From positions 5,456,001 through 5,520,000 of the forward strand of contig OX595985.1 of assembly GCA_951394045.1 (NCBI GenBank): a stretch of DNA of 64,000 nucleotides, in the 5' to 3' direction. Origin of the DNA: Nitzschia sp. DOCU1. Lineage: Eukaryota > Bacillariophyta > Bacillariophyceae > Bacillariales > Bacillariaceae. Positions within the stretch are counted from its first letter, which is position 1. Each line of letters opens with the position of its first letter. This document shows positions 1 to 64,000 of the stretch, in pieces. Position numbers and translations under genes: made by a program. The notes under the pieces were generated by a model. That model ran no database searches. It saw only the letters and a list, made by a program, of their open reading frames with translations, and was not told the origin of the DNA.

Positions 1-840
<840 letters not shown>

Positions 841-1198
841 AGGTGGTATCAAATGGGATTGAGAAAGAGGAGACAAGCGTCCGATCCGCTGTCACTGATG
901 ACATACTTGAGCTTCTATGATGGAATCTGCTATCCGCACAAGAACGGCGAGGTGACCCAGGAGGAGGGAGCGCACCATCATGAGCATTGCCGAATACGAA
1001 GGCCCCTGCTGGTGGTGGCTCAGAGGTGAGTGGTGGTTCTTATTCGGGGCGCCCATTGTTACTTTGCTCATCATGTGTTGTCCCCACGTGTGGTCGATTT
1101 GCCCCTTCAATTGATACGCATCACTTTTTATACCGTTACTTCATCAATGGAGGTACGACGTCATCACACTTTGATTGGTTTTGTCAAGCACGGGATGT

Positions 1199-1316
1199 AT
1201 CGAAAAAAACACGTTTCAGATACCACTGCTAAAAAAACCACTTTTCAAAAACCACCTTTCGAAAAAACCACCTTTTGCAAAACCACCTTTCGAAAAAACC
1301 ACGTTTCGGATCAGCA
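1199..1316. repeat. Short tandem repeat, unit about 17 nt
   Basis: Imperfect repeats of a unit like CGAAAAAACCACCTTT, about six copies, in the gap between the gypsy LTR and the first host gene. Apart from this I see nothing in 841-1575; the short ORFs there look random. Confidence 0.6.
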
Positions 1317-1575
1317 GTTGACATGAAGTTCTGAAAGGAAATCTAATAGCAATATATCTCGTTAAATACCGGGCCTTGTTAAAAATTGCGAGGTCCCAAT
1401 TTAAGGAGCATGATCCCACGTAGGGCCTACATAGCGCAGTACCGGATAGTCCAGTATTGCACCCAACGGTCCTCCTGTAGGGGTTCCAAGGGTTCCAGTT
1501 CTAACTTTATTGCCACAACCATCACATTCTATCATTTTCTCTTCCAAGGACTGTTTTGCAGCAACACCACTCACA

Positions 1576-3075
1576 ATGGTTGGACATTTTCTTCCTCCTG
1601 TTTCCTCTACATCCCCACCAGCAGCAGCAAGTTCCTGGAACCATAACCATTATCCTCGAAGCAAAGGGGATTCATCATGGTTTAAGGTTGTTGTTGCTTT
1701 TGGACTGGTCTTTAATGTTGTGGTGCTGTTGGTGCTTTCAGAAAGGTGTGTGCTCTCAGGAACCCCCGGTATTCTTCTTGGGGAAGAAGTATCCCCTGTC
1801 AGGACAACCACATGGTCTCCATCATCATTGGTAGGAGCAGCACTCCTAAATGCAACTACTATCAATTCTACCAGCATCACACACCCCAAAAGCCCAAACA
1901 TCACCCAAAACACCACAACCATAAATGCAGAGACACCACCCTGCAACAAGTCTCAGCCTATGGACCCTCCAACCAACATTACAAAAGTACTAGAGGAGCC
2001 TCATGGACCAAAAACTTCATTTGAACCAATTGTTACACCTCCAGAAGAATGTCAAGGTGCTCCTTCTGAAACAAAGGATCCATTCCCTCCTGATTTTGAG
2101 TTGAGTGTCTATGAGACTAGGAACCGGGATTCAGTGCCAGTTGACACGGTTCTTGACCAATCCCACTATGAGCTCTTTGGGAAAAGTCAAGGATGGACAT
2201 CCACAAGTGGTCAAAGTATAAGTACATTTATCAATAGTCTGGTATCAACTTTGACCCTACCGGCATTGGAGATGGGTCCATTTACCAAGCCACAGCTACA
2301 AGGGACCAAGGTGAAGTATTTTGATGTGCTTGATAAAGCAGGATTGGTTGAGCGAGCCAAACGAATTGGCTATCCCATCAGAAATGCCGTGGAAATTGAC
2401 TTTGTCAACCCATCAGGTGATTTGAATAGTATTGAGGAAGCAAGCCAGTTCTCCATGGTGTTCAGCTCTCACTGTGTTGAGCACCAACTGGATCTGGTAC
2501 GGCATTTTCAAGCGGTGAGCCGCATTCTTGTGGATGGAGGATACTATGTGCTATTGGTAAGTGGGTTGCATGGAGAGGAGTCATGTTTATTTGTTTTGGT
2601 CACAGCCCACCTCAATGGAAGTGACTTGGTACAGGTTCCAGACAAACGAGCATGCTTTGACCACTTTATTGCACCTTCAACAATGGCTCAAGTCTTGGAT
2701 GATTTCTACAATGAACGTTATTTTGACAAGAGTCATACCCTAAGGTCTGTGCTAGAACATCGAGCTCATACAGCCCATGGCAACTTTTGGAGCAGCCCAC
2801 TTCCTCCTCGTCCAGAATCCGACCCAGCTGGTTTTGTGAATAGACTACGAGGGGCTATCCAAGAGTTTAAAGATGCTGCTCTCAGTGGTAGCTACCTGGA
2901 TACCCACAACTACTATTTCACACCTGAGAGCATGAGTGAAATTGTTCAATTTCTACATGAGCTCAAGTTGATCAACCTAAGTGTGCACCGAGTCTATCCT
3001 ACTGTGAAAGGAAGTGTGGAGTTTGGCATTGTACTGAAGAACAACAAATGTAGGGGACCTTTGCATCTGAGTTGA
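1576..3075 (+). CDS. Membrane-anchored methyltransferase-like protein
   Basis: Host gene with one intron. I place the start at the ATG at 1576; the open frame reaches further up (from 1510) but without an ATG. GTAAGT at 2557 and ACAG ending at 2634 bound a 78-nt in-frame intron. Removing it joins YYVLL to VPDKRACFDHF, which reads as a continuous conserved segment. The product is about 473 aa: a short cytosolic N-terminus; one hydrophobic span at about residues 37-55; a Ser/Thr/Asn-rich stalk with many N-glycosylation sequons; then a class I methyltransferase-like fold (acidic VEIDFVNP, then FSSHCVEHQLDLV, then ILVDGGYYVLLV). A type II Golgi protein modifying sugars is plausible but inferred. 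The gene converges with the plastid coiled-coil gene; the 336 bp between them show nothing. Confidence 0.75.
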   Translation: MVGHFLPPVSSTSPPAAASSWNHNHYPRSKGDSSWFKVVVAFGLVFNVVVLLVLSERCVLSGTPGILLGEEVSPVRTTTWSPSSLVGAALLNATTINSTSITHPKSPNITQNTTTINAETPPCNKSQPMDPPTNITKVLEEPHGPKTSFEPIVTPPEECQGAPSETKDPFPPDFELSVYETRNRDSVPVDTVLDQSHYELFGKSQGWTSTSGQSISTFINSLVSTLTLPALEMGPFTKPQLQGTKVKYFDVLDKAGLVERAKRIGYPIRNAVEIDFVNPSGDLNSIEEASQFSMVFSSHCVEHQLDLVRHFQAVSRILVDGGYYVLLVSGLHGEESCLFVLVTAHLNGSDLVQVPDKRACFDHFIAPSTMAQVLDDFYNERYFDKSHTLRSVLEHRAHTAHGNFWSSPLPPRPESDPAGFVNRLRGAIQEFKDAALSGSYLDTHNYYFTPESMSEIVQFLHELKLINLSVHRVYPTVKGSVEFGIVLKNNKCRGPLHLS

Positions 3076-3411
3076 GAATGGAGCCGACCCAAAATTCAAT
3101 TTGCCCGGGGTCACGTAGCAGCAAATTTGTGGGACGCAAATTTGCGCACCCCAAAGGCTCCCAAAAATAAAATGCATCGTCACGACACAAAGCTAAAACG
3201 TCAGTGAGGGGACCCAACTAATTTTTTCATTGCACAAGTTGAGGCGACACCAAGCTGCGGTACAATACTAATAATCAAGGGGAAATTTGCAAGTAGCTGG
3301 CGTGACCACTATGCTCCACCTTTATTCGGAAGTAAGAATGTTGACCATTACTAGAGCTAGTATAGCGAATTTTTTTAAGCGTCGACCCGACGAAGAAATG
3401 AAACCTTCCAC

Positions 3412-5562
3412 TTATTCGTTTACTTCCTGGCTTGCAATCTCGTCCGCAGCCACCTGCTCCTTGTCTGCATTGTCACCTCTACTGGAAACCATTCGCTCCT
3501 TCGAATCATTAATGACTTCCTCTTTGCCAGCCTCACCGCTGCTATTAGCTGGTTTGGATTCGGAGTTGCGGGTATTTTTTTCATTTTTCCCGGTCTCAAG
3601 GTTCTGCAAGGACTTGGTTTTGAGTTTCTTCTCCAATGCTTCGTCGGTGTCGATGTCTGTGGGGGGTATGGTTAAACCTGTCTCCTTCAAGCTTGCCTGA
3701 GACTGTTTGGGAGTTTGGGGGGTGTCAACCCTCGCCGCCTCTAACTGCGTTTCTAGTTCCGCAATTCGCAGTTTGGCGGTTTCGTAGTCTTGTCCCAAAG
3801 CGTCGTATTGAATTCTTGCTCGATCAAAGGCTTCTTTGGCTCTTTGAATTACCTCTTGTCTGGCCTTTTCACCGGCTACTTCAATCAGGTTGGATTGCTC
3901 CTCACGGACTCGATTCAGTTCATCAGATATTTTCTTCAATTCGTCATGCTCTCTCTCGTTCTTCATTTTGACTTCCTCGAGCTGTTTCTGTAGCCCAGCA
4001 TTCTCTCTCTCAATTTCGACCATGGCTGACACCGCGTCTGATCTATCCTTTCTCGCCATTTCAAGTTCGTCGGATGCTCGCGCCGAATCTTCCTTCAATT
4101 TGTTGTTCTCCAAGTTCGCTTCCTCAAGCAATTCCTGAAGATCAGCCTGTTGCTGTTCAGCCGCTGCTATCGCGGATGCTAGCTTTGAGTTTTCTTCCAA
4201 TGCTTGCTGCAACTCAGCGTTTATCGTGGCTAGTTCCTTCAGATTCTGTTGGTTCTCCATGTGGGTCTGGCTCAGTTCCCTCCGGAAATCATAGTTTTCT
4301 CTTTCGGCGGCAGCTCTGAGAGTGTCGATATCGGATATCTTGCTTGCCAAGTCTTCTAGCAATTGCTCCTTTTCTGCTTTGTATTTTGTCTCCGAGCTCT
4401 TGAGGCTATCCTCGAGCTGCCTCTGCAGCATTTCTATCTCTGCTCTGTGCTTTCGTTGCAGTCCCTCCACTTGATTGTTATAATCTGATGTCATGGTTAT
4501 AAACTCTTGTTGCATTTGCTTGATCGTTTCCAGCCGACTTTCACCCACCGCTTTCAGAGCGAAAATAACCTTTTCTTGATCTGATATCGCTTCTCTGCTT
4601 GATTTTTCGAACGATGCTATCTCCTTGGCATGCTCTTCTGTAAGCGTAGCGATGTCTTCTGTCGCCGCATCTAATTGCATGCGAAGATCCTCTAACTCCT
4701 CCGTATAAAGTGCCTGTAATCGTGATCGTTCCATCGTCACCATGTCCTCCAAATCTTTGGCGGCTTGCACCTGATACTGCTCTAATGAACTTGCGCTAGA
4801 TCCCCTCAGGTCCTCCATAGCTTTCTTTATACCCGCAACCTTCTCTGCAGCCTCCTCTGGTGAAGAGGCCGGAGTAGAAGAGGGAACTTCCAGCGCTAGT
4901 TTTCTCCAATCATTTTTCCAGCCCGTCAGCAATTTCTTTTCCAGTTCCTTCGAAGCGGATTGTACTTTTTCGTCATGTGCAACTTGTTCCTGAATTTCGG
5001 CTAGCCGCGCTTCGACGCTACTGATTGAATTTTTGACTGAAGCAGAGATTCCGACCCAATCAATGTCCTTTATTTCCTTTTCTAGTTTGGACGACATTGA
5101 ATCTAAATTGGACTGTAACCTCCGCGAGAGTTCGGGTGTTTCGGCAAGCACCTTGTCTCTCAATTCGCCGGACCTTCGTAAAAGTTCCGTGTCGATTTCC
5201 TTCATTTCCTCTTGCAACTTTGATTCTAAGTCGGTCAATGTGGCTTTTATTTGCTTTGTTGCCACGGGTGCTTCCTTTTTGACCCATTCCCTCACGAATT
5301 CGCCCAGCAGCGGTACCTTCCTGGACTTGCCCTCCGAGTTTGATGGAGCTGCAAGTTCGGCCGTCGAAGGGGGGCTAGGCGCAATCAAGACTAGTTCTGG
5401 CTGGGTCGGAGTTTCCATAAGCTGCATTTCGTCATCAGCAAGAATTACAGTGGGAGGAATCCAGTGTAAACGCGTCGAACCTGCCCGGAACGACGACGAG
5501 TAGGAGGAGTGGTGCGTCGGCGCCACGAAAGCGGCGATTGCTGGGAATGAGCTGATCCTCAT
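3412..5562 (-). CDS. Plastid-targeted long coiled-coil protein
   Basis: Single exon, 716 aa, starting at the first ATG after an in-frame TGA. The N-terminus MRISSFPAIAAFVAP is a short hydrophobic leader followed by AFVAP. This matches the ASAFAP-type motif of diatom bipartite plastid signals, in which the Phe after the cleavage site is needed for import. A Ser-rich transit-like stretch follows. From about residue 80 to 620 the protein is almost unbroken heptad-like coiled coil rich in Glu, Lys, Leu and Gln; the tail is acidic and low in complexity. No enzymatic domain is visible, so a structural or tethering role in the plastid is the most that can be said. The hydrophobic leader is unusually short, so the targeting call is good but not certain. 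Confidence 0.8.
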   Translation of the reverse strand: MRISSFPAIAAFVAPTHHSSYSSSFRAGSTRLHWIPPTVILADDEMQLMETPTQPELVLIAPSPPSTAELAAPSNSEGKSRKVPLLGEFVREWVKKEAPVATKQIKATLTDLESKLQEEMKEIDTELLRRSGELRDKVLAETPELSRRLQSNLDSMSSKLEKEIKDIDWVGISASVKNSISSVEARLAEIQEQVAHDEKVQSASKELEKKLLTGWKNDWRKLALEVPSSTPASSPEEAAEKVAGIKKAMEDLRGSSASSLEQYQVQAAKDLEDMVTMERSRLQALYTEELEDLRMQLDAATEDIATLTEEHAKEIASFEKSSREAISDQEKVIFALKAVGESRLETIKQMQQEFITMTSDYNNQVEGLQRKHRAEIEMLQRQLEDSLKSSETKYKAEKEQLLEDLASKISDIDTLRAAAERENYDFRRELSQTHMENQQNLKELATINAELQQALEENSKLASAIAAAEQQQADLQELLEEANLENNKLKEDSARASDELEMARKDRSDAVSAMVEIERENAGLQKQLEEVKMKNEREHDELKKISDELNRVREEQSNLIEVAGEKARQEVIQRAKEAFDRARIQYDALGQDYETAKLRIAELETQLEAARVDTPQTPKQSQASLKETGLTIPPTDIDTDEALEKKLKTKSLQNLETGKNEKNTRNSESKPANSSGEAGKEEVINDSKERMVSSRGDNADKEQVAADEIASQEVNE

Positions 5563-5809
5563 GATGACAGCACGCCGAGATACCAGATTTCAAGGACGAC
5601 CTATCAACAAGAAGCAGCAGGCATTGTCACCTTGTTCATCGAACAGTTACGTTATGATGGCTGGAGGAAAAGCACATCTTTTGCGATGTTCCATTGGAGA
5701 GAACGAAAATGTGGCGCTACGTCACAAATATCGGCAAACTTCTAGTGTTCCTGGCCGCCCAAAAAAAGGGAGAAGAAAAAAGGGGAAATCATGGCGTGGG
5801 GGTGGGGGG
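5563..5809. other. Intergenic, nothing recognised
   Basis: Upstream flank of the plastid coiled-coil gene, reaching to the CTG target duplication of the next transposon. It probably holds that gene's promoter, but I see no clear motif. Confidence 0.4.
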
Positions 5810-5812
5810 CTG

Positions 5813-6315
5813 GGACACCAACGAAAATATCGCACGATGCCAATTTTGGCGATACATGGCGATGGACAGACTTCCTCGGGGTTACGCCAAGGAGCAATGG
5901 CGCGGGAAGGCGCGCCATCCGAATTTTCGAGTACCCCAACGGATACAAAAGAAGTTATGGTTGGTCAATTTATTTGGATGACGAGATTGTTTACTTAAGT
6001 TCTTTTAACATCTTTGTATGTGCTTGAATAAGTCAGAGGACACGTCCGTCGTCCAACGAATCATAGCCAGATCACCCCTTAATTATCGAATGACTCGCAA
6101 GCGACATTGGCGTCCTTCGGCGACATTTCGTCGCCTTGTATCACCGACTGTCTCCCGAATATCGCCAAGCATCGCCGGCTTATCGCCCAGGCGACAAAGG
6201 AGTGTCGCCCGAGTGTCGCCTTCCACTAGGGGCTATAATCAGTAAGTCCGCTTCATTCGTGAAAAGCAACCGCCACAATCTCGAGGTTTTGTTGTGAAAA
6301 GGGATCACAAACCAC
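5813..6315 (+). repeat. Left arm of Y1 (GGCGA-rich terminal repeat)
   Basis: Begins GGACACC and continues through a unique ~280-bp part, a TCGCC-hexamer part, and a segment ending GGATCACAAACCAC that is shared with the left arm at 10973-11599. In the other element that shared segment sits directly before a gene start, so it may be a promoter or leader carried by the arm. Confidence 0.75.
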
Positions 6316-6433
6316 AATGTGTCCTATCAAGGAAAGGCAACTACCGGTATGATCTATGCCTACTACGGTAAGATCCAATAGCTAACAATCAGAATTAAGA
6401 GAGGTTGGAGCGACTCTTATCATACCTCTATTT

Positions 6434-7753
6434 CTATGACACGCGAAAAGTGCGTCGTTCATTTGCTGCTCTCACTCTATTACTTTGGTGGTAATGGCAG
6501 CAAATGGCGATGGGGGACGTGCGGCAGGCTTCCAGTTCTGTATTACTATGTTTTACTACTCTGATGATTCGACCTCCATTACTACTACTAGTAGCTACTC
6601 GATTCATCAGTAGTACTACCAGTTTTATGGCGGGTTGTGCTGGTAGTAGAAGCCCCTGAGCCGATATAATGCCCGTAGCACAGGAACTCAATAGAGTTTC
6701 CAATACCAATTTCAACACAAAATAAACCCACAAGGTCAATAACACGGGAATATTTCGAAATAGAGGAAGAGACGCCACTTGGGTAACACGTTGTTGTTGT
6801 TCGTCATGGGCAGGTGGTAGTAGTAGTAGAGCTTGAGTTTCGCGGCTGCTTGGTGGGGGTCGTTGTTGTCGTTTCGATTTGCTGCTACTACTAGACTTGT
6901 GATTGTTCTTTGCAACAGCAACAACATTCTTGCCAAACAAGTGTGGTCGATCTGGTTCTTCAAAATACAACCAACACAAGCCAAAATAAAAACTCCACAA
7001 CACCATCATGATATAACCTGGAGCCGTTTCGACCGTCCACCACGTCGAAAAGCTAGGGTGTGTGTATTCCCATTGTCCCACGATTGCTGCAATGGCCGGT
7101 CCCGCCGCCATGCCCAAGGCACCCGCCGTCACAAAGGCTGCCGATGCTGCGGTACGTTCGGCACGTCCAAAGGTATCGGCAATAAATCGTCGATTGATAC
7201 TTCTGGCACTACCAAATCCATTCAAAAAACGTCCTACCATGACTAATGTCAACGAATGAAATGGTAACGCCAAGGCATAGGCAATATTGCCCAATATCGA
7301 ACACGCGGCAGCAAATAAGAGTGCCGACTTGTAGGAATGATTCGACCACCAACCATACAAAATAGTTGCGGCCAAGGCGGCATTGGGAGTCATGCCAATA
7401 ATAATTCCTGCATAGGCTGGTGTAGAGCATCCCAATTTCATGGCATATTCGCCAGTGGTAGGAGCGACAATGTAATAATTGGTCATGTAGAAAAACGTCG
7501 AAGCCAAATTCAATAAACTACTCCATTGTTTCTTCTTCAAGTCTTGCGTAGTTCCACGAGCGTCGTCGTTGTTGTTGTCGTCATCGTCGTCCGTTTCAAA
7601 AAAGAGTGCTTGTGCGGCTACTAGTTCGACATATTTCGTCGATTGTTGTAACAGTCGCGATTTAGCTTGATCAATTTGATCCAAGAGTGGTTCATGAGCT
7701 TGAGTAATTTCCGTGAATATCCGCGTCAAGTCCCTCGTCGTTTTGCACTTCAC
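6434..7753 (-). pseudogene. SPX-MFS phosphate transporter fragment
   Basis: An open frame of about 439 codons without a convincing ATG start. Its first ~45 residues match the C-terminal helices of an SPX domain. A poly-Asp/Asn linker follows, then six or seven MFS membrane segments (STFFYMTNYYIVAPTTGEYA, GMTPNAALAATILYGWW, FAAACSILGNIAYALALPF, RFLNGFGSARSINRRFIAD). This order is that of the SPX-MFS (PHT5/VPT1-like) phosphate transporters of algae and plants. Similarity ends near the seventh segment (about 6650); the remaining ~70 codons look unrelated. The N-terminal half of SPX is missing where the transposon arm begins at 7761. So it is a gene piece cut at both ends inside a transposon, not a working transporter. 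Confidence 0.8.
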
Positions 7754-7760
7754 CGCTTTT

Positions 7761-8602
7761 TAAAGGAATCTGACACGTCTGTGCGCTTGAATTGAATTCG
7801 ACTCGTTGGAGTGGGGTGCTCGGCGATACTTGGAGACACTTTCGTCGCTTGCTCGGCGATACTTGGAGACACTTTCGTCGCTTGGGCGATAAGCTCGGAG
7901 ACATTATGTCGCCAAGTTTCGCCGAGTGTCCCAAGTTTCGCCAAATGTCGCCAAAGTGTGACGGAATCGCGACGAATCCCAACGCTAATCCAAAGAAGCG
8001 GCGACACCGGGGGTTACCCTGCGATGCCAGGCGACGAGAGAGAACAAATGTCTCCGAGTGTCGCCCATACTCGGCGACACTATGTCTCCATGTATCGCCG
8101 AGTTCCGTCACACGTCGCCGGTCTTCCCTTTCCTCCGTAGAGTTTCCACACAAAGGCGACGTGTGGCGAAACTCGGCGATACTTGGCGATGTTGGAGACA
8201 CTCGGGCGACACTCCTTTGTCGCCTGGGCGATAAGCCGGCGATGCTTGGCGATATTCGGAGACAGTCGGGGAAACATGGAGAAATTTTTTCGCCGGATGA
8301 CGCCCGAGTGTCGCCTTAGAGTCATTCGATAAGTAAGGGGTGATCCGGCGATGATTCATCGGACGACGGACGTGTCCTCTGACTTATTCAAGCACATACA
8401 AAGAAGTTAAAAGAACTTAAGTAAACAATCTCGTCATCCAAATAAATTGACCAACCATAACTTCTTTTGTATCCGTTGGGGTACCCGAAAATTCGGATGG
8501 CGCGCCTTCCCGCGCCATTGCTCCTTGGCGTAACCGCAACGAGGTCTGTCCATCGCCTCGTATCGCCAAAATTGGCATCGTGCGATATTTTCGTTGGTGT
8601 CC
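7761..8602 (-). repeat. Right arm of Y1 (GGCGA-rich terminal repeat)
   Basis: Runs from TAAAGGAATCTGACACG to GGTGTCC. The first part (to about 8145) is the same repeat as 14437-14725 plus 16746-16797 in the larger element; the rest matches the right arm there (20383-20865). Being uninterrupted, this copy serves as the empty site that proves the insertion at 14726-16745. Confidence 0.75.
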
Positions 8603-8605
8603 CTG

Positions 8606-8936
8606 AGGACGTCGCGGCGGCGTTTTATCACTAGAGCAGCGGCAGCATCCAAAGTAGTAGTAGTAGCTAGTGGTAGTAGTGCAGCAGCTAGTTGCCACCG
8701 TCCTGCTCTACTTATTAGGAGCGGACCTCGGCCTCTCACGCAGCTGTTTTGTCGTGTGCTGACTGCGGTCGGTAGGCTAGTAGGGTAAGTGTATTCATAC
8801 GTACTTACATTGAGTTGTCAACACCTGCGGGGGCGGGCGTCATTAAATTTCGCTAGAACATAGCTAAACTCAGCAACAGTTGCGGGTCCATAGCCCTACG
8901 ACTATCTGTGATAGCGAGTATGAATTAGCATGATTG
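8606..8936. other. Intergenic, nothing recognised
   Basis: Contains a CAG/TAG-rich low-complexity stretch near 8630-8690. No coding or RNA gene seen. Confidence 0.4.
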
Positions 8937-10250
8937 TTTGAAGGCGTTGATTGACGTATTGCTAGTTACCTCGGAAGAGAAATAAGAACAATAGAGATGT
9001 GGCTGCTGTAGTAGCTGGATTGTCGAAACAAGCAAGTTGCTAACTTAACCGTCAGTTGCCGGCAGATATCTCTACAACTTTCCCATTAGAGACAATACAG
9101 TAGCATTAGCTTTTTTAGAATTAACTTTGAAATTGTTTGATGTAATGCTAGTGGCAAGATGAGCGACGACTGATATGGCCGTCACTGCTGTAGGGCAAGA
9201 GAGCGCAATGTAGCAATTTTCACCAAAAGTCGCCGGTCGATATCTTTGCATGTATTGTTGCTAGAAGTTCTAAAATAGTATTGCCGTACAAGGAATTCAA
9301 TGCGCCGTTAGTTGACGGAATGCTAGTAGCAAGACGATCGACGACTGTAAAGATATGGCCATCAATGTAAAGACAGAAAGCGCACTGTAGCAATTTTCAT
9401 CAAAAGTTGCCGGTTGATATCTTTAGAAGTATCGTTGCTAGAAAATCTAAAATAGTATTGCCGTACAAGGAATTCAATGCGCCATTACTTGATGGAATGC
9501 TAGTAGCACGATGAGCGACGACTGTAAAGATATGGCCATCAATGTAAAGACAGAAAGGGCAATGTAGCAATTTTCACCAAAAGTTGCTGGTCGATATCTT
9601 TACAAGTATCGTTGCTAGAAAATCTAAAATAGTATTGCTGTACGAGGAATTCAATGCGCCATAACTTGATGGAATGCTAGTAGCACGACGAGCGACGACT
9701 GTAAAGATATGGCCGCCACTGTAATGACAGAAAGGGCAATGTAGCAATTTTCACCAAAAGTTGCCGGTTGATATCTTTACAAGTATCGTTGCTAGAAGTT
9801 CTAAAATAGTATTGCCGTACAAGGAATTCAATGCGTGGTTACTTGATGGAATGCTAGTAGCACAACGAGTGGCGACTGTAAAGATATGAACGTCACTGTA
9901 ATGACAGAAAGGGCAATGTAGCAATTTTCACCAAAAGTCGCCGGTCGATATCTTTACAAGTATTGTTGCTAGAAGTTCTAAAATAGTATTGCCGTACGAG
10001 GAATTCAATACGCCGTTACTTGATGGAATGCTAGTGGCAAGATAAGTGACGACTGTAAAGATATGGCCGTCACTGTAAAGACAGAAAGGGCAATGTACTA
10101 ACAATTCTTAGCAACAGTCGGGGGCGATATCTTTACTACGAATATCCATGCTAGAGACTACAAAACAGTATCATCGTATGAAGAATTCAAGTTGATGTTT
10201 ATTGACATATTATTACCTGCCGGACGAGCCCGTAGATTTATTGCCGATGG
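8937..10250. repeat. Satellite array, 177-bp unit
   Basis: GAATTC marks recur at 9293, 9470, 9647, 9824 and 10001, spaced exactly 177 bp; the next is at 10183. Degenerate units precede them at about 9117 and 8940 and one trails to about 10250. Each unit carries TGGAATGCTAGTAGCA, GACTGTAAAGATATGG, AAAGTTGCCGGTTGATATC and AAAATAGTATTGCCGTAC. The middle units are most alike and the ends most decayed, as expected of an array homogenised by unequal exchange. No ORF. The unit is about one nucleosome long. Confidence 0.9.
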
Positions 10251-10389
10251 TCTAGCAGCGCCAAAATGCCAAAGTAGATAGTGCTGCATTGTAGTAGCTC
10301 ATGTTTGCATGTGGCGATACATTTGATAGATGGTGAACACCGCTTGCACCATCTTCCAAAGGGACTTACAAAGGGTGTCCTAATGTGAG

Positions 10390-10524
10390 GCGAGCCGCCT
10401 CCATTTCTTCCGGCAGCTCGCTCTAGGAACCGCTACGAGTCTATTGTCTGTCTGTTGGCAATTGACGTGTTTACTAGAAGTGGGTTTCCGCGCGCGGTTT
10501 GACCCCTTCGAGTGAATATTTCTC
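10390..10524 (-). repeat. Split direct repeat B2 of the DIRS-like element
   Basis: 135 bp, the same as 10782-10914 apart from a 2-bp difference. On the element's sense strand it is the outermost 3' repeat. Nineteen bp (10525-10543) separate it from A2. Confidence 0.75.
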
Positions 10525-10543
10525 TCAAAGGGTGGGCGCGGTG

Positions 10544-10782
10544 GGTTACTCAATCGTAAACTATCTCTCTGCTAGGGTCAGCTTGAAAGCAAGCCTCTCT
10601 TCTCAGTTCTTGCTATCGATAGCAAGAAGAAAAAGTTTATGGCTGTTGTCGTTCAACACGTAGTATCGTCCTTTTCTTCTCCTACCTTTCTTCCTTTTAG
10701 TAGGTCGGTAGAAGGGTAGTTCGAAATTCGATCCGGGTTCCCCGGTCCCTTCGCCGTCCGTTCTCTCCGCGGTTACTAGTAG
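10544..10782 (-). repeat. Split direct repeat A2 of the DIRS-like element
   Basis: 239 bp that read the same as 32785-33023 (A1), ending GGTTACTAGTAG in both. Lying between two B copies, it makes the B1-A2-B2 tail from which such elements template a complete circle. Confidence 0.8.
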
Positions 10783-10914
10783 CGAGCCGCCTCCATTTCT
10801 TCCGGCAGCGCTCTAGGAACCGCTACGAGTCTATTGTCTGTCTGTTGGCAATTGACGTGTTTACTAGAAGTGGGTTTCCGCGCGCGGTTTGACCCCTTCG
10901 AGTGAATATTTCTC
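10782..10914 (-). repeat. Split direct repeat B1 of the DIRS-like element
   Basis: 133-bp copy of 10390-10524, about 33 bp past the recombinase stop codon (10947-10949) on the element's sense strand. Confidence 0.75.
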
Positions 10915-10946
10915 CATCAAGGCCATAGGCAGGGCGGTGGTTGGGG

Positions 10947-10969
10947 TTAGTGGAGGTGTGCGAGAATTG
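10947..10969 (-). pseudogene. Last codons of the tyrosine recombinase
   Basis: When the Harbinger-like insert and one CAG copy are removed, the frame ...TTDPLAP from 20869 continues as AILAHLH and stops at TAA (10947-10949). This displaced end shows that the sequences on both sides of the 9.9-kb insert were once one gene. Confidence 0.75.
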
Positions 10970-10972
10970 CAG

Positions 10973-11599
10973 GGACACCAACGAAAATATCGCACGATGC
11001 CAATTTTGGCGATACATGGCGATGGACAGACTTCCTCGGGGTTACGCCAAGGAGCAATGGCGCGGGAAGGCGCGCCATCCGAATTTTCGAGTACCCCAAC
11101 GGATACAAAAGCAGTTTTGGTTGGTTAATTTCTTTTTATATCGATATCGTTTCCTTAGGGTCTTTTAATATTTTTGTATGTGCTTCAATGATTCAAAGGA
11201 CATGTCGGTCGTCCAACGAATCATAGCCAGATCACCCCTTAATTATCGAATGACTCGCAAGCGACATTGGCGTCCTTCGGCGACATTTCGTCGCCTTGTA
11301 TCACCAACTTTCGCCAGTGTCGCCGACTTTCGCCGGCTTATCGCCCAGGCGACAAAGGAGTGTCGCCCGAGTGTCTCCAACATCGCCGAGTTTCGCCACA
11401 CGTCGCCTTTGTGTGGAAAATCTACGGAGGAAAGGGAAGACCGGCGACGTGTGGCGGAACTCGGCGATACATGGAGACATACCGACTATCGCCCGAGTGT
11501 CGCCTTCCACTAGGGGCTATAATCAGTCAGTCCGCTTCATTCGTGAAAAGCAACCGCCACAATCTCGAGGTTTTGTTGTGAAAAGGGATCACAAACCAC
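10973..11599 (+). repeat. Left arm of Y2
   Basis: GGACACC end, then a unique part, a TCGCC-rich part, and a leader-like segment ending GGATCACAAACCAC just before the 263-codon gene. It also contains ATCTACGGAGG, the inner-arm motif, and so matches the right-arm sequence of Y1 over most of its length. Confidence 0.75.
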
Positions 11600-11623
11600 G
11601 ATGGCAGCATTCACAAAACCAGC

Positions 11624-12415
11624 ATGTCGACAACCAAGAACAAGAACAAAAGGAGAAAGAAGGAGGACAATACCCGTAACTTAGGGGCCTCAGTCCCCAT
11701 GGCAATCGATGCCACCACTGCCAACCCCGCGAAAAAGCGCAAAGAACGTGCTGCTCCAAACGCCGCCGCCAAGGCGCCGCGGCAAGAACCCACACCTGCT
11801 CAGCGCAAAAGAGAGGAAGAGCGGCAGGCCAAAGCGACAATTCGCAGGGAAATGAAGGAAAGGAAAGAGGCGGAGCGGGAAGCTGAGGCAAAGAAGAAGA
11901 AGGAACAGAAGGAACGGAAATTGCGATGGGAGGATAGTGCGGCGAAAAGAGTTTTGCTAAACGACCTAGCAAGTGGACTTCTGTCAATGAACCGTGAAGA
12001 GGTTCCGCCAATGGCTGCGTGGGAGGCTTATAAGGGACACGAAGCGTTTGAACTTGTCACCTACGAACAGTTCCGGACGAATTTAAACAACTACCGCAAT
12101 GCAATGCCACAAAAGCTGGCGAGGGTGAGTCACGAGCTTGAAGCCCTGCGTAGGGATCGAGTTTTGCACCCACGTCAAACAAGGAATGCTCGTGGTGAGC
12201 TAGTCTTTGATTTACACGCGGCAAAACGGCAGTTGCGGATCGATGTGAAGGCTGGGCTTCACAAAAGATTCACCCCGGCGGGGCTTCAATCGAAACGGAG
12301 TGTCTACCAGCACTTCGACCCCATAAAGTTCAAGGAACGCATCTACCAGGAAGAGCGCAGGGTGCGTTTTGTCAACTACATGAATGACAAACGCAAGAAT
12401 GAAATCAAATGGTAG
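11624..12415 (+). CDS. Basic charged protein, unknown function
   Basis: 263 aa from ATG at 11624; an ATG at 11601 is out of frame. Residues 1-100 are Lys/Arg/Glu/Ala-rich with nuclear-signal-like KNKRRKK and a single charged helix (REEERQAKATIRREMKERKE). Residues ~103-150 (WEDSAAKRVLLNDLASGLL...MAAWEAYKGHEAFELVTYEQFRTNL) form a compact helical module; the C-terminal third is again basic. I do not recognise the family. The gene starts 25 bp after the transposon arm, whose end probably supplies its leader, and it converges with the poly-Asp gene. It may be an accessory gene of Y2 or a captured host gene. Confidence 0.6.
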   Translation: MSTTKNKNKRRKKEDNTRNLGASVPMAIDATTANPAKKRKERAAPNAAAKAPRQEPTPAQRKREEERQAKATIRREMKERKEAEREAEAKKKKEQKERKLRWEDSAAKRVLLNDLASGLLSMNREEVPPMAAWEAYKGHEAFELVTYEQFRTNLNNYRNAMPQKLARVSHELEALRRDRVLHPRQTRNARGELVFDLHAAKRQLRIDVKAGLHKRFTPAGLQSKRSVYQHFDPIKFKERIYQEERRVRFVNYMNDKRKNEIKW

Positions 12416-12670
12416 GTAGTAGCATTAGTATCTAATAGACAACTAGGCAAGCTGTCAACACCCTCTCCTCGCACGTATGATAGTAGGAGTCCATCTAGTA
12501 GGAATATGAACTACCTAATGGTAAGACTTCGTTAATAAGCAATGGAGCTATAGTTATTTTGTGTACTACATTCTTGCATGCGTCCCAATAGTCGATATGA
12601 GCAGGATACAATACAATACGATATTATTGCCGCGAGAACGGCGTGGGGTTCTGAATTGGACCGTGTCAAA
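12416..12670. other. Convergent intergenic gap
   Basis: 255 bp between the ends of two convergent genes. No feature seen beyond A/T-rich stretches that could hold their poly(A) signals. Confidence 0.4.
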
Positions 12671-13970
12671 CTAATCCATAGTTTGGTGCACAATGGCAGT
12701 GGCTTTACTTGCATCCACTTTTACTCCACCTGCTACAGCGATGCGGACTTGAGCCCAGTGGGAAGAATAGGTCTGCTTGTTACCACTGGGATGGTCCTTC
12801 ACCATGTCTCGCCAGGTGGGTGCAAGTTTGTCCCGGTCATGCGGATCCGTGCCGAAGACATGAATGTCAAAGCGATCCTGCGGATGCGGCAGTTTGAAAA
12901 GGATGAGAAAATGATGAATACGGCGCTCTTCAGATTGCACTTCCTGCAAGTGAGCCTTGTGCGAATTTAAATACCCAGGATCGGTCTGGTATTTATCCAT
13001 ATGGGCTTGGTCCCTTGCAAACTCAGACACGGCAGGGAGGGTGATCTTGATGGCCGGGATGCGATGTTCCCCCCAAGCCCAAAGACGAGCATCAAAATAC
13101 TCTTTGTCCAAAAGAGAGATATTGGCTCGAATATAGACGGCTTCATAGAGGAAGTTCCCCTCCTCCACGTCATTGCACCACAGGACCTGGAACCTGCCAG
13201 CGCAGTTGCGGTCTGGGCATACATAGTCAGCCCACCACTGAAGGAAGAATGTTAGATAGTAGTTAACAATAGAAATCAAGAACAGGGCAACAACTTACTC
13301 TGAATGGATCCTGTAGAGTTCCGGTGCCATCCACAGTGTTCTTGGCTGGAAGAAGATACTTCGAGCCCTTCTTGCTCTTGGTACGAGCAGGAGTTCGGGG
13401 GCTCTTGGAGCGACCGACTGAACCAACGGAACGCTTGGAGTGTCGGCTGCAGGATGGCGTCCTCACCCCACCAGTGCTGCCAATATGCAATCCACCCATA
13501 TCGATAGCAACGCTCTCCTCATCCTCGTTGTCATCGTCGTCATCGGCGTCATCGTCGTCATCGTCGTCATCATCGTCATCGTCGTCATCATCGTCATCAT
13601 CGTCATCATCGTCGTTGTCCTTGCGCTTGCCCTTCTTGCCCTTCTTGCCCTTGCCCTCATCTTCATCCATAGAAAGGTCCGATTCCAAGTCGTCATCATC
13701 CGCCTCATCATCCTTCTTGCGTTTCGCTTTCGCTACCGACGAGTCAACCATATCTCGAAGAGCTTCGTTACGGGCTCGGAACTTTTCAATCCCTTCCTTC
13801 TTCATCTTCTGCCACCTCTTCCCCAAAGCTAGACGGAATTGGGACCCGGGTTTACCACAAATCGCAGGGTATCTGTTGGCTAAATCCTTGAATATGATGA
13901 GGTCTCGAGGGAGGTCCTCATCGGCAACAAGCTTCAGGAAGCTATCAAGCTCAGCGTTGGTAATTTTCAT
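12671..13970 (-). CDS. Poly-Asp protein with two exons, possibly DNA-binding
   Basis: ATG at 13970. GTAAG...CAG marks a 61-nt intron at 13238-13298; exon 1 ends in codons for DPFR and exon 2 continues in frame with WWADYVCP, giving 412 aa. Residues 1-75 are a helical module (ITNAELDSFLKLVADEDL... QFRLALGKRWQKMKKEG) that could be a Myb/SANT-like DNA-binding domain. Next come an acidic/basic linker with about 25 consecutive Asp, a Ser/Arg/Lys stretch, and a folded C-terminal half with CPDRNC and a later Cys (possible zinc site). PIF/Harbinger elements usually encode a Myb-like partner that takes the transposase to DNA; this gene is a candidate by position and shape, not by proven homology. Confidence 0.6.
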
Positions 13971-14056
13971 GGCGCTTTCTTTTTGTGGCGACAGAAAACA
14001 AGTTGATTGCTGGTTGCAGAAAAACTAGTCGTCCAATCTTGGAAACAACAACCCTC

Positions 14057-14313
14057 CAACGGAAGAGTATCCAGGATCGACAGCGCTGTCGATCCTGGAT
14101 ACTCTTCCGTTGATGGACTAAAAGAAAGAGGAGACTGAACTGTGGATGGATACTCTTCCGTTGGTGGACCGAAAGAAAGATGAGCCTCTCTCTTTTGGTC
14201 CATCAACGGAAGAGTATCCAGGATCGACAGTTGAAACACAATGATGACGTCCATTCTTGGGTAGGTCCCTCTTTCTCTTGGTCCACCAACGGAAGAGTAT
14301 CCAGGATCGACAG
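14057..14313. repeat. Cluster of a 28-nt motif with a perfect 56-bp palindrome
   Basis: 14057-14112 is a perfect inverted repeat with 28-nt arms and no loop (CAACGGAAGAGTATCCAGGA... pairing with ...CTGGATACTCTTCCGTTG). The same motif recurs at about 14146-14166 (inverted, shortened), 14201-14229 and 14285-14313. It lies upstream of the poly-Asp gene. It could be a small fold-back element or an array of protein-binding sites. Confidence 0.85.
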
Positions 14314-14436
14314 GACGCCTAGCTTCCATGTGATACACCCAATCGCCTAAACAACAATCCACAACGGATGAAACCCTGCCAATTGCCGCCAACACAACTC
14401 CCAATTCCCTCCAATTCATTCCCACAAAGAGCCAAT

Positions 14437-14725
14437 TAAAGGAATCTGACACGTCGGAGCGCTTAAATTGAATTCGACTCGTCGGAGTGGGACCTTGGCG
14501 ACATGCCGGCGACACTATGTCCGCGACATCCGGAGACATTATGTCCCCAAGTTTCGCCGAGTGTCGCCAGTTTCGCCAAATATCGCCAAAGTGTCACGGA
14601 ATCGCGGCGAATCCCAACGAATCCAAAGAAGCGGCGACATTGGGTGTTACCCTGCGATGCCAGGCGACGAGAGAGAACAAAATTTCTCCGAGTGTCGCCC
14701 ATACTCGGCGACACAATTTCTCTAA
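14437..14725. repeat. Inner GGCGA-rich arm of Y2, part 1
   Basis: Starts AAAGGAATCTGACACG, as at 7761. Filled with GGCGACA/TCGCC hexamers. Cut at 14725 by the RabGGT-beta element and continues at 16746. Confidence 0.75.
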
Positions 14726-16745
14726 GGGCCCATTCTACCGGACGAAAAAACTGATGGCCGTGATGGCCGTGATGGCCGAGCGCCGGCCGGTTTCGGGGAA
14801 ATGTAGATCAATTATTGCGGTTGTGTTCTATCGGACTTTTTCATACGATCACCGCGGTCATGATGGCCGAACTTCAATCCAGTGAGTCGTCGGTGAGGCA
14901 AGATCGGCGTGCGACCATGAACCAATGACGACGAAATGCTCTCGTTCTTTACTACAGCACCTCTTCTCTCTCATTACTACAACACCTCTCCTCCATCGCA
15001 ACACTATTGCAACTTTTAGCATTTCTATTTAGAGGATAGCTACCGTCATATGTCATAGTGCGTGATAGTGACGAAAGCGCAATAACCAAGAAAAGGCACC
15101 GGCAAATAATGTAACATACCCTTCTATTTCTTCCGTTTTATGATATCGTAGTGCGCAAGCCTTGGTTCGACTGTTCCATTTTCGTCACCGATCACCTGTG
15201 CGCCGAGACCATGTTCCTTCACTACGTCCACTGGTAGTGCATAGGCAGGATCAATTTTGCGGTAGGAATCGGGAAATTTTCCAAGCAAACACAGACCAGA
15301 AAGGCCAAAGAATGTGTGGAATATATCGGGCATGTCATCTGGTCGATCGGCTCCATCATCTGGATCTTGCGCCTTTGCAATGAAGGAAGCCAAGCGATCA
15401 CGATTAATCCAGTCGACCCGTCCCAAGATGCAAAGCACACTGAGAATCCACCAAGAGTAGCACACGTCCGCCTGTTTCTCAGGTCGGCCGTTCAGACCCC
15501 CAGAGTTGCATTGGCTCTCGGCCAGCCACCACCCTAACAAATCTGGATGGCGAATAACGTGCAGTGACTTGGCAATGCTGAGTGCTCCAACGCAGCAAAA
15601 GACTTGCCCAGCATGAGACTCTGCCCCTTGCATAGATCCAAATCCGCCGTCTAGATTCTCACAGGAAGCAATGTACTCCACTGCTTTTGGCAGATCCACT
15701 CGATCCAAATATGACAGCAGTGACAACGCGCTCAAAGCACAATAGGAAAAGCGCGTGTCGATTTCGCCCCAAGAATCGCCCGCAAAGCTGCTGTCGGGCT
15801 GTTGCAGCGAGACGATAAACTTGACAATTTCTTCCGTGGGAAGCTGTTTCAAGTCATATTTTGCCAGGGCCAGTATTTGGATCGCCGACAGTGTGTATAG
15901 TAAATGCCCGTCATGTCCAATGTTTCCACCAAAACCACCTGTGGATTTGTCGTAGCATTGCAAAACCCACTCCACAATGCTGGGCCGATTGGGGACTGCC
16001 GATTTTGTGATGCCGAGAATCTTGTCAGCTTCTTCCGCGGAAACGAGCAAGGAGAGAGCTGTGATTGTCCAATAGATACCACTCATTTGCAAATGTTCCG
16101 TCACGGCCCCTTCGTAACTCGACGGGTGGTCAAGTTTCTCCGCCAAACCTGAAATGTACGCTAAATGCCGGTCGCGATGAAATACCACAGACGTGGACTC
16201 GTCACCGTTTCCGACTGGGATGGTCAGCTTTGCATCGCCTTGCTCTGTCATCACAAACAAACTTAGATTGCGGTCACGTCCACCGCGAAGCAGATGACTG
16301 CTGCGGATGCTGCCGATGCCGATTCTGGGAGTGTTCGCATCAGGAACCTTCTTCTCATCCACAACTTTGTTGAGGTACAAAGCAAGTGCCGCACGATAGG
16401 TACATTCCCCGTCAAGGGGCGCTCCACCACGGTAGCATCGTAGTTGTCGACTTTTAGTACTGTGTTTCTCAATCGTTGTGTCATGCTGGTGGATTGTTGC
16501 GACGAGACGGCGTCATTGCTCATTGCTATGCGTTCATTTTCGATCTCATTCATTGGCGAACCTCCCTCCACTCTTGGAATCAAACAAGTCATCGTCGAAT
16601 CAAACAAGTCAACTTGCTCGGCCATCGTGATGGCCGAAGTGGTGGCCGGGGGATCCCCGGATTTTCCAAAACCGGATGGTATGCAAGACGCTCGGCCATC
16701 ACGGCCATCACGGCCATCATGCGCGCATTCCGGTAGAATGGGCCC
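14726..16745. mobile_element. 2,020-bp TIR element carrying a RabGGT-beta gene
   Basis: Ends are perfect 17-bp inverted repeats GGGCCCATTCTACCGGA, flanked by TAA on both sides (14723-14725 and 16746-16748). A TWA 3-bp duplication with G-rich ends fits PIF/Harbinger. Just inside each end lie three copies of GATGGCCG in the same inward orientation (14753-14781; reverse complement at 16689-16718), as expected of subterminal transposase sites. The empty site is visible: the unbroken arm at about 8055-8130 runs CTCGGCGACAC...GTATCGCCGAGTT straight through the insertion point. No transposase is encoded, so it would need help in trans. The whole interior is a cellular gene. Confidence 0.85.
15124..16251 (-). 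CDS. RABGGTB: Rab geranylgeranyltransferase beta subunit
   Basis: 375 aa from ATG at 16251. A second ATG at 16625 opens a different frame that could be a 5' exon or leader. The protein follows RabGGTase beta throughout: HLQMSGIYWTITAL, GGFGGNIGHDGHLLYTLSAI, QQPDSSFAGDSWGEIDTRFSY, LDGGFGSMQGAESHAGQVFC, SGGLNGRPEKQADVCYSWW, and a late FHTFFGLSGL. The Asp and Cys of ADVCYSWW and the His of FHTFFG are the zinc ligands; all are present. The family adds geranylgeranyl groups to Rab GTPases bound to REP and works as a dimer with an alpha subunit. One oddity: the usual GGFADRPGDM segment reads DGADRPDDM, lacking the GGF. Length is slightly over the usual ~330. The gene lies wholly inside a transposon. 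Confidence 0.9.
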   Translation of the reverse strand: MTEQGDAKLTIPVGNGDESTSVVFHRDRHLAYISGLAEKLDHPSSYEGAVTEHLQMSGIYWTITALSLLVSAEEADKILGITKSAVPNRPSIVEWVLQCYDKSTGGFGGNIGHDGHLLYTLSAIQILALAKYDLKQLPTEEIVKFIVSLQQPDSSFAGDSWGEIDTRFSYCALSALSLLSYLDRVDLPKAVEYIASCENLDGGFGSMQGAESHAGQVFCCVGALSIAKSLHVIRHPDLLGWWLAESQCNSGGLNGRPEKQADVCYSWWILSVLCILGRVDWINRDRLASFIAKAQDPDDGADRPDDMPDIFHTFFGLSGLCLLGKFPDSYRKIDPAYALPVDVVKEHGLGAQVIGDENGTVEPRLAHYDIIKRKK

Positions 16746-16797
16746 TAAGTATCGCCGAGTTTCGCCAAGTGTCGCCGGAGAATCTTCTTTCTTTTCC
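16746..16797. repeat. Inner GGCGA-rich arm of Y2, part 2
   Basis: Continues 14725 after the insert. Its end CGCCGGAGAATCTTCTTTC is the reverse complement of 20403-20421, so the transposase module between them is bounded by inverted repeats. Confidence 0.7.
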
Positions 16798-17268
16798 TAC
16801 TGTATGTTTGTGCTATCTTGCAGAGGATGTCACTCTGTATCCATTCGAACCTTTGTCCTCTGCTCTTCCATTGTATCATTACCGCTATTCGCTATTCGAC
16901 GACGTTATCAGAGGGGGGAAATGGCAAAGAATTTGTTGCCTCGCACCGACGAGCATCGCGTGAATTCCGCGTTCGACATCCCATCGTCACAAGTGCTTCC
17001 AAGCAACAGATAGAGGAGGACTCCCGCCTTCAGAATTTTCCCGCCGCCTTGACACATGCAACAAGTGGTGCTAGGAGCCCACGGAGAGAGGACCACAAAG
17101 CCTACGTGCACAACCATGTAAACATCGAGATCATGTACCACCCCGTGGAAGACCAGATTGATAAGTATCGAGTCGTCAGGTTCACTAACGGAGAGATGGG
17201 ATTACCGTCAGGACAACCACCCAACAACCTGCATAATCTTTTGTGGTCTCCATTGTTAAAGTCCAACC

Positions 17269-17619
17269 ATGTCGCTCCCGCTTTTGTCCAACCAAACCAT
17301 CAACAAAGTCCACGTGAAAGCTTGCGAGATGCTTGGGCACCTTCTCACTGACGGGGAGCCCGGTGATGTGGTCTCTGTAGAACTCCTCGAGGATGGTTGT
17401 CGCATCGTCAGCAAATCTGGCAATGGCAAGGAAGTTCTTGTGTGCTTGAAGGGGGGTAAACACATTGTTCTTGTCGAATCTTCGGCCAAGGATCGCCTAC
17501 TCTTCGATCTCAGAGAGTTGAAGCGTGAGGTTGCCCATTTGAAGGAGCTGGCAGAAGGAGATGACCACCAGCAAGCAATCCCCAAGAGTGCTACTCCACC
17601 GCCCGCCCATGCTGTATGA
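17269..17619 (+). CDS. Small hypothetical protein in the transposase module
   Basis: 116 aa from ATG at 17269. N-terminal half mixed alpha/beta (GEPGDVVSVELLEDGCRIVSKSGNGKEVLVCL); a short amphipathic coil at ~80-97 (RLLFDLRELKREVAHLKELAEG); Pro/Ala tail. Family not recognised. Same strand as the transposase and inside the same inverted-repeat-bounded module, so it may be an accessory gene. The 281 bp to the next gene show nothing. Confidence 0.45.
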   Translation: MSLPLLSNQTINKVHVKACEMLGHLLTDGEPGDVVSVELLEDGCRIVSKSGNGKEVLVCLKGGKHIVLVESSAKDRLLFDLRELKREVAHLKELAEGDDHQQAIPKSATPPPAHAV

Positions 17620-17900
17620 TTGAGTGGGCTCTATTGTTGTCTTCTCTACTTTCAATCAATTCCAGCATGCGGTGCGTCTTCTCTGTAATCGAGAATGACG
17701 ACGACGGTGGCATATTGTGCGCATCGACTCATTTCCCATGCAAATATACATCATAGGATTCTGTATTCAAATAACTATAGCAGCTTTGTTGTCTATTAGT
17801 TCATTCTACTATCAGATAGTTTGTTTCTGGACTTGCCTATATCCTATGTATCGTCGTCGTCGCACGGAAATTTGATGGTCGTTGCTGGATCCGGAGAGTA

Positions 17901-18377
17901 CTACCAGTAATCAACTTTCGTATACTTGGCCCTGTGTCCAAGTTTCTTTTGATTCCTGACAGCTTCCTGCACGTATCCAAGAAAGATCGTGTCTAGCCCG
18001 GCAGCTCGACTTTCGTCAGTATGAATATCACACTGGGCAAGCTGTTTCGCCAAGGACTTGAAGAGCTTTTCGATCGCAGGGTGCTGCTGGACAATGGCCT
18101 CAACGTAGCTCGATGGCTCGTTGATCTGCTTGTCCCTAACACTCTCAGGCCTGACGAATGTGGATAGCTCGTGACCGTCCTTGAGTTTCACGATAACGTA
18201 GCGGCGACAAGGAGTGTCCGACTTGGAGAGGTCATACCAGCCATTAAGGCCTATGTACTTCCCACCAGTAAATGCACACTCCTCCCCTTTTTGTCGTGCC
18301 GAACGGCTGGATCCAGAGGATGATGATGAGCTGCTGACAGAGCGAGCTCTCGATTGCAACTCAGAACGACTGGGCAT
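17901..18377 (-). CDS. Ser-rich protein divergent from the transposase
   Basis: 158 aa from ATG at 18377; the open frame extends upstream without an ATG. N-terminus is a Ser/Arg run (about 9 Ser); then CAFTGGKYIGLNGWYDLSKSDTPCRRYVIVKLKDG, which could be a small beta-rich KOW/SH3-like fold; then helices ending HRAKYTKVDYW. No family recognised. It is transcribed away from the transposase across a 204-bp shared promoter region, a common two-gene plan in Harbinger elements; a DNA-binding partner role is a guess. Confidence 0.5.
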   Translation of the reverse strand: MPSRSELQSRARSVSSSSSSSGSSRSARQKGEECAFTGGKYIGLNGWYDLSKSDTPCRRYVIVKLKDGHELSTFVRPESVRDKQINEPSSYVEAIVQQHPAIEKLFKSLAKQLAQCDIHTDESRAAGLDTIFLGYVQEAVRNQKKLGHRAKYTKVDYW

Positions 18378-18581
18378 GATGGTTTCGTTTGCGCGATTGC
18401 AGAAATAATGAGAGATGGGGGAATTTTGTGAGCGATGTTTGTATGAAGGATCGCGCGCGATCGAGTAAGGCAAGCCACCCGTTGTCGTCGCTTACATTTT
18501 CAGATTTTCCGGTTTTCTTCGCTCATGATGCTGAGCAAGCTAACAATCAACAATTGAAATCATCGCTGGATATCGCTTACC
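18378..18581. promoter_or_regulatory. Shared divergent promoter region
   Basis: 204 bp between the two divergent start codons. It must hold both promoters unless long leaders exist. No clear TATA box or initiator was picked out. Confidence 0.4.
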
Positions 18582-19463
18582 ATGTTGATAACTTCCGACA
18601 CGATTCTAAAGTATGCGATGAACTTCATTCGCCAAGACCACAGGAAGAGTAGTGCCCATCGAGCTACCTTCCATGACCATTTCGGGTCCTCACCCGAAGT
18701 CATTGCGCGCATGTGGAACGATCTTGAGTTACCACGACAAGAGTGCACTATCAAGAACTTGAAACAGTTCTTAATGGCACACTACTTTATTTGGTTATAT
18801 CCAAAGAATCGTGGTGTCATTGCATCGACCTTTAACGTTTGCAAGGACTACTGCGGGGGGCAGCACATCTGGGTTTGGATCGAGAAGATTCGAGATCTCA
18901 AGGCCAAGAAAATCATCTGGCGTGAGTATCTTGATGATCCATCCACGGAAACATTCATCGCAACTGTGGATGGTACTGACTTAAAGCGGTGGGAGCCGAA
19001 AACCCACCCGCGCTACAACATCGACAAAGCCCAGTGCTCTCACAAAATGAAGCACGCAGCCGGCAAGTTTGAAATTGGAATTTCTGTATTCCGTTCCGAG
19101 GTTGTTTGGGTGAGTGGCCCACATCGTGGTGGCAAGGGTGACAGGGAGATCTTTCAAGAAGGGATGATGCTGAAGGTGAAACCAGGTAAGGTGGTCATTG
19201 CCGATAGCGGCTACGAAAACCAGAGCTGCCCGATCATGTCGGCGATGATGGCTCTACCAAGCCAATATGATCCTCCCGAGCTCCACAACTTCAAGGCTAG
19301 AGCTCGTTGCAGACACGAGTCATTCAATGGTCGAATGGCGAAGTTTAATTGCGTTTCTACTACTTTTAGGCACGGTACCAAAAAAATGGAGATCTGCATT
19401 GAAGCTGTCATCGTGACACTTCAGTATCAAATGGAGAATGGATCCCCTCTATTTGATGTCTAG
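18582..19463 (+). CDS. PIF/Harbinger-type DDE transposase
   Basis: 293 aa from ATG at 18582, single exon. It has the DDE_Tnp_4 pattern of PIF/Harbinger: first Asp in FIATVDGTDLKRWEP (about residue 130), second Asp in VVIADSGYENQSCPIM (about 208), Glu in CRHESFNGRMAKFNCV (about 247). An upstream helical region (IKNLKQFLMAHYFIWLYP...) resembles the family's helix-turn-helix part. It would cut at the GGACACC ends and paste with a 3-bp duplication, in line with the CAG and CTG found around the two family members here. All three catalytic residues are present and the frame is intact, so it could be active and could also serve Y1 and the TAA-flanked element. Confidence 0.85.
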   Translation: MLITSDTILKYAMNFIRQDHRKSSAHRATFHDHFGSSPEVIARMWNDLELPRQECTIKNLKQFLMAHYFIWLYPKNRGVIASTFNVCKDYCGGQHIWVWIEKIRDLKAKKIIWREYLDDPSTETFIATVDGTDLKRWEPKTHPRYNIDKAQCSHKMKHAAGKFEIGISVFRSEVVWVSGPHRGGKGDREIFQEGMMLKVKPGKVVIADSGYENQSCPIMSAMMALPSQYDPPELHNFKARARCRHESFNGRMAKFNCVSTTFRHGTKKMEICIEAVIVTLQYQMENGSPLFDV

Positions 19464-20382
19464 CTAATGAATAGAAACAATGTTGATTTAATGAATAATA
19501 CTAAATTACGCATTCATTTATAAATACTATATATACGGCGCCGAAGAAGCCTGCTGTGGATTCGTTGCTAAATCGTAGACAAGCTAGCTGAGTCCAAAGG
19601 CTACCCCACATGAAGGAATACGATTGGGAAATGAGTCGATGCGTGCAACATGCCACCGTCGAACGTCGAAATTGATTGCTGATTGCTGCGAAGAAGCGCT
19701 GGTGTGCATTTGTTGGTTGGGGTTGGGACTATTACTCTTGCTGGGGCGAGTAGTATGACTCAGCGATGGACGGCTGGTTGCCGAAGTTCGAGGTGACACT
19801 AGTCGAAAGGGTGAAGCTGACGTCGTAAGTGGAATGAACAGACTCGTCAAAGATGATGTTGTCGCATATTGTAACAAATCCACGTCCACAGGCTCCCGTA
19901 GAATTACTAGTTGTTGGCTGGATGATCGACAGCGGTCGGCAAATTGAAAAAGCAAATCTTCCGCTTGATGGGCGTTGGAAGCATGATGATGGGCTTCGAA
20001 TGCACGTAGTAGGGATACTTGTATTTGTTGTGATTGCTCTCCTTGCAGCGATTCGCCGCTGCTGCTGACATTGGACGAGTTCGATGTGACCAACACGAGA
20101 TTCGGTTGAAATGGCAGGCGGTTGTTCTTGATTGCTGCATGTAGTTGCCGTAGTCGTAGTCGTAGTGGTCGTAGTACTTTCGCCACCAAAGACATCAAGG
20201 TCAACTTTGGATCCCCACGAATAGACGGTTGTTGTTATTGTCCAAGGAGGACAAAGAAGGCGATGGTAGTAAAACTTGTGTCGACGACAATCATCCTTTG
20301 CGGTCATCGTGGCTCCCTGGCCTGCCGAAAGATTTGCATCCGGCAACAGGACCCAAGGAAAACGATCGGATCAGTCGTAATG
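19464..20382 (-). other. Possible degraded gene, unrecognised
   Basis: Two overlapping minus-strand frames without stops (20346-19732 and 20204-19584) have no convincing ATG. One reads as a Gln/Ser-rich helical protein (QSQQIQVSLLRAFEAHHHASNAHQ), the other as Thr/Ser-rich low complexity. The piece ends at the transposon arm (20383) and is probably captured or decayed coding sequence. 19464-19580 is A/T-rich, with likely transposase poly(A) signals. Confidence 0.35.
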
Positions 20383-20865
20383 GGAAACTCTACGGAGGAA
20401 AAGAAAGAAGATTCTCCGGCGACACGTGGCGAAACTCGGCGAAACTTGGCGATGTTGGCGACACTCGGGCGACACTCCTTTGTCGCCTGGGCGATATGCC
20501 GGCGATGCTTGGCGATTTCCGGAGACAGTCGGGGAAACATGGAGAAATTTTTTCGCCGGATGACGCCCGAGTGTCGCCTTAGAGTCATTCGATAAGTAAG
20601 GGGTGATCCGGCGATGATTCATCGGACGACGGACGTGTCCTCTGACTTATTCAAGCACATACAAAGAAGTTGAAAGAACTTAAGTAAACGATATCGATAT
20701 AAAAAGAAATTAACCAACCAAAACTGCTTTTGTATCCGTTGGGGTACTCGAAAATTCGGATGGCGCGCCTTCCCGCGCCATTGCTCCTTGGCGTAACCCC
20801 GAGGAAGTCTGTCCATCGCCATGTATCGCCAAAATTGGCATCGTGCGATATTTTCGTTGGTGTCC
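20383..20865 (-). repeat. Right arm of Y2
   Basis: From GGAAACTCTACGGAGG through GGCGA hexamers and a unique part to GGTGTCC, next to the CAG duplication. Pairs with 10973-11250. Confidence 0.75.
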
Positions 20866-20868
20866 CAG

Positions 20869-21138
20869 GGGCAAGTGGATCCGTGGTGTCCGCTTGGGTG
20901 TGGAAGTAGCGCATGACTTCGTCAGAGCGCCAGCGGCCTACTAGTTTGATCAAGGTGACGTCGACTTGAGCGTTTAGTAGGGCGGTGGCAGCAGTAGCGC
21001 GGATGGCGCCAATGGAGACGTCCACGTCGAGGTTGCGGGCCTGCGCGTAAATGCGGAGCAGGGCGGTCATTTGTGCGTCGGTGATCGAGCGGGCCCGGCC
21101 CGAGGGATCAAAGAAAGCCGATGCAACGGGGTGTCGGC
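20869..21138 (-). pseudogene. Tyrosine recombinase, C-terminal catalytic piece
   Basis: Continuation of the recombinase begun at 28599, displaced by the Copia insert. It holds the second Arg box (VDVSIGAIRATAATALLNAQ) and the box with the Tyr nucleophile (LIKLVGRWRSDEVMRYFHTQ). The join to 27832 needs one base less in an A-run, so the gene has a frame break next to the Copia site. Its last seven codons are at 10947-10969. Confidence 0.75.
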
Positions 21139-21144
21139 CTCCGC
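21139..21144. other. Target duplication of Copia 1 (left)
   Basis: CTCCGC, repeated at 27826-27831 directly after the 3' LTR. Both LTR ends are followed by C, so a 5-bp TCCGC with LTRs ending AACAC is equally possible. Confidence 0.85.
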
Positions 21145-21458
21145 TGTTCGATTACGGCGATTCGAATGGATGGTTTGAAGGCCATTCGTACGAGTCGACT
21201 AGTGACTCGAATCGACTGAGACTCACGACTCAGTACTACTCGCAGAACGACTAGGATCCGGAAGAGAGCTAGTCTTGCGGAAGCGACAAGATCGTAAAGA
21301 CTTCCGTCAAGACTCAGACTAGCTTCCGCACGATCAAGAAATGCACGATCGAAAGATCGCAAGATTAGAAAATAGATGCTCAAACGAGCTCATAATACTA
21401 AGAACCAAACGTTCTAAAAGCAAGCCCATAACCTGTTTACGAACCGGTTATTTTAACA
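21145..21458 (+). repeat. 5' LTR of Copia 1
   Basis: TGTTCGATTACGG...TTATTTTAACA, 314 bp. Rich in short palindromic GACTCG/CGAGTC and AAGATCGTAA/CGATC motifs. Serves as promoter. Confidence 0.95.
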
Positions 21459-21497
21459 CGCTTCCTCTGCGCTAACGCAAATAAATCAACATCCACC

Positions 21498-23056
21498 ATG
21501 GCCAGTCGCTCAAGCAACCGCCAGGCTCAAAGGCGAGGGCGAGTCGCAGCTCAAGGACAAGGAGCCCCCGCTCCAGCTGACCCACCACCACCGCCGCCCG
21601 CGGTGAGACGTGGAGGAGTCGAAGAATCCAAGGAGTCGGAGGAGCCAAACGAGTCGGAAGAGACGAAGCAATCCGAGGAGTCGGACGTCGAAAACCCTCT
21701 CGACGAGGAAGTCATCGATGCGTGGGCTGGATTCAGCCTTACGCCGGGAACCTACCAACCGGCTAGATTGCTCGACAACATCAAGAAGGAGGATTACTAC
21801 CACTACAGGGAGGCAACGAAGAAACTACAAGAGGAACTCTACGATGCAAGCCCGGAGGGATTCCAGCAGTTTATGAAGTCGCTGGGTGAGCGAGCGAACG
21901 AGTACGGTTGGGATCGCAACGATGGAATACTATGGATGAGACCTGGGTTGAACCAAAACCCCCTCAACATCCTCAAGGATTATGGTCAAATCACGTTGGA
22001 TCGAGTGAGGGACGTCGCCGAACTCTTTGTGACCACGAAGACACGCAAGGCACAGGACGACAGAATGCTCTATGAGTGCATCAGTAAGTCGCTGAGCATA
22101 AGCGCGAAGGCGAAGGTAAATCAGTACCAGGACCTCTATATGTTCCAGAGGATCGAAGATGGGGCCCTTCTCCCGTCAGGAATTGTGTTCCTCAAGATAC
22201 TTATCAGAGAATCATACTTGGACTCAAACGCCACCACCGGTATGATCCGAACCAAGCTCTCGAACCTCGACGATTATATCACTCAAGTTGGAAACGACAT
22301 CCTCAAGTTCAACGCATATGTCCAGACGATGGTCGAGGGACTGAACGCACGTGGCGAGACGTCCAGTGACCTCTTATCTCATTTATTTAAGGGATATTCG
22401 GCGTGCTCGGACAGTGAGTTCGTTCGCTACATCGGCGACAAGCAAAGTGACTGGGAAGAAGGGAAGCCTATGACCCCGAACTCTTAATGGACCTCGCAGC
22501 CACGAGGTACAAGATATGAAAAGATAAGGAAATCTGGGAAGCCCCGAACCCTGAGGTTGAACAAATCATGGCCATGCAGGCCAAACTGAGCAAGATGCTT
22601 AAGAAGAACCGCGAAGGCGGGAACAGAAAGCCGAAGGCGAAGGAATCCCCGAATCCCATACTTAAGAAGAATGGGAAGTACTCCTTGAAGACAGATAAGC
22701 GCCCTAAGTGGCTCGCTGACAATGAAGAACCCAAGAAGGACGAACTCAAGAAAGCTAAGCAGCACAATGGGAAGGATTGGTACTGGTGCGGCGTAACTAC
22801 TGGCAGCAAATGCGATGGCCGCTGGCGCTGCCACAAGCCCTCCGAATGCAAAGGTACTGCTAAGGACAAGAAGAGGTCCTCCAAGGGTGGTGATGCCGAC
22901 GGCAACAAACCGACCAAGAAGACCAAGATCAATCCGAAAGCTATCACCATCAACGAGGCAAGAGCCAGGTTGCAAGGAAGCTACAAGGACGATGGTTACG
23001 ATACAAGCGACTACGACTACGACGACGATGAAATGTCCGAGTCTGCTGATGTCTGA
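21498..23056 (+). CDS. Copia 1 Gag (frame-broken)
   Basis: ATG at 21498 in a good context (CCACCATGG). The first 329 codons are a Pro/Ser/Glu-rich N-terminus and a helical capsid-like region. The frame then shifts near 22480: the next frame continues LMDLAATRYKI, meets one TGA at about 22517, and goes on as a Lys-rich nucleocapsid with WYWCGVTTGSKCDGRWRCHKPSEC, a Cys/His cluster like that of diatom Copia Gag. An acidic tail ends at 23056. One shift and one stop keep this copy from making full-length Gag unless recoding occurs. Confidence 0.75.
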
Positions 23057-23092
23057 TGGGGACGGGTTGGGCTCTCTGATGCATGGAACTAT

Positions 23093-26000
23093 ATGAAGGT
23101 ACACGTAATGTATTTAACACGGATTATTCTGTGTATACTCGTGACCTTATTTGTTATCATGTTGGGCCTAACTCCGACGACGCAAGACGCGACGGCAAGC
23201 CCAAGGCATGGGTATGCGCATACCTATGTACCGAAGGCACAAAGGTGGAATCGCCTACGGGCGATAAAAGTGTTACTTATAGCTATGCTCACCCAGTGGG
23301 GTCAGCGATGGACTCCATGGGAGACGACATGGCATGAGTACAAGGCAAGATGTGCCAGGAGGAGGTGGCATCAACATGCGATCAAGGTGGCTACCTTACT
23401 AAGGGAAGAGCAGCCGACGACGAATAGCAAGACGCAATGGTGGTGCCGACCACCTCCATGGCATGGATCAAGACAACTACATGTCGAACAAGTTCTCTCT
23501 AACACCAGGACGAATTCTGAGGGAGAAAGGATTCGAGTGAACGTGACGCATTTCGACACCGACGCTGAGTCGAGATCGATAGGAATCGACAATCGATGTA
23601 GTGCGTGCATATCGCACGACATAAACGACTTCGATGGACCACTTCGAAAGGTCAACCGAGTGATCAAAGGATTCGGAGGACAAAGTACCTATGAGGTGTA
23701 CCAAGGAACAATAGTCTGGCATTGGTACGATAACCACGGACAAATTCACAAATTCCGGATTCCGAATTCCTACTATGTACCGAAAGGACACGTTCGACTA
23801 CTCAGTCCTCAACACTGGGCACGGACGCAACTGGGTTCCAAGATCAAGCATGCGGCGGGTACAGGCGAGACTACTACGGCGACCAAATCTACTCTCTTTT
23901 GGAACAATGGCGCAAACCAACTTGACGTCATGATCAGCGAGAGAGATAACTGTGCCACCTTCTATTTGGCACCAGGTTTCAATAAGTTCGCAATATTCTG
24001 CCAAGAATGCAGAATTGATTACAACGAATCGATTGAGTCCCCAATCCACGCATGCGACACTCAAGTCGTGAGTGACGACGAAGATGACGACATTGACGTC
24101 ACCGAATCCCCAGACCGGACGACGGTCAGGCGCAAACCGACCCTTTGGTCACGACTAACTGGATTACCAATTGGACGGCGACGCGCTCAGGAGGAGGCAC
24201 GGGACGACGCCGAAGCCCCTACTACAACTATTTTCAATTTGAATGGACCTACGCGATCTGATACCAAACCACCAGTGGTAATCGAGGAGGAGGAGGATCG
24301 GCAGCCTACAACAGCGGCCTCTGAGTTACTACGATACCACCACCGTTTTGGCCACGTCAGCTTCGCGAAACTTCAGAACATGGCTAAGCAAAATATCATC
24401 CCAAGACGACTAGCTGAATGCCAAGTACCAGCATGCAGTGCGTGTCTATTCGCCAAAGCTACAAGACGACAGTGGCGCTCGAAGCGACGGCGAGATTGGA
24501 CTTCTACGAATAACGCGACTGCACCAGGACAAGTCATATCAGTCGACCAACTTGTCTCGCCGACACCGGGACTCGTTGCGCAAATGACTGGAAGACTGAC
24601 AACGAAGCGATACCGTTACGCAACGGTTTATGTCGACCAATACTCAGGACTGTCGTACGTTTACTTACAGAAGACGGCCGACGCGGATGAAACAATAGCC
24701 GGTAAGAAGGCGTTTGAAGCATATGCAAGCCAATTTGGAGTGAAGGTGTTGGCATACCACGCGGACAACGGAATCTTCCGAGCCAATAAGTGGGTAGACG
24801 AATGCCGAGCGAATCGGCAGACGCTCACCTTTGCGGGAGTCAACGCACACCATTCGAACGGACTGGCGGAAAGACGCATACGGTCGCTGCAAGACCTAAC
24901 GAGGTCGCAGCTCATACACATGGACAGACGATGGAGAATGCAGTCAACAGTGAATCTATGGCCCTACGCGTTACGAATGTCCTGCGAAGCCATTAATGAG
25001 ACGCCCAACTTAAAGCAAAAAGACGGGCTATCCCCACTGCAATTATTCTCAGGGTCATTGGTCCAGACCAACACTAAACACTGGATGCCATTCGGATGTC
25101 CGTTATATGTGTTGGAGAACGCTCTCCAGACAGGAAGAGGAATACACCATAAGTGGGAGTACCGATCGAAGGTAGGAATATACCTCGGTAGGTCACCAAA
25201 CCATGGAAGGAATGTGGCATTGGTACTGGATCGAATGACTGGACTAGTATCGCCGCAATTCCACGTGGCATTCGACCCAAGCTTTCGAACAGTAAGGGAA
25301 GACGAGTTCCACACCACCTGGCAACAGAAGGCCGGTTTCCTTGCAACGAAGAAGACGGCGCCATCGACAAAGAAGAAGCGCCCTTCATCAGAGTCTATAT
25401 TCAGGAGAAACGAGGAACTACAAGAGCCAGAGGGAGCCCTAGCTAAGGAAACCTCTACTACCTCGAGGCCAGCTAAGAGGCGTAAGACGTCGGATCCAGC
25501 TAGTGAAGCTGAAGTCCCTGCCACGAACGAAGAGGCAGGGAATACTCGAGTACATGCCAATGATAGTCACTTGGCGACACAAGAAGACTCTACAAGACCA
25601 GATCAGTCTGGCCGTCAGCAGGAACGAACAACGACGGACACCGAACCGAACGCGACGTCGGACAACGGACAACCAGCGGACGAATCCCGAGCCGACGGGA
25701 CCCAGCAGACTACTCCGACGCAGATCATCGAAGCGATGATGGCTGAACTATCCAGAGCCACTGCAGGGGATATAGAAGGCGAAATATTTGTTCTACAGGC
25801 GATGTTTCCCAACTACGCGGGATCGCCGGAACTAGACCCACTCCAAGTTTTCAAGGCGACGGCAGATCCGGATACCATGTACCACCACCAGGCGATGAAG
25901 GAACCGGATGCGGCGCAATTCAAGAAAGCGATGCAGAAGGAATGGGACGATCAACTACAGAATGGAAACTTCACGGTCGTTCATCGATCGGAAGTTCGAG

Positions 26001-27586
26001 AGGGAGTACCAGTACTTCCTGCCGTGTGGCAAATGAAGCGCAAGCGTGACATTCGAACGAGACAAATCAAGAAATACAAGGCACGACTCAACATCGATGG
26101 GTCACGGATGAAGTACGGACAGCATTATGACCAAACATATGCCCCTGTTGCGAGCTGGAATTCCATTAGGACCTTATTGATACTTTCTGCGCTCCACAAT
26201 TGGCACACGCGGCAGATCGACTACGTACTAGCGTTTCCCCAAGCGCCCGTCGAGAGGGAGATCTACATGGAGATACCACGAGGATTTAGTATTCGAGAAG
26301 GGAACACCAAGGACTATGTATTGCGACTACATAGAAACGTCTATGGCCAAAAGCAATCAAGTCGTGTTTGGTATAAGTACCTTTCGGACATTCTCATCAA
26401 CAAGGTGGGATTCAAACGATCCGAAGTCGACGAGTGCGTGTTCTATCGCGGCAACGTGATGTACGTACTTTACACCGACGATTCGATCCTCGCTGGACCC
26501 GACCTAGACGAGGTGAACAAGGCGATAGAAGACATCAAGCGCGCCAAACTCAACATCACAATCGAAGGCGATATCCAAGACTTTCTAGGCGTCAACATCG
26601 ACAGGAAACCAGATGGATCGATTCATTTGACTCAACCTCATTTAATCGATCAAATCATTCAGGACCTCAAGATGCCGGAGAACACGGGTTCGCGAACAAC
26701 ACCAGCTGCATCATCAAAGTTATTGTCGAGACATTCCAAATCGGATGACTTTGACAACTCGTTCAATTATCGATCGGTCATCGGTAAGTTGAATTATCTC
26801 GAAAAGGGTTCTCGACCAGACATTGCGTACATAACACATCAATGCGCGAGATTCTCCACCTGCCCTAAGAAGGAGCATGGAGAAGCGATACGCTGGGTTG
26901 CACGTTATCTGAAAGGAACAAGGGATAAAGGAACGATTCTGAAACCAACGGCAGAACGCGGGTTGGAAGTCTTTGTCGACGCAGATTTTGCAGGCAACTG
27001 GGACCAAGAGGAAACAGATGACCGAGATACGGCACGATCCAGACATGGATACCTAATCATGTATGCCGGATGTCCAATCCTCTGGAAATCGCAACTTCAA
27101 ACAGAAGTGGCACTATCAAGCACGGAAAGTGAATACACGGGCATTTCCTACGCGCTACGAGACGCAATTCCAATCATCAGCCTATTTAAGGAAATGCTAA
27201 GCGAAGGCATACCAATCGACGCGACGGCAGCAAGGGTACATTGCAGGGTATTCGAGGACAATACAGGAGCATTGGAGATTGCGAAGGTAGCAAAGTTCCG
27301 ACCAAGAACGAAGCACCTTAATTGCAGGCTACACCACTTCAGATCATACGTCGACAATGGCGAGATCTCAATCCACAAGATTGATACCTTGGAGCAACCA
27401 GCAGACCTATTGACAAAGCCGCTAAACGAAGACGCCGTCGCAAAGTTCCGAAGCAAAGATGATAATGGGATGGTAGGAGGCGACTCGACTCATGGCAATC
27501 AAAAGAGGGAGTGTTCGATTACGGCGATTCGAATGGATGGTTTGAAGGCCATTCGTACGAGTCGACTAGTGACTCGAATCGACTGA
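23093..27586 (+). CDS. Copia 1 Pol polyprotein
   Basis: Open for 1,497 codons. Approximate order: protease around residue 163 (IGIDNRCSACIS, a divergent active site); zinc-binding GAG-pre-integrase at ~413 (RYHHRFGH then CQVPACSAC); integrase core with Asp ~481 (VISVDQL), Asp ~555 (YHADNG) and Glu ~591 (GLAERR); RT with YTDD at ~1126 instead of YVDD, as in diatom CoDi elements; RNase H with FVDADFAG ~1293 and SSTESEY ~1342. The frame ends inside the 3' LTR. The first ~100 residues look unlike protease and may be leader. Pol itself shows no break. Confidence 0.93.
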   Translation: MKVHVMYLTRIILCILVTLFVIMLGLTPTTQDATASPRHGYAHTYVPKAQRWNRLRAIKVLLIAMLTQWGQRWTPWETTWHEYKARCARRRWHQHAIKVATLLREEQPTTNSKTQWWCRPPPWHGSRQLHVEQVLSNTRTNSEGERIRVNVTHFDTDAESRSIGIDNRCSACISHDINDFDGPLRKVNRVIKGFGGQSTYEVYQGTIVWHWYDNHGQIHKFRIPNSYYVPKGHVRLLSPQHWARTQLGSKIKHAAGTGETTTATKSTLFWNNGANQLDVMISERDNCATFYLAPGFNKFAIFCQECRIDYNESIESPIHACDTQVVSDDEDDDIDVTESPDRTTVRRKPTLWSRLTGLPIGRRRAQEEARDDAEAPTTTIFNLNGPTRSDTKPPVVIEEEEDRQPTTAASELLRYHHRFGHVSFAKLQNMAKQNIIPRRLAECQVPACSACLFAKATRRQWRSKRRRDWTSTNNATAPGQVISVDQLVSPTPGLVAQMTGRLTTKRYRYATVYVDQYSGLSYVYLQKTADADETIAGKKAFEAYASQFGVKVLAYHADNGIFRANKWVDECRANRQTLTFAGVNAHHSNGLAERRIRSLQDLTRSQLIHMDRRWRMQSTVNLWPYALRMSCEAINETPNLKQKDGLSPLQLFSGSLVQTNTKHWMPFGCPLYVLENALQTGRGIHHKWEYRSKVGIYLGRSPNHGRNVALVLDRMTGLVSPQFHVAFDPSFRTVREDEFHTTWQQKAGFLATKKTAPSTKKKRPSSESIFRRNEELQEPEGALAKETSTTSRPAKRRKTSDPASEAEVPATNEEAGNTRVHANDSHLATQEDSTRPDQSGRQQERTTTDTEPNATSDNGQPADESRADGTQQTTPTQIIEAMMAELSRATAGDIEGEIFVLQAMFPNYAGSPELDPLQVFKATADPDTMYHHQAMKEPDAAQFKKAMQKEWDDQLQNGNFTVVHRSEVREGVPVLPAVWQMKRKRDIRTRQIKKYKARLNIDGSRMKYGQHYDQTYAPVASWNSIRTLLILSALHNWHTRQIDYVLAFPQAPVEREIYMEIPRGFSIREGNTKDYVLRLHRNVYGQKQSSRVWYKYLSDILINKVGFKRSEVDECVFYRGNVMYVLYTDDSILAGPDLDEVNKAIEDIKRAKLNITIEGDIQDFLGVNIDRKPDGSIHLTQPHLIDQIIQDLKMPENTGSRTTPAASSKLLSRHSKSDDFDNSFNYRSVIGKLNYLEKGSRPDIAYITHQCARFSTCPKKEHGEAIRWVARYLKGTRDKGTILKPTAERGLEVFVDADFAGNWDQEETDDRDTARSRHGYLIMYAGCPILWKSQLQTEVALSSTESEYTGISYALRDAIPIISLFKEMLSEGIPIDATAARVHCRVFEDNTGALEIAKVAKFRPRTKHLNCRLHHFRSYVDNGEISIHKIDTLEQPADLLTKPLNEDAVAKFRSKDDNGMVGGDSTHGNQKRECSITAIRMDGLKAIRTSRLVTRID

Positions 27587-27825
27587 GACTCACGACTCAG
27601 TACTACTCGCAGAACGACTAGGATCCGGAAGAGAGCTAGTCTTGCGGAAGCGACAAGATCGTAAAGACTTCCGTCAAGACTCAGACTAGCTTCCGCACGA
27701 TCAAGAAATGCACGATCGAAAGATCGCAAGATTAGAAAATAGATGCTCAAACGAGCTCATAATACTAAGAACCAAACGTTCTAAAAGCAAGCCCATAACC
27801 TGTTTACGAACCGGTTATTTTAACA
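27512..27825 (+). repeat. 3' LTR of Copia 1
   Basis: Same 314 bp as the 5' LTR; followed by CTCCGC (27826-27831). Confidence 0.95.
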
Positions 27826-27831
27826 CTCCGC

Positions 27832-28599
27832 ATTTTTGGATCTCAAATGTTGCACTCTTCGAATCAGGGCTTGGACTGGGCAACGTTTGGGGTCAGTTGT
27901 TGTGGACGCCCAGATGTCCTCTCCCATTACTCCGTTCTTTTGGAGTTCGAAGTGAAGGTTGGCCTTTTCGGCGTGTGGGAGTTCGTCCAGAGGAATGGTG
28001 GTTGCAGGCTTCGTTCTTCCGCCTGGAGTTTTGAATGCGACGTCGCGGAGGCGAAATGGTCGTTGATCCTTGTGGGTCGTCCGAAGGTACTCGCTGGGCC
28101 GAAGCAGCCAGTGGATGCCGATCCACAGAAGGTCGGAGCCCACTTGGTGGTGCAGTCGCTGGGAGGCCCAGGCGGCGTCCGTGAGGTCGTCAAGGACGAC
28201 TCTTGGAACTGGCTTTTTTCGTCGCGATGGTGGGTCCAGTTTTTTCCAGGAGGCGAGTTGTTGGGTGATTCGGTGGTCGATGCGGCCCGCAGTGTTTTTC
28301 CTTGGGTCCGGGGACCCCAGTGTGGCCATCGTCTGTGCCACCTGACGTAGGGCATCTTCCGCTGTTCGAGCGCGGACCGGCTGCCCAGAGGGTGCAGCTC
28401 TACCGTCTCGGAAGCGGCGCATGAAGATTTGGAGAATTGGGACCGGGTCCTTTCTGTCGGCCAGCATGTGGTCGAGGCCGTGCCGGTCACAAAATTCGGT
28501 CCATTGTTCCCAGTGGGTCCGCTGCGCCTGGGAACGTCTAGTAGTGACGCCTCGTTGTACCTCTTCTGCAACAAGGCGGATATCAGCCTCGAGTTCCAT
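27832..28599 (-). pseudogene. Tyrosine recombinase, N-terminal and first catalytic part
   Basis: ATG at 28599. A SAM-like helical N-domain (RRSQAQRTHWEQWTEFCDRHGL) leads to the catalytic domain with the first Arg in GIHWLLRPSEYLRTT. In PAT/Ngaro/DIRS elements this enzyme joins the reverse-transcribed circle to the genome with no target duplication. The gene is cut here by Copia 1; the rest is at 20869-21138. Its start overlaps the end of the RT frame. Confidence 0.8.
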
Positions 28600-30473
28600 T
28601 CGTTCGGGACCGGGCAAAGTTTCCAGGAGGTCGCCTGGGGGTAGGTAGAATTAAAATAGGTTAGTAGTGTATCGTCACTGTACTCCCATAGGCGGCTGGC
28701 ATCGTCTGCCATGCGATTATCGTCTCCAGCGATGTGGTTCCACGTGAAGACGGCTCGGTGTTGTCGTAACAAATAGGCGGCTGGTTTTGTAGTCGTGGTT
28801 GACCCCTTTACCCTCCAGACCACTGCATTAGTGTTGTCCGCCAGGCTGTGTAGCGTCTCGCCATAGATGTCGCTTTCTTGCGCACGAACGGCTTGGTGTG
28901 CGATCGTGGCGGCGGTTTCGAGGTCTGATATGGAGATTGTACCTCGGGGGTTTTTGCTAGATACCAAACGTTTTTGGACCGCGATTGGGAAAGGTTGTCT
29001 CCACAAGAGGGCCCTTCCGTCGGCGGTAAACCATACGCCACCCATGCCTGTCTTTGCGGCGTCGCTAGCGCCGATGTCCTTGGGTATTCCAGGGACTAAT
29101 TCTTCGAGTAACATAGGCTCGGGATCGACGAGAAGGTCTCGAAAGGTTTGGAGTTGTTCCTTGACCGACTCCGTTACTCGGACGCGGGCATCGTCGCCGT
29201 GGTGCCGCGCTGCTCTTAGAAGTGAAAATTGTCCGAGTGCCCCGGGCATGCCTGGGACCAAGCTCTGGAGTTGGCCAGTAAGGCTATCCCATTTTTGGTG
29301 ACTGACTCGCTTGGATGAGATGGCTTCGTCGATGGCGGCGAGTGCCTTCTCTCGTCGGTGCTGGGCCTTTTGCAAGGTCTTGGACTTTGTCCCAAAATCC
29401 CACCCCAAAAATCGCTTCTTTGTTTGCGTCGCCGCATCCCCCTTGTCTAGTTTGCTCTGGGAGATAGGCTCCTTTCGAAAGGGAGGGTCCCGATCGTCGT
29501 TCGGCCTAAATATTTTATCGATACAATGTAATACCGTGCGGCGTTGATTTTGGATTGGGTTGCTGGGGTGGTCCTGGCCTACGCCGCAAAAATCGTCCAC
29601 GAAAACGTCCACTGTAGCTAGCGGCCTCTTTCGAAGCAGAGGTCGGTGCGACCTCGAGACCTTCCGTTGTGGGTAATCGTCTTCTCCGAGCTCGTCATTC
29701 GTTTGAAAGTCCTCCTTTCCCGCTTGGTCCTCCAATGGGTGTGGTGGGTAGCGTTTCCCGTTTCGTAATTCGGAATATGCCAGATCGCAGGCTGTTTCCG
29801 TGAAAGCGCTGAACCAAGGCGGCGATTCGGTCCATCCCATCGGTAGTGTTAGGGGAAACGCGACCATCGGCTCATCTCCAATTACGCCGGGGGGCAATAA
29901 CACTCCCAATTTGATAGAGCCGGTGTTAGCCACCGGTATACGGTAGAAACCATCCGATATGTCGATTTTGTAGCCAAACACTGGGCCAAAGACCGGGTCG
30001 GCGAACGCGACGTGATCGGTGAGGCACTCTTGTGCCTTGCCAAATTGCATCGCCTCTTGTGGCGACTGCTTCAGGGTCTCGTCGTTGAGACCGTAGTAAC
30101 TGTAGTCTACTATGATGCGGGGTCTGCGCTCTCGTTGCGGTACGACTCCAAGCGGTGATAACCGTAGACCCGGTTTGTTCTTGACCAACCTATACGGTAG
30201 AATCATCCAGAAACCTTTTTTGCAGAAGTCTGTGAATTCTTCCCGCAAGAAGTCGGTGTGATCTAGTGCGGACCGATGTGGCCCCCGTAGTAAGCGGGAG
30301 TCCAGTGTGTCGAGACTCCACGGTGCCGTCCGTACTGTGACGGGTACGCCGTTTCGTCGGATTCTTTCGAGCAGCGGTGCTGCCGGGTGGGGGAGCGTCT
30401 TGACCGTACATTGAATGTCCGACCGACCGCGCATTTCGTTGCATGCCCGATGCCAGCCATGTTCGGTATACAA
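28560..30473 (-). CDS. DIRS-like reverse transcriptase-RNase H
   Basis: Frame with no ATG at its start, so probably made by frameshift or as part of a polyprotein. RT motifs: RPRIIVDYSYYGLN, VFGYKIDISDGFYRIPV (first catalytic Asp), PMGWTESPPWFSAF, VDVFVDDFCG (FVDD box). RNase H follows: DIGASDAAKTGMGGVWF, ISDLETAATIAHQAV, SLADNTNAVVW and DDNRMADDASRLW. The frame stays open to 27927, but past ~28560 the recombinase frame is the protein-like one. The RT core looks complete. Confidence 0.85.
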
Positions 30474-30620
30474 TAGTGTAGCCCGATCAACATACTCACC
30501 TAGTTCATTTACATAGCTACTAATGATAGCTGTGTTCGTGGAGTTAGCGCTTGTATGTTGATTGGGCGGTCTGCAAGCGGCGGTACCTACCAGCGTAGGT
30601 GCTACCGTTCGACCGCTCTC

Positions 30621-32779
30621 TCAAGCACTAGCTCCAGTAGTAGCTGTTCCTCTACTTTCCTCTCTCGCGGCGCGGGTAGCCAGGCCGGCTTCGATCCAGC
30701 CCTTGAGAGTGGCCTTGTCTGCAGCTGTGAGGGGGGTATGGCTTGCCGCACGTCCGCAGCCAGTGAAACACTGTCCCCTTACATGCCACGAGAGGCAAGC
30801 GACTTTGCCGTTGGACAATCGCGGTGGCTCCGCTTCGGCCGCGCCCGCCGGGGCGATGGCTCGGAGAAACTTCTTGATGGTTCCAAATGTGTCGCCGAGC
30901 GCCTTTACTTCCGGGTCGGTGGCCAAGTTCTTCGCCTCAGTCTGAGTATTAGGCGAAGGGTGAACCGAGATAACACTGTTGGCCGGCGAAGTGGCCACCG
31001 ATACGGGATTGGACCGCGTTCCCCCCGTGCGGCCCGAGGCCGGAGTTCCTGGGCCTGTGGCCAGGCCAGAACCGGCTGGACGGTAGGCAAGCGGCAACGT
31101 AGGAGGCGTCCATGCCAGGCGGCGTATGTTGCTCTGGAGGTCGAAGAACCTTGGGACATCGACGTGGCCTCTAGGGGTTGCAGCACAGCGCTCCCAGTAA
31201 TCTTGGAGTTCGCTGCGGATGGCGCAGAGGTACTTGACATAAATCAAGCCCTTACCGCCATGATCCCCATCCAGGTCTCCTAGACGATTTTCCACGCCTC
31301 TCCATCCCTCCACAATCTCGCGATTGAAGGTTTGGAAGATGGCGGAATTTCTCCCCGCCACCACCGCTAGTAGCACGGCGAAGGCTTCGAGTGTCTTGCG
31401 TGCGGCTCTTTCGCTAGTGGGAAAGAGGATGGTCTTGGCCCGCTGTAGTTCCCTTACGTCGCTGAGCTGGGCCGCGTTGGCGCCGCATTCAAGCAACATC
31501 TGTTGTTCTTCCAGCAAACGGCGTGCTTGGGTTCCACGTTCGTCACCCGCGAGGACGAGGAAGGGGTTGATACCACGCTCGGGCACGTAGTCCGTGGGGG
31601 CGCGAAACTCGAGGCGTTCCAGAGTGCCCCAAATCTCGGTGGTTGCCAACGGAGTCTCGTAGTGAAGTTCGTTGGCAGTGGTGTCGAAGAGTGCTTGGAG
31701 AACGGCTAGCTTCTCGCTTTTGCCGGCGTTCGCCATTGCCCCGTAGAGGCTCGGTAGTTGCTCCTCAGTCTCACAGCGGATCAAACGCAAGAGCGTCTCG
31801 TGGGTGAGCTTCCACTTGGAGCTGGGTTTCTTCGAACTGTCGCCTTCTTCGGCGCGTCCTTGAGGTTGCTGTGCGGCCATGATCTCGGCCCAGATACGCA
31901 TCATCTCGAGGCTGGTGTCATTTCCAGCGGCGGGGCCACGCTCTCCAGTACTGGGCGCGGGTGCGGCCGCGGGCTGATTCCATGCCGGAAGGTCCGACTT
32001 CACGACAACAACCAACCGATTCATGAGTTCAGCGTCCATGTTAACTGGCGAAGGTAGCGTGGAGCGTTCTACCCTGACTCGGCCGCCGGAAGTTCCAACG
32101 ACACGTAACCAGTTCTTGATGGGCTCGAAGTCTTCGCGCTGTGCTTCGCTCAAGGTCTGGAGATAAGCCTCGAGCTTGACAATCAGCTGTCCCACCTTGA
32201 CGTCGGAGCGGCAGAAGAGCGCCGCGACTTGGGGAGGCAGGTACATTCCGTGACGGACCCTCACCGTGTCGAAGACACCGGCAGGTGCGTCGTTGGGGAC
32301 ACTTTCCACCGGGTCATCTGCACCATCGTTGCTAGTGTAATGCAACACGTAGTTTGCCCACGGGTGGACCTTCACGTCACCGGGGAGAACATCGAAGATC
32401 TTGCTGGCAAGTACACGGCTTGGGGGGCTTGTGCTCCGACGACATCCATCTTGAACATGACGACCTTGTCATGCCATTCGCGTGCGTTTGGATTTCCAAG
32501 TGCTTGGGGGAAGACCATGGCGCGGTGATAGAAAACGACGGGAGCGGTGTCCTTCGAGACGGAGACGTACACGTGCGGCATCTCGTCCCAAGTTCGCTTG
32601 ACTTCATCGTACAAGGCGGCGCCGGACTTCCAAGTAGTCTCGTCCGCGGTAGCGAACAACTTGTACACTTCGGCTTGCTCCCCAAAACGAGCGTGACGCC
32701 AGTCGACGTTCTCGTAGAGGGAATGGTAAGTGGCGGGAGCCTCGGCTAACGAGGCAGCGGCTTCAGCAAAACGGACCAT
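30621..32779 (-). CDS. DIRS-like Gag (one frameshift)
   Basis: ATG at 32779, only 6 bp inside repeat A1, so A1 is the leader. The first ~130 codons (MVRFAEAAASLAEAPATY...) are in one frame. Near 32390 the sense continues in another frame (KIFDVLPGDVKVHPWANYVL) as a ~580-codon stretch. Its middle is helical; near the C-terminus a Cys/His cluster (CLSWHVRGQCFTGCGRAASH) could be a nucleic-acid-binding knuckle. The single-base shift is likely a lesion or an assembly error. Function inferred from position. Confidence 0.7.
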
Positions 32780-32784
32780 TGCTA

Positions 32785-33023
32785 GGTTACTCAATCGTAA
32801 ACTATCTCTCTGCTAGGGTCAGCTTGAAAGCAAGCCTCTCTTCTCAGTTCTTGCTATCGATAGCAAGAAGAAAAAGTTTATGGCTGTTGTCGTTCAACAC
32901 GTAGTATCGTCCTTTTCTTCTCCTACCTTTCTTCCTTTTAGTAGGTCGGTAGAAGGGTAGTTCGAAATTCGATCCGGGTTCCCCGGTCCCTTCGCCGTCC
33001 GTTCTCTCCGCGGTTACTAGTAG
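32785..33023 (-). repeat. Split direct repeat A1 of the DIRS-like element
   Basis: 239-bp 5' terminal repeat, the same as 10544-10782. Contains TTGCTATCGATAGCAA (16-bp palindrome) and GTTCGAAATTCGATCC. Marks the element's 5' end. Confidence 0.85.
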
Positions 33024-34186
33024 TCACCAACAGTCTATGCCTTCTTGAGATATGAGTGTCCTTAGAAGCCACCATTGTCTGGCACTTGTAATTGAGTGAA
33101 AAATACCATTTCCACGTTCATGCTATGTCTATTTAGTGTCGTACCACTGTCCTTCTTGTCTTGCCATGAAGCTGTTAATCACTTGACCACCTTGCTTTTA
33201 AATAATTGGTGTCTTGCATGCATCACCTCACCGTCTTTTCTGTCTTCAGACTAGCTTGCCAACATTTTGGGACATTTGTGTTCTATGTTTTTTTGACTGC
33301 GACAAATTTGGTCATTTGGTTGTCTAATTATCTGCGAGGATGTCGGGTTTTTGGCGATCCGGACACAATTGTCCCATTTTGAACCACCTGGAAGTCTTTG
33401 GACGATCCCAAAAAGAAAACTTTGGAATGTGGGTGGTGGAAATGGGAGTGCATCTATCGAAATAAATGCATTAGTGTTGTTGTCGTTGAAGTGAATGTCA
33501 ACGACTAACTAGATAGTCTGTACTACGAATTATATAGTTAAAGGTAGGAAATCTAGGTAGCTCAAGCAATCTATCATCTGCTGGTAGTTTGTTGTTGCAA
33601 AACTAGTGCTTGGTTGCTAGTAGAAGCATGAAGAAAGAGCGCCGCGAATGTCCTTCATGACGTCGGCCAGCACTTTGGATGGTGACACCATCACCAATAC
33701 TTTTTGGCCGATCGACCTTTTTTGCAGGAGTGTTGTCAATAGTGTTTTGAAGCTATCTTCAAAAAAGGCCACTACACCAAGCCTTTTTGATGATGCAATG
33801 CCAACATTCATTGCCTCGCTTGAGTGTTGCAATGATCTTCTCATTTCGATCCTGCGCCCTCCTTGGCAGCATTTTCAGATTTGATCGCATGATGGACCGG
33901 ACGACAGGAGTGTTGTTAAGAATCCGGCAGGGACTCTTAGGAAACGCGACGACAAACGCGACGACAATCAACAGATGTGGCGGCGCTTGCTCAACAATGC
34001 TGACGATTCTCCACAAACGACCTGGGAGAACCAACAACAACTACAACTATGCCTCTCTACGCTAGAGGCGCTCGATATACTTAGCTTTTGGGGAAATGGG
34101 TGACAATACGTTCACGTGAGTGATTCTAAATATTGTGAGTTATCTATGTCTGCCGCCGACGGCGGTCACTCATCTTCGAGCATCAT
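33024..34186. other. Non-coding; probably distal 3' LTR of Copia 2 plus flank
   Basis: No ORF reads as a protein. The part next to 34186 was joined to 49999-50112 before the long-TIR element inserted. It should therefore belong to the 3' LTR/UTR of Copia 2, whose pol stop is at 50113. The LTR end cannot be placed without the 5' LTR, which lies outside the window. Confidence 0.4.
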
Positions 34187-34194
34187 TCCTCGTT
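34187..34194. other. 8-bp target duplication of the long-TIR element (left)
   Basis: TCCTCGTT, repeated at 49999-50006. The base after it is G on both sides, so 9 bp is possible if the ends are read asymmetrically. Confidence 0.8.
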
Positions 34195-35625
34195 GCACCC
34201 CTAATATATCTGTCGCGTAAGAAAGGGTCATCTGTCATATAAGCTATTTAACATAATCTCTATGTCCTAAGACACCAAAAGACACACGAAACAAAAAAAA
34301 CACCGTCCGTGATTCAAACGAGTGCTGTTACCAAACCACCGTGACTCAAATACGACCCAACCAATGATTCCTTTTTCGCCCTCCTAGGGCCTCCCGTGCC
34401 TACCCAAATCACCTCCAAAGTTGTAATTTTCACTCTCGTCATGCACAGCCACAACCGCCATACTAGGTCACATCCTCAATTCCCATTCCATAAAAGGGGC
34501 ACCCATTTCCTCCTCCCCCTTTGCCTGCTCATCACAAACAGTAATTTCCTTGGTTTTATCATCATCCTCGTCCTCGTCATCCTGGTTTCCTTTATCCACT
34601 GCCATATATGGGGAACCATCTGGACCTTCACTTCCCAATAGGACATGAGCAATATTAATTCCCCTGAACTGGGCAGCATTGTACCAGATTCCTGTTGGGG
34701 CATGGAATACAATATCCTCAATGTTTTCTCGGGGACCATATGGACGTGCAATCGTGATTCGCACTTTGTGGTCCAGACCACACCCCCTAATCTTGCAGTT
34801 CTTTCCAAATCGGGGGATAGCCATGTTACAGTTAGTGTCAAAAGGAACTGTATTGGGAATTTTCCTGGCTTCTTCCAAAGGGGTGGTTGGGTAGTCGAAC
34901 CATTTGGATGCTGGACGGGCTTGGGAATCACACCTGAAGAATCTTCTTTCTTTAACATCTCTCCCAGATCTGCGAAGGATCCACTCATGGTCGTCACCAC
35001 TGATCTTAAAACCGGCTACAACAAAGAAACGGCATTTTGAGCCACATGCAACAATCAACAAATCCTCACATCAACCCCTGCTTCAACTTACATCGGTACA
35101 AATCTTCAAGTACCTGTTTGTTTTCTGCCAAACCTCTCTTAGTCAGTCTGAAGAAATCACTCGTTTCATCACTGGCTACCTCCATTGATCCTCTGGAAAT
35201 GAGCTGAGCAATGGTGGCTTCATGCCACAGTGGATAGAATTCCTTCATGGTGCTACTTTATTTTGCAGCAATCTAGCAATCTAAGCCAAATTCGCAAAAA
35301 CAATGAACGCAACTGAGTTGTCCTTTCTTTCATATGCATGCAACCCGCTACCCCAATGAAGCATTGGTTTGGAAATTTCCGTTCAAACTACATTGGCATT
35401 TCAAGAACAAAGTTCAAACAGTAAACTTCTCCATTCATGAAAACAAAGCCCACAATCAAATTCTCCCAAAATTTGGCGGTGGACCAAGTCATCATAGTAG
35501 TTCAAAGTTTGAACGTTCTCAACGTAAAGTCACTTAATACTCATCCCACTAACAGCCACACGTGCATCTCTTTTCAACAATACCAAATAGGCACTCCAAA
35601 TTGTTGTATACGGAATGTAATACGC
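34195..35625 (+). repeat. Left terminal inverted repeat of X
   Basis: Reverse complement of 48568-49998. I noticed one base difference (about 34543 against 49650), changing one residue of gene A. Near-identity means a recent origin or ongoing homogenisation of the arms. Confidence 0.92.
34468..35248 (-). CDS. Gene A, left-arm copy (two exons)
   Basis: Exon 1 35248-35092, intron 35091-35016 (76 nt, GTAAGT...TTGTAG), exon 2 35015-34468: 234 aa, intact. It begins MKEFYPLWHEATIAQLISRG; has a basic, aromatic middle (RRFFRCDSQARPASKWFDYP; FGKNCKIRGCGLDHKVRITI) that could bind nucleic acid; and an acidic stretch (DDEDEDDD) near the end. Family not recognised. It differs from the right-arm copy by one residue. 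Having a copy in each repeat means it is duplicated within every element. Confidence 0.8.
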
Positions 35626-35825
35626 NNNNNNNNNNNNNNNNNNNNNNNNNNNNNNNNNNNNNNNNNNNNNNNNNNNNNNNNNNNNNNNNNNNNNNNNNNN
35701 NNNNNNNNNNNNNNNNNNNNNNNNNNNNNNNNNNNNNNNNNNNNNNNNNNNNNNNNNNNNNNNNNNNNNNNNNNNNNNNNNNNNNNNNNNNNNNNNNNNN
35801 NNNNNNNNNNNNNNNNNNNNNNNNN
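35626..35825. other. Assembly gap (200 N)
   Basis: Hides the inner edge of the left repeat and the start of gene B. A run of exactly 200 N is probably a scaffold placeholder, so the missing length is unknown. Confidence 0.98.
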
Positions 35826-35826
35826 T

Positions 35827-37491
35827 GACAACGTTTTTGTGAAAGAAACGTTTCAGTTCCCAATCGCCCCCCTACTAAATTTCATTATCAGGAAAGGCAA
35901 AGGGGATCCAACTCGCTCTTCCGGCTGGCGTTTGGATCTGGGTAATGCAGGCAATGCTCATGATAGTGTGGATCCGACACGCCCCCGCTTGTTGGTAGGA
36001 GAGAGGGTGTTCATGGAAGATGTTGACGGTGAGCTTGCCCGTACATGCATTGGCAAGATTGTGGACCGGCTTTGCATTGCTGCTCGCCTTCTAACCATTG
36101 AAATGAATGAGCCCCACCTCATTAATCTGCAGCGGTACAAGGATTTTGCGGAACACTTAGGCAGATTCATTGGTGCTCCACATTGTTATGTGGAGCACAT
36201 AACAATACAGTTGCTTTGCCTGAGTGCCGGCGATAAAGGTTTTGAACACGTGGACGCCAGCAATGATCCCAGGAAGGGTTACAATTGGTGCTTTTGCAAG
36301 GTGATGAATTTTGTGGAGGAGGGGACCGGACAGCTTTTTTCCCTGAAGATTGTTTGCGCATTCAGAAAACGTCTTGGAGATTTCTACTCAGTCCGTTTTT
36401 CTGTGGTCGACAAGTTGTTGCGAAACATTAATGCACAGCTTGAAGGTATCAATGAAGGGTATTGCCGTCTCATCTCGCATCGAACTGGGGGTGACGAAGT
36501 TGGTGCAATACCAACATGGAACAATACTGATTGTCTATTTCTTGATGACAGTAGCCCTTGGGAATTGGTGGATGTGAATGGTCACCAGCAACGTTCCCTG
36601 AAGATACAGACAGGCATTCATCGAGGACTTTGGCTCTCACCTGCTCTCTCCAGTATATATGCAATGTCTGCTCAAGTGTCAGAGCGAGGGATGGTTCAGC
36701 TTGCCATGTTGGTGAGCTGGCAGAACTCTTTTCGAAAATTTTACCCTGTTATGCAGGAAGCGGGGCGGCGTCAAGTGTCTATGGATTATCCCCTTTATGA
36801 TGTCCAAAGTGTGGCTCGTGACCTGTTTTACAAGAAAAGAGTGGATGGGAAAAAGGATAAAGGACATGAATTGTTTGGGGGCAAAGACAGTCGCTTTAGT
36901 CCTGTTGGTTTTGACTTCATTGCCATGTTCGGAGATGCATCATCAAAGAAAGTTGAAATGGTGGACACAATTGTGGCTCGTTTACTACAGCTGCTAGATG
37001 ACATCAACCAGCTTGCTGAGCATGACAAGGTCAATATGGAGTCAGTATTGCACTGTACCAAATCGGCACAACAGGATCTCATGAGGATGGAACCATCCTG
37101 TGAACTGGGTTTGTTTCGTTTGAACTTATTCATTCAAGTATGTGCTCATTTACGAGTGAGACTAAAGCCGGGGAAGCACTTGCGACAGATGTTTTTTCCC
37201 GTTGAAAAATCGGGGTCATGGAACCATATCCTGGCATGTGGGGGAAGACCAGACCAAATCGAGGTCATCTGTGACACACTAATATACGAGTTGTCAACAG
37301 GGAAACAGCCCTTGTTCATGGATGAGATTGAAACCATACTGTGTGAGTCCCTTGATACTCGTCTGCTTCGCAAATTTGATGTCTTCATTCATGGCCAGTC
37401 CATATTCAAATTGGATGGTAATGGCATTTCATACTACAAAGAGTTCAATCAAAGAACATGGAAGCAGGTAGATGCACGTTTTAAACTATAA
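35827..37491 (+). CDS. Gene B of X, 5' end in gap; possible 2OG-Fe(II) oxygenase-like motif
   Basis: 554 codons open from the gap to a TAA. Residues ~120-185 include LSAGDKGFEHVDASNDPRKGYN; the H-x-D set in a strand-like context resembles the iron-binding motif of 2-oxoglutarate/Fe(II) dioxygenases, and later GDFYSVRF and LISHRTGG could hold the distal residues. The rest is helical and unfamiliar (SARDLFYKK-like basic patches, FRLNLFIQVCAHLRVRLKPGKH). TET/JBP dioxygenases are known to travel with some DNA transposons, so the idea is worth testing, but it rests on one short motif. It may equally be a novel transposase. It converges with gene C, ending 75 bp from it. Confidence 0.55.
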   Translation, partial: DNVFVKETFQFPIAPLLNFIIRKGKGDPTRSSGWRLDLGNAGNAHDSVDPTRPRLLVGERVFMEDVDGELARTCIGKIVDRLCIAARLLTIEMNEPHLINLQRYKDFAEHLGRFIGAPHCYVEHITIQLLCLSAGDKGFEHVDASNDPRKGYNWCFCKVMNFVEEGTGQLFSLKIVCAFRKRLGDFYSVRFSVVDKLLRNINAQLEGINEGYCRLISHRTGGDEVGAIPTWNNTDCLFLDDSSPWELVDVNGHQQRSLKIQTGIHRGLWLSPALSSIYAMSAQVSERGMVQLAMLVSWQNSFRKFYPVMQEAGRRQVSMDYPLYDVQSVARDLFYKKRVDGKKDKGHELFGGKDSRFSPVGFDFIAMFGDASSKKVEMVDTIVARLLQLLDDINQLAEHDKVNMESVLHCTKSAQQDLMRMEPSCELGLFRLNLFIQVCAHLRVRLKPGKHLRQMFFPVEKSGSWNHILACGGRPDQIEVICDTLIYELSTGKQPLFMDEIETILCESLDTRLLRKFDVFIHGQSIFKLDGNGISYYKEFNQRTWKQVDARFKL

Positions 37492-37565
37492 TGAATATTT
37501 ATGTATATTGGCTTGGCCTGTTGACCAACTGCCAGGCTTACCGACTGTCTAGCTTGGCCTGTTGT

Positions 37566-39361
37566 TCAGCCAACGGCTGGCCGGCTGCCATGGATACTGT
37601 CGACGGGCCCATGGTTCTTATAGTATGCATGGCAACATGCTGTTGTACTATAGAAGGAATGGCAGCTACAGTGCCACACTTCACTTGTAGTTTCCCTCAG
37701 TTTACCAAACTGAACAAGAACCAATGATGTACCAGCCAGGAACAAGTCCTTTCTGCTCGAATGGTCCCCATCCCAGTTTGCACTTACAGCAAGGTGCCAC
37801 TTTGCAATGCGGGTAGCATCGATTGCAACACCAATGAAATCAATATCATTTGCCAGAAATGATTCCAACTCCAACCCTTGCATCCGATGGAAATCATTGT
37901 TGGTCAACCGGGATACTTCCTTCATCAGGCGTTTGTCCAAGCCCACCAACATAGGGGTCTCCAATGGGTGGAGTTCCCAAAATGATCATGTGGTGCTCGC
38001 AACAAGCACGTGCCGTTGTGTCAAGAATACAGGGGTTGATCATCGGGGTGGTTCCACCTTTACTCAAGATGTTACTTGCATATAGACGTAAGCGATCTTG
38101 AGATGTGAGTAAACTCAAATCAAATTGAGATGGGACTCTGTAGCCTTGAGGTAGTTTCAAGCCAAATTGGTGTCGAAAGGTTTCCAATTGTGGAAGGAAT
38201 TTGAGTTCAATATTATTGCCAGCTGTGAATTTAGACTCCATACTTCTCCTTTTGTGACGCCAATATTCCTGGATTTGCTTGGTAACAATATCCAAACATC
38301 CGTCAGGGAATAAGTTTGTAGTGTCATCTCCCAACTTCTGCATCAGCAGATTAACCATCTCGTCAGGATTTGGTACACGAAAAGATGTAGATCCCAATAG
38401 TGTATTGGAATAAACATTCATAGAATTGACGGCCTCTTTCAAGATTGGATTCAAGCCATGTTTACCACGTTCTGGTTTCAGCAAATGTTCCTTCCACGTC
38501 ACCACTAGCCCACAAGAGTGTCGCTTGATACGTTGTATGCCAACAGGTCCAACATACTCTGCAGTCTCATTTGCATTCATGGCAGTATCTTCATTAACAA
38601 CAGATTTAGTCTCTTCTACCTCTTCCCATTCATCATCAGTGTCGTAGATGGAAGCAGGTATTGGATAAAAGAGTCGACACCGGAATTAGCATTCTGCCTT
38701 CCTATATTTGCATTGAAAGTGAATGGCTCGATAACCATTTGTGCTATAGTGTGAGGGTAATACCTTTGACCGAATAGCATTTGGACCAAGCCCTGGTGTA
38801 TGGCACAAGGCCTGAGCAATGCTTCCATATTCCTCCACGGGCGCATTGTCATACAATGACTTTCTCATACGTTTGCCTGCATATTGAGGTTTTTCTCCAC
38901 CAAAGACTAGTCCAACTAGTCCACCCATGGCATGAGGATTGGTAGTAACTGAAATGGGATTTTGCTTTGCCGTAGGTGAGTCATTAAGTTTCTGTGGAGG
39001 TGGGGGGGGGGGGTGGAGGAAACAGAGATTTTTTGGCGGATGGTGATTCACTGAGGTACTGCTTTGTCACCTGAAAAAGAGCAGGTTGGCGGTCTATTAT
39101 AGATTTGCTACCAACATGGCTCAACTGAGAGGCCGCCAGATGGAACAGGTGAGTTCGTGGTGTTGGAACAGTGCCCGTTTGTTCATGATGGTTGATGGAG
39201 TCTTCAACAAAGGTTTGGATGGTTACAGTCTTGAGTGCCTCTCGTGTCGGTGTTGCATAGACTTCTGCCTGATCAAAGATGGTCAGTGACTGATGGAGTC
39301 TTTCTCGCGTAGGAGTGTTGGAGCACCCTTTGGCCTTTTTGCTTGGATTAGAGGCCTTCAT
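37566..39361 (-). pseudogene. Gene C of X, frame-broken
   Basis: ATG at 39361. Coding sense runs through three frames: MKASNPSKKAKGCSNTPTRE... to a poly-Pro run, which is out of frame at a G-tract (39002-39012); then KLNDSPTAKQNPIS... with one TAA at about 38685; then DTDDEWEEVEETKSVV... to CCEHHMII, where an extra T shifts it into WELHPLETPMLVGLDKRLMK and DFIGVAIDATRIAKWHLAVS. Introns might explain part of this; homopolymer errors could explain the rest. No family recognised. GVAIDATR could be the first Asp of a DDE-like core, but the other acidic residues are not evident. Confidence 0.5.
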
Positions 39362-39910
39362 CGTCAATAGGTGAAGAATGCAAAATGGCACTGGTCTAGG
39401 AAATTTGTTCAATAAATTTGGCGGGACAATAAATTTGGCGGGAACCGGATTGGATGACGGTAGCATGTTTCCAAAACCAATGGTCACAATTTGTATCAAC
39501 CCAAAAATTTGGTGCGTATTACATTCCGTATACAACAATTTGGAGTGCCTATTTGGTATTGTTGAAAAGAGATGCACGTGTGGCTGTTAGTGGGATGAGT
39601 ATTAAGTGACTTTACGTTGAGAACGTTCAAACTTTGAACTACTATGATGACTTGGTCCACCGCCAAATTTTGGGAGAATTTGATTGTGGGCTTTGTTTTC
39701 ATGAATGGAGAAGTTTACTGTTTGAACTTTGTTCTTGAAATGCCAATGTAGTTTGAACGGAAATTTCCAAACCAATGCTTCATTGGGGTAGCGGGTTGCA
39801 TGCATATGAAAGAAAGGACAACTCAGTTGCGTTCATTGTTTTTGCGAATTTGGCTTAGATTGCTAGATTGCTGCAAAATAAAGTAGCACCATGAAGGAAT
39901 TCTATCCACT
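38950..39910. repeat. Left copy of the 961-bp duplication flanking LINE 1
   Basis: Same as 48002-48964 except for the length of one G-tract. It holds the N-terminal part of gene C, the C/A intergenic region, and the first 20 nt of gene A (39891-39910). Confidence 0.95.
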
Positions 39911-40044
39911 ATAGTTTTTCGTTTGGAAATTCGGGATCGCCGCGTCGAACCCTGATCTCCGGAAGAAATCCAGTACAAAACCTACGTAGAATCTACGTAG
40001 AAAAGGTGCAAACAGCGAAAAAAGCTTGGAAAACCGTAGCGACA

Positions 40045-41967
40045 ATGGCGGCTTATGTTGACATGCACCGTGTAACCGGTCGTAACGCCGAGGAAGTCTG
40101 CAGGACTGAAGATGATGATGACGACAAGACAGTACGTTCCAGCGGAAGCGGGAACAAAAACAATAAAGAACTGATGGACGACGACAATATGTCCTATAGG
40201 CTGAAAATGTCATGGAAAGGCAGCGGTGCGAGCGAGATGAATCTGGCCGCCACCCACTTTGCTAAAGTCCTAGTTCACATCAAGGCAGTTGAACCAGGAA
40301 CCCTCTTGATCAGGAAACAAGAAGAAGTGAGCAATTTTGAGAAAATGGTAACGTCAGCGGCACTAGCGAGGGAAAACATGGATATAAAACAGGAATCCAT
40401 GAAAATAAGGGATGTGCGCTCTACTCTCTACGTGACTATCGTAACAATCCGCTGCAAGTCTCGCATTCCATCCTTGAAGCGGTACTACAAGTTGAAGGAG
40501 TTCATCGATGCGCAAAACATTTACCTAAGCGAGCATCTGTTCAGCAAAGAAAACGTGGAAGAAAGACAGATTGGCTTCATTGCCAACGTGCATGTGGAAC
40601 ACGTTCCAGCAAAGTACCTCGCATCAGTATGGCGCCAGGAGCTTATGCCGTTCATTCCTAGCGGCACAGTACTGCCAGAGTTTATCTTCAAGAAAGGGAA
40701 AGTGGCCATGACGGCAGACAGCAAAACTCGGAACCAATGGGAAAACTTTACTAGAGCTTATGTCATCAGGTGCGACGCTGCTGATCGAAAAATCTTGCAC
40801 CAGATCCTTACTAAGGCGAGCACTTCCAAATCTTGGAAAACACAACATGGCGCATATATCCCTTTCCACTGGAGAAACAAGGAATCGGCTGCATTCGACA
40901 GGATGGTCAAAACGACCAATAAGTGTCTCCGTAACCTCTATGTGGTGAAAATAGCCGGAGTGAACCAGGAAGTAATGTCAAAACTGGCAGAAACAAGACT
41001 GATGAAATTGGACAGAGTGTACGATATCCTACCTACCGGTCTACTTGACGACGAGGGTGAGTGGAAATTACTTATCAATGTAGAACCGAAAAGGGGAAGC
41101 AAGGCCAACCAAGGCGACATCCACAAGCAGGTCCATGACACAGTGGCACATGAAATTTCCGGGTGGCCGGACCATATGAAGCAAATGAGATTCGCACCAT
41201 GCGTAGTTTCCAAACGTGGAAAAATGGATTCGGATTCTGTGAGTGAAGGAACCACAACGGCAGACAGCGTTAGCATTATTACTGAAGCCATGGACTCAGT
41301 GTGGGGTGGCAACGACGACGACGAAATCAACGACTTCAACCAGCCGGATGATGAACTGGGTACAATAGCGAGTGCACCGAAAGCGCCTAGAGCTTCCTAC
41401 GTTGACGCAGCAGCATCTAGCGCAAGAAATTCCAGGAATTCAACAGGCCCGCCATCGAGCATAACCACTCCATCAGGCCCCGATTTCTCCAATATTATGC
41501 GTAAGCTGGAGGAGTTGACGACTTCAATGCTGGAAATTAAAGAAGAAAACCTAGCAATCAAAGCAGAAAATCGCAATCTTCTAGAGCGCCTCGAAGCAAA
41601 CGAGAAACAAGCAGCACAAAGCCTAAAAGCGCCACCACCAAATTTCACGACCCCTTCACGCCAAGAGACCAAACGAAAGTGCAAGCAAACAACTCCAGAT
41701 TTGACAGTGGGTCGGTCATTAGGATCGGAACTGGAGGAAGAGGCAGCTTGTGAGGAGACAAACATAAGCATGCAGGTAGACTACGAAAATGAACAAAACC
41801 GAGACTTTCGCGGAGACAACCAAGCAATAAGGCAGCAGCCAATGGCATTCCGAGGAGACGAAGTTTATGAACCCACAAGCCAGATGCGTCAGCGCTCCAC
41901 CTCAAGAGGTGGTGGGAGTAACGGAGCCGGCCGAGGCACATTCGGACAAAACCAAACTGGAAGATGA
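40045..41967 (+). CDS. LINE 1 ORF1 protein
   Basis: 640 aa from ATG at 40045. N-terminal two thirds form a folded region with repeated basic segments (VTIRCKSRIPSLKRYYKLKEF; AAFDRMVKTTNKCLRNLYVV). After an acidic linker, residues ~490-535 form a leucine-heptad coiled coil (MRKLEELTTSMLEIKEENLAIKAE) fit for trimer or dimer formation. The tail is Arg/Gly/Gln-rich. This matches the general LINE ORF1 role of RNA-binding chaperone, but no RRM or CCHC knuckle is visible. The counterpart in LINE 2 has the same plan. Confidence 0.85.
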   Translation: MAAYVDMHRVTGRNAEEVCRTEDDDDDKTVRSSGSGNKNNKELMDDDNMSYRLKMSWKGSGASEMNLAATHFAKVLVHIKAVEPGTLLIRKQEEVSNFEKMVTSAALARENMDIKQESMKIRDVRSTLYVTIVTIRCKSRIPSLKRYYKLKEFIDAQNIYLSEHLFSKENVEERQIGFIANVHVEHVPAKYLASVWRQELMPFIPSGTVLPEFIFKKGKVAMTADSKTRNQWENFTRAYVIRCDAADRKILHQILTKASTSKSWKTQHGAYIPFHWRNKESAAFDRMVKTTNKCLRNLYVVKIAGVNQEVMSKLAETRLMKLDRVYDILPTGLLDDEGEWKLLINVEPKRGSKANQGDIHKQVHDTVAHEISGWPDHMKQMRFAPCVVSKRGKMDSDSVSEGTTTADSVSIITEAMDSVWGGNDDDEINDFNQPDDELGTIASAPKAPRASYVDAAASSARNSRNSTGPPSSITTPSGPDFSNIMRKLEELTTSMLEIKEENLAIKAENRNLLERLEANEKQAAQSLKAPPPNFTTPSRQETKRKCKQTTPDLTVGRSLGSELEEEAACEETNISMQVDYENEQNRDFRGDNQAIRQQPMAFRGDEVYEPTSQMRQRSTSRGGGSNGAGRGTFGQNQTGR

Positions 41968-44900
41968 TAGTAATCACAGAAGAACACGATACTAGCAGCG
42001 ATGGTGATGATTCTGTCGTAACAAACATCAATTTTCAAGATTGGCTAGAAGATTATGGCTCCGACAATGACGAGCGCCAGTGGACGAATAATGAAGCATA
42101 CGGGGACGAACTGGTGCACAAACTGGAAGGGCACACTAGATTCTACTTCTGCAATATCCATGGAACAAAAGAATCTGCAAAATGGGAGCATGTGTGCGAG
42201 TCAATGCAAAGCCTAGACGTAGACATTTCGGGATTTTCAGAAATGAACGTGGACACATCGCAAGAAAAAGTTCGACATCGCTTGGAAAAATCAACCAGGA
42301 AAATGATCTTCTCCGAGACAGTCCTCGTAACAGCATCCACTCCAGATCCATCAGCCGACGAGAAAAAGCCAGGGGGCACCTCGTTGTTAACAATTGGGGG
42401 GGGCATGTGCTCAAGAATAAATAGCATCTTTAAGGATCCCATGGGCAGGTGGTCGGCGGTACGATACGCATGCGACGACAGCAACAAAGGCATTTGGGCA
42501 GTTTCGGTATATCAAGTCTGCACTGGCACAATCGACCCGACTTCATTCACAGCAGCTCGACAACAAGAAGCATTGATAAACGACCCGTCAATTAAACCTC
42601 GACATGCCTTCAAGCGAGATATAAAAGAGTTCATTCGAAAATTCCCTGGCGACGAATTCCTCATCGGTGGGGACTTCAACGAAGAGATAACTTCTGCGGA
42701 AATGACAGAACTGATGGACGAGCTACATCTATTCGACCTCATGGCTTCCAGGCACGGAAGCAATTCCATACCGAACACGTACATTCGTGGCACAAAAAGA
42801 ATCGACTTTATACTGGGCACCGAGGTCGTATTGGACGGTATTGTCAATTGCGGGTACGACCCGTTCGGATTCCGATTCCGGACCGACCACCGTGGAATGT
42901 GGATTGATGTTGATACCATTCGGCTATTCGGTAACAACACAACGAAGATGGCAGCGAGAATAACCCGAGGTTTCAATGCAAGAGAGCCCAAAGACGTTTT
43001 AAATTGGACGGTAGAGACAGCAAAATATTTAAATAGCCATAATATGCTATCCCGACTCCAAACACTCCAAGGGATGGAATTACCGGATCACGAATTCGCA
43101 GAACGCTTCGACCGAGATTTAACAAGAGGCTGCCTACTGGGCGAAAAGAAAGCAGCCAAGCTCCGACCGAGGAGCCCGTGGAGCCCAGAATTTGCCGAAG
43201 CTTGGGCACAAGTATTCTTCTATAGCCAGGCCTGGAGCTTTCGCCGCAACAAAGTTAAGATGGCGAATGCACTACGATCAATCAAGGCGCGGTATAAACT
43301 CTCAGATGAAATTCCACGAGTCCAAGACATCAACCGCAAACGGAAGCAAGCCCAGAGGGCCCTTAAGAAGATAAGACTTCGAGCCAGAGAGATACGAAGA
43401 GAATTCTTACGCTTGAAAGCAGAAGCATACGCCGTGGCAGAAAACGCTGAAGCCGAGAAGATCCTCAAGAGAATGCAGCAGGCTGAAAATATGTCGCAGG
43501 TTTTCCAAAAAATCGACAGGTCAAAAGCAGCATCAGCCGGAAGCGTGGACAAACTGGAAATACCCCGAATAGCAGGAACACCGCCGAAACAATGCAGGGA
43601 CTGGAAAATAATTACTCGGCCTACGGAGATCGAGGATGCACTACTTGCACGTAATCAAGAGCACTTCGGCCAGGCCGAAGGCACGCCATGCACGAGCGCA
43701 GTCATGAAAGATCATTTGGGATATAAGGGCGATGGTGACGCAGCAGAACTCATCCTCCAAGGCGATCTGGAGCACCTGGATGACCTTGACCTTGACGACA
43801 TGACGAAACTATTCCTACAACATCTCAAGCGCATGGTAGATGAAGACACCATTGACTCCATTATCACCAAAAAGCAGTTCGTCTCGAAGATTAAGCACTG
43901 GCCTGAGAAAACGTCAACAAGCCCATCTGGACTCCATCTCGGCATGTACCATGCTCTTACCAAACCTTGTGGCCTCGAACCTCATGATAACCAGCCTTGT
44001 TCCGAAGTATTCACTGCATTCTCCCAAGACAGAGATTTGTTGATTGATTGCCGTCTTGCTATCATCAATTACGCCCTTCGATTCGGATACTCGTTCAATC
44101 GCTGGAAAGACGTGGAGAACGTCATGATTCGGAAAGATGCGGATAATTGTCGTATACATCGCCTGCGCGTCATCCATTTATATGAAGCGGACTACAATCT
44201 TATCCTGGGGGTCAAATGGCGAGAAGCATTGCACAACGCGGAAGACAAGGGACTTTTGAACGAGGGTACATATGGAAGCAGGTCTGGTCGGTCCGCCCAT
44301 GACCCTGTCCTCATGGAAATATTTCAGAACGAAATATACAGATTGTCAGCAAAAAGCGGAGTGGCCTTCGACCTTGACGCGGCAGCTTGTTATGATAGGA
44401 TTTTGGCAGCATTGGCACGCTTAGCAAGCCAAAAATACGGAGTGCCATCTCGGGTGGCACTGGTGAACGCAATCACACTGGAAGAAGCACGGTTCAAATT
44501 GAAGACAAAACTGGGTCCATCGTCTCGTTTCTATAAACATGTGGAAGAGAATCCCATTCACGGCACGGGACAAGGCTCGCAAAACTCGCCGACCATTTGG
44601 TTGTTCGTGTGCTCAACCCTTTTTGACGCCTTTGAGGAAGATGCCCATGGCGCAGTATTCGAAAGCTACGATAAATCAGAGTCCATTACCATTCATATGG
44701 TAGGCTTCGTGGACGACTGCTCACAAAGGGTTAATGACTTTCGCTCCCATCCTCAACCGTCACCCGAGATACTCATCAACAAAATGCAAGAAGACGCACA
44801 GAGATGGAATGACCTATTGTGGTCGTCAGGGGGACTGCTGGAAGCATCGAAATGCTCCTATCATTTGATAATTTCCTCACCGGATAGCAAAGGCATTCCA

Positions 44901-47756
44901 ATGCTTTCTCCTAGCAGAAGCGACCACCCACTCCTGATTAATTCACCGACCCAAGCAGAGCCGATCCGAATCAAGAGCCTCTCAGCCTTTGAAGCCCATC
45001 GCACCTTAGGCGTCTGGACCTCACCCAGCGGCAGCATGAAAACTCAATTGGCAAAAAGCCGCGAAAACAGCAAACGCCACATGATGCGCATTGGTTTCTG
45101 CACCTCAGCAAGAGAAGCCCGTACTTACTACCATAGTTTTTACCAAACCAGCGTGGGATACACGAATTGCTGCACGTCATTTACCGAGAAAGAAGCACAT
45201 TTGGTGGAAAAAGGATTCACGGCTAAGGCTTTAAACAAATGCGGATACAACAAAAATACAGCCGGGGCCGTTGTGTGGGCGCTAGCTAAACGAGGGGGCA
45301 TAGGATTTATGGGAGGATCGACGGAACAAGGAGTAGCCAAAACTCTGACAGCTCTAAAGTTACTACGAAGCCACGGACAACCAGCAAGGGAGTTTCGGAT
45401 TATGTTAAGCTGGTTACAAGCCCAAGCCGGGTTCAACTCCTCCTTATTAGGAAAAGACACCTCAACCCGACTACCACATCTCCGAGCGACGTGGTTACCC
45501 AACCTCCGACATTTCCTCAATAAAACCGGACTAAAAATCAACCATGCCGACCACTTCTCTCCGCCAGCCCAACGAGAACACGATGTATTTCTCATGGAGT
45601 GGGTCCTCACAAATCAACCAGATCGCTTTAAAGATGATGAAATCCGGATGATTGCAACGTGCCGGGAATTCCTTCAAGTCACAACTCTAGCTGACATTGC
45701 GACAGTGGATGGACGGACAATTGATTCCAAATACTGGCATGGCCCTGCTGAGCCGCCACCAGCCCATGAGCGACGATTGCACATGTTCAATCTCTTGCAA
45801 CGCCCCCCAACACGCGCGTGGAATCTGTGGAAGAAGGCATTGTCCCCACTCGTCAACAACCCCACTCATCGGCTTCTCCATACTCCTTTGGGCCGTTGGC
45901 TTTGCAGTTCAGCGACGACACGCGTCGTCTGGAAATATGCCTATTCGCCGGGCGAAAACCTTTTGTTTGCACGAAGTCATATTGACGGAAAGTACTCCAA
46001 ACACCAATCCATTTCCTATCGCCGATTTGACATCACCGGCACTCCAAGCGATCTCCCAGCAGACAGCGTCCCTGCATCAATTACCGTGATTGCGTTCCCT
46101 CTCTCCCTGATACGCCTTGACATCTGGTGTCCGATGATGGTCCCTGACGACACTATCCTCCCCCCACACGCTGGATTGTTGACTATGATTGGATCTCTGC
46201 CACCTTGGGAAAACACTCTGCTCGCCGGAATTGAAACCACGCATTCCCTACCAGCCCTCCGTGAGTGGTACACCAACAACCGAGGAATCAGTGGCTCTGA
46301 CGGCTCGGTACAAATCGCTACAGCCAGCTTCGGCTGGAAATTGTGCAGCCTCGACGGCACCATGGTGGCCCAATGCAACGGACCGGCACCCGGTCTTAAG
46401 CCAAGCAGTTTTCGGGCAGAGGCTTATGGGCATCTATCCTTTGTCAGATTTCTTCTCTTGTTGGAACGCGACGAAACTCTAGAGCAACCCAAGTCGCAGA
46501 CAATCCACATTGACAGCAAGAGCCTCCTCCAACGCTTGGAGTACCATGGGAAGTACAGCTACGAGATCGCCAATGACACCTTGAAGCCAGATTGGGATGT
46601 CACGAGCACACTCCACCATTCCTCGAAAGGGTTACGATGCACGCTCCGTGCAAAGTGGATTGCGAGCCACCAAGACGATGACCTGCCCTACGATGAACTG
46701 CCCCTGCCAGCAAGAATTAACAGCGATGCAGACACATTGGCCGACAACTATATCCTTGCCAATCCCGACCCAGTCCCATTTGTCCTTCACATGCCCACGT
46801 CGGGAGCAACCCTGGAAACATCTTACGGTACAATCACCAGCAATTATAAAACGGAAATCCGCGATGCCGCAACATGGCCCCAACTGCAGACATACCTATG
46901 TCATCGATTCCAATGGGGAAATGAGGTACTGGGACGAATCGATTGGACAGCGATGGGGACAGCAATTTCGGCTAATAGGGCACATCAAGCTACCGTGGTG
47001 AAACATCTGATTCGGCAGGCCCCAACCGGACACATCGCACACCGAAACGACAAAAGGAAAGACCCGTCCTGCTTCCTTTGCGGTGATGACCGTGAAGACA
47101 ACAACCATATCATCCGCTGTCCAAGCGACAGCGTATCCACCTGGCGATCCGATTACCTGGCTGATATTCACAAGAGCCTCAACCGACCACAGCTCCACAG
47201 TGACCCGAGACTTTTAGACATACTGCGGGATGGCATGCAACGATGGCTTTATTCCGAAGGATCCCCGCTCCCAGTGCAACAATACCCGGAAAAATATCAT
47301 CCTCTCATCGAGGAGCAAAACTCAATTGGCTGGGACCAGCCCCTCCGTGGCCGCATTTCCCTCTACTGGAGCAGCCTTCAGCAGGACCACATGACAGCTA
47401 ACAATATCACTGAAAAGGGAGCCTCGGGGCAAGTCTGGTCAAGACAGCTGGCAAAACATGGCCTCACTTGGTGGCTCAAGGCCTGGAAATCCCGCAACAA
47501 TGACCGTTTTGGCAGCACTCCAGAAACCAAACAGATGAGACAACGCACCCAACTTGGCAGGGAACTCACTATGCTCTACGCACAGAAAGCAGCAATGCGT
47601 GACATCGACACTTACATTTTCATGGAATCCGTAGAGGCCCACATGGCAACAACACCAACCGACAATCTCCCTCTTCAGAACTGGATCAATCTGAATGAGC
47701 CCGCTATCCAGCGTAGTATCGGGGCTCGCAATGCACCGCCAGCACTCCCCATTTGA
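41964..47756 (+). CDS. LINE 1 ORF2: APE endonuclease, RT, RNase H, CCHC
   Basis: 1,930 aa. Its ATG overlaps the ORF1 stop as ATGA, suggesting stop-restart translation. Domains: APE-like endonuclease with FCNIHG (~64), FSEMN (~93), LIGGDFNE (~235), KRIDFIL and RTDHRG (~308); reverse transcriptase with FDLDAAACYDRIL (~801), HGTGQGSQNSP and GFVDDCSQ (~914); RNase H with SGSDGSVQ (~1442), FRAEAYG, HIDSKSL and NSDADTLAD, so all four acidic residues are present; C-terminal CFLCGDDREDNNHIIRC (~1702), a CCHC zinc site. The mix of APE and RNase H places it in the I/Tad/R1-like part of the LINE tree. No stops; potentially active. Confidence 0.93.
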   Translation: MIVITEEHDTSSDGDDSVVTNINFQDWLEDYGSDNDERQWTNNEAYGDELVHKLEGHTRFYFCNIHGTKESAKWEHVCESMQSLDVDISGFSEMNVDTSQEKVRHRLEKSTRKMIFSETVLVTASTPDPSADEKKPGGTSLLTIGGGMCSRINSIFKDPMGRWSAVRYACDDSNKGIWAVSVYQVCTGTIDPTSFTAARQQEALINDPSIKPRHAFKRDIKEFIRKFPGDEFLIGGDFNEEITSAEMTELMDELHLFDLMASRHGSNSIPNTYIRGTKRIDFILGTEVVLDGIVNCGYDPFGFRFRTDHRGMWIDVDTIRLFGNNTTKMAARITRGFNAREPKDVLNWTVETAKYLNSHNMLSRLQTLQGMELPDHEFAERFDRDLTRGCLLGEKKAAKLRPRSPWSPEFAEAWAQVFFYSQAWSFRRNKVKMANALRSIKARYKLSDEIPRVQDINRKRKQAQRALKKIRLRAREIRREFLRLKAEAYAVAENAEAEKILKRMQQAENMSQVFQKIDRSKAASAGSVDKLEIPRIAGTPPKQCRDWKIITRPTEIEDALLARNQEHFGQAEGTPCTSAVMKDHLGYKGDGDAAELILQGDLEHLDDLDLDDMTKLFLQHLKRMVDEDTIDSIITKKQFVSKIKHWPEKTSTSPSGLHLGMYHALTKPCGLEPHDNQPCSEVFTAFSQDRDLLIDCRLAIINYALRFGYSFNRWKDVENVMIRKDADNCRIHRLRVIHLYEADYNLILGVKWREALHNAEDKGLLNEGTYGSRSGRSAHDPVLMEIFQNEIYRLSAKSGVAFDLDAAACYDRILAALARLASQKYGVPSRVALVNAITLEEARFKLKTKLGPSSRFYKHVEENPIHGTGQGSQNSPTIWLFVCSTLFDAFEEDAHGAVFESYDKSESITIHMVGFVDDCSQRVNDFRSHPQPSPEILINKMQEDAQRWNDLLWSSGGLLEASKCSYHLIISSPDSKGIPMLSPSRSDHPLLINSPTQAEPIRIKSLSAFEAHRTLGVWTSPSGSMKTQLAKSRENSKRHMMRIGFCTSAREARTYYHSFYQTSVGYTNCCTSFTEKEAHLVEKGFTAKALNKCGYNKNTAGAVVWALAKRGGIGFMGGSTEQGVAKTLTALKLLRSHGQPAREFRIMLSWLQAQAGFNSSLLGKDTSTRLPHLRATWLPNLRHFLNKTGLKINHADHFSPPAQREHDVFLMEWVLTNQPDRFKDDEIRMIATCREFLQVTTLADIATVDGRTIDSKYWHGPAEPPPAHERRLHMFNLLQRPPTRAWNLWKKALSPLVNNPTHRLLHTPLGRWLCSSATTRVVWKYAYSPGENLLFARSHIDGKYSKHQSISYRRFDITGTPSDLPADSVPASITVIAFPLSLIRLDIWCPMMVPDDTILPPHAGLLTMIGSLPPWENTLLAGIETTHSLPALREWYTNNRGISGSDGSVQIATASFGWKLCSLDGTMVAQCNGPAPGLKPSSFRAEAYGHLSFVRFLLLLERDETLEQPKSQTIHIDSKSLLQRLEYHGKYSYEIANDTLKPDWDVTSTLHHSSKGLRCTLRAKWIASHQDDDLPYDELPLPARINSDADTLADNYILANPDPVPFVLHMPTSGATLETSYGTITSNYKTEIRDAATWPQLQTYLCHRFQWGNEVLGRIDWTAMGTAISANRAHQATVVKHLIRQAPTGHIAHRNDKRKDPSCFLCGDDREDNNHIIRCPSDSVSTWRSDYLADIHKSLNRPQLHSDPRLLDILRDGMQRWLYSEGSPLPVQQYPEKYHPLIEEQNSIGWDQPLRGRISLYWSSLQQDHMTANNITEKGASGQVWSRQLAKHGLTWWLKAWKSRNNDRFGSTPETKQMRQRTQLGRELTMLYAQKAAMRDIDTYIFMESVEAHMATTPTDNLPLQNWINLNEPAIQRSIGARNAPPALPI

Positions 47757-47862
47757 CCACTCATCATGGCAACGAAAACAAATACAAAAGAACAGAAAAA
47801 GACAGAAAAAGGAACACTCCACCCAAACAGACAGAAACACCAGAAAACAACCCAACAACAAG

Positions 47863-47895
<33 letters not shown>

Positions 47896-48001
47896 TGGGT
47901 GTAAGATAGTTACAATCCTCGCGGAAGTCCGCCGGGAACGCGGGTCGACTGCCTCATAGCAGAGCGGCAGCGTTTAATAAATAAGACCTCTTAACCCCCC
48001 A

Positions 48002-48964
48002 TGAAATGGGATTTTGCTTTGCCGTAGGTGAGTCATTAAGTTTCTGTGGAGGTGGGGGGGGGGGGGGTGGAGGAAACAGAGATTTTTTGGCGGATGGTGA
48101 TTCACTGAGGTACTGCTTTGTCACCTGAAAAAGAGCAGGTTGGCGGTCTATTATAGATTTGCTACCAACATGGCTCAACTGAGAGGCCGCCAGATGGAAC
48201 AGGTGAGTTCGTGGTGTTGGAACAGTGCCCGTTTGTTCATGATGGTTGATGGAGTCTTCAACAAAGGTTTGGATGGTTACAGTCTTGAGTGCCTCTCGTG
48301 TCGGTGTTGCATAGACTTCTGCCTGATCAAAGATGGTCAGTGACTGATGGAGTCTTTCTCGCGTAGGAGTGTTGGAGCACCCTTTGGCCTTTTTGCTTGG
48401 ATTAGAGGCCTTCATCGTCAATAGGTGAAGAATGCAAAATGGCACTGGTCTAGGAAATTTGTTCAATAAATTTGGCGGGACAATAAATTTGGCGGGAACC
48501 GGATTGGATGACGGTAGCATGTTTCCAAAACCAATGGTCACAATTTGTATCAACCCAAAAATTTGGTGCGTATTACATTCCGTATACAACAATTTGGAGT
48601 GCCTATTTGGTATTGTTGAAAAGAGATGCACGTGTGGCTGTTAGTGGGATGAGTATTAAGTGACTTTACGTTGAGAACGTTCAAACTTTGAACTACTATG
48701 ATGACTTGGTCCACCGCCAAATTTTGGGAGAATTTGATTGTGGGCTTTGTTTTCATGAATGGAGAAGTTTACTGTTTGAACTTTGTTCTTGAAATGCCAA
48801 TGTAGTTTGAACGGAAATTTCCAAACCAATGCTTCATTGGGGTAGCGGGTTGCATGCATATGAAAGAAAGGACAACTCAGTTGCGTTCATTGTTTTTGCG
48901 AATTTGGCTTAGATTGCTAGATTGCTGCAAAATAAAGTAGCACCATGAAGGAATTCTATCCACT
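48002..48964. repeat. Right copy of the 961-bp duplication flanking LINE 1
   Basis: Copy of 38950-39910, 2 bp longer in the G-tract. It resupplies the whole gene A promoter and start next to the intact exon. Confidence 0.95.
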
Positions 48965-49998
48965 GTGGCATGAAGCCACCATTGCTCAGCTCATTTCCAG
49001 AGGATCAATGGAGGTAGCCAGTGATGAAACGAGTGATTTCTTCAGACTGACTAAGAGAGGTTTGGCAGAAAACAAACAGGTACTTGAAGATTTGTACCGA
49101 TGTAAGTTGAAGCAGGGGTTGATGTGAGGATTTGTTGATTGTTGCATGTGGCTCAAAATGCCGTTTCTTTGTTGTAGCCGGTTTTAAGATCAGTGGTGAC
49201 GACCATGAGTGGATCCTTCGCAGATCTGGGAGAGATGTTAAAGAAAGAAGATTCTTCAGGTGTGATTCCCAAGCCCGTCCAGCATCCAAATGGTTCGACT
49301 ACCCAACCACCCCTTTGGAAGAAGCCAGGAAAATTCCCAATACAGTTCCTTTTGACACTAACTGTAACATGGCTATCCCCCGATTTGGAAAGAACTGCAA
49401 GATTAGGGGGTGTGGTCTGGACCACAAAGTGCGAATCACGATTGCACGTCCATATGGTCCCCGAGAAAACATTGAGGATATTGTATTCCATGCCCCAACA
49501 GGAATCTGGTACAATGCTGCCCAGTTCAGGGGAATTAATATTGCTCATGTCCTATTGGGAAGTGAAGGTCCAGATGGTTCCCCATATATGGCAGTGGATA
49601 AAGGAAACCAGGATGACGAGGACGAGGATGATGATAAAACCAAGGAAATTACTGTTTTTGATGAGCAGGCAAAGGGGGAGGAGGAAATGGGTGCCCCTTT
49701 TATGGAATGGGAATTGAGGATGTGACCTAGTATGGCGGTTGTGGCTGTGCATGACGAGAGTGAAAATTACAACTTTGGAGGTGATTTGGGTAGGCACGGG
49801 AGGCCCTAGGAGGGCGAAAAAGGAATCATTGGTTGGGTCGTATTTGAGTCACGGTGGTTTGGTAACAGCACTCGTTTGAATCACGGACGGTGTTTTTTTT
49901 GTTTCGTGTGTCTTTTGGTGTCTTAGGACATAGAGATTATGTTAAATAGCTTATATGACAGATGACCCTTTCTTACGCGACAGATATATTAGGGGTGC
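48568..49998 (-). repeat. Right terminal inverted repeat of X
   Basis: Inverse of 34195-35625; ends TATTAGGGGTGC directly before TCCTCGTT. Confidence 0.92.
48945..49725 (+). CDS. Gene A, right-arm copy (two exons)
   Basis: Exon 1 48945-49101, intron 49102-49177 (76 nt), exon 2 49178-49725; 234 aa, intact. Differs from the left copy by one residue (Phe for Cys in the ITV-x-DEQAKG segment). LINE 1 entered this gene 20 nt after the ATG, but the long target duplication rebuilt a whole promoter, ATG and exon on this side. Family unknown; see the left copy for what can be seen in the protein. Confidence 0.8.
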
Positions 49999-50112
49999 TC
50001 CTCGTTGTCATGCGCGCATGCGCGCGTCGTCCGACCACTCGGAGCGAAAGACTAACTTGACTAACACACTACTGACGTCACACGCGGACCGTCCGTCCGT
50101 CGCTCGTCTACC
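49999..50112 (-). repeat. Proximal 3' UTR/LTR of Copia 2, cut by X
   Basis: 114 bp after the pol stop of Copia 2 (on its sense strand), beginning on the X side with the TCCTCGTT duplication. Contains GTTAGTCAAGTTAGTC, also seen as TTTAGTCAAGTTAGTCC at 232-248 in the gypsy 3' region. Confidence 0.5.
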
Positions 50113-51358
50113 TTATTTTCTATCACTCCCCTCTTTCGCGCTCGGGGTGGTGCCCTCCTTTCCGTCTTCCTCCAAATCTTCTTCCCCTTCTTCTTCTTCC
50201 TCAAATTCTACTTCTCCCATATTGGCGACGTCACCAGCGAAGAACATAAGTGGCTTGAGCTGTGCCCAAATCTGCTGGTATCCCCAATGCTTAGAGAGGA
50301 TGTGGGCGGGGTTCTCAGGCCCAGGCATGTGATAAAAGCTAACTATGCCAGCTGCAATAGCCTCGCGAACGCGATGGAAGCTAAGTGCAGTGTGCCGTTT
50401 ATGTAGCTTGGCATGGGGCTTAGCAGAGCTGTTAACCACCGACTCGTTGTCACCGAACATGTAGCTCTTACCAAGAATTGGGACACCTAAATAACGCAGC
50501 GTGTTACGTAGATCCATTACTTGTTCTACACATGTTCTCGCTGCGACGAACTCCGATCCGTAGGTCGCTGTCTCGACGGTCGCTTGGCGTTTGGAGAACC
50601 AATCGATCGGAGTGGCGTTAAGGAAGTGGAGTATCCCAGTGACCGAACGACCAGTTAGCATGTCGTGGTACAAGTTCGCGTCTACGTAGTGGGTTAATAG
50701 GACATATTTCCCGAGGGGTTCGGGGGCATCATGGGGAATCATCTCCTCGATGTCCCCGTAGACGGACGTCGTCCAATCGTACTCTACCTCTGGTATCCCT
50801 GAGTAGTCAGGCATATGTGTGCGGATACGGATGCACGCGTCGGACATGTTCGCGAGGTACGCGACGACACGCTTCGCCCTATCTAAATGCCCGATCCGGG
50901 GAAGCGCACGGAAGCGCGACAGGGTCATAACGGCGGTCGTGACGTCGATGCGTCCGAGGGACACAGCCCACTGTAGAGAACCTACGACAGACTGGTAGTC
51001 CTTAGTTTCCTTATCGTTACATAGGCGAGTAGTGTCGAGCTCAGGATGGTCATTCTTCTCAAGCGGGGAACGTACGCGACGCTTCGGCATGTGCCCAAAG
51101 AGATCCTTGTACGTGTCGACCATGCGCGAGATGTACTTCTTGGGCTTGAGGCACAGTATGCCATCGGAATCGCGGACAAAATCGCATCCGAAGTGAAAGC
51201 TTATAGGCCCAGTTCCCTTCAACTTGAACTTGTAGGTCTCCATTAGTCGTTCAGTGAAGGACTTAGGGTCCAGCATCGCCATCGCGAGGTCGTCTACATA
51301 TACCCCTATGTACTCGTAGACGTCACCGTTCTTCCGCATCCATATGTCCGGTTCCGCC
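50113..51358 (-). pseudogene. Copia 2 Pol, RT C-terminal half and RNase H
   Basis: Starts CKAEPDIWMRKNGDVYEYIGVYVDDL, with the YVDD box of Copia RT, then thumb and connection regions and RNase H (LTHYVDANLYHD, ETATYGSEFVAAR, FGDNESVV), an HMPGPENPAHILSKHW end, and a Glu-rich tail. It is the displaced second half of the frame ending at 59520: LINE 2 split pol just upstream of the catalytic YVDD, so no working RT can be made from this copy. Confidence 0.9.
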
Positions 51359-51369
51359 TTACATGGAAA
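51356..51369. other. Target duplication of LINE 2 (right side of sense strand)
   Basis: GCCTTACATGGAAA, repeated at 59520-59533; extended to TTCYGCCTTACATGGAAA with one mismatch. Confidence 0.9.
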
Positions 51370-51486
51370 AAAAAAAAAAAAAAAAACCGAAGCCTATTTT
51401 TAAACCGACCGGAAGAGATGTAGGTCTCTACCAACCCGGCCCGGGCGTCCCGAGGGGAAGCGTGGAACAATCTATTCCGGGTGGCC

Positions 51487-54400
51487 CTAAGGGGGTTCCA
51501 CCTGGCTAGGGGTTGGGGGGTGAAAGGCTTGGTTGATCGGAAGGGTTCCAGTAACACCTAATGCTGTAGCACGGGTGGCACTTGCCCGAATGGCCTCACT
51601 GTGCATGGAAATCCACGCCTCGATGGTAGACAGATCCGGGTAAGCTTGAAGGTGAGCCTCTGCGCTGGCAAGAAAAAGATGGCGATCGCATGGGCACACC
51701 TTAGATTTCAGGGAGTACAAGGAATTGAGTTGAGCTTGAATAACTTGAAGACGAGCGGCAGTGCGGGTGGCTTTGTCGACTCCGTGACGTTCATCGTTTC
51801 GTTGTTTCCAGAGGACAAACCATTGAGTGATCAAGAGGCGACCCATGCCAAGTGCCCATTTGGATCCAGAGAGCTGAAACGATGCTGGTTGAGACTGCGA
51901 GTAATTGTCGTGACAGGAAATCCATAGCTTGGACCACCGGCCTCGGTAGACCTGGTCCCATCCTATGTCGTTTTGCTGAGTAATCAGAGCATGGTAGGGC
52001 GGAGGATACGTTGCAGGAAGTATACCACTGAGATGGCCCCTGTGGAATTGGGCGAGGCCAGCGCAGAGTATCTGAATAAGAATCGGGTCAGAGAAATTTG
52101 TCGTGTACTTGCGGATCATAGAAAAAGTGGTGGCACGCCACTGCTCCCTAGTGGGACTGGGGCAGAGGATGGCATGATTATTTGTCTCATCAGGACATGG
52201 GCAGGAGGGGCAGGAACGAGCATGGCTGGGATCGTGGCGGTGGGCTATATGACCCGTGGGAGCAATAGCATGGATATGCTTGACAAATGTGGTGCGGCGA
52301 TTTTTGAAAGCTTGGCTGATATGGGAGAAGAGGTCGAAGTCAATAGTTTGGCGGATAGCGGGAGTCCAATGAAATCTGTGTTCCAAGTAGGCAAACAGAG
52401 CTGGGGCGTTGGCTGCTTCATGGACCCGTCGCTTCAATTTACTGGTGACCGATTCCCCACGGATAATAAGCTGAGCTGGAGTGCCCGGAAGGGGAATTGG
52501 AATTAATAAGTTCACGGGGTGTTCGATGGATGCAGTGGTGGCTTCGGAATCAGCGTGGCAGTTGAGGCGGGCGGGAATAGACAGCCGGGTCACTGGACGT
52601 TGAGAGTCCTGATGACCTTTGACCCACTTTAGAGTCACGGGGCTCTCCAATTGTTGGATCGAGGATGCCACACATTGGCCAACATCCCATTCGGAAAGCA
52701 GATAAGCATTGGGAGTGGCGTATTTGGACCCAACAGAACGATCCGTTCGTTTGATCACACTGGAATTATCCAGGTATGCACGGAAAGGAGCATTGAACGG
52801 GATGCCAGTGTACTCAATCAGTCGAATAAGAAATCTGAGGAGAGCCAGCAGACCATATGCTTCACTCCGAAACGAATTGGGGCGGGCTCCTGGGGCGGGC
52901 CCGCGGCCTCTTGCCAGAATGCGTCCAGAGTGTCTGGCCAGGACAAATCCAAAAGTGGCGGCCAGGAGGCGGACGGATCCATCGCTGCATCCAATACCTC
53001 CACCATCAGTAGTAAGCAGCTCGAGAATTTCCTTCGGGGAAAGCAGTAGCTGGCAACTATTCAGCAGGGATCGTTCCCAGGCGGGCAAGGTAGCCACAAA
53101 TTCAGCAAAGGATCGGATGGGTGTAGAAGGTGGCGCGGGGGTGGCAGCAGAATTGGCAATTGAGTGGCAATCAGGCGCAAGCTCATCCCGGATAATTCTC
53201 ACATGAACTGGGGAGATAGCAAGCTGTGGCGGCTGCGTAGGACCTGAGTGAACATAGTCAAATCGGCGGGGCCGGAGTTGCGGCATTGGCCGATATTGCC
53301 CATTGATAGTGTGCCTGTACAGTTGGTCTTCTGCCGAATTATATGTCCAAGTGGGCCAGAACCGGCACTTCGAAATTGGTACTGTCCATCGGCCAAGTGG
53401 CTGATAGAGGGCGCCTTTGGGATTACTGATAGTGCGGAGGAATCGTCGCCATATGGTCCATGCCTCGGCAGGAGGTTGGGGTTGATTGAAGTGAGACACA
53501 CGCAGGTGTTCGGAAGTGGGAGGGCAATCATGGCGAATCACGGCACCGCGTAGATGGGCGCCTTCTAGGTCAGACACATCCGCCAAAGTTTGCACTTGAA
53601 GAAATCGACGGCATGACTGGATTTGTCGTAACTGCAGGGAAGTGAAGCCAGGAGTCTCAAGGGCAATATCCATTAGATGACGATCACCGATACGGAGAAG
53701 TGGCGGAACATGATCATTCAGAAGAATGATCTGTCCATCAATTGTTGCAAGGAATATTCGAAGCGCCAGAAGTGGGGATAGGGGGCATGGAGGGATTGGA
53801 CGTGAGGGAAATTCAAACACCGGAAAGGACACACCAAGGAAAGCCTGGAGCCATGACACGGCAATTGATAGCTGGCGTCCGGGCTGAGTGGTAGGATGAC
53901 TGAAGAATTTCATGGCCATCTGTAGACTAAGGGCGCAATGTTCCACGTAAGAACGGCGGTAGCTGGAGCCTCCGAAATTTGAAGGGCCGTAACGGATAGC
54001 CCGAGCCATAGTGCGGGCGTATCCACAGCGGGGAATAAGGGCTTTCATGATCCGCCGATCAAGGGCATCGCAGTCGGACTCAGACAGGTGCATAACAGCC
54101 AGAGGATAAGTCACTGATGGCAAATACATGGACCAGTAGAGGGTATTCGCTTCGTTGGGAGTGAAATAGTTGGTTTCCAAAATACGAGCAAATTCTTCAT
54201 TTTTCTTGACAAGGGCATGGTACTGTGTCCCGGTGCGACCTGCTGGGTTGACATGGCATCCCAGTGTTTTATGGCATTGATAGTTGGATATTTGACAAAT
54301 CTTGGTGGTCTTGTCTCCATGTAGAAGAACCACAGGTGGAGCAAAAATACCGGGGCGTGGATAAGGTTCTCCAGCTTCCGTCCAGTCTGATGCAATACAA

Positions 54401-57366
54401 TGAAAGGAGCATTTGGTTTGTTCCAGGGCACCGCCCGAGGCCCAGAGTAAATCATTCCATAACTGGGCATCCTTTTCCATTAAATGTACCAGATGAGCGA
54501 CCGTTGGCTGTGGGTGGACATCAAACACGTTAACTCGTTGGGAGCAGTCGTCGACAAAACCGATCATGAATAATTGTAGCTGTTCCGTCCGATCATAGGA
54601 GGTGAAGGTTGCTCCGTGGGCTTTGGCAGCAAAGGCATCGAAAAGAACTGAACATACGAAGCACCAGATTTGGGGTGAATTGCCTGATCCCTGCCCGGTT
54701 CCATGAATAGGGAAAGCATGGCAGTGGCGGTACCACTTTTTGCTCACGCCTAGTTGTGTCTTGATCTTGAATTTTGCCTCCTCCAGATTGGATGCGTTAA
54801 CCATGACCACACTTTTTGCAACCCCGATGCGTCGGCTACTTATAGCAGCCAGACAAGCCAAGATTCTATCATAACACGAAGTAGCGTCCAAGTCAAAATT
54901 AATACCCAGCTTCATGGACCATTGGTAAATTTCGTGCTGAAGAATTTCGAGAAAAACGGGGTCGTGAGCGGAGCGACCGGGACGGCTCCCATACAGGCCT
55001 TCGTTGAGCATATGCTCATCTTCTGCGTGGTGCATGGCTTGTCTCCATTTGACCGCTAGCAACAAGTTATAATCCGCTTCGTACAAGTGGATAACTCGTA
55101 GTCGATGGATCCGAGGATTCCCAGGATCTTTTTCAAGCATGACATTTACTACATTGTGCCAGCGTTTGAACGAGTAGCCAAATTTGAGCGCATAATTCAG
55201 CATGCCCACATGTGACCGACGCAGGAACTTTTGACCTTCCGTAACTTGATGGCGGATGGGATTTTCGCCATCTAGGCCACAATCGCGCCACGACGCATGG
55301 AAATGGCCCAGATGGAGGCCCGAAGGTGATGTGGATGTCTTTTCAGGCCAATGTTGAAGCTTGTGGATAAATTCATCTTCCGTGATAGCGGAAGGAAGCT
55401 CTTGTACTGCTCGACGTTGCAAATGGTCCACAAAAAGCTGGGTGGCTTGAGACGCATTCAAAATAGTGGCATTGCCCTCTAATATAAGCTCAGCTGCCAG
55501 TCCATCGCCCTGATAATGGATATTTGCCTCCATGGATGGGTGGGTAAAGGGAGTACCGGCCGCTTGACCAAAGTGGCGCCGATTGCGTTCGAGAAGAAGA
55601 TCTTCAATCTCATGGGGTACGCGGACCGTCTCCCAGTTGTCATCATTGTCTGCAAGATGTTTTAATTCATCAGGGTCAATTATTGTCCGGTCACGCGGGA
55701 CTTTAAGTTCTCTCAATCCACTCCGAGGGTCATCACGGGTGCGTAGATAGTCTAACTTCCGAAAAACTTGGCTCATTGATTCCGCCTGTTTGAGGCGCTC
55801 GACCACCCACTGTTTTCCCTTATCCCCCAGAGCAGCGTACAAGGCCGCTTTGGCAGCCAAAAACTCGTCCCGGTAAGCTTGTGCTTCGGAGCGAGCGGCC
55901 CTGAGTTTCGCAGTGGCGATTTTATATCCGGCGTGAATGAGTGGCAGGCTGGTGGGGATTTCTTCTGGCAGCTCGGGCCATTTTTGTTTCAGGCGGTGAA
56001 GTGCAGCAGAGTGATCAGCATTCGTCAGAGCGGCGGATTTAGCCACTTTGTAATAATGCAGATACGCCCAGGCTTCGGCAAATTTGGGGCTCCATGGGGT
56101 TGACTTACGGCGTCTGCATTGTTTTGCGGCGTGTTCGGCAGCGCGAGCAAGATCCCTGTCTAGCGCCTCAGCAAACTCATGATCGGGTGCTTCGAGTGCC
56201 ATAAGGTGCTCAAGACGTGCGGGTACATTGTGAGCGTCGAGATATCTGAGTTTGGCCAGGACATAATCTGCCACCACTCCTGGTTGACGAGTGTTAAAGT
56301 CGCGTTGGGTCACTGGGCAGAGGGGAGTGGGGACGGCATGCAGGAGGAGAGCACTGTCAAGATCAATGAAAAATCCGCGATGATCGCTTGGGATGCGGTA
56401 TCCAAAGGGGTCATATCCGGCCGATTTCACTAGGGGAATTATGCGAGGCGATACAAGGGCGAAGTCGATCCGTCGTGGCCCAGACTGGAAGGTTGGAGGC
56501 GCATCATTCCGTCCAAAACGTTCTTGAAAGAGATCTACCAGGCGGCAATCGTGGGCAAGGCGGGCAATCCCAGAGTTGGGATCGGACATGTCTTCGTTAA
56601 AGTCCCCAAGCAAGATGATATCGTCTCCCTTTGCTTCCCATTCCTGGATGAATCGTTGTAGATCTTGGATAAATGCAGCTCGTGGCGAAATGCGGGAATC
56701 GTTGCCAGAGGTGGCGCTTTCCAGCGTTATCTGGGCTTGTTGCTGCGATGCAGCTTGGATACTGCCAGGCCTGATTTTACCATCGCACACCTGGTATGCG
56801 GAAATCACTAAAATGCTGGAACCAGTATTGCCACTGTAACGGACTGCAGACCATCGTCCCATTCGATCACGGATAGTGTCTTTGGCAAACCCAACCAGAT
56901 CCCCAGTAGTAAGTAAAGCAGTTCCTCCTGGTTTGTAGGTGCTGCGGGTACGATGAGGGCTGGTGGCGGTTACGAGGCGACCGTTTGGAAAATGCTTTGC
57001 AGTAACATCGGTGAGCTTGCGTCGCACCGTGTATCGATTGGTGTCATGATTTAATTCTGTGACGGCTAGGATATCTGCATTGATTGCGGAGGCCATGTCG
57101 CACAGTTGGGACCAATTTCCACCTTCTTTGTTCCACTTGAGCCCGTTAATATTGAGGAAATATAGACGGAGGTTTTCGGGGGACTTGTCTTCCAGTAGCT
57201 CATCGCCAAAAGAGTCATCGTTGTTGGGGGCATGCGGGGATAGATCCGAGAAGGAAGGAAGCGGAGTGGGGACTGAGGCCTCCGAATCCGAATCGGAATG
57301 CCACTCATTGTCGTTATATCCGTATCTTGAAGCATGCGAAGCGGTAGTTGAATTTTTAGATATCAT
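51487..57366 (-). CDS. LINE 2 ORF2: APE endonuclease, RT, RNase H, CCHC
   Basis: 1,959 aa if started at the ATG at 57366, which overlaps the ORF1 stop as ATGATATCTAA; the frame is open further up (to 57456) and contains an ATG at 57393. Endonuclease: LNINGLKWN, VTELNH, LLGDFNED (~253), RRIDFAL, PSDHRGFFID. RT: FDLDATSCYDRIL (~822), HGTGQGSGNSPQ, GFVDDCSQR (~936). RNase H: IGCSDGSVR (~1458), FRSEAYG, LDNSSV, NCHADSEA. C-terminal CPSCPCPDETNNHAILC (~1722). Same domain order and many shared segments with LINE 1 ORF2, but well diverged, so the two are different subfamilies. No internal stops. Confidence 0.93.
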   Translation of the reverse strand: MISKNSTTASHASRYGYNDNEWHSDSDSEASVPTPLPSFSDLSPHAPNNDDSFGDELLEDKSPENLRLYFLNINGLKWNKEGGNWSQLCDMASAINADILAVTELNHDTNRYTVRRKLTDVTAKHFPNGRLVTATSPHRTRSTYKPGGTALLTTGDLVGFAKDTIRDRMGRWSAVRYSGNTGSSILVISAYQVCDGKIRPGSIQAASQQQAQITLESATSGNDSRISPRAAFIQDLQRFIQEWEAKGDDIILLGDFNEDMSDPNSGIARLAHDCRLVDLFQERFGRNDAPPTFQSGPRRIDFALVSPRIIPLVKSAGYDPFGYRIPSDHRGFFIDLDSALLLHAVPTPLCPVTQRDFNTRQPGVVADYVLAKLRYLDAHNVPARLEHLMALEAPDHEFAEALDRDLARAAEHAAKQCRRRKSTPWSPKFAEAWAYLHYYKVAKSAALTNADHSAALHRLKQKWPELPEEIPTSLPLIHAGYKIATAKLRAARSEAQAYRDEFLAAKAALYAALGDKGKQWVVERLKQAESMSQVFRKLDYLRTRDDPRSGLRELKVPRDRTIIDPDELKHLADNDDNWETVRVPHEIEDLLLERNRRHFGQAAGTPFTHPSMEANIHYQGDGLAAELILEGNATILNASQATQLFVDHLQRRAVQELPSAITEDEFIHKLQHWPEKTSTSPSGLHLGHFHASWRDCGLDGENPIRHQVTEGQKFLRRSHVGMLNYALKFGYSFKRWHNVVNVMLEKDPGNPRIHRLRVIHLYEADYNLLLAVKWRQAMHHAEDEHMLNEGLYGSRPGRSAHDPVFLEILQHEIYQWSMKLGINFDLDATSCYDRILACLAAISSRRIGVAKSVVMVNASNLEEAKFKIKTQLGVSKKWYRHCHAFPIHGTGQGSGNSPQIWCFVCSVLFDAFAAKAHGATFTSYDRTEQLQLFMIGFVDDCSQRVNVFDVHPQPTVAHLVHLMEKDAQLWNDLLWASGGALEQTKCSFHCIASDWTEAGEPYPRPGIFAPPVVLLHGDKTTKICQISNYQCHKTLGCHVNPAGRTGTQYHALVKKNEEFARILETNYFTPNEANTLYWSMYLPSVTYPLAVMHLSESDCDALDRRIMKALIPRCGYARTMARAIRYGPSNFGGSSYRRSYVEHCALSLQMAMKFFSHPTTQPGRQLSIAVSWLQAFLGVSFPVFEFPSRPIPPCPLSPLLALRIFLATIDGQIILLNDHVPPLLRIGDRHLMDIALETPGFTSLQLRQIQSCRRFLQVQTLADVSDLEGAHLRGAVIRHDCPPTSEHLRVSHFNQPQPPAEAWTIWRRFLRTISNPKGALYQPLGRWTVPISKCRFWPTWTYNSAEDQLYRHTINGQYRPMPQLRPRRFDYVHSGPTQPPQLAISPVHVRIIRDELAPDCHSIANSAATPAPPSTPIRSFAEFVATLPAWERSLLNSCQLLLSPKEILELLTTDGGGIGCSDGSVRLLAATFGFVLARHSGRILARGRGPAPGARPNSFRSEAYGLLALLRFLIRLIEYTGIPFNAPFRAYLDNSSVIKRTDRSVGSKYATPNAYLLSEWDVGQCVASSIQQLESPVTLKWVKGHQDSQRPVTRLSIPARLNCHADSEATTASIEHPVNLLIPIPLPGTPAQLIIRGESVTSKLKRRVHEAANAPALFAYLEHRFHWTPAIRQTIDFDLFSHISQAFKNRRTTFVKHIHAIAPTGHIAHRHDPSHARSCPSCPCPDETNNHAILCPSPTREQWRATTFSMIRKYTTNFSDPILIQILCAGLAQFHRGHLSGILPATYPPPYHALITQQNDIGWDQVYRGRWSKLWISCHDNYSQSQPASFQLSGSKWALGMGRLLITQWFVLWKQRNDERHGVDKATRTAARLQVIQAQLNSLYSLKSKVCPCDRHLFLASAEAHLQAYPDLSTIEAWISMHSEAIRASATRATALGVTGTLPINQAFHPPTPSQVEPP

Positions 57367-59413
57367 GATCCATAGGTGCCGGGCCGCCGGCATCGTCGGA
57401 ATTTTGGCTATCCGTAGCCCTGACCGAGGTATTTGCTTGCGCCGAGTCGTTTGCAACGTCGGACTTGAAGATGGCCGGAACCAGCGGGACGTCCCTTATT
57501 AACGACTGCGGCCAATGGTATTGTTGCGTGGCATTTGCGGGAGATTGAGTCGAGCCTCGGCCACGACCACGGCCGCGGCCACGAGTAGCTTGCAGGGTCG
57601 AAGCTGGAGGCGAATGATGGGGACTGGGGATGTTTGACTGCTTGAGCCGTTTGGGAATTGGGTCTGGGTCTGGTGCAGGTGGAGGTGAGGATGCAGACAG
57701 TTCTTCACGGCTGACTTTCAGGGATCCCTCAGGCGACGGAGCCTCTGCACTAAGAATCGCAGGAACGGGAGCCGTGGTTGGCCGGGATGATAATCTAACT
57801 TCGTGCGACAAGGTGGACATCTGAGCCATCATCGACCGGAGTTGCTCAGTCAATTGCATGTTCTGGGTTATGCTGTCTGCGAGTTTCTCCTCTAAATCAG
57901 TCTGGGTTGCAATTTTATTGTCGATGGCTTGACGGAGAGAGTCAAGTTCGGATTGATATTTGGCTTCTTGTTGTTGAATTTGGCTCTTGGTTGCCTGGAG
58001 GATGTTTTGTTTTTCCTTTTCCCACGTTTTTAGGTCCATCGAAGCCGTGGAAGGTGCGAGGATCGTAGTGCGGGTGGACGACGTCTCAGGGGTAATAGTT
58101 GAGGCCGGTGAGGCTTTACTTGCGAGGACAACGGAGGCATACGACAATCCCGGAGGACCCACGGCAGAAGGTTTGGATTCGTAGCTCGGGGATTGGCCGG
58201 CCATGGTAACTGAGGGGCACGAGCCCACGGTAATCAAGGAGGCATACGAGCCTGTACTGTCATCATCATCTTGCATTTGTCGGATATTACGCGACGTAAT
58301 ACGGGGGGAACTCCAGGACTCGGGTGCAGCAGAACGGATGTCTTCAGGGATATCTTGCACAAGGGCGGTCCACTGGGAGTGCAGTTCTTGAAATGTCAGG
58401 GCAATCTGGCTTTTTTCCACCATAATAACCCATTCACCACGCATGGCCAAATTACGGCCTGGGATCACCCATTTGACTCCAGGAAGTGCCAGGAGGCGAG
58501 CGTGGATAGGAGTCATCATATTGCAGCACAGCCCTTCCAGTTTGATAACCCAGGTGGTCACGTAGACATTGTGCTGAATGCGCACACATTCATCGAATGT
58601 TGCCGGTTTCTTACGTTTCCAACGAAAAGGCACGAAGTGGTTGTAGTCCGGCTTTCGGAACGCTCCCGTGGTGAGGCAGTTTTCGACTTCTTGGGTGTGT
58701 TTGCGGGGACACTGAACGACATATGCGTCGACAGAATGCCTGTTAGTACCTGCAATTTTCTTCGGAACAACTTGGAACATAGGGGCATCGACGAGCAAGT
58801 CATCAAGATACGCTTCAACGGATTGGCGGTGGAAGTGGGCCACGTGGATACCTTTCAGAAATCCGATATCGACGACGTCCCACTCGGACGAAGCGAATGG
58901 GTGTTCGAACAGGAACAATTTGTTATCACGAAGGTGGGTTCGGAAATACCCGTCACGTTTCCAGTCTGAGATTGAATTGGATGCCTGCATCTGGGTAATA
59001 CATGTCCACCTAGGATCTTGATTGTTACGACCGCGGAGAGGAGGCATACGATGCATCTGCAGGCTAATATTGCTCACAAGATCGTCTTTCCACTGATCGA
59101 AATTCTCTGACTCTGACCGACTCCATTCGCGCTGTTTTTCGTCAAGAACCATAACACTATCTGAAAAGTTTGCGAGTAGAGAGGCCAGAGCGTGGGATAC
59201 CAGTCTTTTTGCTCGCTCAGGGCCGTCCAGTGGGGGTAGTACCCACTTTACGCAGAACATTCGCATTTCCAGCTCAATTTTGCCGCCGTTAGATCCATTG
59301 ACTGTGGCATCGTCATCATCATGTAGAGAAATATTCGGTTTGCCCGTGGAAGCGTTTGCATCAACAGGGTTTGGGTCCAAATCCATGGTCAAACCCTCAC
59401 CGTCGAGGACCAT
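57356..59413 (-). CDS. LINE 2 ORF1 protein
   Basis: 685 aa from ATG at 59413. Folded N-terminal two thirds with the same landmarks as LINE 1 ORF1 (DNKLFLFEHPFASSEWDVVDIG; HFVPFRWKRKKPATFDECVR). A coiled coil follows at ~480-570 (EKEKQNILQATKSQIQQQEA), then a Pro/Ser linker, an RGRGRGRG stretch (RNA-binding RGG-like) and an acidic end. It probably coats element RNA. Ends TAA just after the ATG of ORF2. Confidence 0.87.
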   Translation of the reverse strand: MVLDGEGLTMDLDPNPVDANASTGKPNISLHDDDDATVNGSNGGKIELEMRMFCVKWVLPPLDGPERAKRLVSHALASLLANFSDSVMVLDEKQREWSRSESENFDQWKDDLVSNISLQMHRMPPLRGRNNQDPRWTCITQMQASNSISDWKRDGYFRTHLRDNKLFLFEHPFASSEWDVVDIGFLKGIHVAHFHRQSVEAYLDDLLVDAPMFQVVPKKIAGTNRHSVDAYVVQCPRKHTQEVENCLTTGAFRKPDYNHFVPFRWKRKKPATFDECVRIQHNVYVTTWVIKLEGLCCNMMTPIHARLLALPGVKWVIPGRNLAMRGEWVIMVEKSQIALTFQELHSQWTALVQDIPEDIRSAAPESWSSPRITSRNIRQMQDDDDSTGSYASLITVGSCPSVTMAGQSPSYESKPSAVGPPGLSYASVVLASKASPASTITPETSSTRTTILAPSTASMDLKTWEKEKQNILQATKSQIQQQEAKYQSELDSLRQAIDNKIATQTDLEEKLADSITQNMQLTEQLRSMMAQMSTLSHEVRLSSRPTTAPVPAILSAEAPSPEGSLKVSREELSASSPPPAPDPDPIPKRLKQSNIPSPHHSPPASTLQATRGRGRGRGRGSTQSPANATQQYHWPQSLIRDVPLVPAIFKSDVANDSAQANTSVRATDSQNSDDAGGPAPMDHDI

Positions 59414-59519
59414 TTTCCGCTAGCTGCTACGCAGTTGGGACGTACACTTAGTACTGGGAGGCAAAAGCACACGCGCCTAGGATAAATTACCCTACTGAAT
59501 TCCCGCCTCGTGAAATTCT

Positions 59520-61996
59520 GCCTTACATGGAAAGAACCCTTCGTTTCGGAGACACTCGGCGAATCTTTCGTGCCATCGTAATCCGCTGGTCCTGAGTCCA
59601 TATAAGGCCTTCTTGATGACCAATATATGCCCTTCAACTTCGGGTCCGAATTCGGGTCCCGCTAGAATGCATACACGTTCTTTGGTCTTGGCCTCTAAGT
59701 AAGCATTACCTATGTCAGTAGCCCAGAGTTGAAGTCCGTTAAGCTCGGAGAGGAACGTGATCATACGAATCCCTCTCAGCGAGACCACTCCAGAGTACAC
59801 ACTATCCACAGGTATGTCCGTCAGGTGCCCGTCGGCGACAAGGCGGGCCTTGTGTCGTCCGTCGTGCTTCACGTCGAAGACAAGGTGTACACGAATCTTC
59901 TTATAACCAGTCGGTACTACCCTACCTACGTCATGAAAGGTCTGGTATTTGTCCAACTGTGCGAGCTCTAATTTAGTAGCGTCTGCCCACTTCGAGTTCC
60001 GGTTCATCTTGTCGAGCCAGACGGCTTCCTTGTAGTTCCGTGGAATCTGGAACCCGTACTTATACTTAGGAGCGTTGTTGAACGAACGGAGTTTCGCCTG
60101 GTTCGCCATAGGGTAGAGCTTCTTCTGCCGCTTAGCGAGGTTACGGAAACGCTTCCAACCTGGTAACTCTAGTAGGTTGTTCTTAATGGCATACTCTACT
60201 AGGGGAATCGGGTCGTCTGCAGCCATCGTCGTGAGGGGTTCGCTAGTAATCTCCCCGTTCCCCCATTCGACCATGACGTTATACATGGAGCCTTTGTACC
60301 TTGGGTCGCTCGCGGTGAGAGGTCCCTCATGCGAGACAATACCCCTGTACTTCCAGAGAACATCCCCTTCGAGCTCTCGTTCGATATGCGAAATGACCTG
60401 GTCATACGTCATCAGCTCCTCCTTCTCTGATTGGCCGATGCGGAGCTTGAACATGACCGGCTTCTGCTCGTGCTCGAGGTCGTAGTGATGGCGATCGATG
60501 GAGTCGACGACTTCGGTGACGGTCGCCCGATGGACCTCCCCGTTCTCGTCCTTGTCGAGCAGGAACGACCGTCCGATAAAGTCCGTGTAGTCGATAAGCG
60601 ACAACGACGGCTTCGTAGCGTCGGCCTCGACGGCATGACCGTCGTCGGGGCCAAGGTTGGACTCATCGGACCTAGATCTAACTACTTGCTCTGGTCCCCT
60701 AGCCGCGTCGTCGGCGCGTATATTGGGGGCTAGATGGTCTTCAGCAGATCTAACTAAGGATCTATCAATTACCTTTAGAGTATCGTCCGTTAGTATACGA
60801 TACGTCATGGCGTGTCCTACATTGTCCGCGATCCCCACGAATCGTCCACGGGCCTCCCGGCTCTCGGACGGGAAGGCTGGCTCGTTTACAGCGTAGTAGA
60901 CGGGCTCGTAGAAGCGGAAGCGTAGGAGCGGGCTAATGTCAGGGGTGACTCCTGTGAGCAGGCGCATCGGAATGTTCCAGCCGTGCCCCTTACACGCCGT
61001 GTGGTTGAGGACGAAGCAGACATACGTGAGTGCCAGTAGCCAACAGTACGCCGGCGCGCCGGTCCTGTCCAATACCGTATTGGTAATTCGCTTGACGGTT
61101 TGGTACCTACGCTCGGCCGCGTTCTGCTGCTGCTGGTGCGGTTCACTCTGCCAGTCCTGAGTACACACGGCTCTAAGTATGTCCTTAACACCCTGACTAG
61201 TCTCTAAGTTAGCTGAGTCACTAATCAGTTTGGTCGGCGCGCCGCGAATGCGAATGATGTCCGCGAGGACCTTCTTGAACTGTCGCTCGTTGCGAAGCGG
61301 GAACACATCACATACGCCCGTGTGAACGCCGACGAAGAACTGTGCCTGTGTGGCGCCGTTATCAACAGCTGGCGTGTCGGAATAGACGGTATCCGTTGCC
61401 ACCGGTTCTTCTCGTCTACGTACATTCAAAGCGGGAAACGGGGATTTAAAAGTACGCTTTAAATGTGTACCTACTGGCATTCGGGCATACTGGGTTGAGT
61501 TCCGGAAGGTATGTTTAACGACCTCGGAAGGCAACCAAGCGAAGAGGGGCCTTTTGCTCTCATAGTCGGGTTCTTCGGGCTTCACTGCGCGACCACCGGG
61601 CTTATTGGCTTCAACGTCTGGATCGCCAGTGTCCGGGTGCGGAGATTTCGCGGCTTCGGGTTCGGGATCTCCCGGGTTCTCGGAGTCGTCGAACGGTTCG
61701 TGTGTATCGACGTACATGAGGTGATCAGGGAGAGGTGCCTTATTGATGATAGAGTAGTCCCGATAGAGGTTGGCTGCGGATACTACATAACGATTGGAGA
61801 ACTCACGCAGCAGGGCGTCCTCGTGGAGTATAGCAGTTGAGATAACGTAATAATCTTCATCTACGTAGTTACCATACTCGTCGAAACCGTCATGGATGGC
61901 ATGCTCGGCCGTTGACTTCACACATGGACGCGTGTCGTCCGGGTCCTCCCCGTTGTCGTCTAGGACGGTGGGGTCCCAGTCGACGTCACTAGTCAT
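59520..61996 (-). CDS. Copia 2 integrase and RT N-terminal half (truncated by LINE 2)
   Basis: ATG at 61996 overlaps the stop of the Gag-PR ORF as ATGA. An acidic ~160-residue N-terminus leads to an integrase core: Asp in VYSDTPAVDNG, Asp in LISDSANLE, Glu in NAAERRYQT. A long linker follows, then the RT fingers/palm: FDVKHDGRHKARLVADG and LWATDIGNAYLEA with the first catalytic Asp. The frame is coherent to GFFPCKAEF at the LINE 2 duplication, then runs into LINE sequence and stops at 59492. The YVDD half is at 50113-51358. Confidence 0.88.
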
Positions 61997-64000
61997 GATG
62001 ACGTGTGGAAGCGTTGCCAGCTCGGTATCACTGGGCGGGCGCAGGGGCCGTTGCGTAGACTAATCGGAATGGCGTATCCATCTACAGTAGTAATACGTTG
62101 CTTGATACCGGAAACCTTAAAAGACTTATCGTCTACCTGTTGCTTGTAGGCCTCCATCTGTACGGCGGACAGAATACTAGGTCCTCTGTTGATATGCGCG
62201 TACTGATGGAAGATACCTATGACCTCCCCGTCGGTGGTACTAAGGACGCCGGCGGCGGTAACTACAGGTATGTCAACTAGTTGGTGCTTACCCACGCCTT
62301 CTACCTTGACAGATCGGTACGGCTGTATGTGGATGACGTGCATGTCGTTCCCTGCTATGCCGCCATTAGCACCCCGGTCGACCAGTGCTTGTCCGTTGGT
62401 CTTCCGTTGGACCTTAGAAACAGTGTAGGTAATCTCGCAAGTATTAACCTTACGGCTACTATTACTAGGGCGTGCCTTGCTTGGGGACATCATGTTAGCG
62501 AGGTTGGCAGGCGACTTCGGCTTCTTCTGTTGGATAGACATAGCCGTTACCGTGTCGTCGGTCTGCTCGTCTTCCGCTGCCGCAATATCATCAGTATCGT
62601 CATCGCTCCCCGTATTGCTAGGCGGATACGACGAGGCATACATGGCGGTGCGCGGGGTGGGCGGGCGGGAAGCGCGCCGGTCGCGATCAGGTGGACGGCC
62701 AGACGGACGTCCTGGGGTGCGACTGGACCCGGACCCACGACTGGCGGCTGATTGGTTGGCGATAATCACCTCCTTGTCAGCATCTGTCAGTGTGTCCCAT
62801 GCGCGCTGTCCGTTGGGCGAAAGTGCATGCCACGTGGAAGCCTGGAGACGCGCCTGGTAGGCCTGGTAACGCTGGAGCTCAGTAATCGGAGTATTTATCG
62901 AGACCTTAAAGGCCTCGAAGGCGGGCGCGTCGTCGGTGACATCATAGGGCTCCCCGTACATAGGCTCGGGGTCGTCGTAGGCGACATCCGTTGCGTAGAC
63001 GCATGCGGTGCGGCGCTTGCCGGCAGCGCGGTGTCCGTGCGTGGCGCGTTCCTGGTCATACTGCTCACAGGCAGCAAGCAGGAGCTGCCGATACGTCTCG
63101 TATGGGAGGGAACGCGTGGGTGCAGTAACGTCGTTCGGGTCGACGAGCTGGCCGATGTGGAGCGAGGCGTGTACATGGTACGTGTCGCTCGTCACGCGAA
63201 CCTGGTTGAGGCGTGGTACGCCTTCTACGGCGCACTGGAGCAGGTTGACGGCGAGGTGTTTGGGCATGCGCATGTCGGGCGGCGAGAGACGCTGGTAGTC
63301 CTCGTAGCGAGCGTGCCAGTACAGGACGAACGTGTGCGTGGTGTCCGGCCAATCAGCAGTCAGTCTGGTGGCTGATAACCATTTCATCAACGCATTGGCC
63401 TGTTGGCGCGCCGCGACAGACGTGGTCGCTTCCTTCTTCAAGTTTAGGTATAGAAGGCGGGCGGAGGAACGTTCGCCATACTTAGTAATTAAGGTTCTAC
63501 CGTAATTAGTAAGCACACAGTTATTCAGTACAGCCATGACGTAGACCTCTTGTTCCTTGAAGAGAGCACGGTCTTCGTCAGTGACAGGGCGGATATGGTC
63601 ACGCTCATCCGCGATGACGTTGTAAACGCCTTGGGCCCGGGCATGTATCTGCATCTGCCAGTCCCAGTCTTGGAAGTTCTCTACTAGCTTCAACTTAGGG
63701 TACACATTCATGTCACGCTTCATGCCACGCTGAAAGTTAACTACGGAGGCGTAATATGCGCGGGCACGTGCGTTCGGGTCATTTGGGGGGTGCATCGCCC
63801 TCTGTGCCATCTCGTGTGCATTGTTACCCCAATAGACGTAAGCGGGAGAAGCAAGCCAGTCTCCGTACTCGAGTGGGGTCGTCGCCAGCCAGGCGGCGTT
63901 AGTCATGTGTGCACCGTCGGCCATCTTGTGGACGGCAAAACCCTTCGCCCGCATTAAGCGATTAATATCGACGAGCTTAGGTACGTGTACAGTCCCAGTC
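61993..64000 (-). CDS. Copia 2 Gag-protease (5' end outside window)
   Basis: Open from the window edge to TGA at 61993. An ATG lies at 63954, but the frame is open above it, so the true start may be outside. The first ~350 residues are a UBN2-like helical Gag (WDWQMQIHARAQGVYNVI; NNCVLTNYGRTLITKY). A Ser/Arg/Pro linker follows; then, near residue 520 counted from 63954, LVDRGANGGIAGND, a Copia aspartic protease site in an unusual D-R-G-A form. No CCHC knuckle was seen. Protease in the Gag frame with integrase in the next frame is not the single-polyprotein plan of classical Copia. Confidence 0.85.
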   Translation of the reverse strand, partial: TGTVHVPKLVDINRLMRAKGFAVHKMADGAHMTNAAWLATTPLEYGDWLASPAYVYWGNNAHEMAQRAMHPPNDPNARARAYYASVVNFQRGMKRDMNVYPKLKLVENFQDWDWQMQIHARAQGVYNVIADERDHIRPVTDEDRALFKEQEVYVMAVLNNCVLTNYGRTLITKYGERSSARLLYLNLKKEATTSVAARQQANALMKWLSATRLTADWPDTTHTFVLYWHARYEDYQRLSPPDMRMPKHLAVNLLQCAVEGVPRLNQVRVTSDTYHVHASLHIGQLVDPNDVTAPTRSLPYETYRQLLLAACEQYDQERATHGHRAAGKRRTACVYATDVAYDDPEPMYGEPYDVTDDAPAFEAFKVSINTPITELQRYQAYQARLQASTWHALSPNGQRAWDTLTDADKEVIIANQSAASRGSGSSRTPGRPSGRPPDRDRRASRPPTPRTAMYASSYPPSNTGSDDDTDDIAAAEDEQTDDTVTAMSIQQKKPKSPANLANMMSPSKARPSNSSRKVNTCEITYTVSKVQRKTNGQALVDRGANGGIAGNDMHVIHIQPYRSVKVEGVGKHQLVDIPVVTAAGVLSTTDGEVIGIFHQYAHINRGPSILSAVQMEAYKQQVDDKSFKVSGIKQRITTVDGYAIPISLRNGPCARPVIPSWQRFHTSS

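Follow-up and report, generated by a model that had tools for sequence, protein, structure and literature searches.

A rearranged transposon with two gene-bearing arms in the diatom Nitzschia sp. DOCU1, probably a Mutator-like element

The element and its insertion site

The window, a stretch of 64,000 nucleotides from Nitzschia sp. DOCU1, contains an element bounded by long inverted arms, each of which carries the same gene, gene A. Genes B (+) and C (-) converge inside it, and about 9 kb of its middle consists of a nested LINE-like element of about 8 kb together with the second copy of a 961-bp stretch. The features are as follows.

34187-34194: target-site duplication, left copy (TCCTCGTT); present once in empty sites
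34195-35625: left inverted arm, at least 1431 bp, ending at the gap (arm comparison)
34468-35248, minus strand: gene A, left copy; exon 1 35092-35248, intron 35016-35091, exon 2 34468-35015
35626-35825: assembly gap of 200 N, in which at least the absent 5' portion of gene B must lie
35827-37491, plus strand: gene B, 3' part (554 aa visible); family elsewhere convergent with Plavaka-type ORFs
37566-39361, minus strand: gene C remnant, of MULE transposase type without the D-D-E core, identified via sister copies
38950-39910: 961-bp direct repeat, left copy, with the gene C 5' part and the inner arm part (repeat comparison)
39911-48001, plus strand: nested LINE-like element; ORFs 39895-41967 and 41922-47756, A-run near 47862-47891
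48002-48964: 961-bp direct repeat, right copy, two G longer, holding the other gene C 5' copy
48568-49998: right inverted arm (arm comparison)
48945-49725, plus strand: gene A, right copy; exon 1 48945-49101, intron 49102-49177, exon 2 49178-49725
49999-50006: target-site duplication, right copy (TCCTCGTT)

The arms match over 1431 bp with a single mismatch (C/A at 34535), a minimum length, as the left arm abuts the gap. The termini are GCACCCCTAATATATC, and TCCTCGTT lies on both flanks; an 8-base match at a given spot is expected by chance about once in 65,000. When the flanks were fused around one TCCTCGTT, 31 matching rows were found in the genome, 25 of which span at least positions 3-269 of the 300, unbroken at the junction, at 88-100% identity. 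Four empty sites were aligned base by base: three contain exactly one TCCTCGTT, and the fourth has a one-base deletion within it. Both outer ends are therefore real insertion ends, and the element is a genuine transposon insertion. Its target looks like a Copia LTR.

Gene A encodes 234 aa in two exons and is intact, with an identical model in either arm; the coordinates of the left copy are mirrored from the right. Exon 2 has no match in Pfam, and comparison of the gene with a large protein set returned three proteins, all of them exon-2 pieces without Pfam domains. The LINE-like element was recognised by an RVT_1 match (E 4.8e-6) that lies below the curated cut-off. Since the 5' part of gene B must lie in the gap, the real gap is probably longer than 200.

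An earlier note, made from the sequence alone, had described a mobile element with near-identical inverted arms, an intact outward-pointing gene A in each, convergent genes B and C and an 8-bp duplication. This description stands; the insertion ends are confirmed by the empty sites, and two of the things it proposed to look for, empty sites with a single TCCTCGTT and further copies in the genome, were both found. It had overlooked that gene C is broken and gene B truncated by the gap, as well as the LINE-like element and the 961-bp direct repeat.

Sister copies and the transposase gene

The arm is present at ten other loci in the genome, and at nine of these gene C adjoins gene A. The second end lacks gene A in all six sister copies in which it is complete (L010, L011, L012, L014, L016 and L017); it was not found for L009, L015 and L018. 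The copy in the window thus has a duplicated arm, and outward gene A at both ends, which had been taken as the plan of the element, is a trait of this copy and not of the family. The family plan seen in the sister copies comprises a left end with outward gene A, an inward transposase gene C, a second gene convergent with C and a differing right end. Their terminal inverted repeats are short or imperfect (in L010, a 36-bp inner match at 89%), and the ends share GCA.

Exact target duplications of 8-10 bp flank 10 of the 12 copies with both ends located. The duplication is 8 bp in the window copy and 9 (or 10) bp in nine of the 11 others; that of L011 has two mismatches, and L013 has no exact duplication. 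Published MULE duplications are about 8-11 bp, typically 9 (PMC6446971). The difference between the 8 bp of the window copy and the 9 of most relatives, and the inexact L011 and L013, were counted against a MULE reading.

In the window, gene C has lost its core by a deletion with a junction near 37940-37980, and a single stop codon interrupts its reading frame. In the left one of its two 5' copies, a G run also shifts the frame. Intact genes are found in L010 and L013 (897 and 925 aa). The triad D512, D589 and E715 is invariant in the four aligned relatives, as are C610xxH613, between D589 and E715, and a C-terminal CxCx8CxH zinc motif (C864xC866..C875xH877). In MULE transposases a CxxH lies between the second D and the E of the D-D-E triad, and the catalytic residues, the CxxH and the zinc motif of the gene C relatives stand in the MULE order. 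Gene C of the window appears motif-less because its catalytic core is deleted.

The Pfam scan used the full-length relatives. All four matched MULE (PF10551), the only transposase family to be matched, with almost all of the profile covered (positions 4-98 of 99 at the best E, 0.0014), at a best score of 19.4 bits against a curated cut-off of 27.6; L013 gave E 0.087. NCBIfam IS256 reached E 0.13-0.21 in two proteins only. A SWIM-type zinc finger occurs in many MULE groups, and the Pfam SWIM profile, which matches a separate local MULE, is unmatched by the gene C relatives. When the gene C family was aligned by hhalign with a Pfam-positive MULE from this genome, no match emerged; no solved-structure sequence was matched, and a structure model from three sequences had a mean pLDDT of 33. 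Comparison of genes B and C with viral contigs confirmed no relative. The sub-cut-off Pfam score, the unmatched SWIM profile, the negative hhalign result and the low pLDDT were likewise counted against a MULE reading.

The earlier note had seen no known transposase motif and had been able to match the element to no superfamily. Neither statement survives, given the MULE-type D-D-E core and zinc motif of the intact sisters and their duplication sizes. It had also raised a clear hit of gene B or C to a known transposase family as counter-evidence to its reading; a Pfam MULE match was obtained for gene C, but it is sub-cut-off and not clear by profile alone.

Gene B and the convergent slot

The visible part of gene B aligns to P0001 only from about residue 274 of 829. 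Members of its family lie tail-to-tail with Plavaka-type ORFs at 11 other places, and gene B seems to be common to this second, unrelated transposon class. Its stop lies 74 bp from that of gene C, and in L039 the corresponding distance to the Plavaka ORF is 63 bp. No Plavaka match was found at the window element in the sequence outside the gap. Evidence indicates that the transposase gene's convergent partner is exchangeable and has been swapped between subfamilies; sister L017 is a mosaic whose joint lies 33 bp beyond the gene C stop. The slot gene of L013 is weakly similar to those of L011 (E 3e-11), L018 (3e-9) and L010 (2e-6). Homology among all occupants of the slot is not claimed, since BLASTP of gene B against the L010 slot gene gave a best E of 0.38 and hhalign found no match between the gene B family and that of L010, L011 and L018.

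Searches of the gene B family against Pfam gave nothing above chance, bar one sub-threshold match in one member, and a TET/JBP match was absent from all eight members at E up to 5. With a model from five sequences (mean pLDDT 48), Foldseek returned nothing below E 0.001 (best 0.68). Against solved structures the single sequence had no match and the family profile only chance-level ones (best E 0.12), and phage records gave none. A stretch HxDxxNDxR, present in seven of the eight members, hints at an iron-dependent dioxygenase, though so short a motif is only suggestive. A fungal TET/JBP gene family is common to several DNA transposon superfamilies, Plavaka included (PMC12730594); gene B, in contrast, has no Pfam family above chance, and the lineages listed in the part of that account used here do not include MULEs.

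Origin of the window copy and its meaning

The window element is probably a rearranged, non-autonomous member of a MULE family. It has the gene A arm at both ends, the C core lost, B convergent and an 8-bp target duplication. Known MULEs, including 'MULE-Diatoms' (group 37) and maize MuDR, likewise have a D-D-E transposase with a C-terminal zinc motif, and accessory ORFs are known in several, MuDR among them (PMC6446971). In that text the diatom group has one ORF and TIRs of 123-124 bp, and MULE TIRs range from 14 to 500 bp, with 640 in one table row; here, in contrast, the window arms are at least 1431 bp with a gene inside, and the sisters carry three genes between ends that are unequal. Rearranged, extra terminal sequence in elements that still move is also seen in plant MULEs with multiple long TIRs, but their extra TIRs are mostly tandem (PMC3310237), whereas here a gene-bearing arm replaces the other end. 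VANDAL elements of Arabidopsis such as Hiun (VANA, VANB, VANC) are also MULEs with a transposase and two further genes, and their VANC protein counters silencing and binds to short motifs that belong to its own family (PMC5735166). The comparison of gene A or B with such proteins is drawn from the literature. The motifs ATCTGTC and CCAACCTG are each over-represented in the subfamily to which they belong, a weak signal looked for after the fact, and CTGAGC is not enriched in L010 (5 against 4.0 expected).

The sub-threshold profile matches and negative hhalign result, together with the unequal ends of the sisters and their two extra genes, could also indicate a separate, undescribed D-D-E superfamily that is MULE-like only in general features. 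This is improbable, as MULE is the one transposase family matched, by every relative and along nearly its full profile, the catalytic residues, CxxH and zinc motif follow the MULE order and the duplications are of 9 bp. Doubts could equally attach to the arms. The gap starts at exactly the point at which the left arm breaks off, the two arms are almost the same and none of the sister copies has two, as if one arm sequence had been placed twice beside the gap by the assembly. Both arms, however, adjoin the same TCCTCGTT, the joined flanks are continuous at 25 other places and the base at 34535 is not the same in both arms. The outermost stretch of the left arm is thus secure, the inner stretch less so, and a misplaced second arm is very improbable. 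A purely artefactual origin of the arms was rejected on account of the empty sites.

Two gene-bearing arms might instead be the ancestral state, from which the sisters lost one, and a single copy cannot reveal the direction of change. Yet the second arm is absent in two subfamilies (L010 in one; L011, L012, L014, L016 and L017 in the other), and near-identical arms fit recent doubling, or later conversion; ancestral arms are thus quite improbable. More weight, though still well short of an even chance, goes to gene B as the remnant of a Plavaka-type element nested in the MULE, a reading favoured by its Plavaka-type neighbours elsewhere and by the gap over its 5' side. Against it, the spacing to gene C is close to that in L039 with no Plavaka ORF between, and L017 demonstrates that this joint allows replacement of the half beyond gene C.

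On the preferred reading of a rearranged MULE, the element would have been moved in trans, by cut and paste, by the transposase of a sister copy; alternatively, gene C may have decayed after insertion. Template switching while a gap was being repaired, or recombination between copies, could have doubled the arm, and gene B would have entered by exchange at the tail-to-tail joint, where L017 is also recombinant. The LINE-like element entered gene C later. By analogy with the accessory ORFs of other MULEs, the products of A and B might be helpers that act in insertion, bind the ends or promote escape from silencing. A bolder and rather doubtful proposal is that gene B is an exchangeable accessory cassette that crossed between Plavaka and MULE elements by recombination at this joint and encodes an undescribed helper for insertion or silencing escape, which would make it the algal equivalent of VANC and of the TET/JBP carried by transposons; termini would then travel with the transposase, and the partner gene would not.

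The candidate new superfamily is accordingly struck off: it looked new owing to the deleted diagnostic transposase core, and the element is an oddly rearranged member of a known transposon class. What remains of value is a lineage of MULEs that has diverged beyond the reach of curated profiles, a naturally occurring transposon built with two left arms, and a transposase-convergent gene swapped between subfamilies, with gene B seemingly common to another superfamily. The spread and role of transposon accessory genes thereby become testable in one small genome.

Arms, ends and target site

The window corresponds to C1:5456001–5520000; the genome searched comprised 52 Mb in 63 contigs. The principal features of the window element are as follows.

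34195–35625, left arm with outward gene A (234 aa, two exons), running into a 200-N gap
between the arms, gene B (+) and gene C (−), convergent, 74 bp from stop to stop
38950–39910 and 48002–48964, 961-bp direct repeat, with a two-G difference
39911–48001, LINE-like element with two long ORFs, an A-run and an RVT_1 match (E 4.8e-6, below the curated cut-off)
48568–49998, right arm, inverted, with outward gene A
50113–51393, outside the element, Copia-like reverse-transcriptase ORF (RVT_2, E 8.8e-7, just under the curated cut-off)

The near-identical inverted arms and matching flanks described in the earlier note are both borne out: the arms differ by one mismatch in 1431 bp, a minimum length since the left arm ends at the gap, both ends start with GCACCCCTAATATATC, and the 8-bp TCCTCGTT adjoins each. 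Empty sites with a single TCCTCGTT, which that note had proposed looking for, do occur. Joined flanks with one TCCTCGTT returned 31 genome rows. Of these, 25 span at least positions 3–269 of 300 at 88–100% identity; the remainder are the element's own two flanks and four rows with a shorter span or 71–76% similarity. In base-by-base alignments of four of the 25, three had exactly one TCCTCGTT and one a one-base deletion inside it. Several of these matches are paired 7.5–7.8 kb apart; given this spacing and the Copia-like ORF, we read the insertion target as a Copia LTR. A flank copy just outside the window (C1:5521699–5521965; 266 of 267 positions identical) is probably the partner LTR, in which case the target Copia would be young and the insertion younger, with no date implied.

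Within the element, the convergence of B and C had been described correctly, while the nested LINE-like element and 961-bp repeat had been overlooked. The repeat takes in the 5' portion of gene C together with an inner stretch of the arm; it is either a very long duplication or the product of two haplotypes joined in assembly. The LINE-like element is bounded by this repeat and not by a target duplication of short length. At about 51.4–59.4 kb, within Copia-like ORFs, is a related LINE whose ends have just a brief repeat, CCATGTAAGGC. Gene B has its start within the gap, since its visible part aligns with P0001, an 829-aa relative, from about residue 274 onward only. Elsewhere in the window, long overlapping ORFs at 27820–32468 look, by eye, like those for reverse transcriptase and tyrosine recombinase and may belong to a DIRS-type element.

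A family of copies and its transposase

The arm search returned 17 rows: three in the window, ten at separate loci (identity from 97% down to 67%) and four short, terminus-only rows at three places. The further copies that the earlier note suggested seeking are thus present. The window-type terminus pattern (at most three mismatches) occurs at five places, two being the ends of the window element; the reversed control pattern occurs nowhere in the genome. Gene C adjoins gene A at nine of the ten other loci, the tenth being a truncated end on the small contig C22 (L009), where an arm sharing 97% identity with that of the window element is broken off within gene A near 6469, beside several TTAGGG-like units. 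The gene A intron with a GTAAGT donor is present in both window arms and seven of nine sister loci scanned (not found in L015 and L016). By a Nei–Gojobori script, gene A is constrained (window versus L010, dN 0.158, dS 0.66; versus L013, dN 0.336, dS 1.184).

Second ends were located for 12 copies or small derivatives, ten of them with exact target duplications; those of L009, L015 and L018 were sought and not found.

Target duplications at copies with a located second end
Window: exact, 8 bp
Sister copies L010, L012, L014, L016; small derivatives L019, L021; small element nested beside L017: exact, 9 bp
L017 and small derivative L020: exact, scored as 10 bp
L011: two mismatches in 9
L013: none at its located ends

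The derivatives L019, L020 and L021 share 36–42 bp with the window terminus (93–98%) and have exact duplications. Adjoining the full copy in L017 is a 273-bp element (9083–9355 with L017 read in reversed orientation) with the family's ends and its own exact duplication, ATCGCGACT. At L021 a 6.5-kb element (545–7029; C4:2424944 on), whose 9-bp duplication CGGCGTCGA is exact, bears about 283 bp of small-derivative sequence on both sides, in the same orientation, and a separate Pfam-positive gene (799 aa) for a Mutator-like transposase (MULE) between; it looks like two small elements moved as one unit.

The earlier view that no protein of the element carries a known transposase motif does not survive comparison with sister copies. 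Gene C is a single ORF of 897 aa in L010 and 925 aa in L013, and the L010 protein has three matches among the best 7995 candidates scored from a large protein set. Four relatives (P0005, L013, P0006, P0007) have in common D512, D589, C610xxH613, E715 and C864xC866 x8 C875xH877, in the order usual for MULEs. Pfam MULE matches all four gene C relatives, at best with E 0.0014, below the curated cut-off. Against MULE membership, Pfam SWIM found no match in gene C, hhalign against a Pfam-positive MULE from this genome was negative, and the structure model gave no usable fold (mean pLDDT 33). Gene C is most probably a MULE-type transposase, of which the family possesses an intact version and the window a dead one. 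The window remnant aligns to residues 14–124, 131 to about 475 and about 767–896 of the 897 in L010, in differing frames and with an in-frame stop; the D, D, E stretch is absent.

Doubled arm and exchangeable half

The second end is complete in six sister copies (L010, L011, L012, L014, L016, L017); there it is of another sequence, GCAAGGAA (ACAAGGAA in L016) or GCATGATT, and lacks gene A. Each of ten fetched loci has a single arm within the 9.9 kb fetched. The window copy therefore carries a doubled gene-A arm, the manner of doubling being something we infer. Duplicated outward gene A, proposed as the plan of the element, thus describes the window copy and not its sisters.

L017 is a mosaic, 96% identical to L013 at 425–4681, 96% to L010 at 4682–8751 and 99% to L013 at 8957–9064, with a left half just 65–67% like that of L010. 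The joint lies about 33 bp past the gene C stop at 4649, and the exact duplication indicates that the mosaic was mobilised as one piece. The exchange affects the middle and leaves the ends linked to the transposase; we see in this a hint that the two need to match.

Occupants of the slot convergent with gene C
L010: 774-aa gene
L017: the L010 gene, 98% identical, one stop
L011, L016, L018: 24–26% relative of the L010 gene
L013: other ORFs
Window: gene B

Gene B has at least 29 genome rows and P0001 at least 40. By-eye comparison of match lists placed a B-like ORF convergent with and directly adjoining an ORF of Plavaka type, a second, unrelated DNA transposon superfamily, at 11 or more places (kb: C1:3170, C1:5763, C3:3957, C5:2443, C8:1818, C9:18, C9:174, C9:727, C11:1843, C11:1968, C11:2254). 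The Plavaka profile scores above cut-off at eight of ten places, all within these 11; the other three resemble, at 27–29%, the Plavaka gene of locus L039 over its second half, with C9:727 the weakest (E 3.5e-8). In L039 the Plavaka ORF lies 63 bp from B. Among the matches listed, B stands beside a MULE-type C in the window only. A strict bond between B and Plavaka is opposed by two places with a sub-threshold Plavaka match and by various distant Plavaka-like ORFs, none of these with an adjoining B, and by B-like ORFs at seven places (1286–1311 aa or broken), plus fragments, with no adjoining Plavaka match. At L038 (4010–7888) and L044, B-like ORFs of about 1292 aa lie in copies that are long, 99% identical and furnished with tandem units of about 181 bp, with no Plavaka or MULE match adjoining; B may be carried here by a mobile element of a further type. 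Fragments of C, the L010-type convergent gene, B and Plavaka-type ORFs occur inside about 20 kb at C9:165000–184300, a possible meeting place of both transposon types.

None of eight B members matched Pfam, save for one sub-threshold match in one member. Seven of the eight keep HxDxxNDxR, which we take to resemble an iron-dependent dioxygenase motif; the predicted fold gives that reading no support. No report of Plavaka or gene B in algae was among the matches listed in the open-licence literature.

Mobilisation

ATCTGTC occurs five times in the window element minus its nested insert (0.8 in shuffles) and five times in 283 bp of L019, and CCAACCTG three times in L012 (0.2), but CTGAGC, with five in L010 (4.0), is not enriched; this motif evidence is weak, since the motifs were picked after inspection. 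What is seen is an insertion with target duplication, an intact family transposase, a dead one in the window and a mosaic sister that moved. The C protein of a sister copy would mobilise the window element, and A and B may, as a guess, be helper or anti-silencing proteins.
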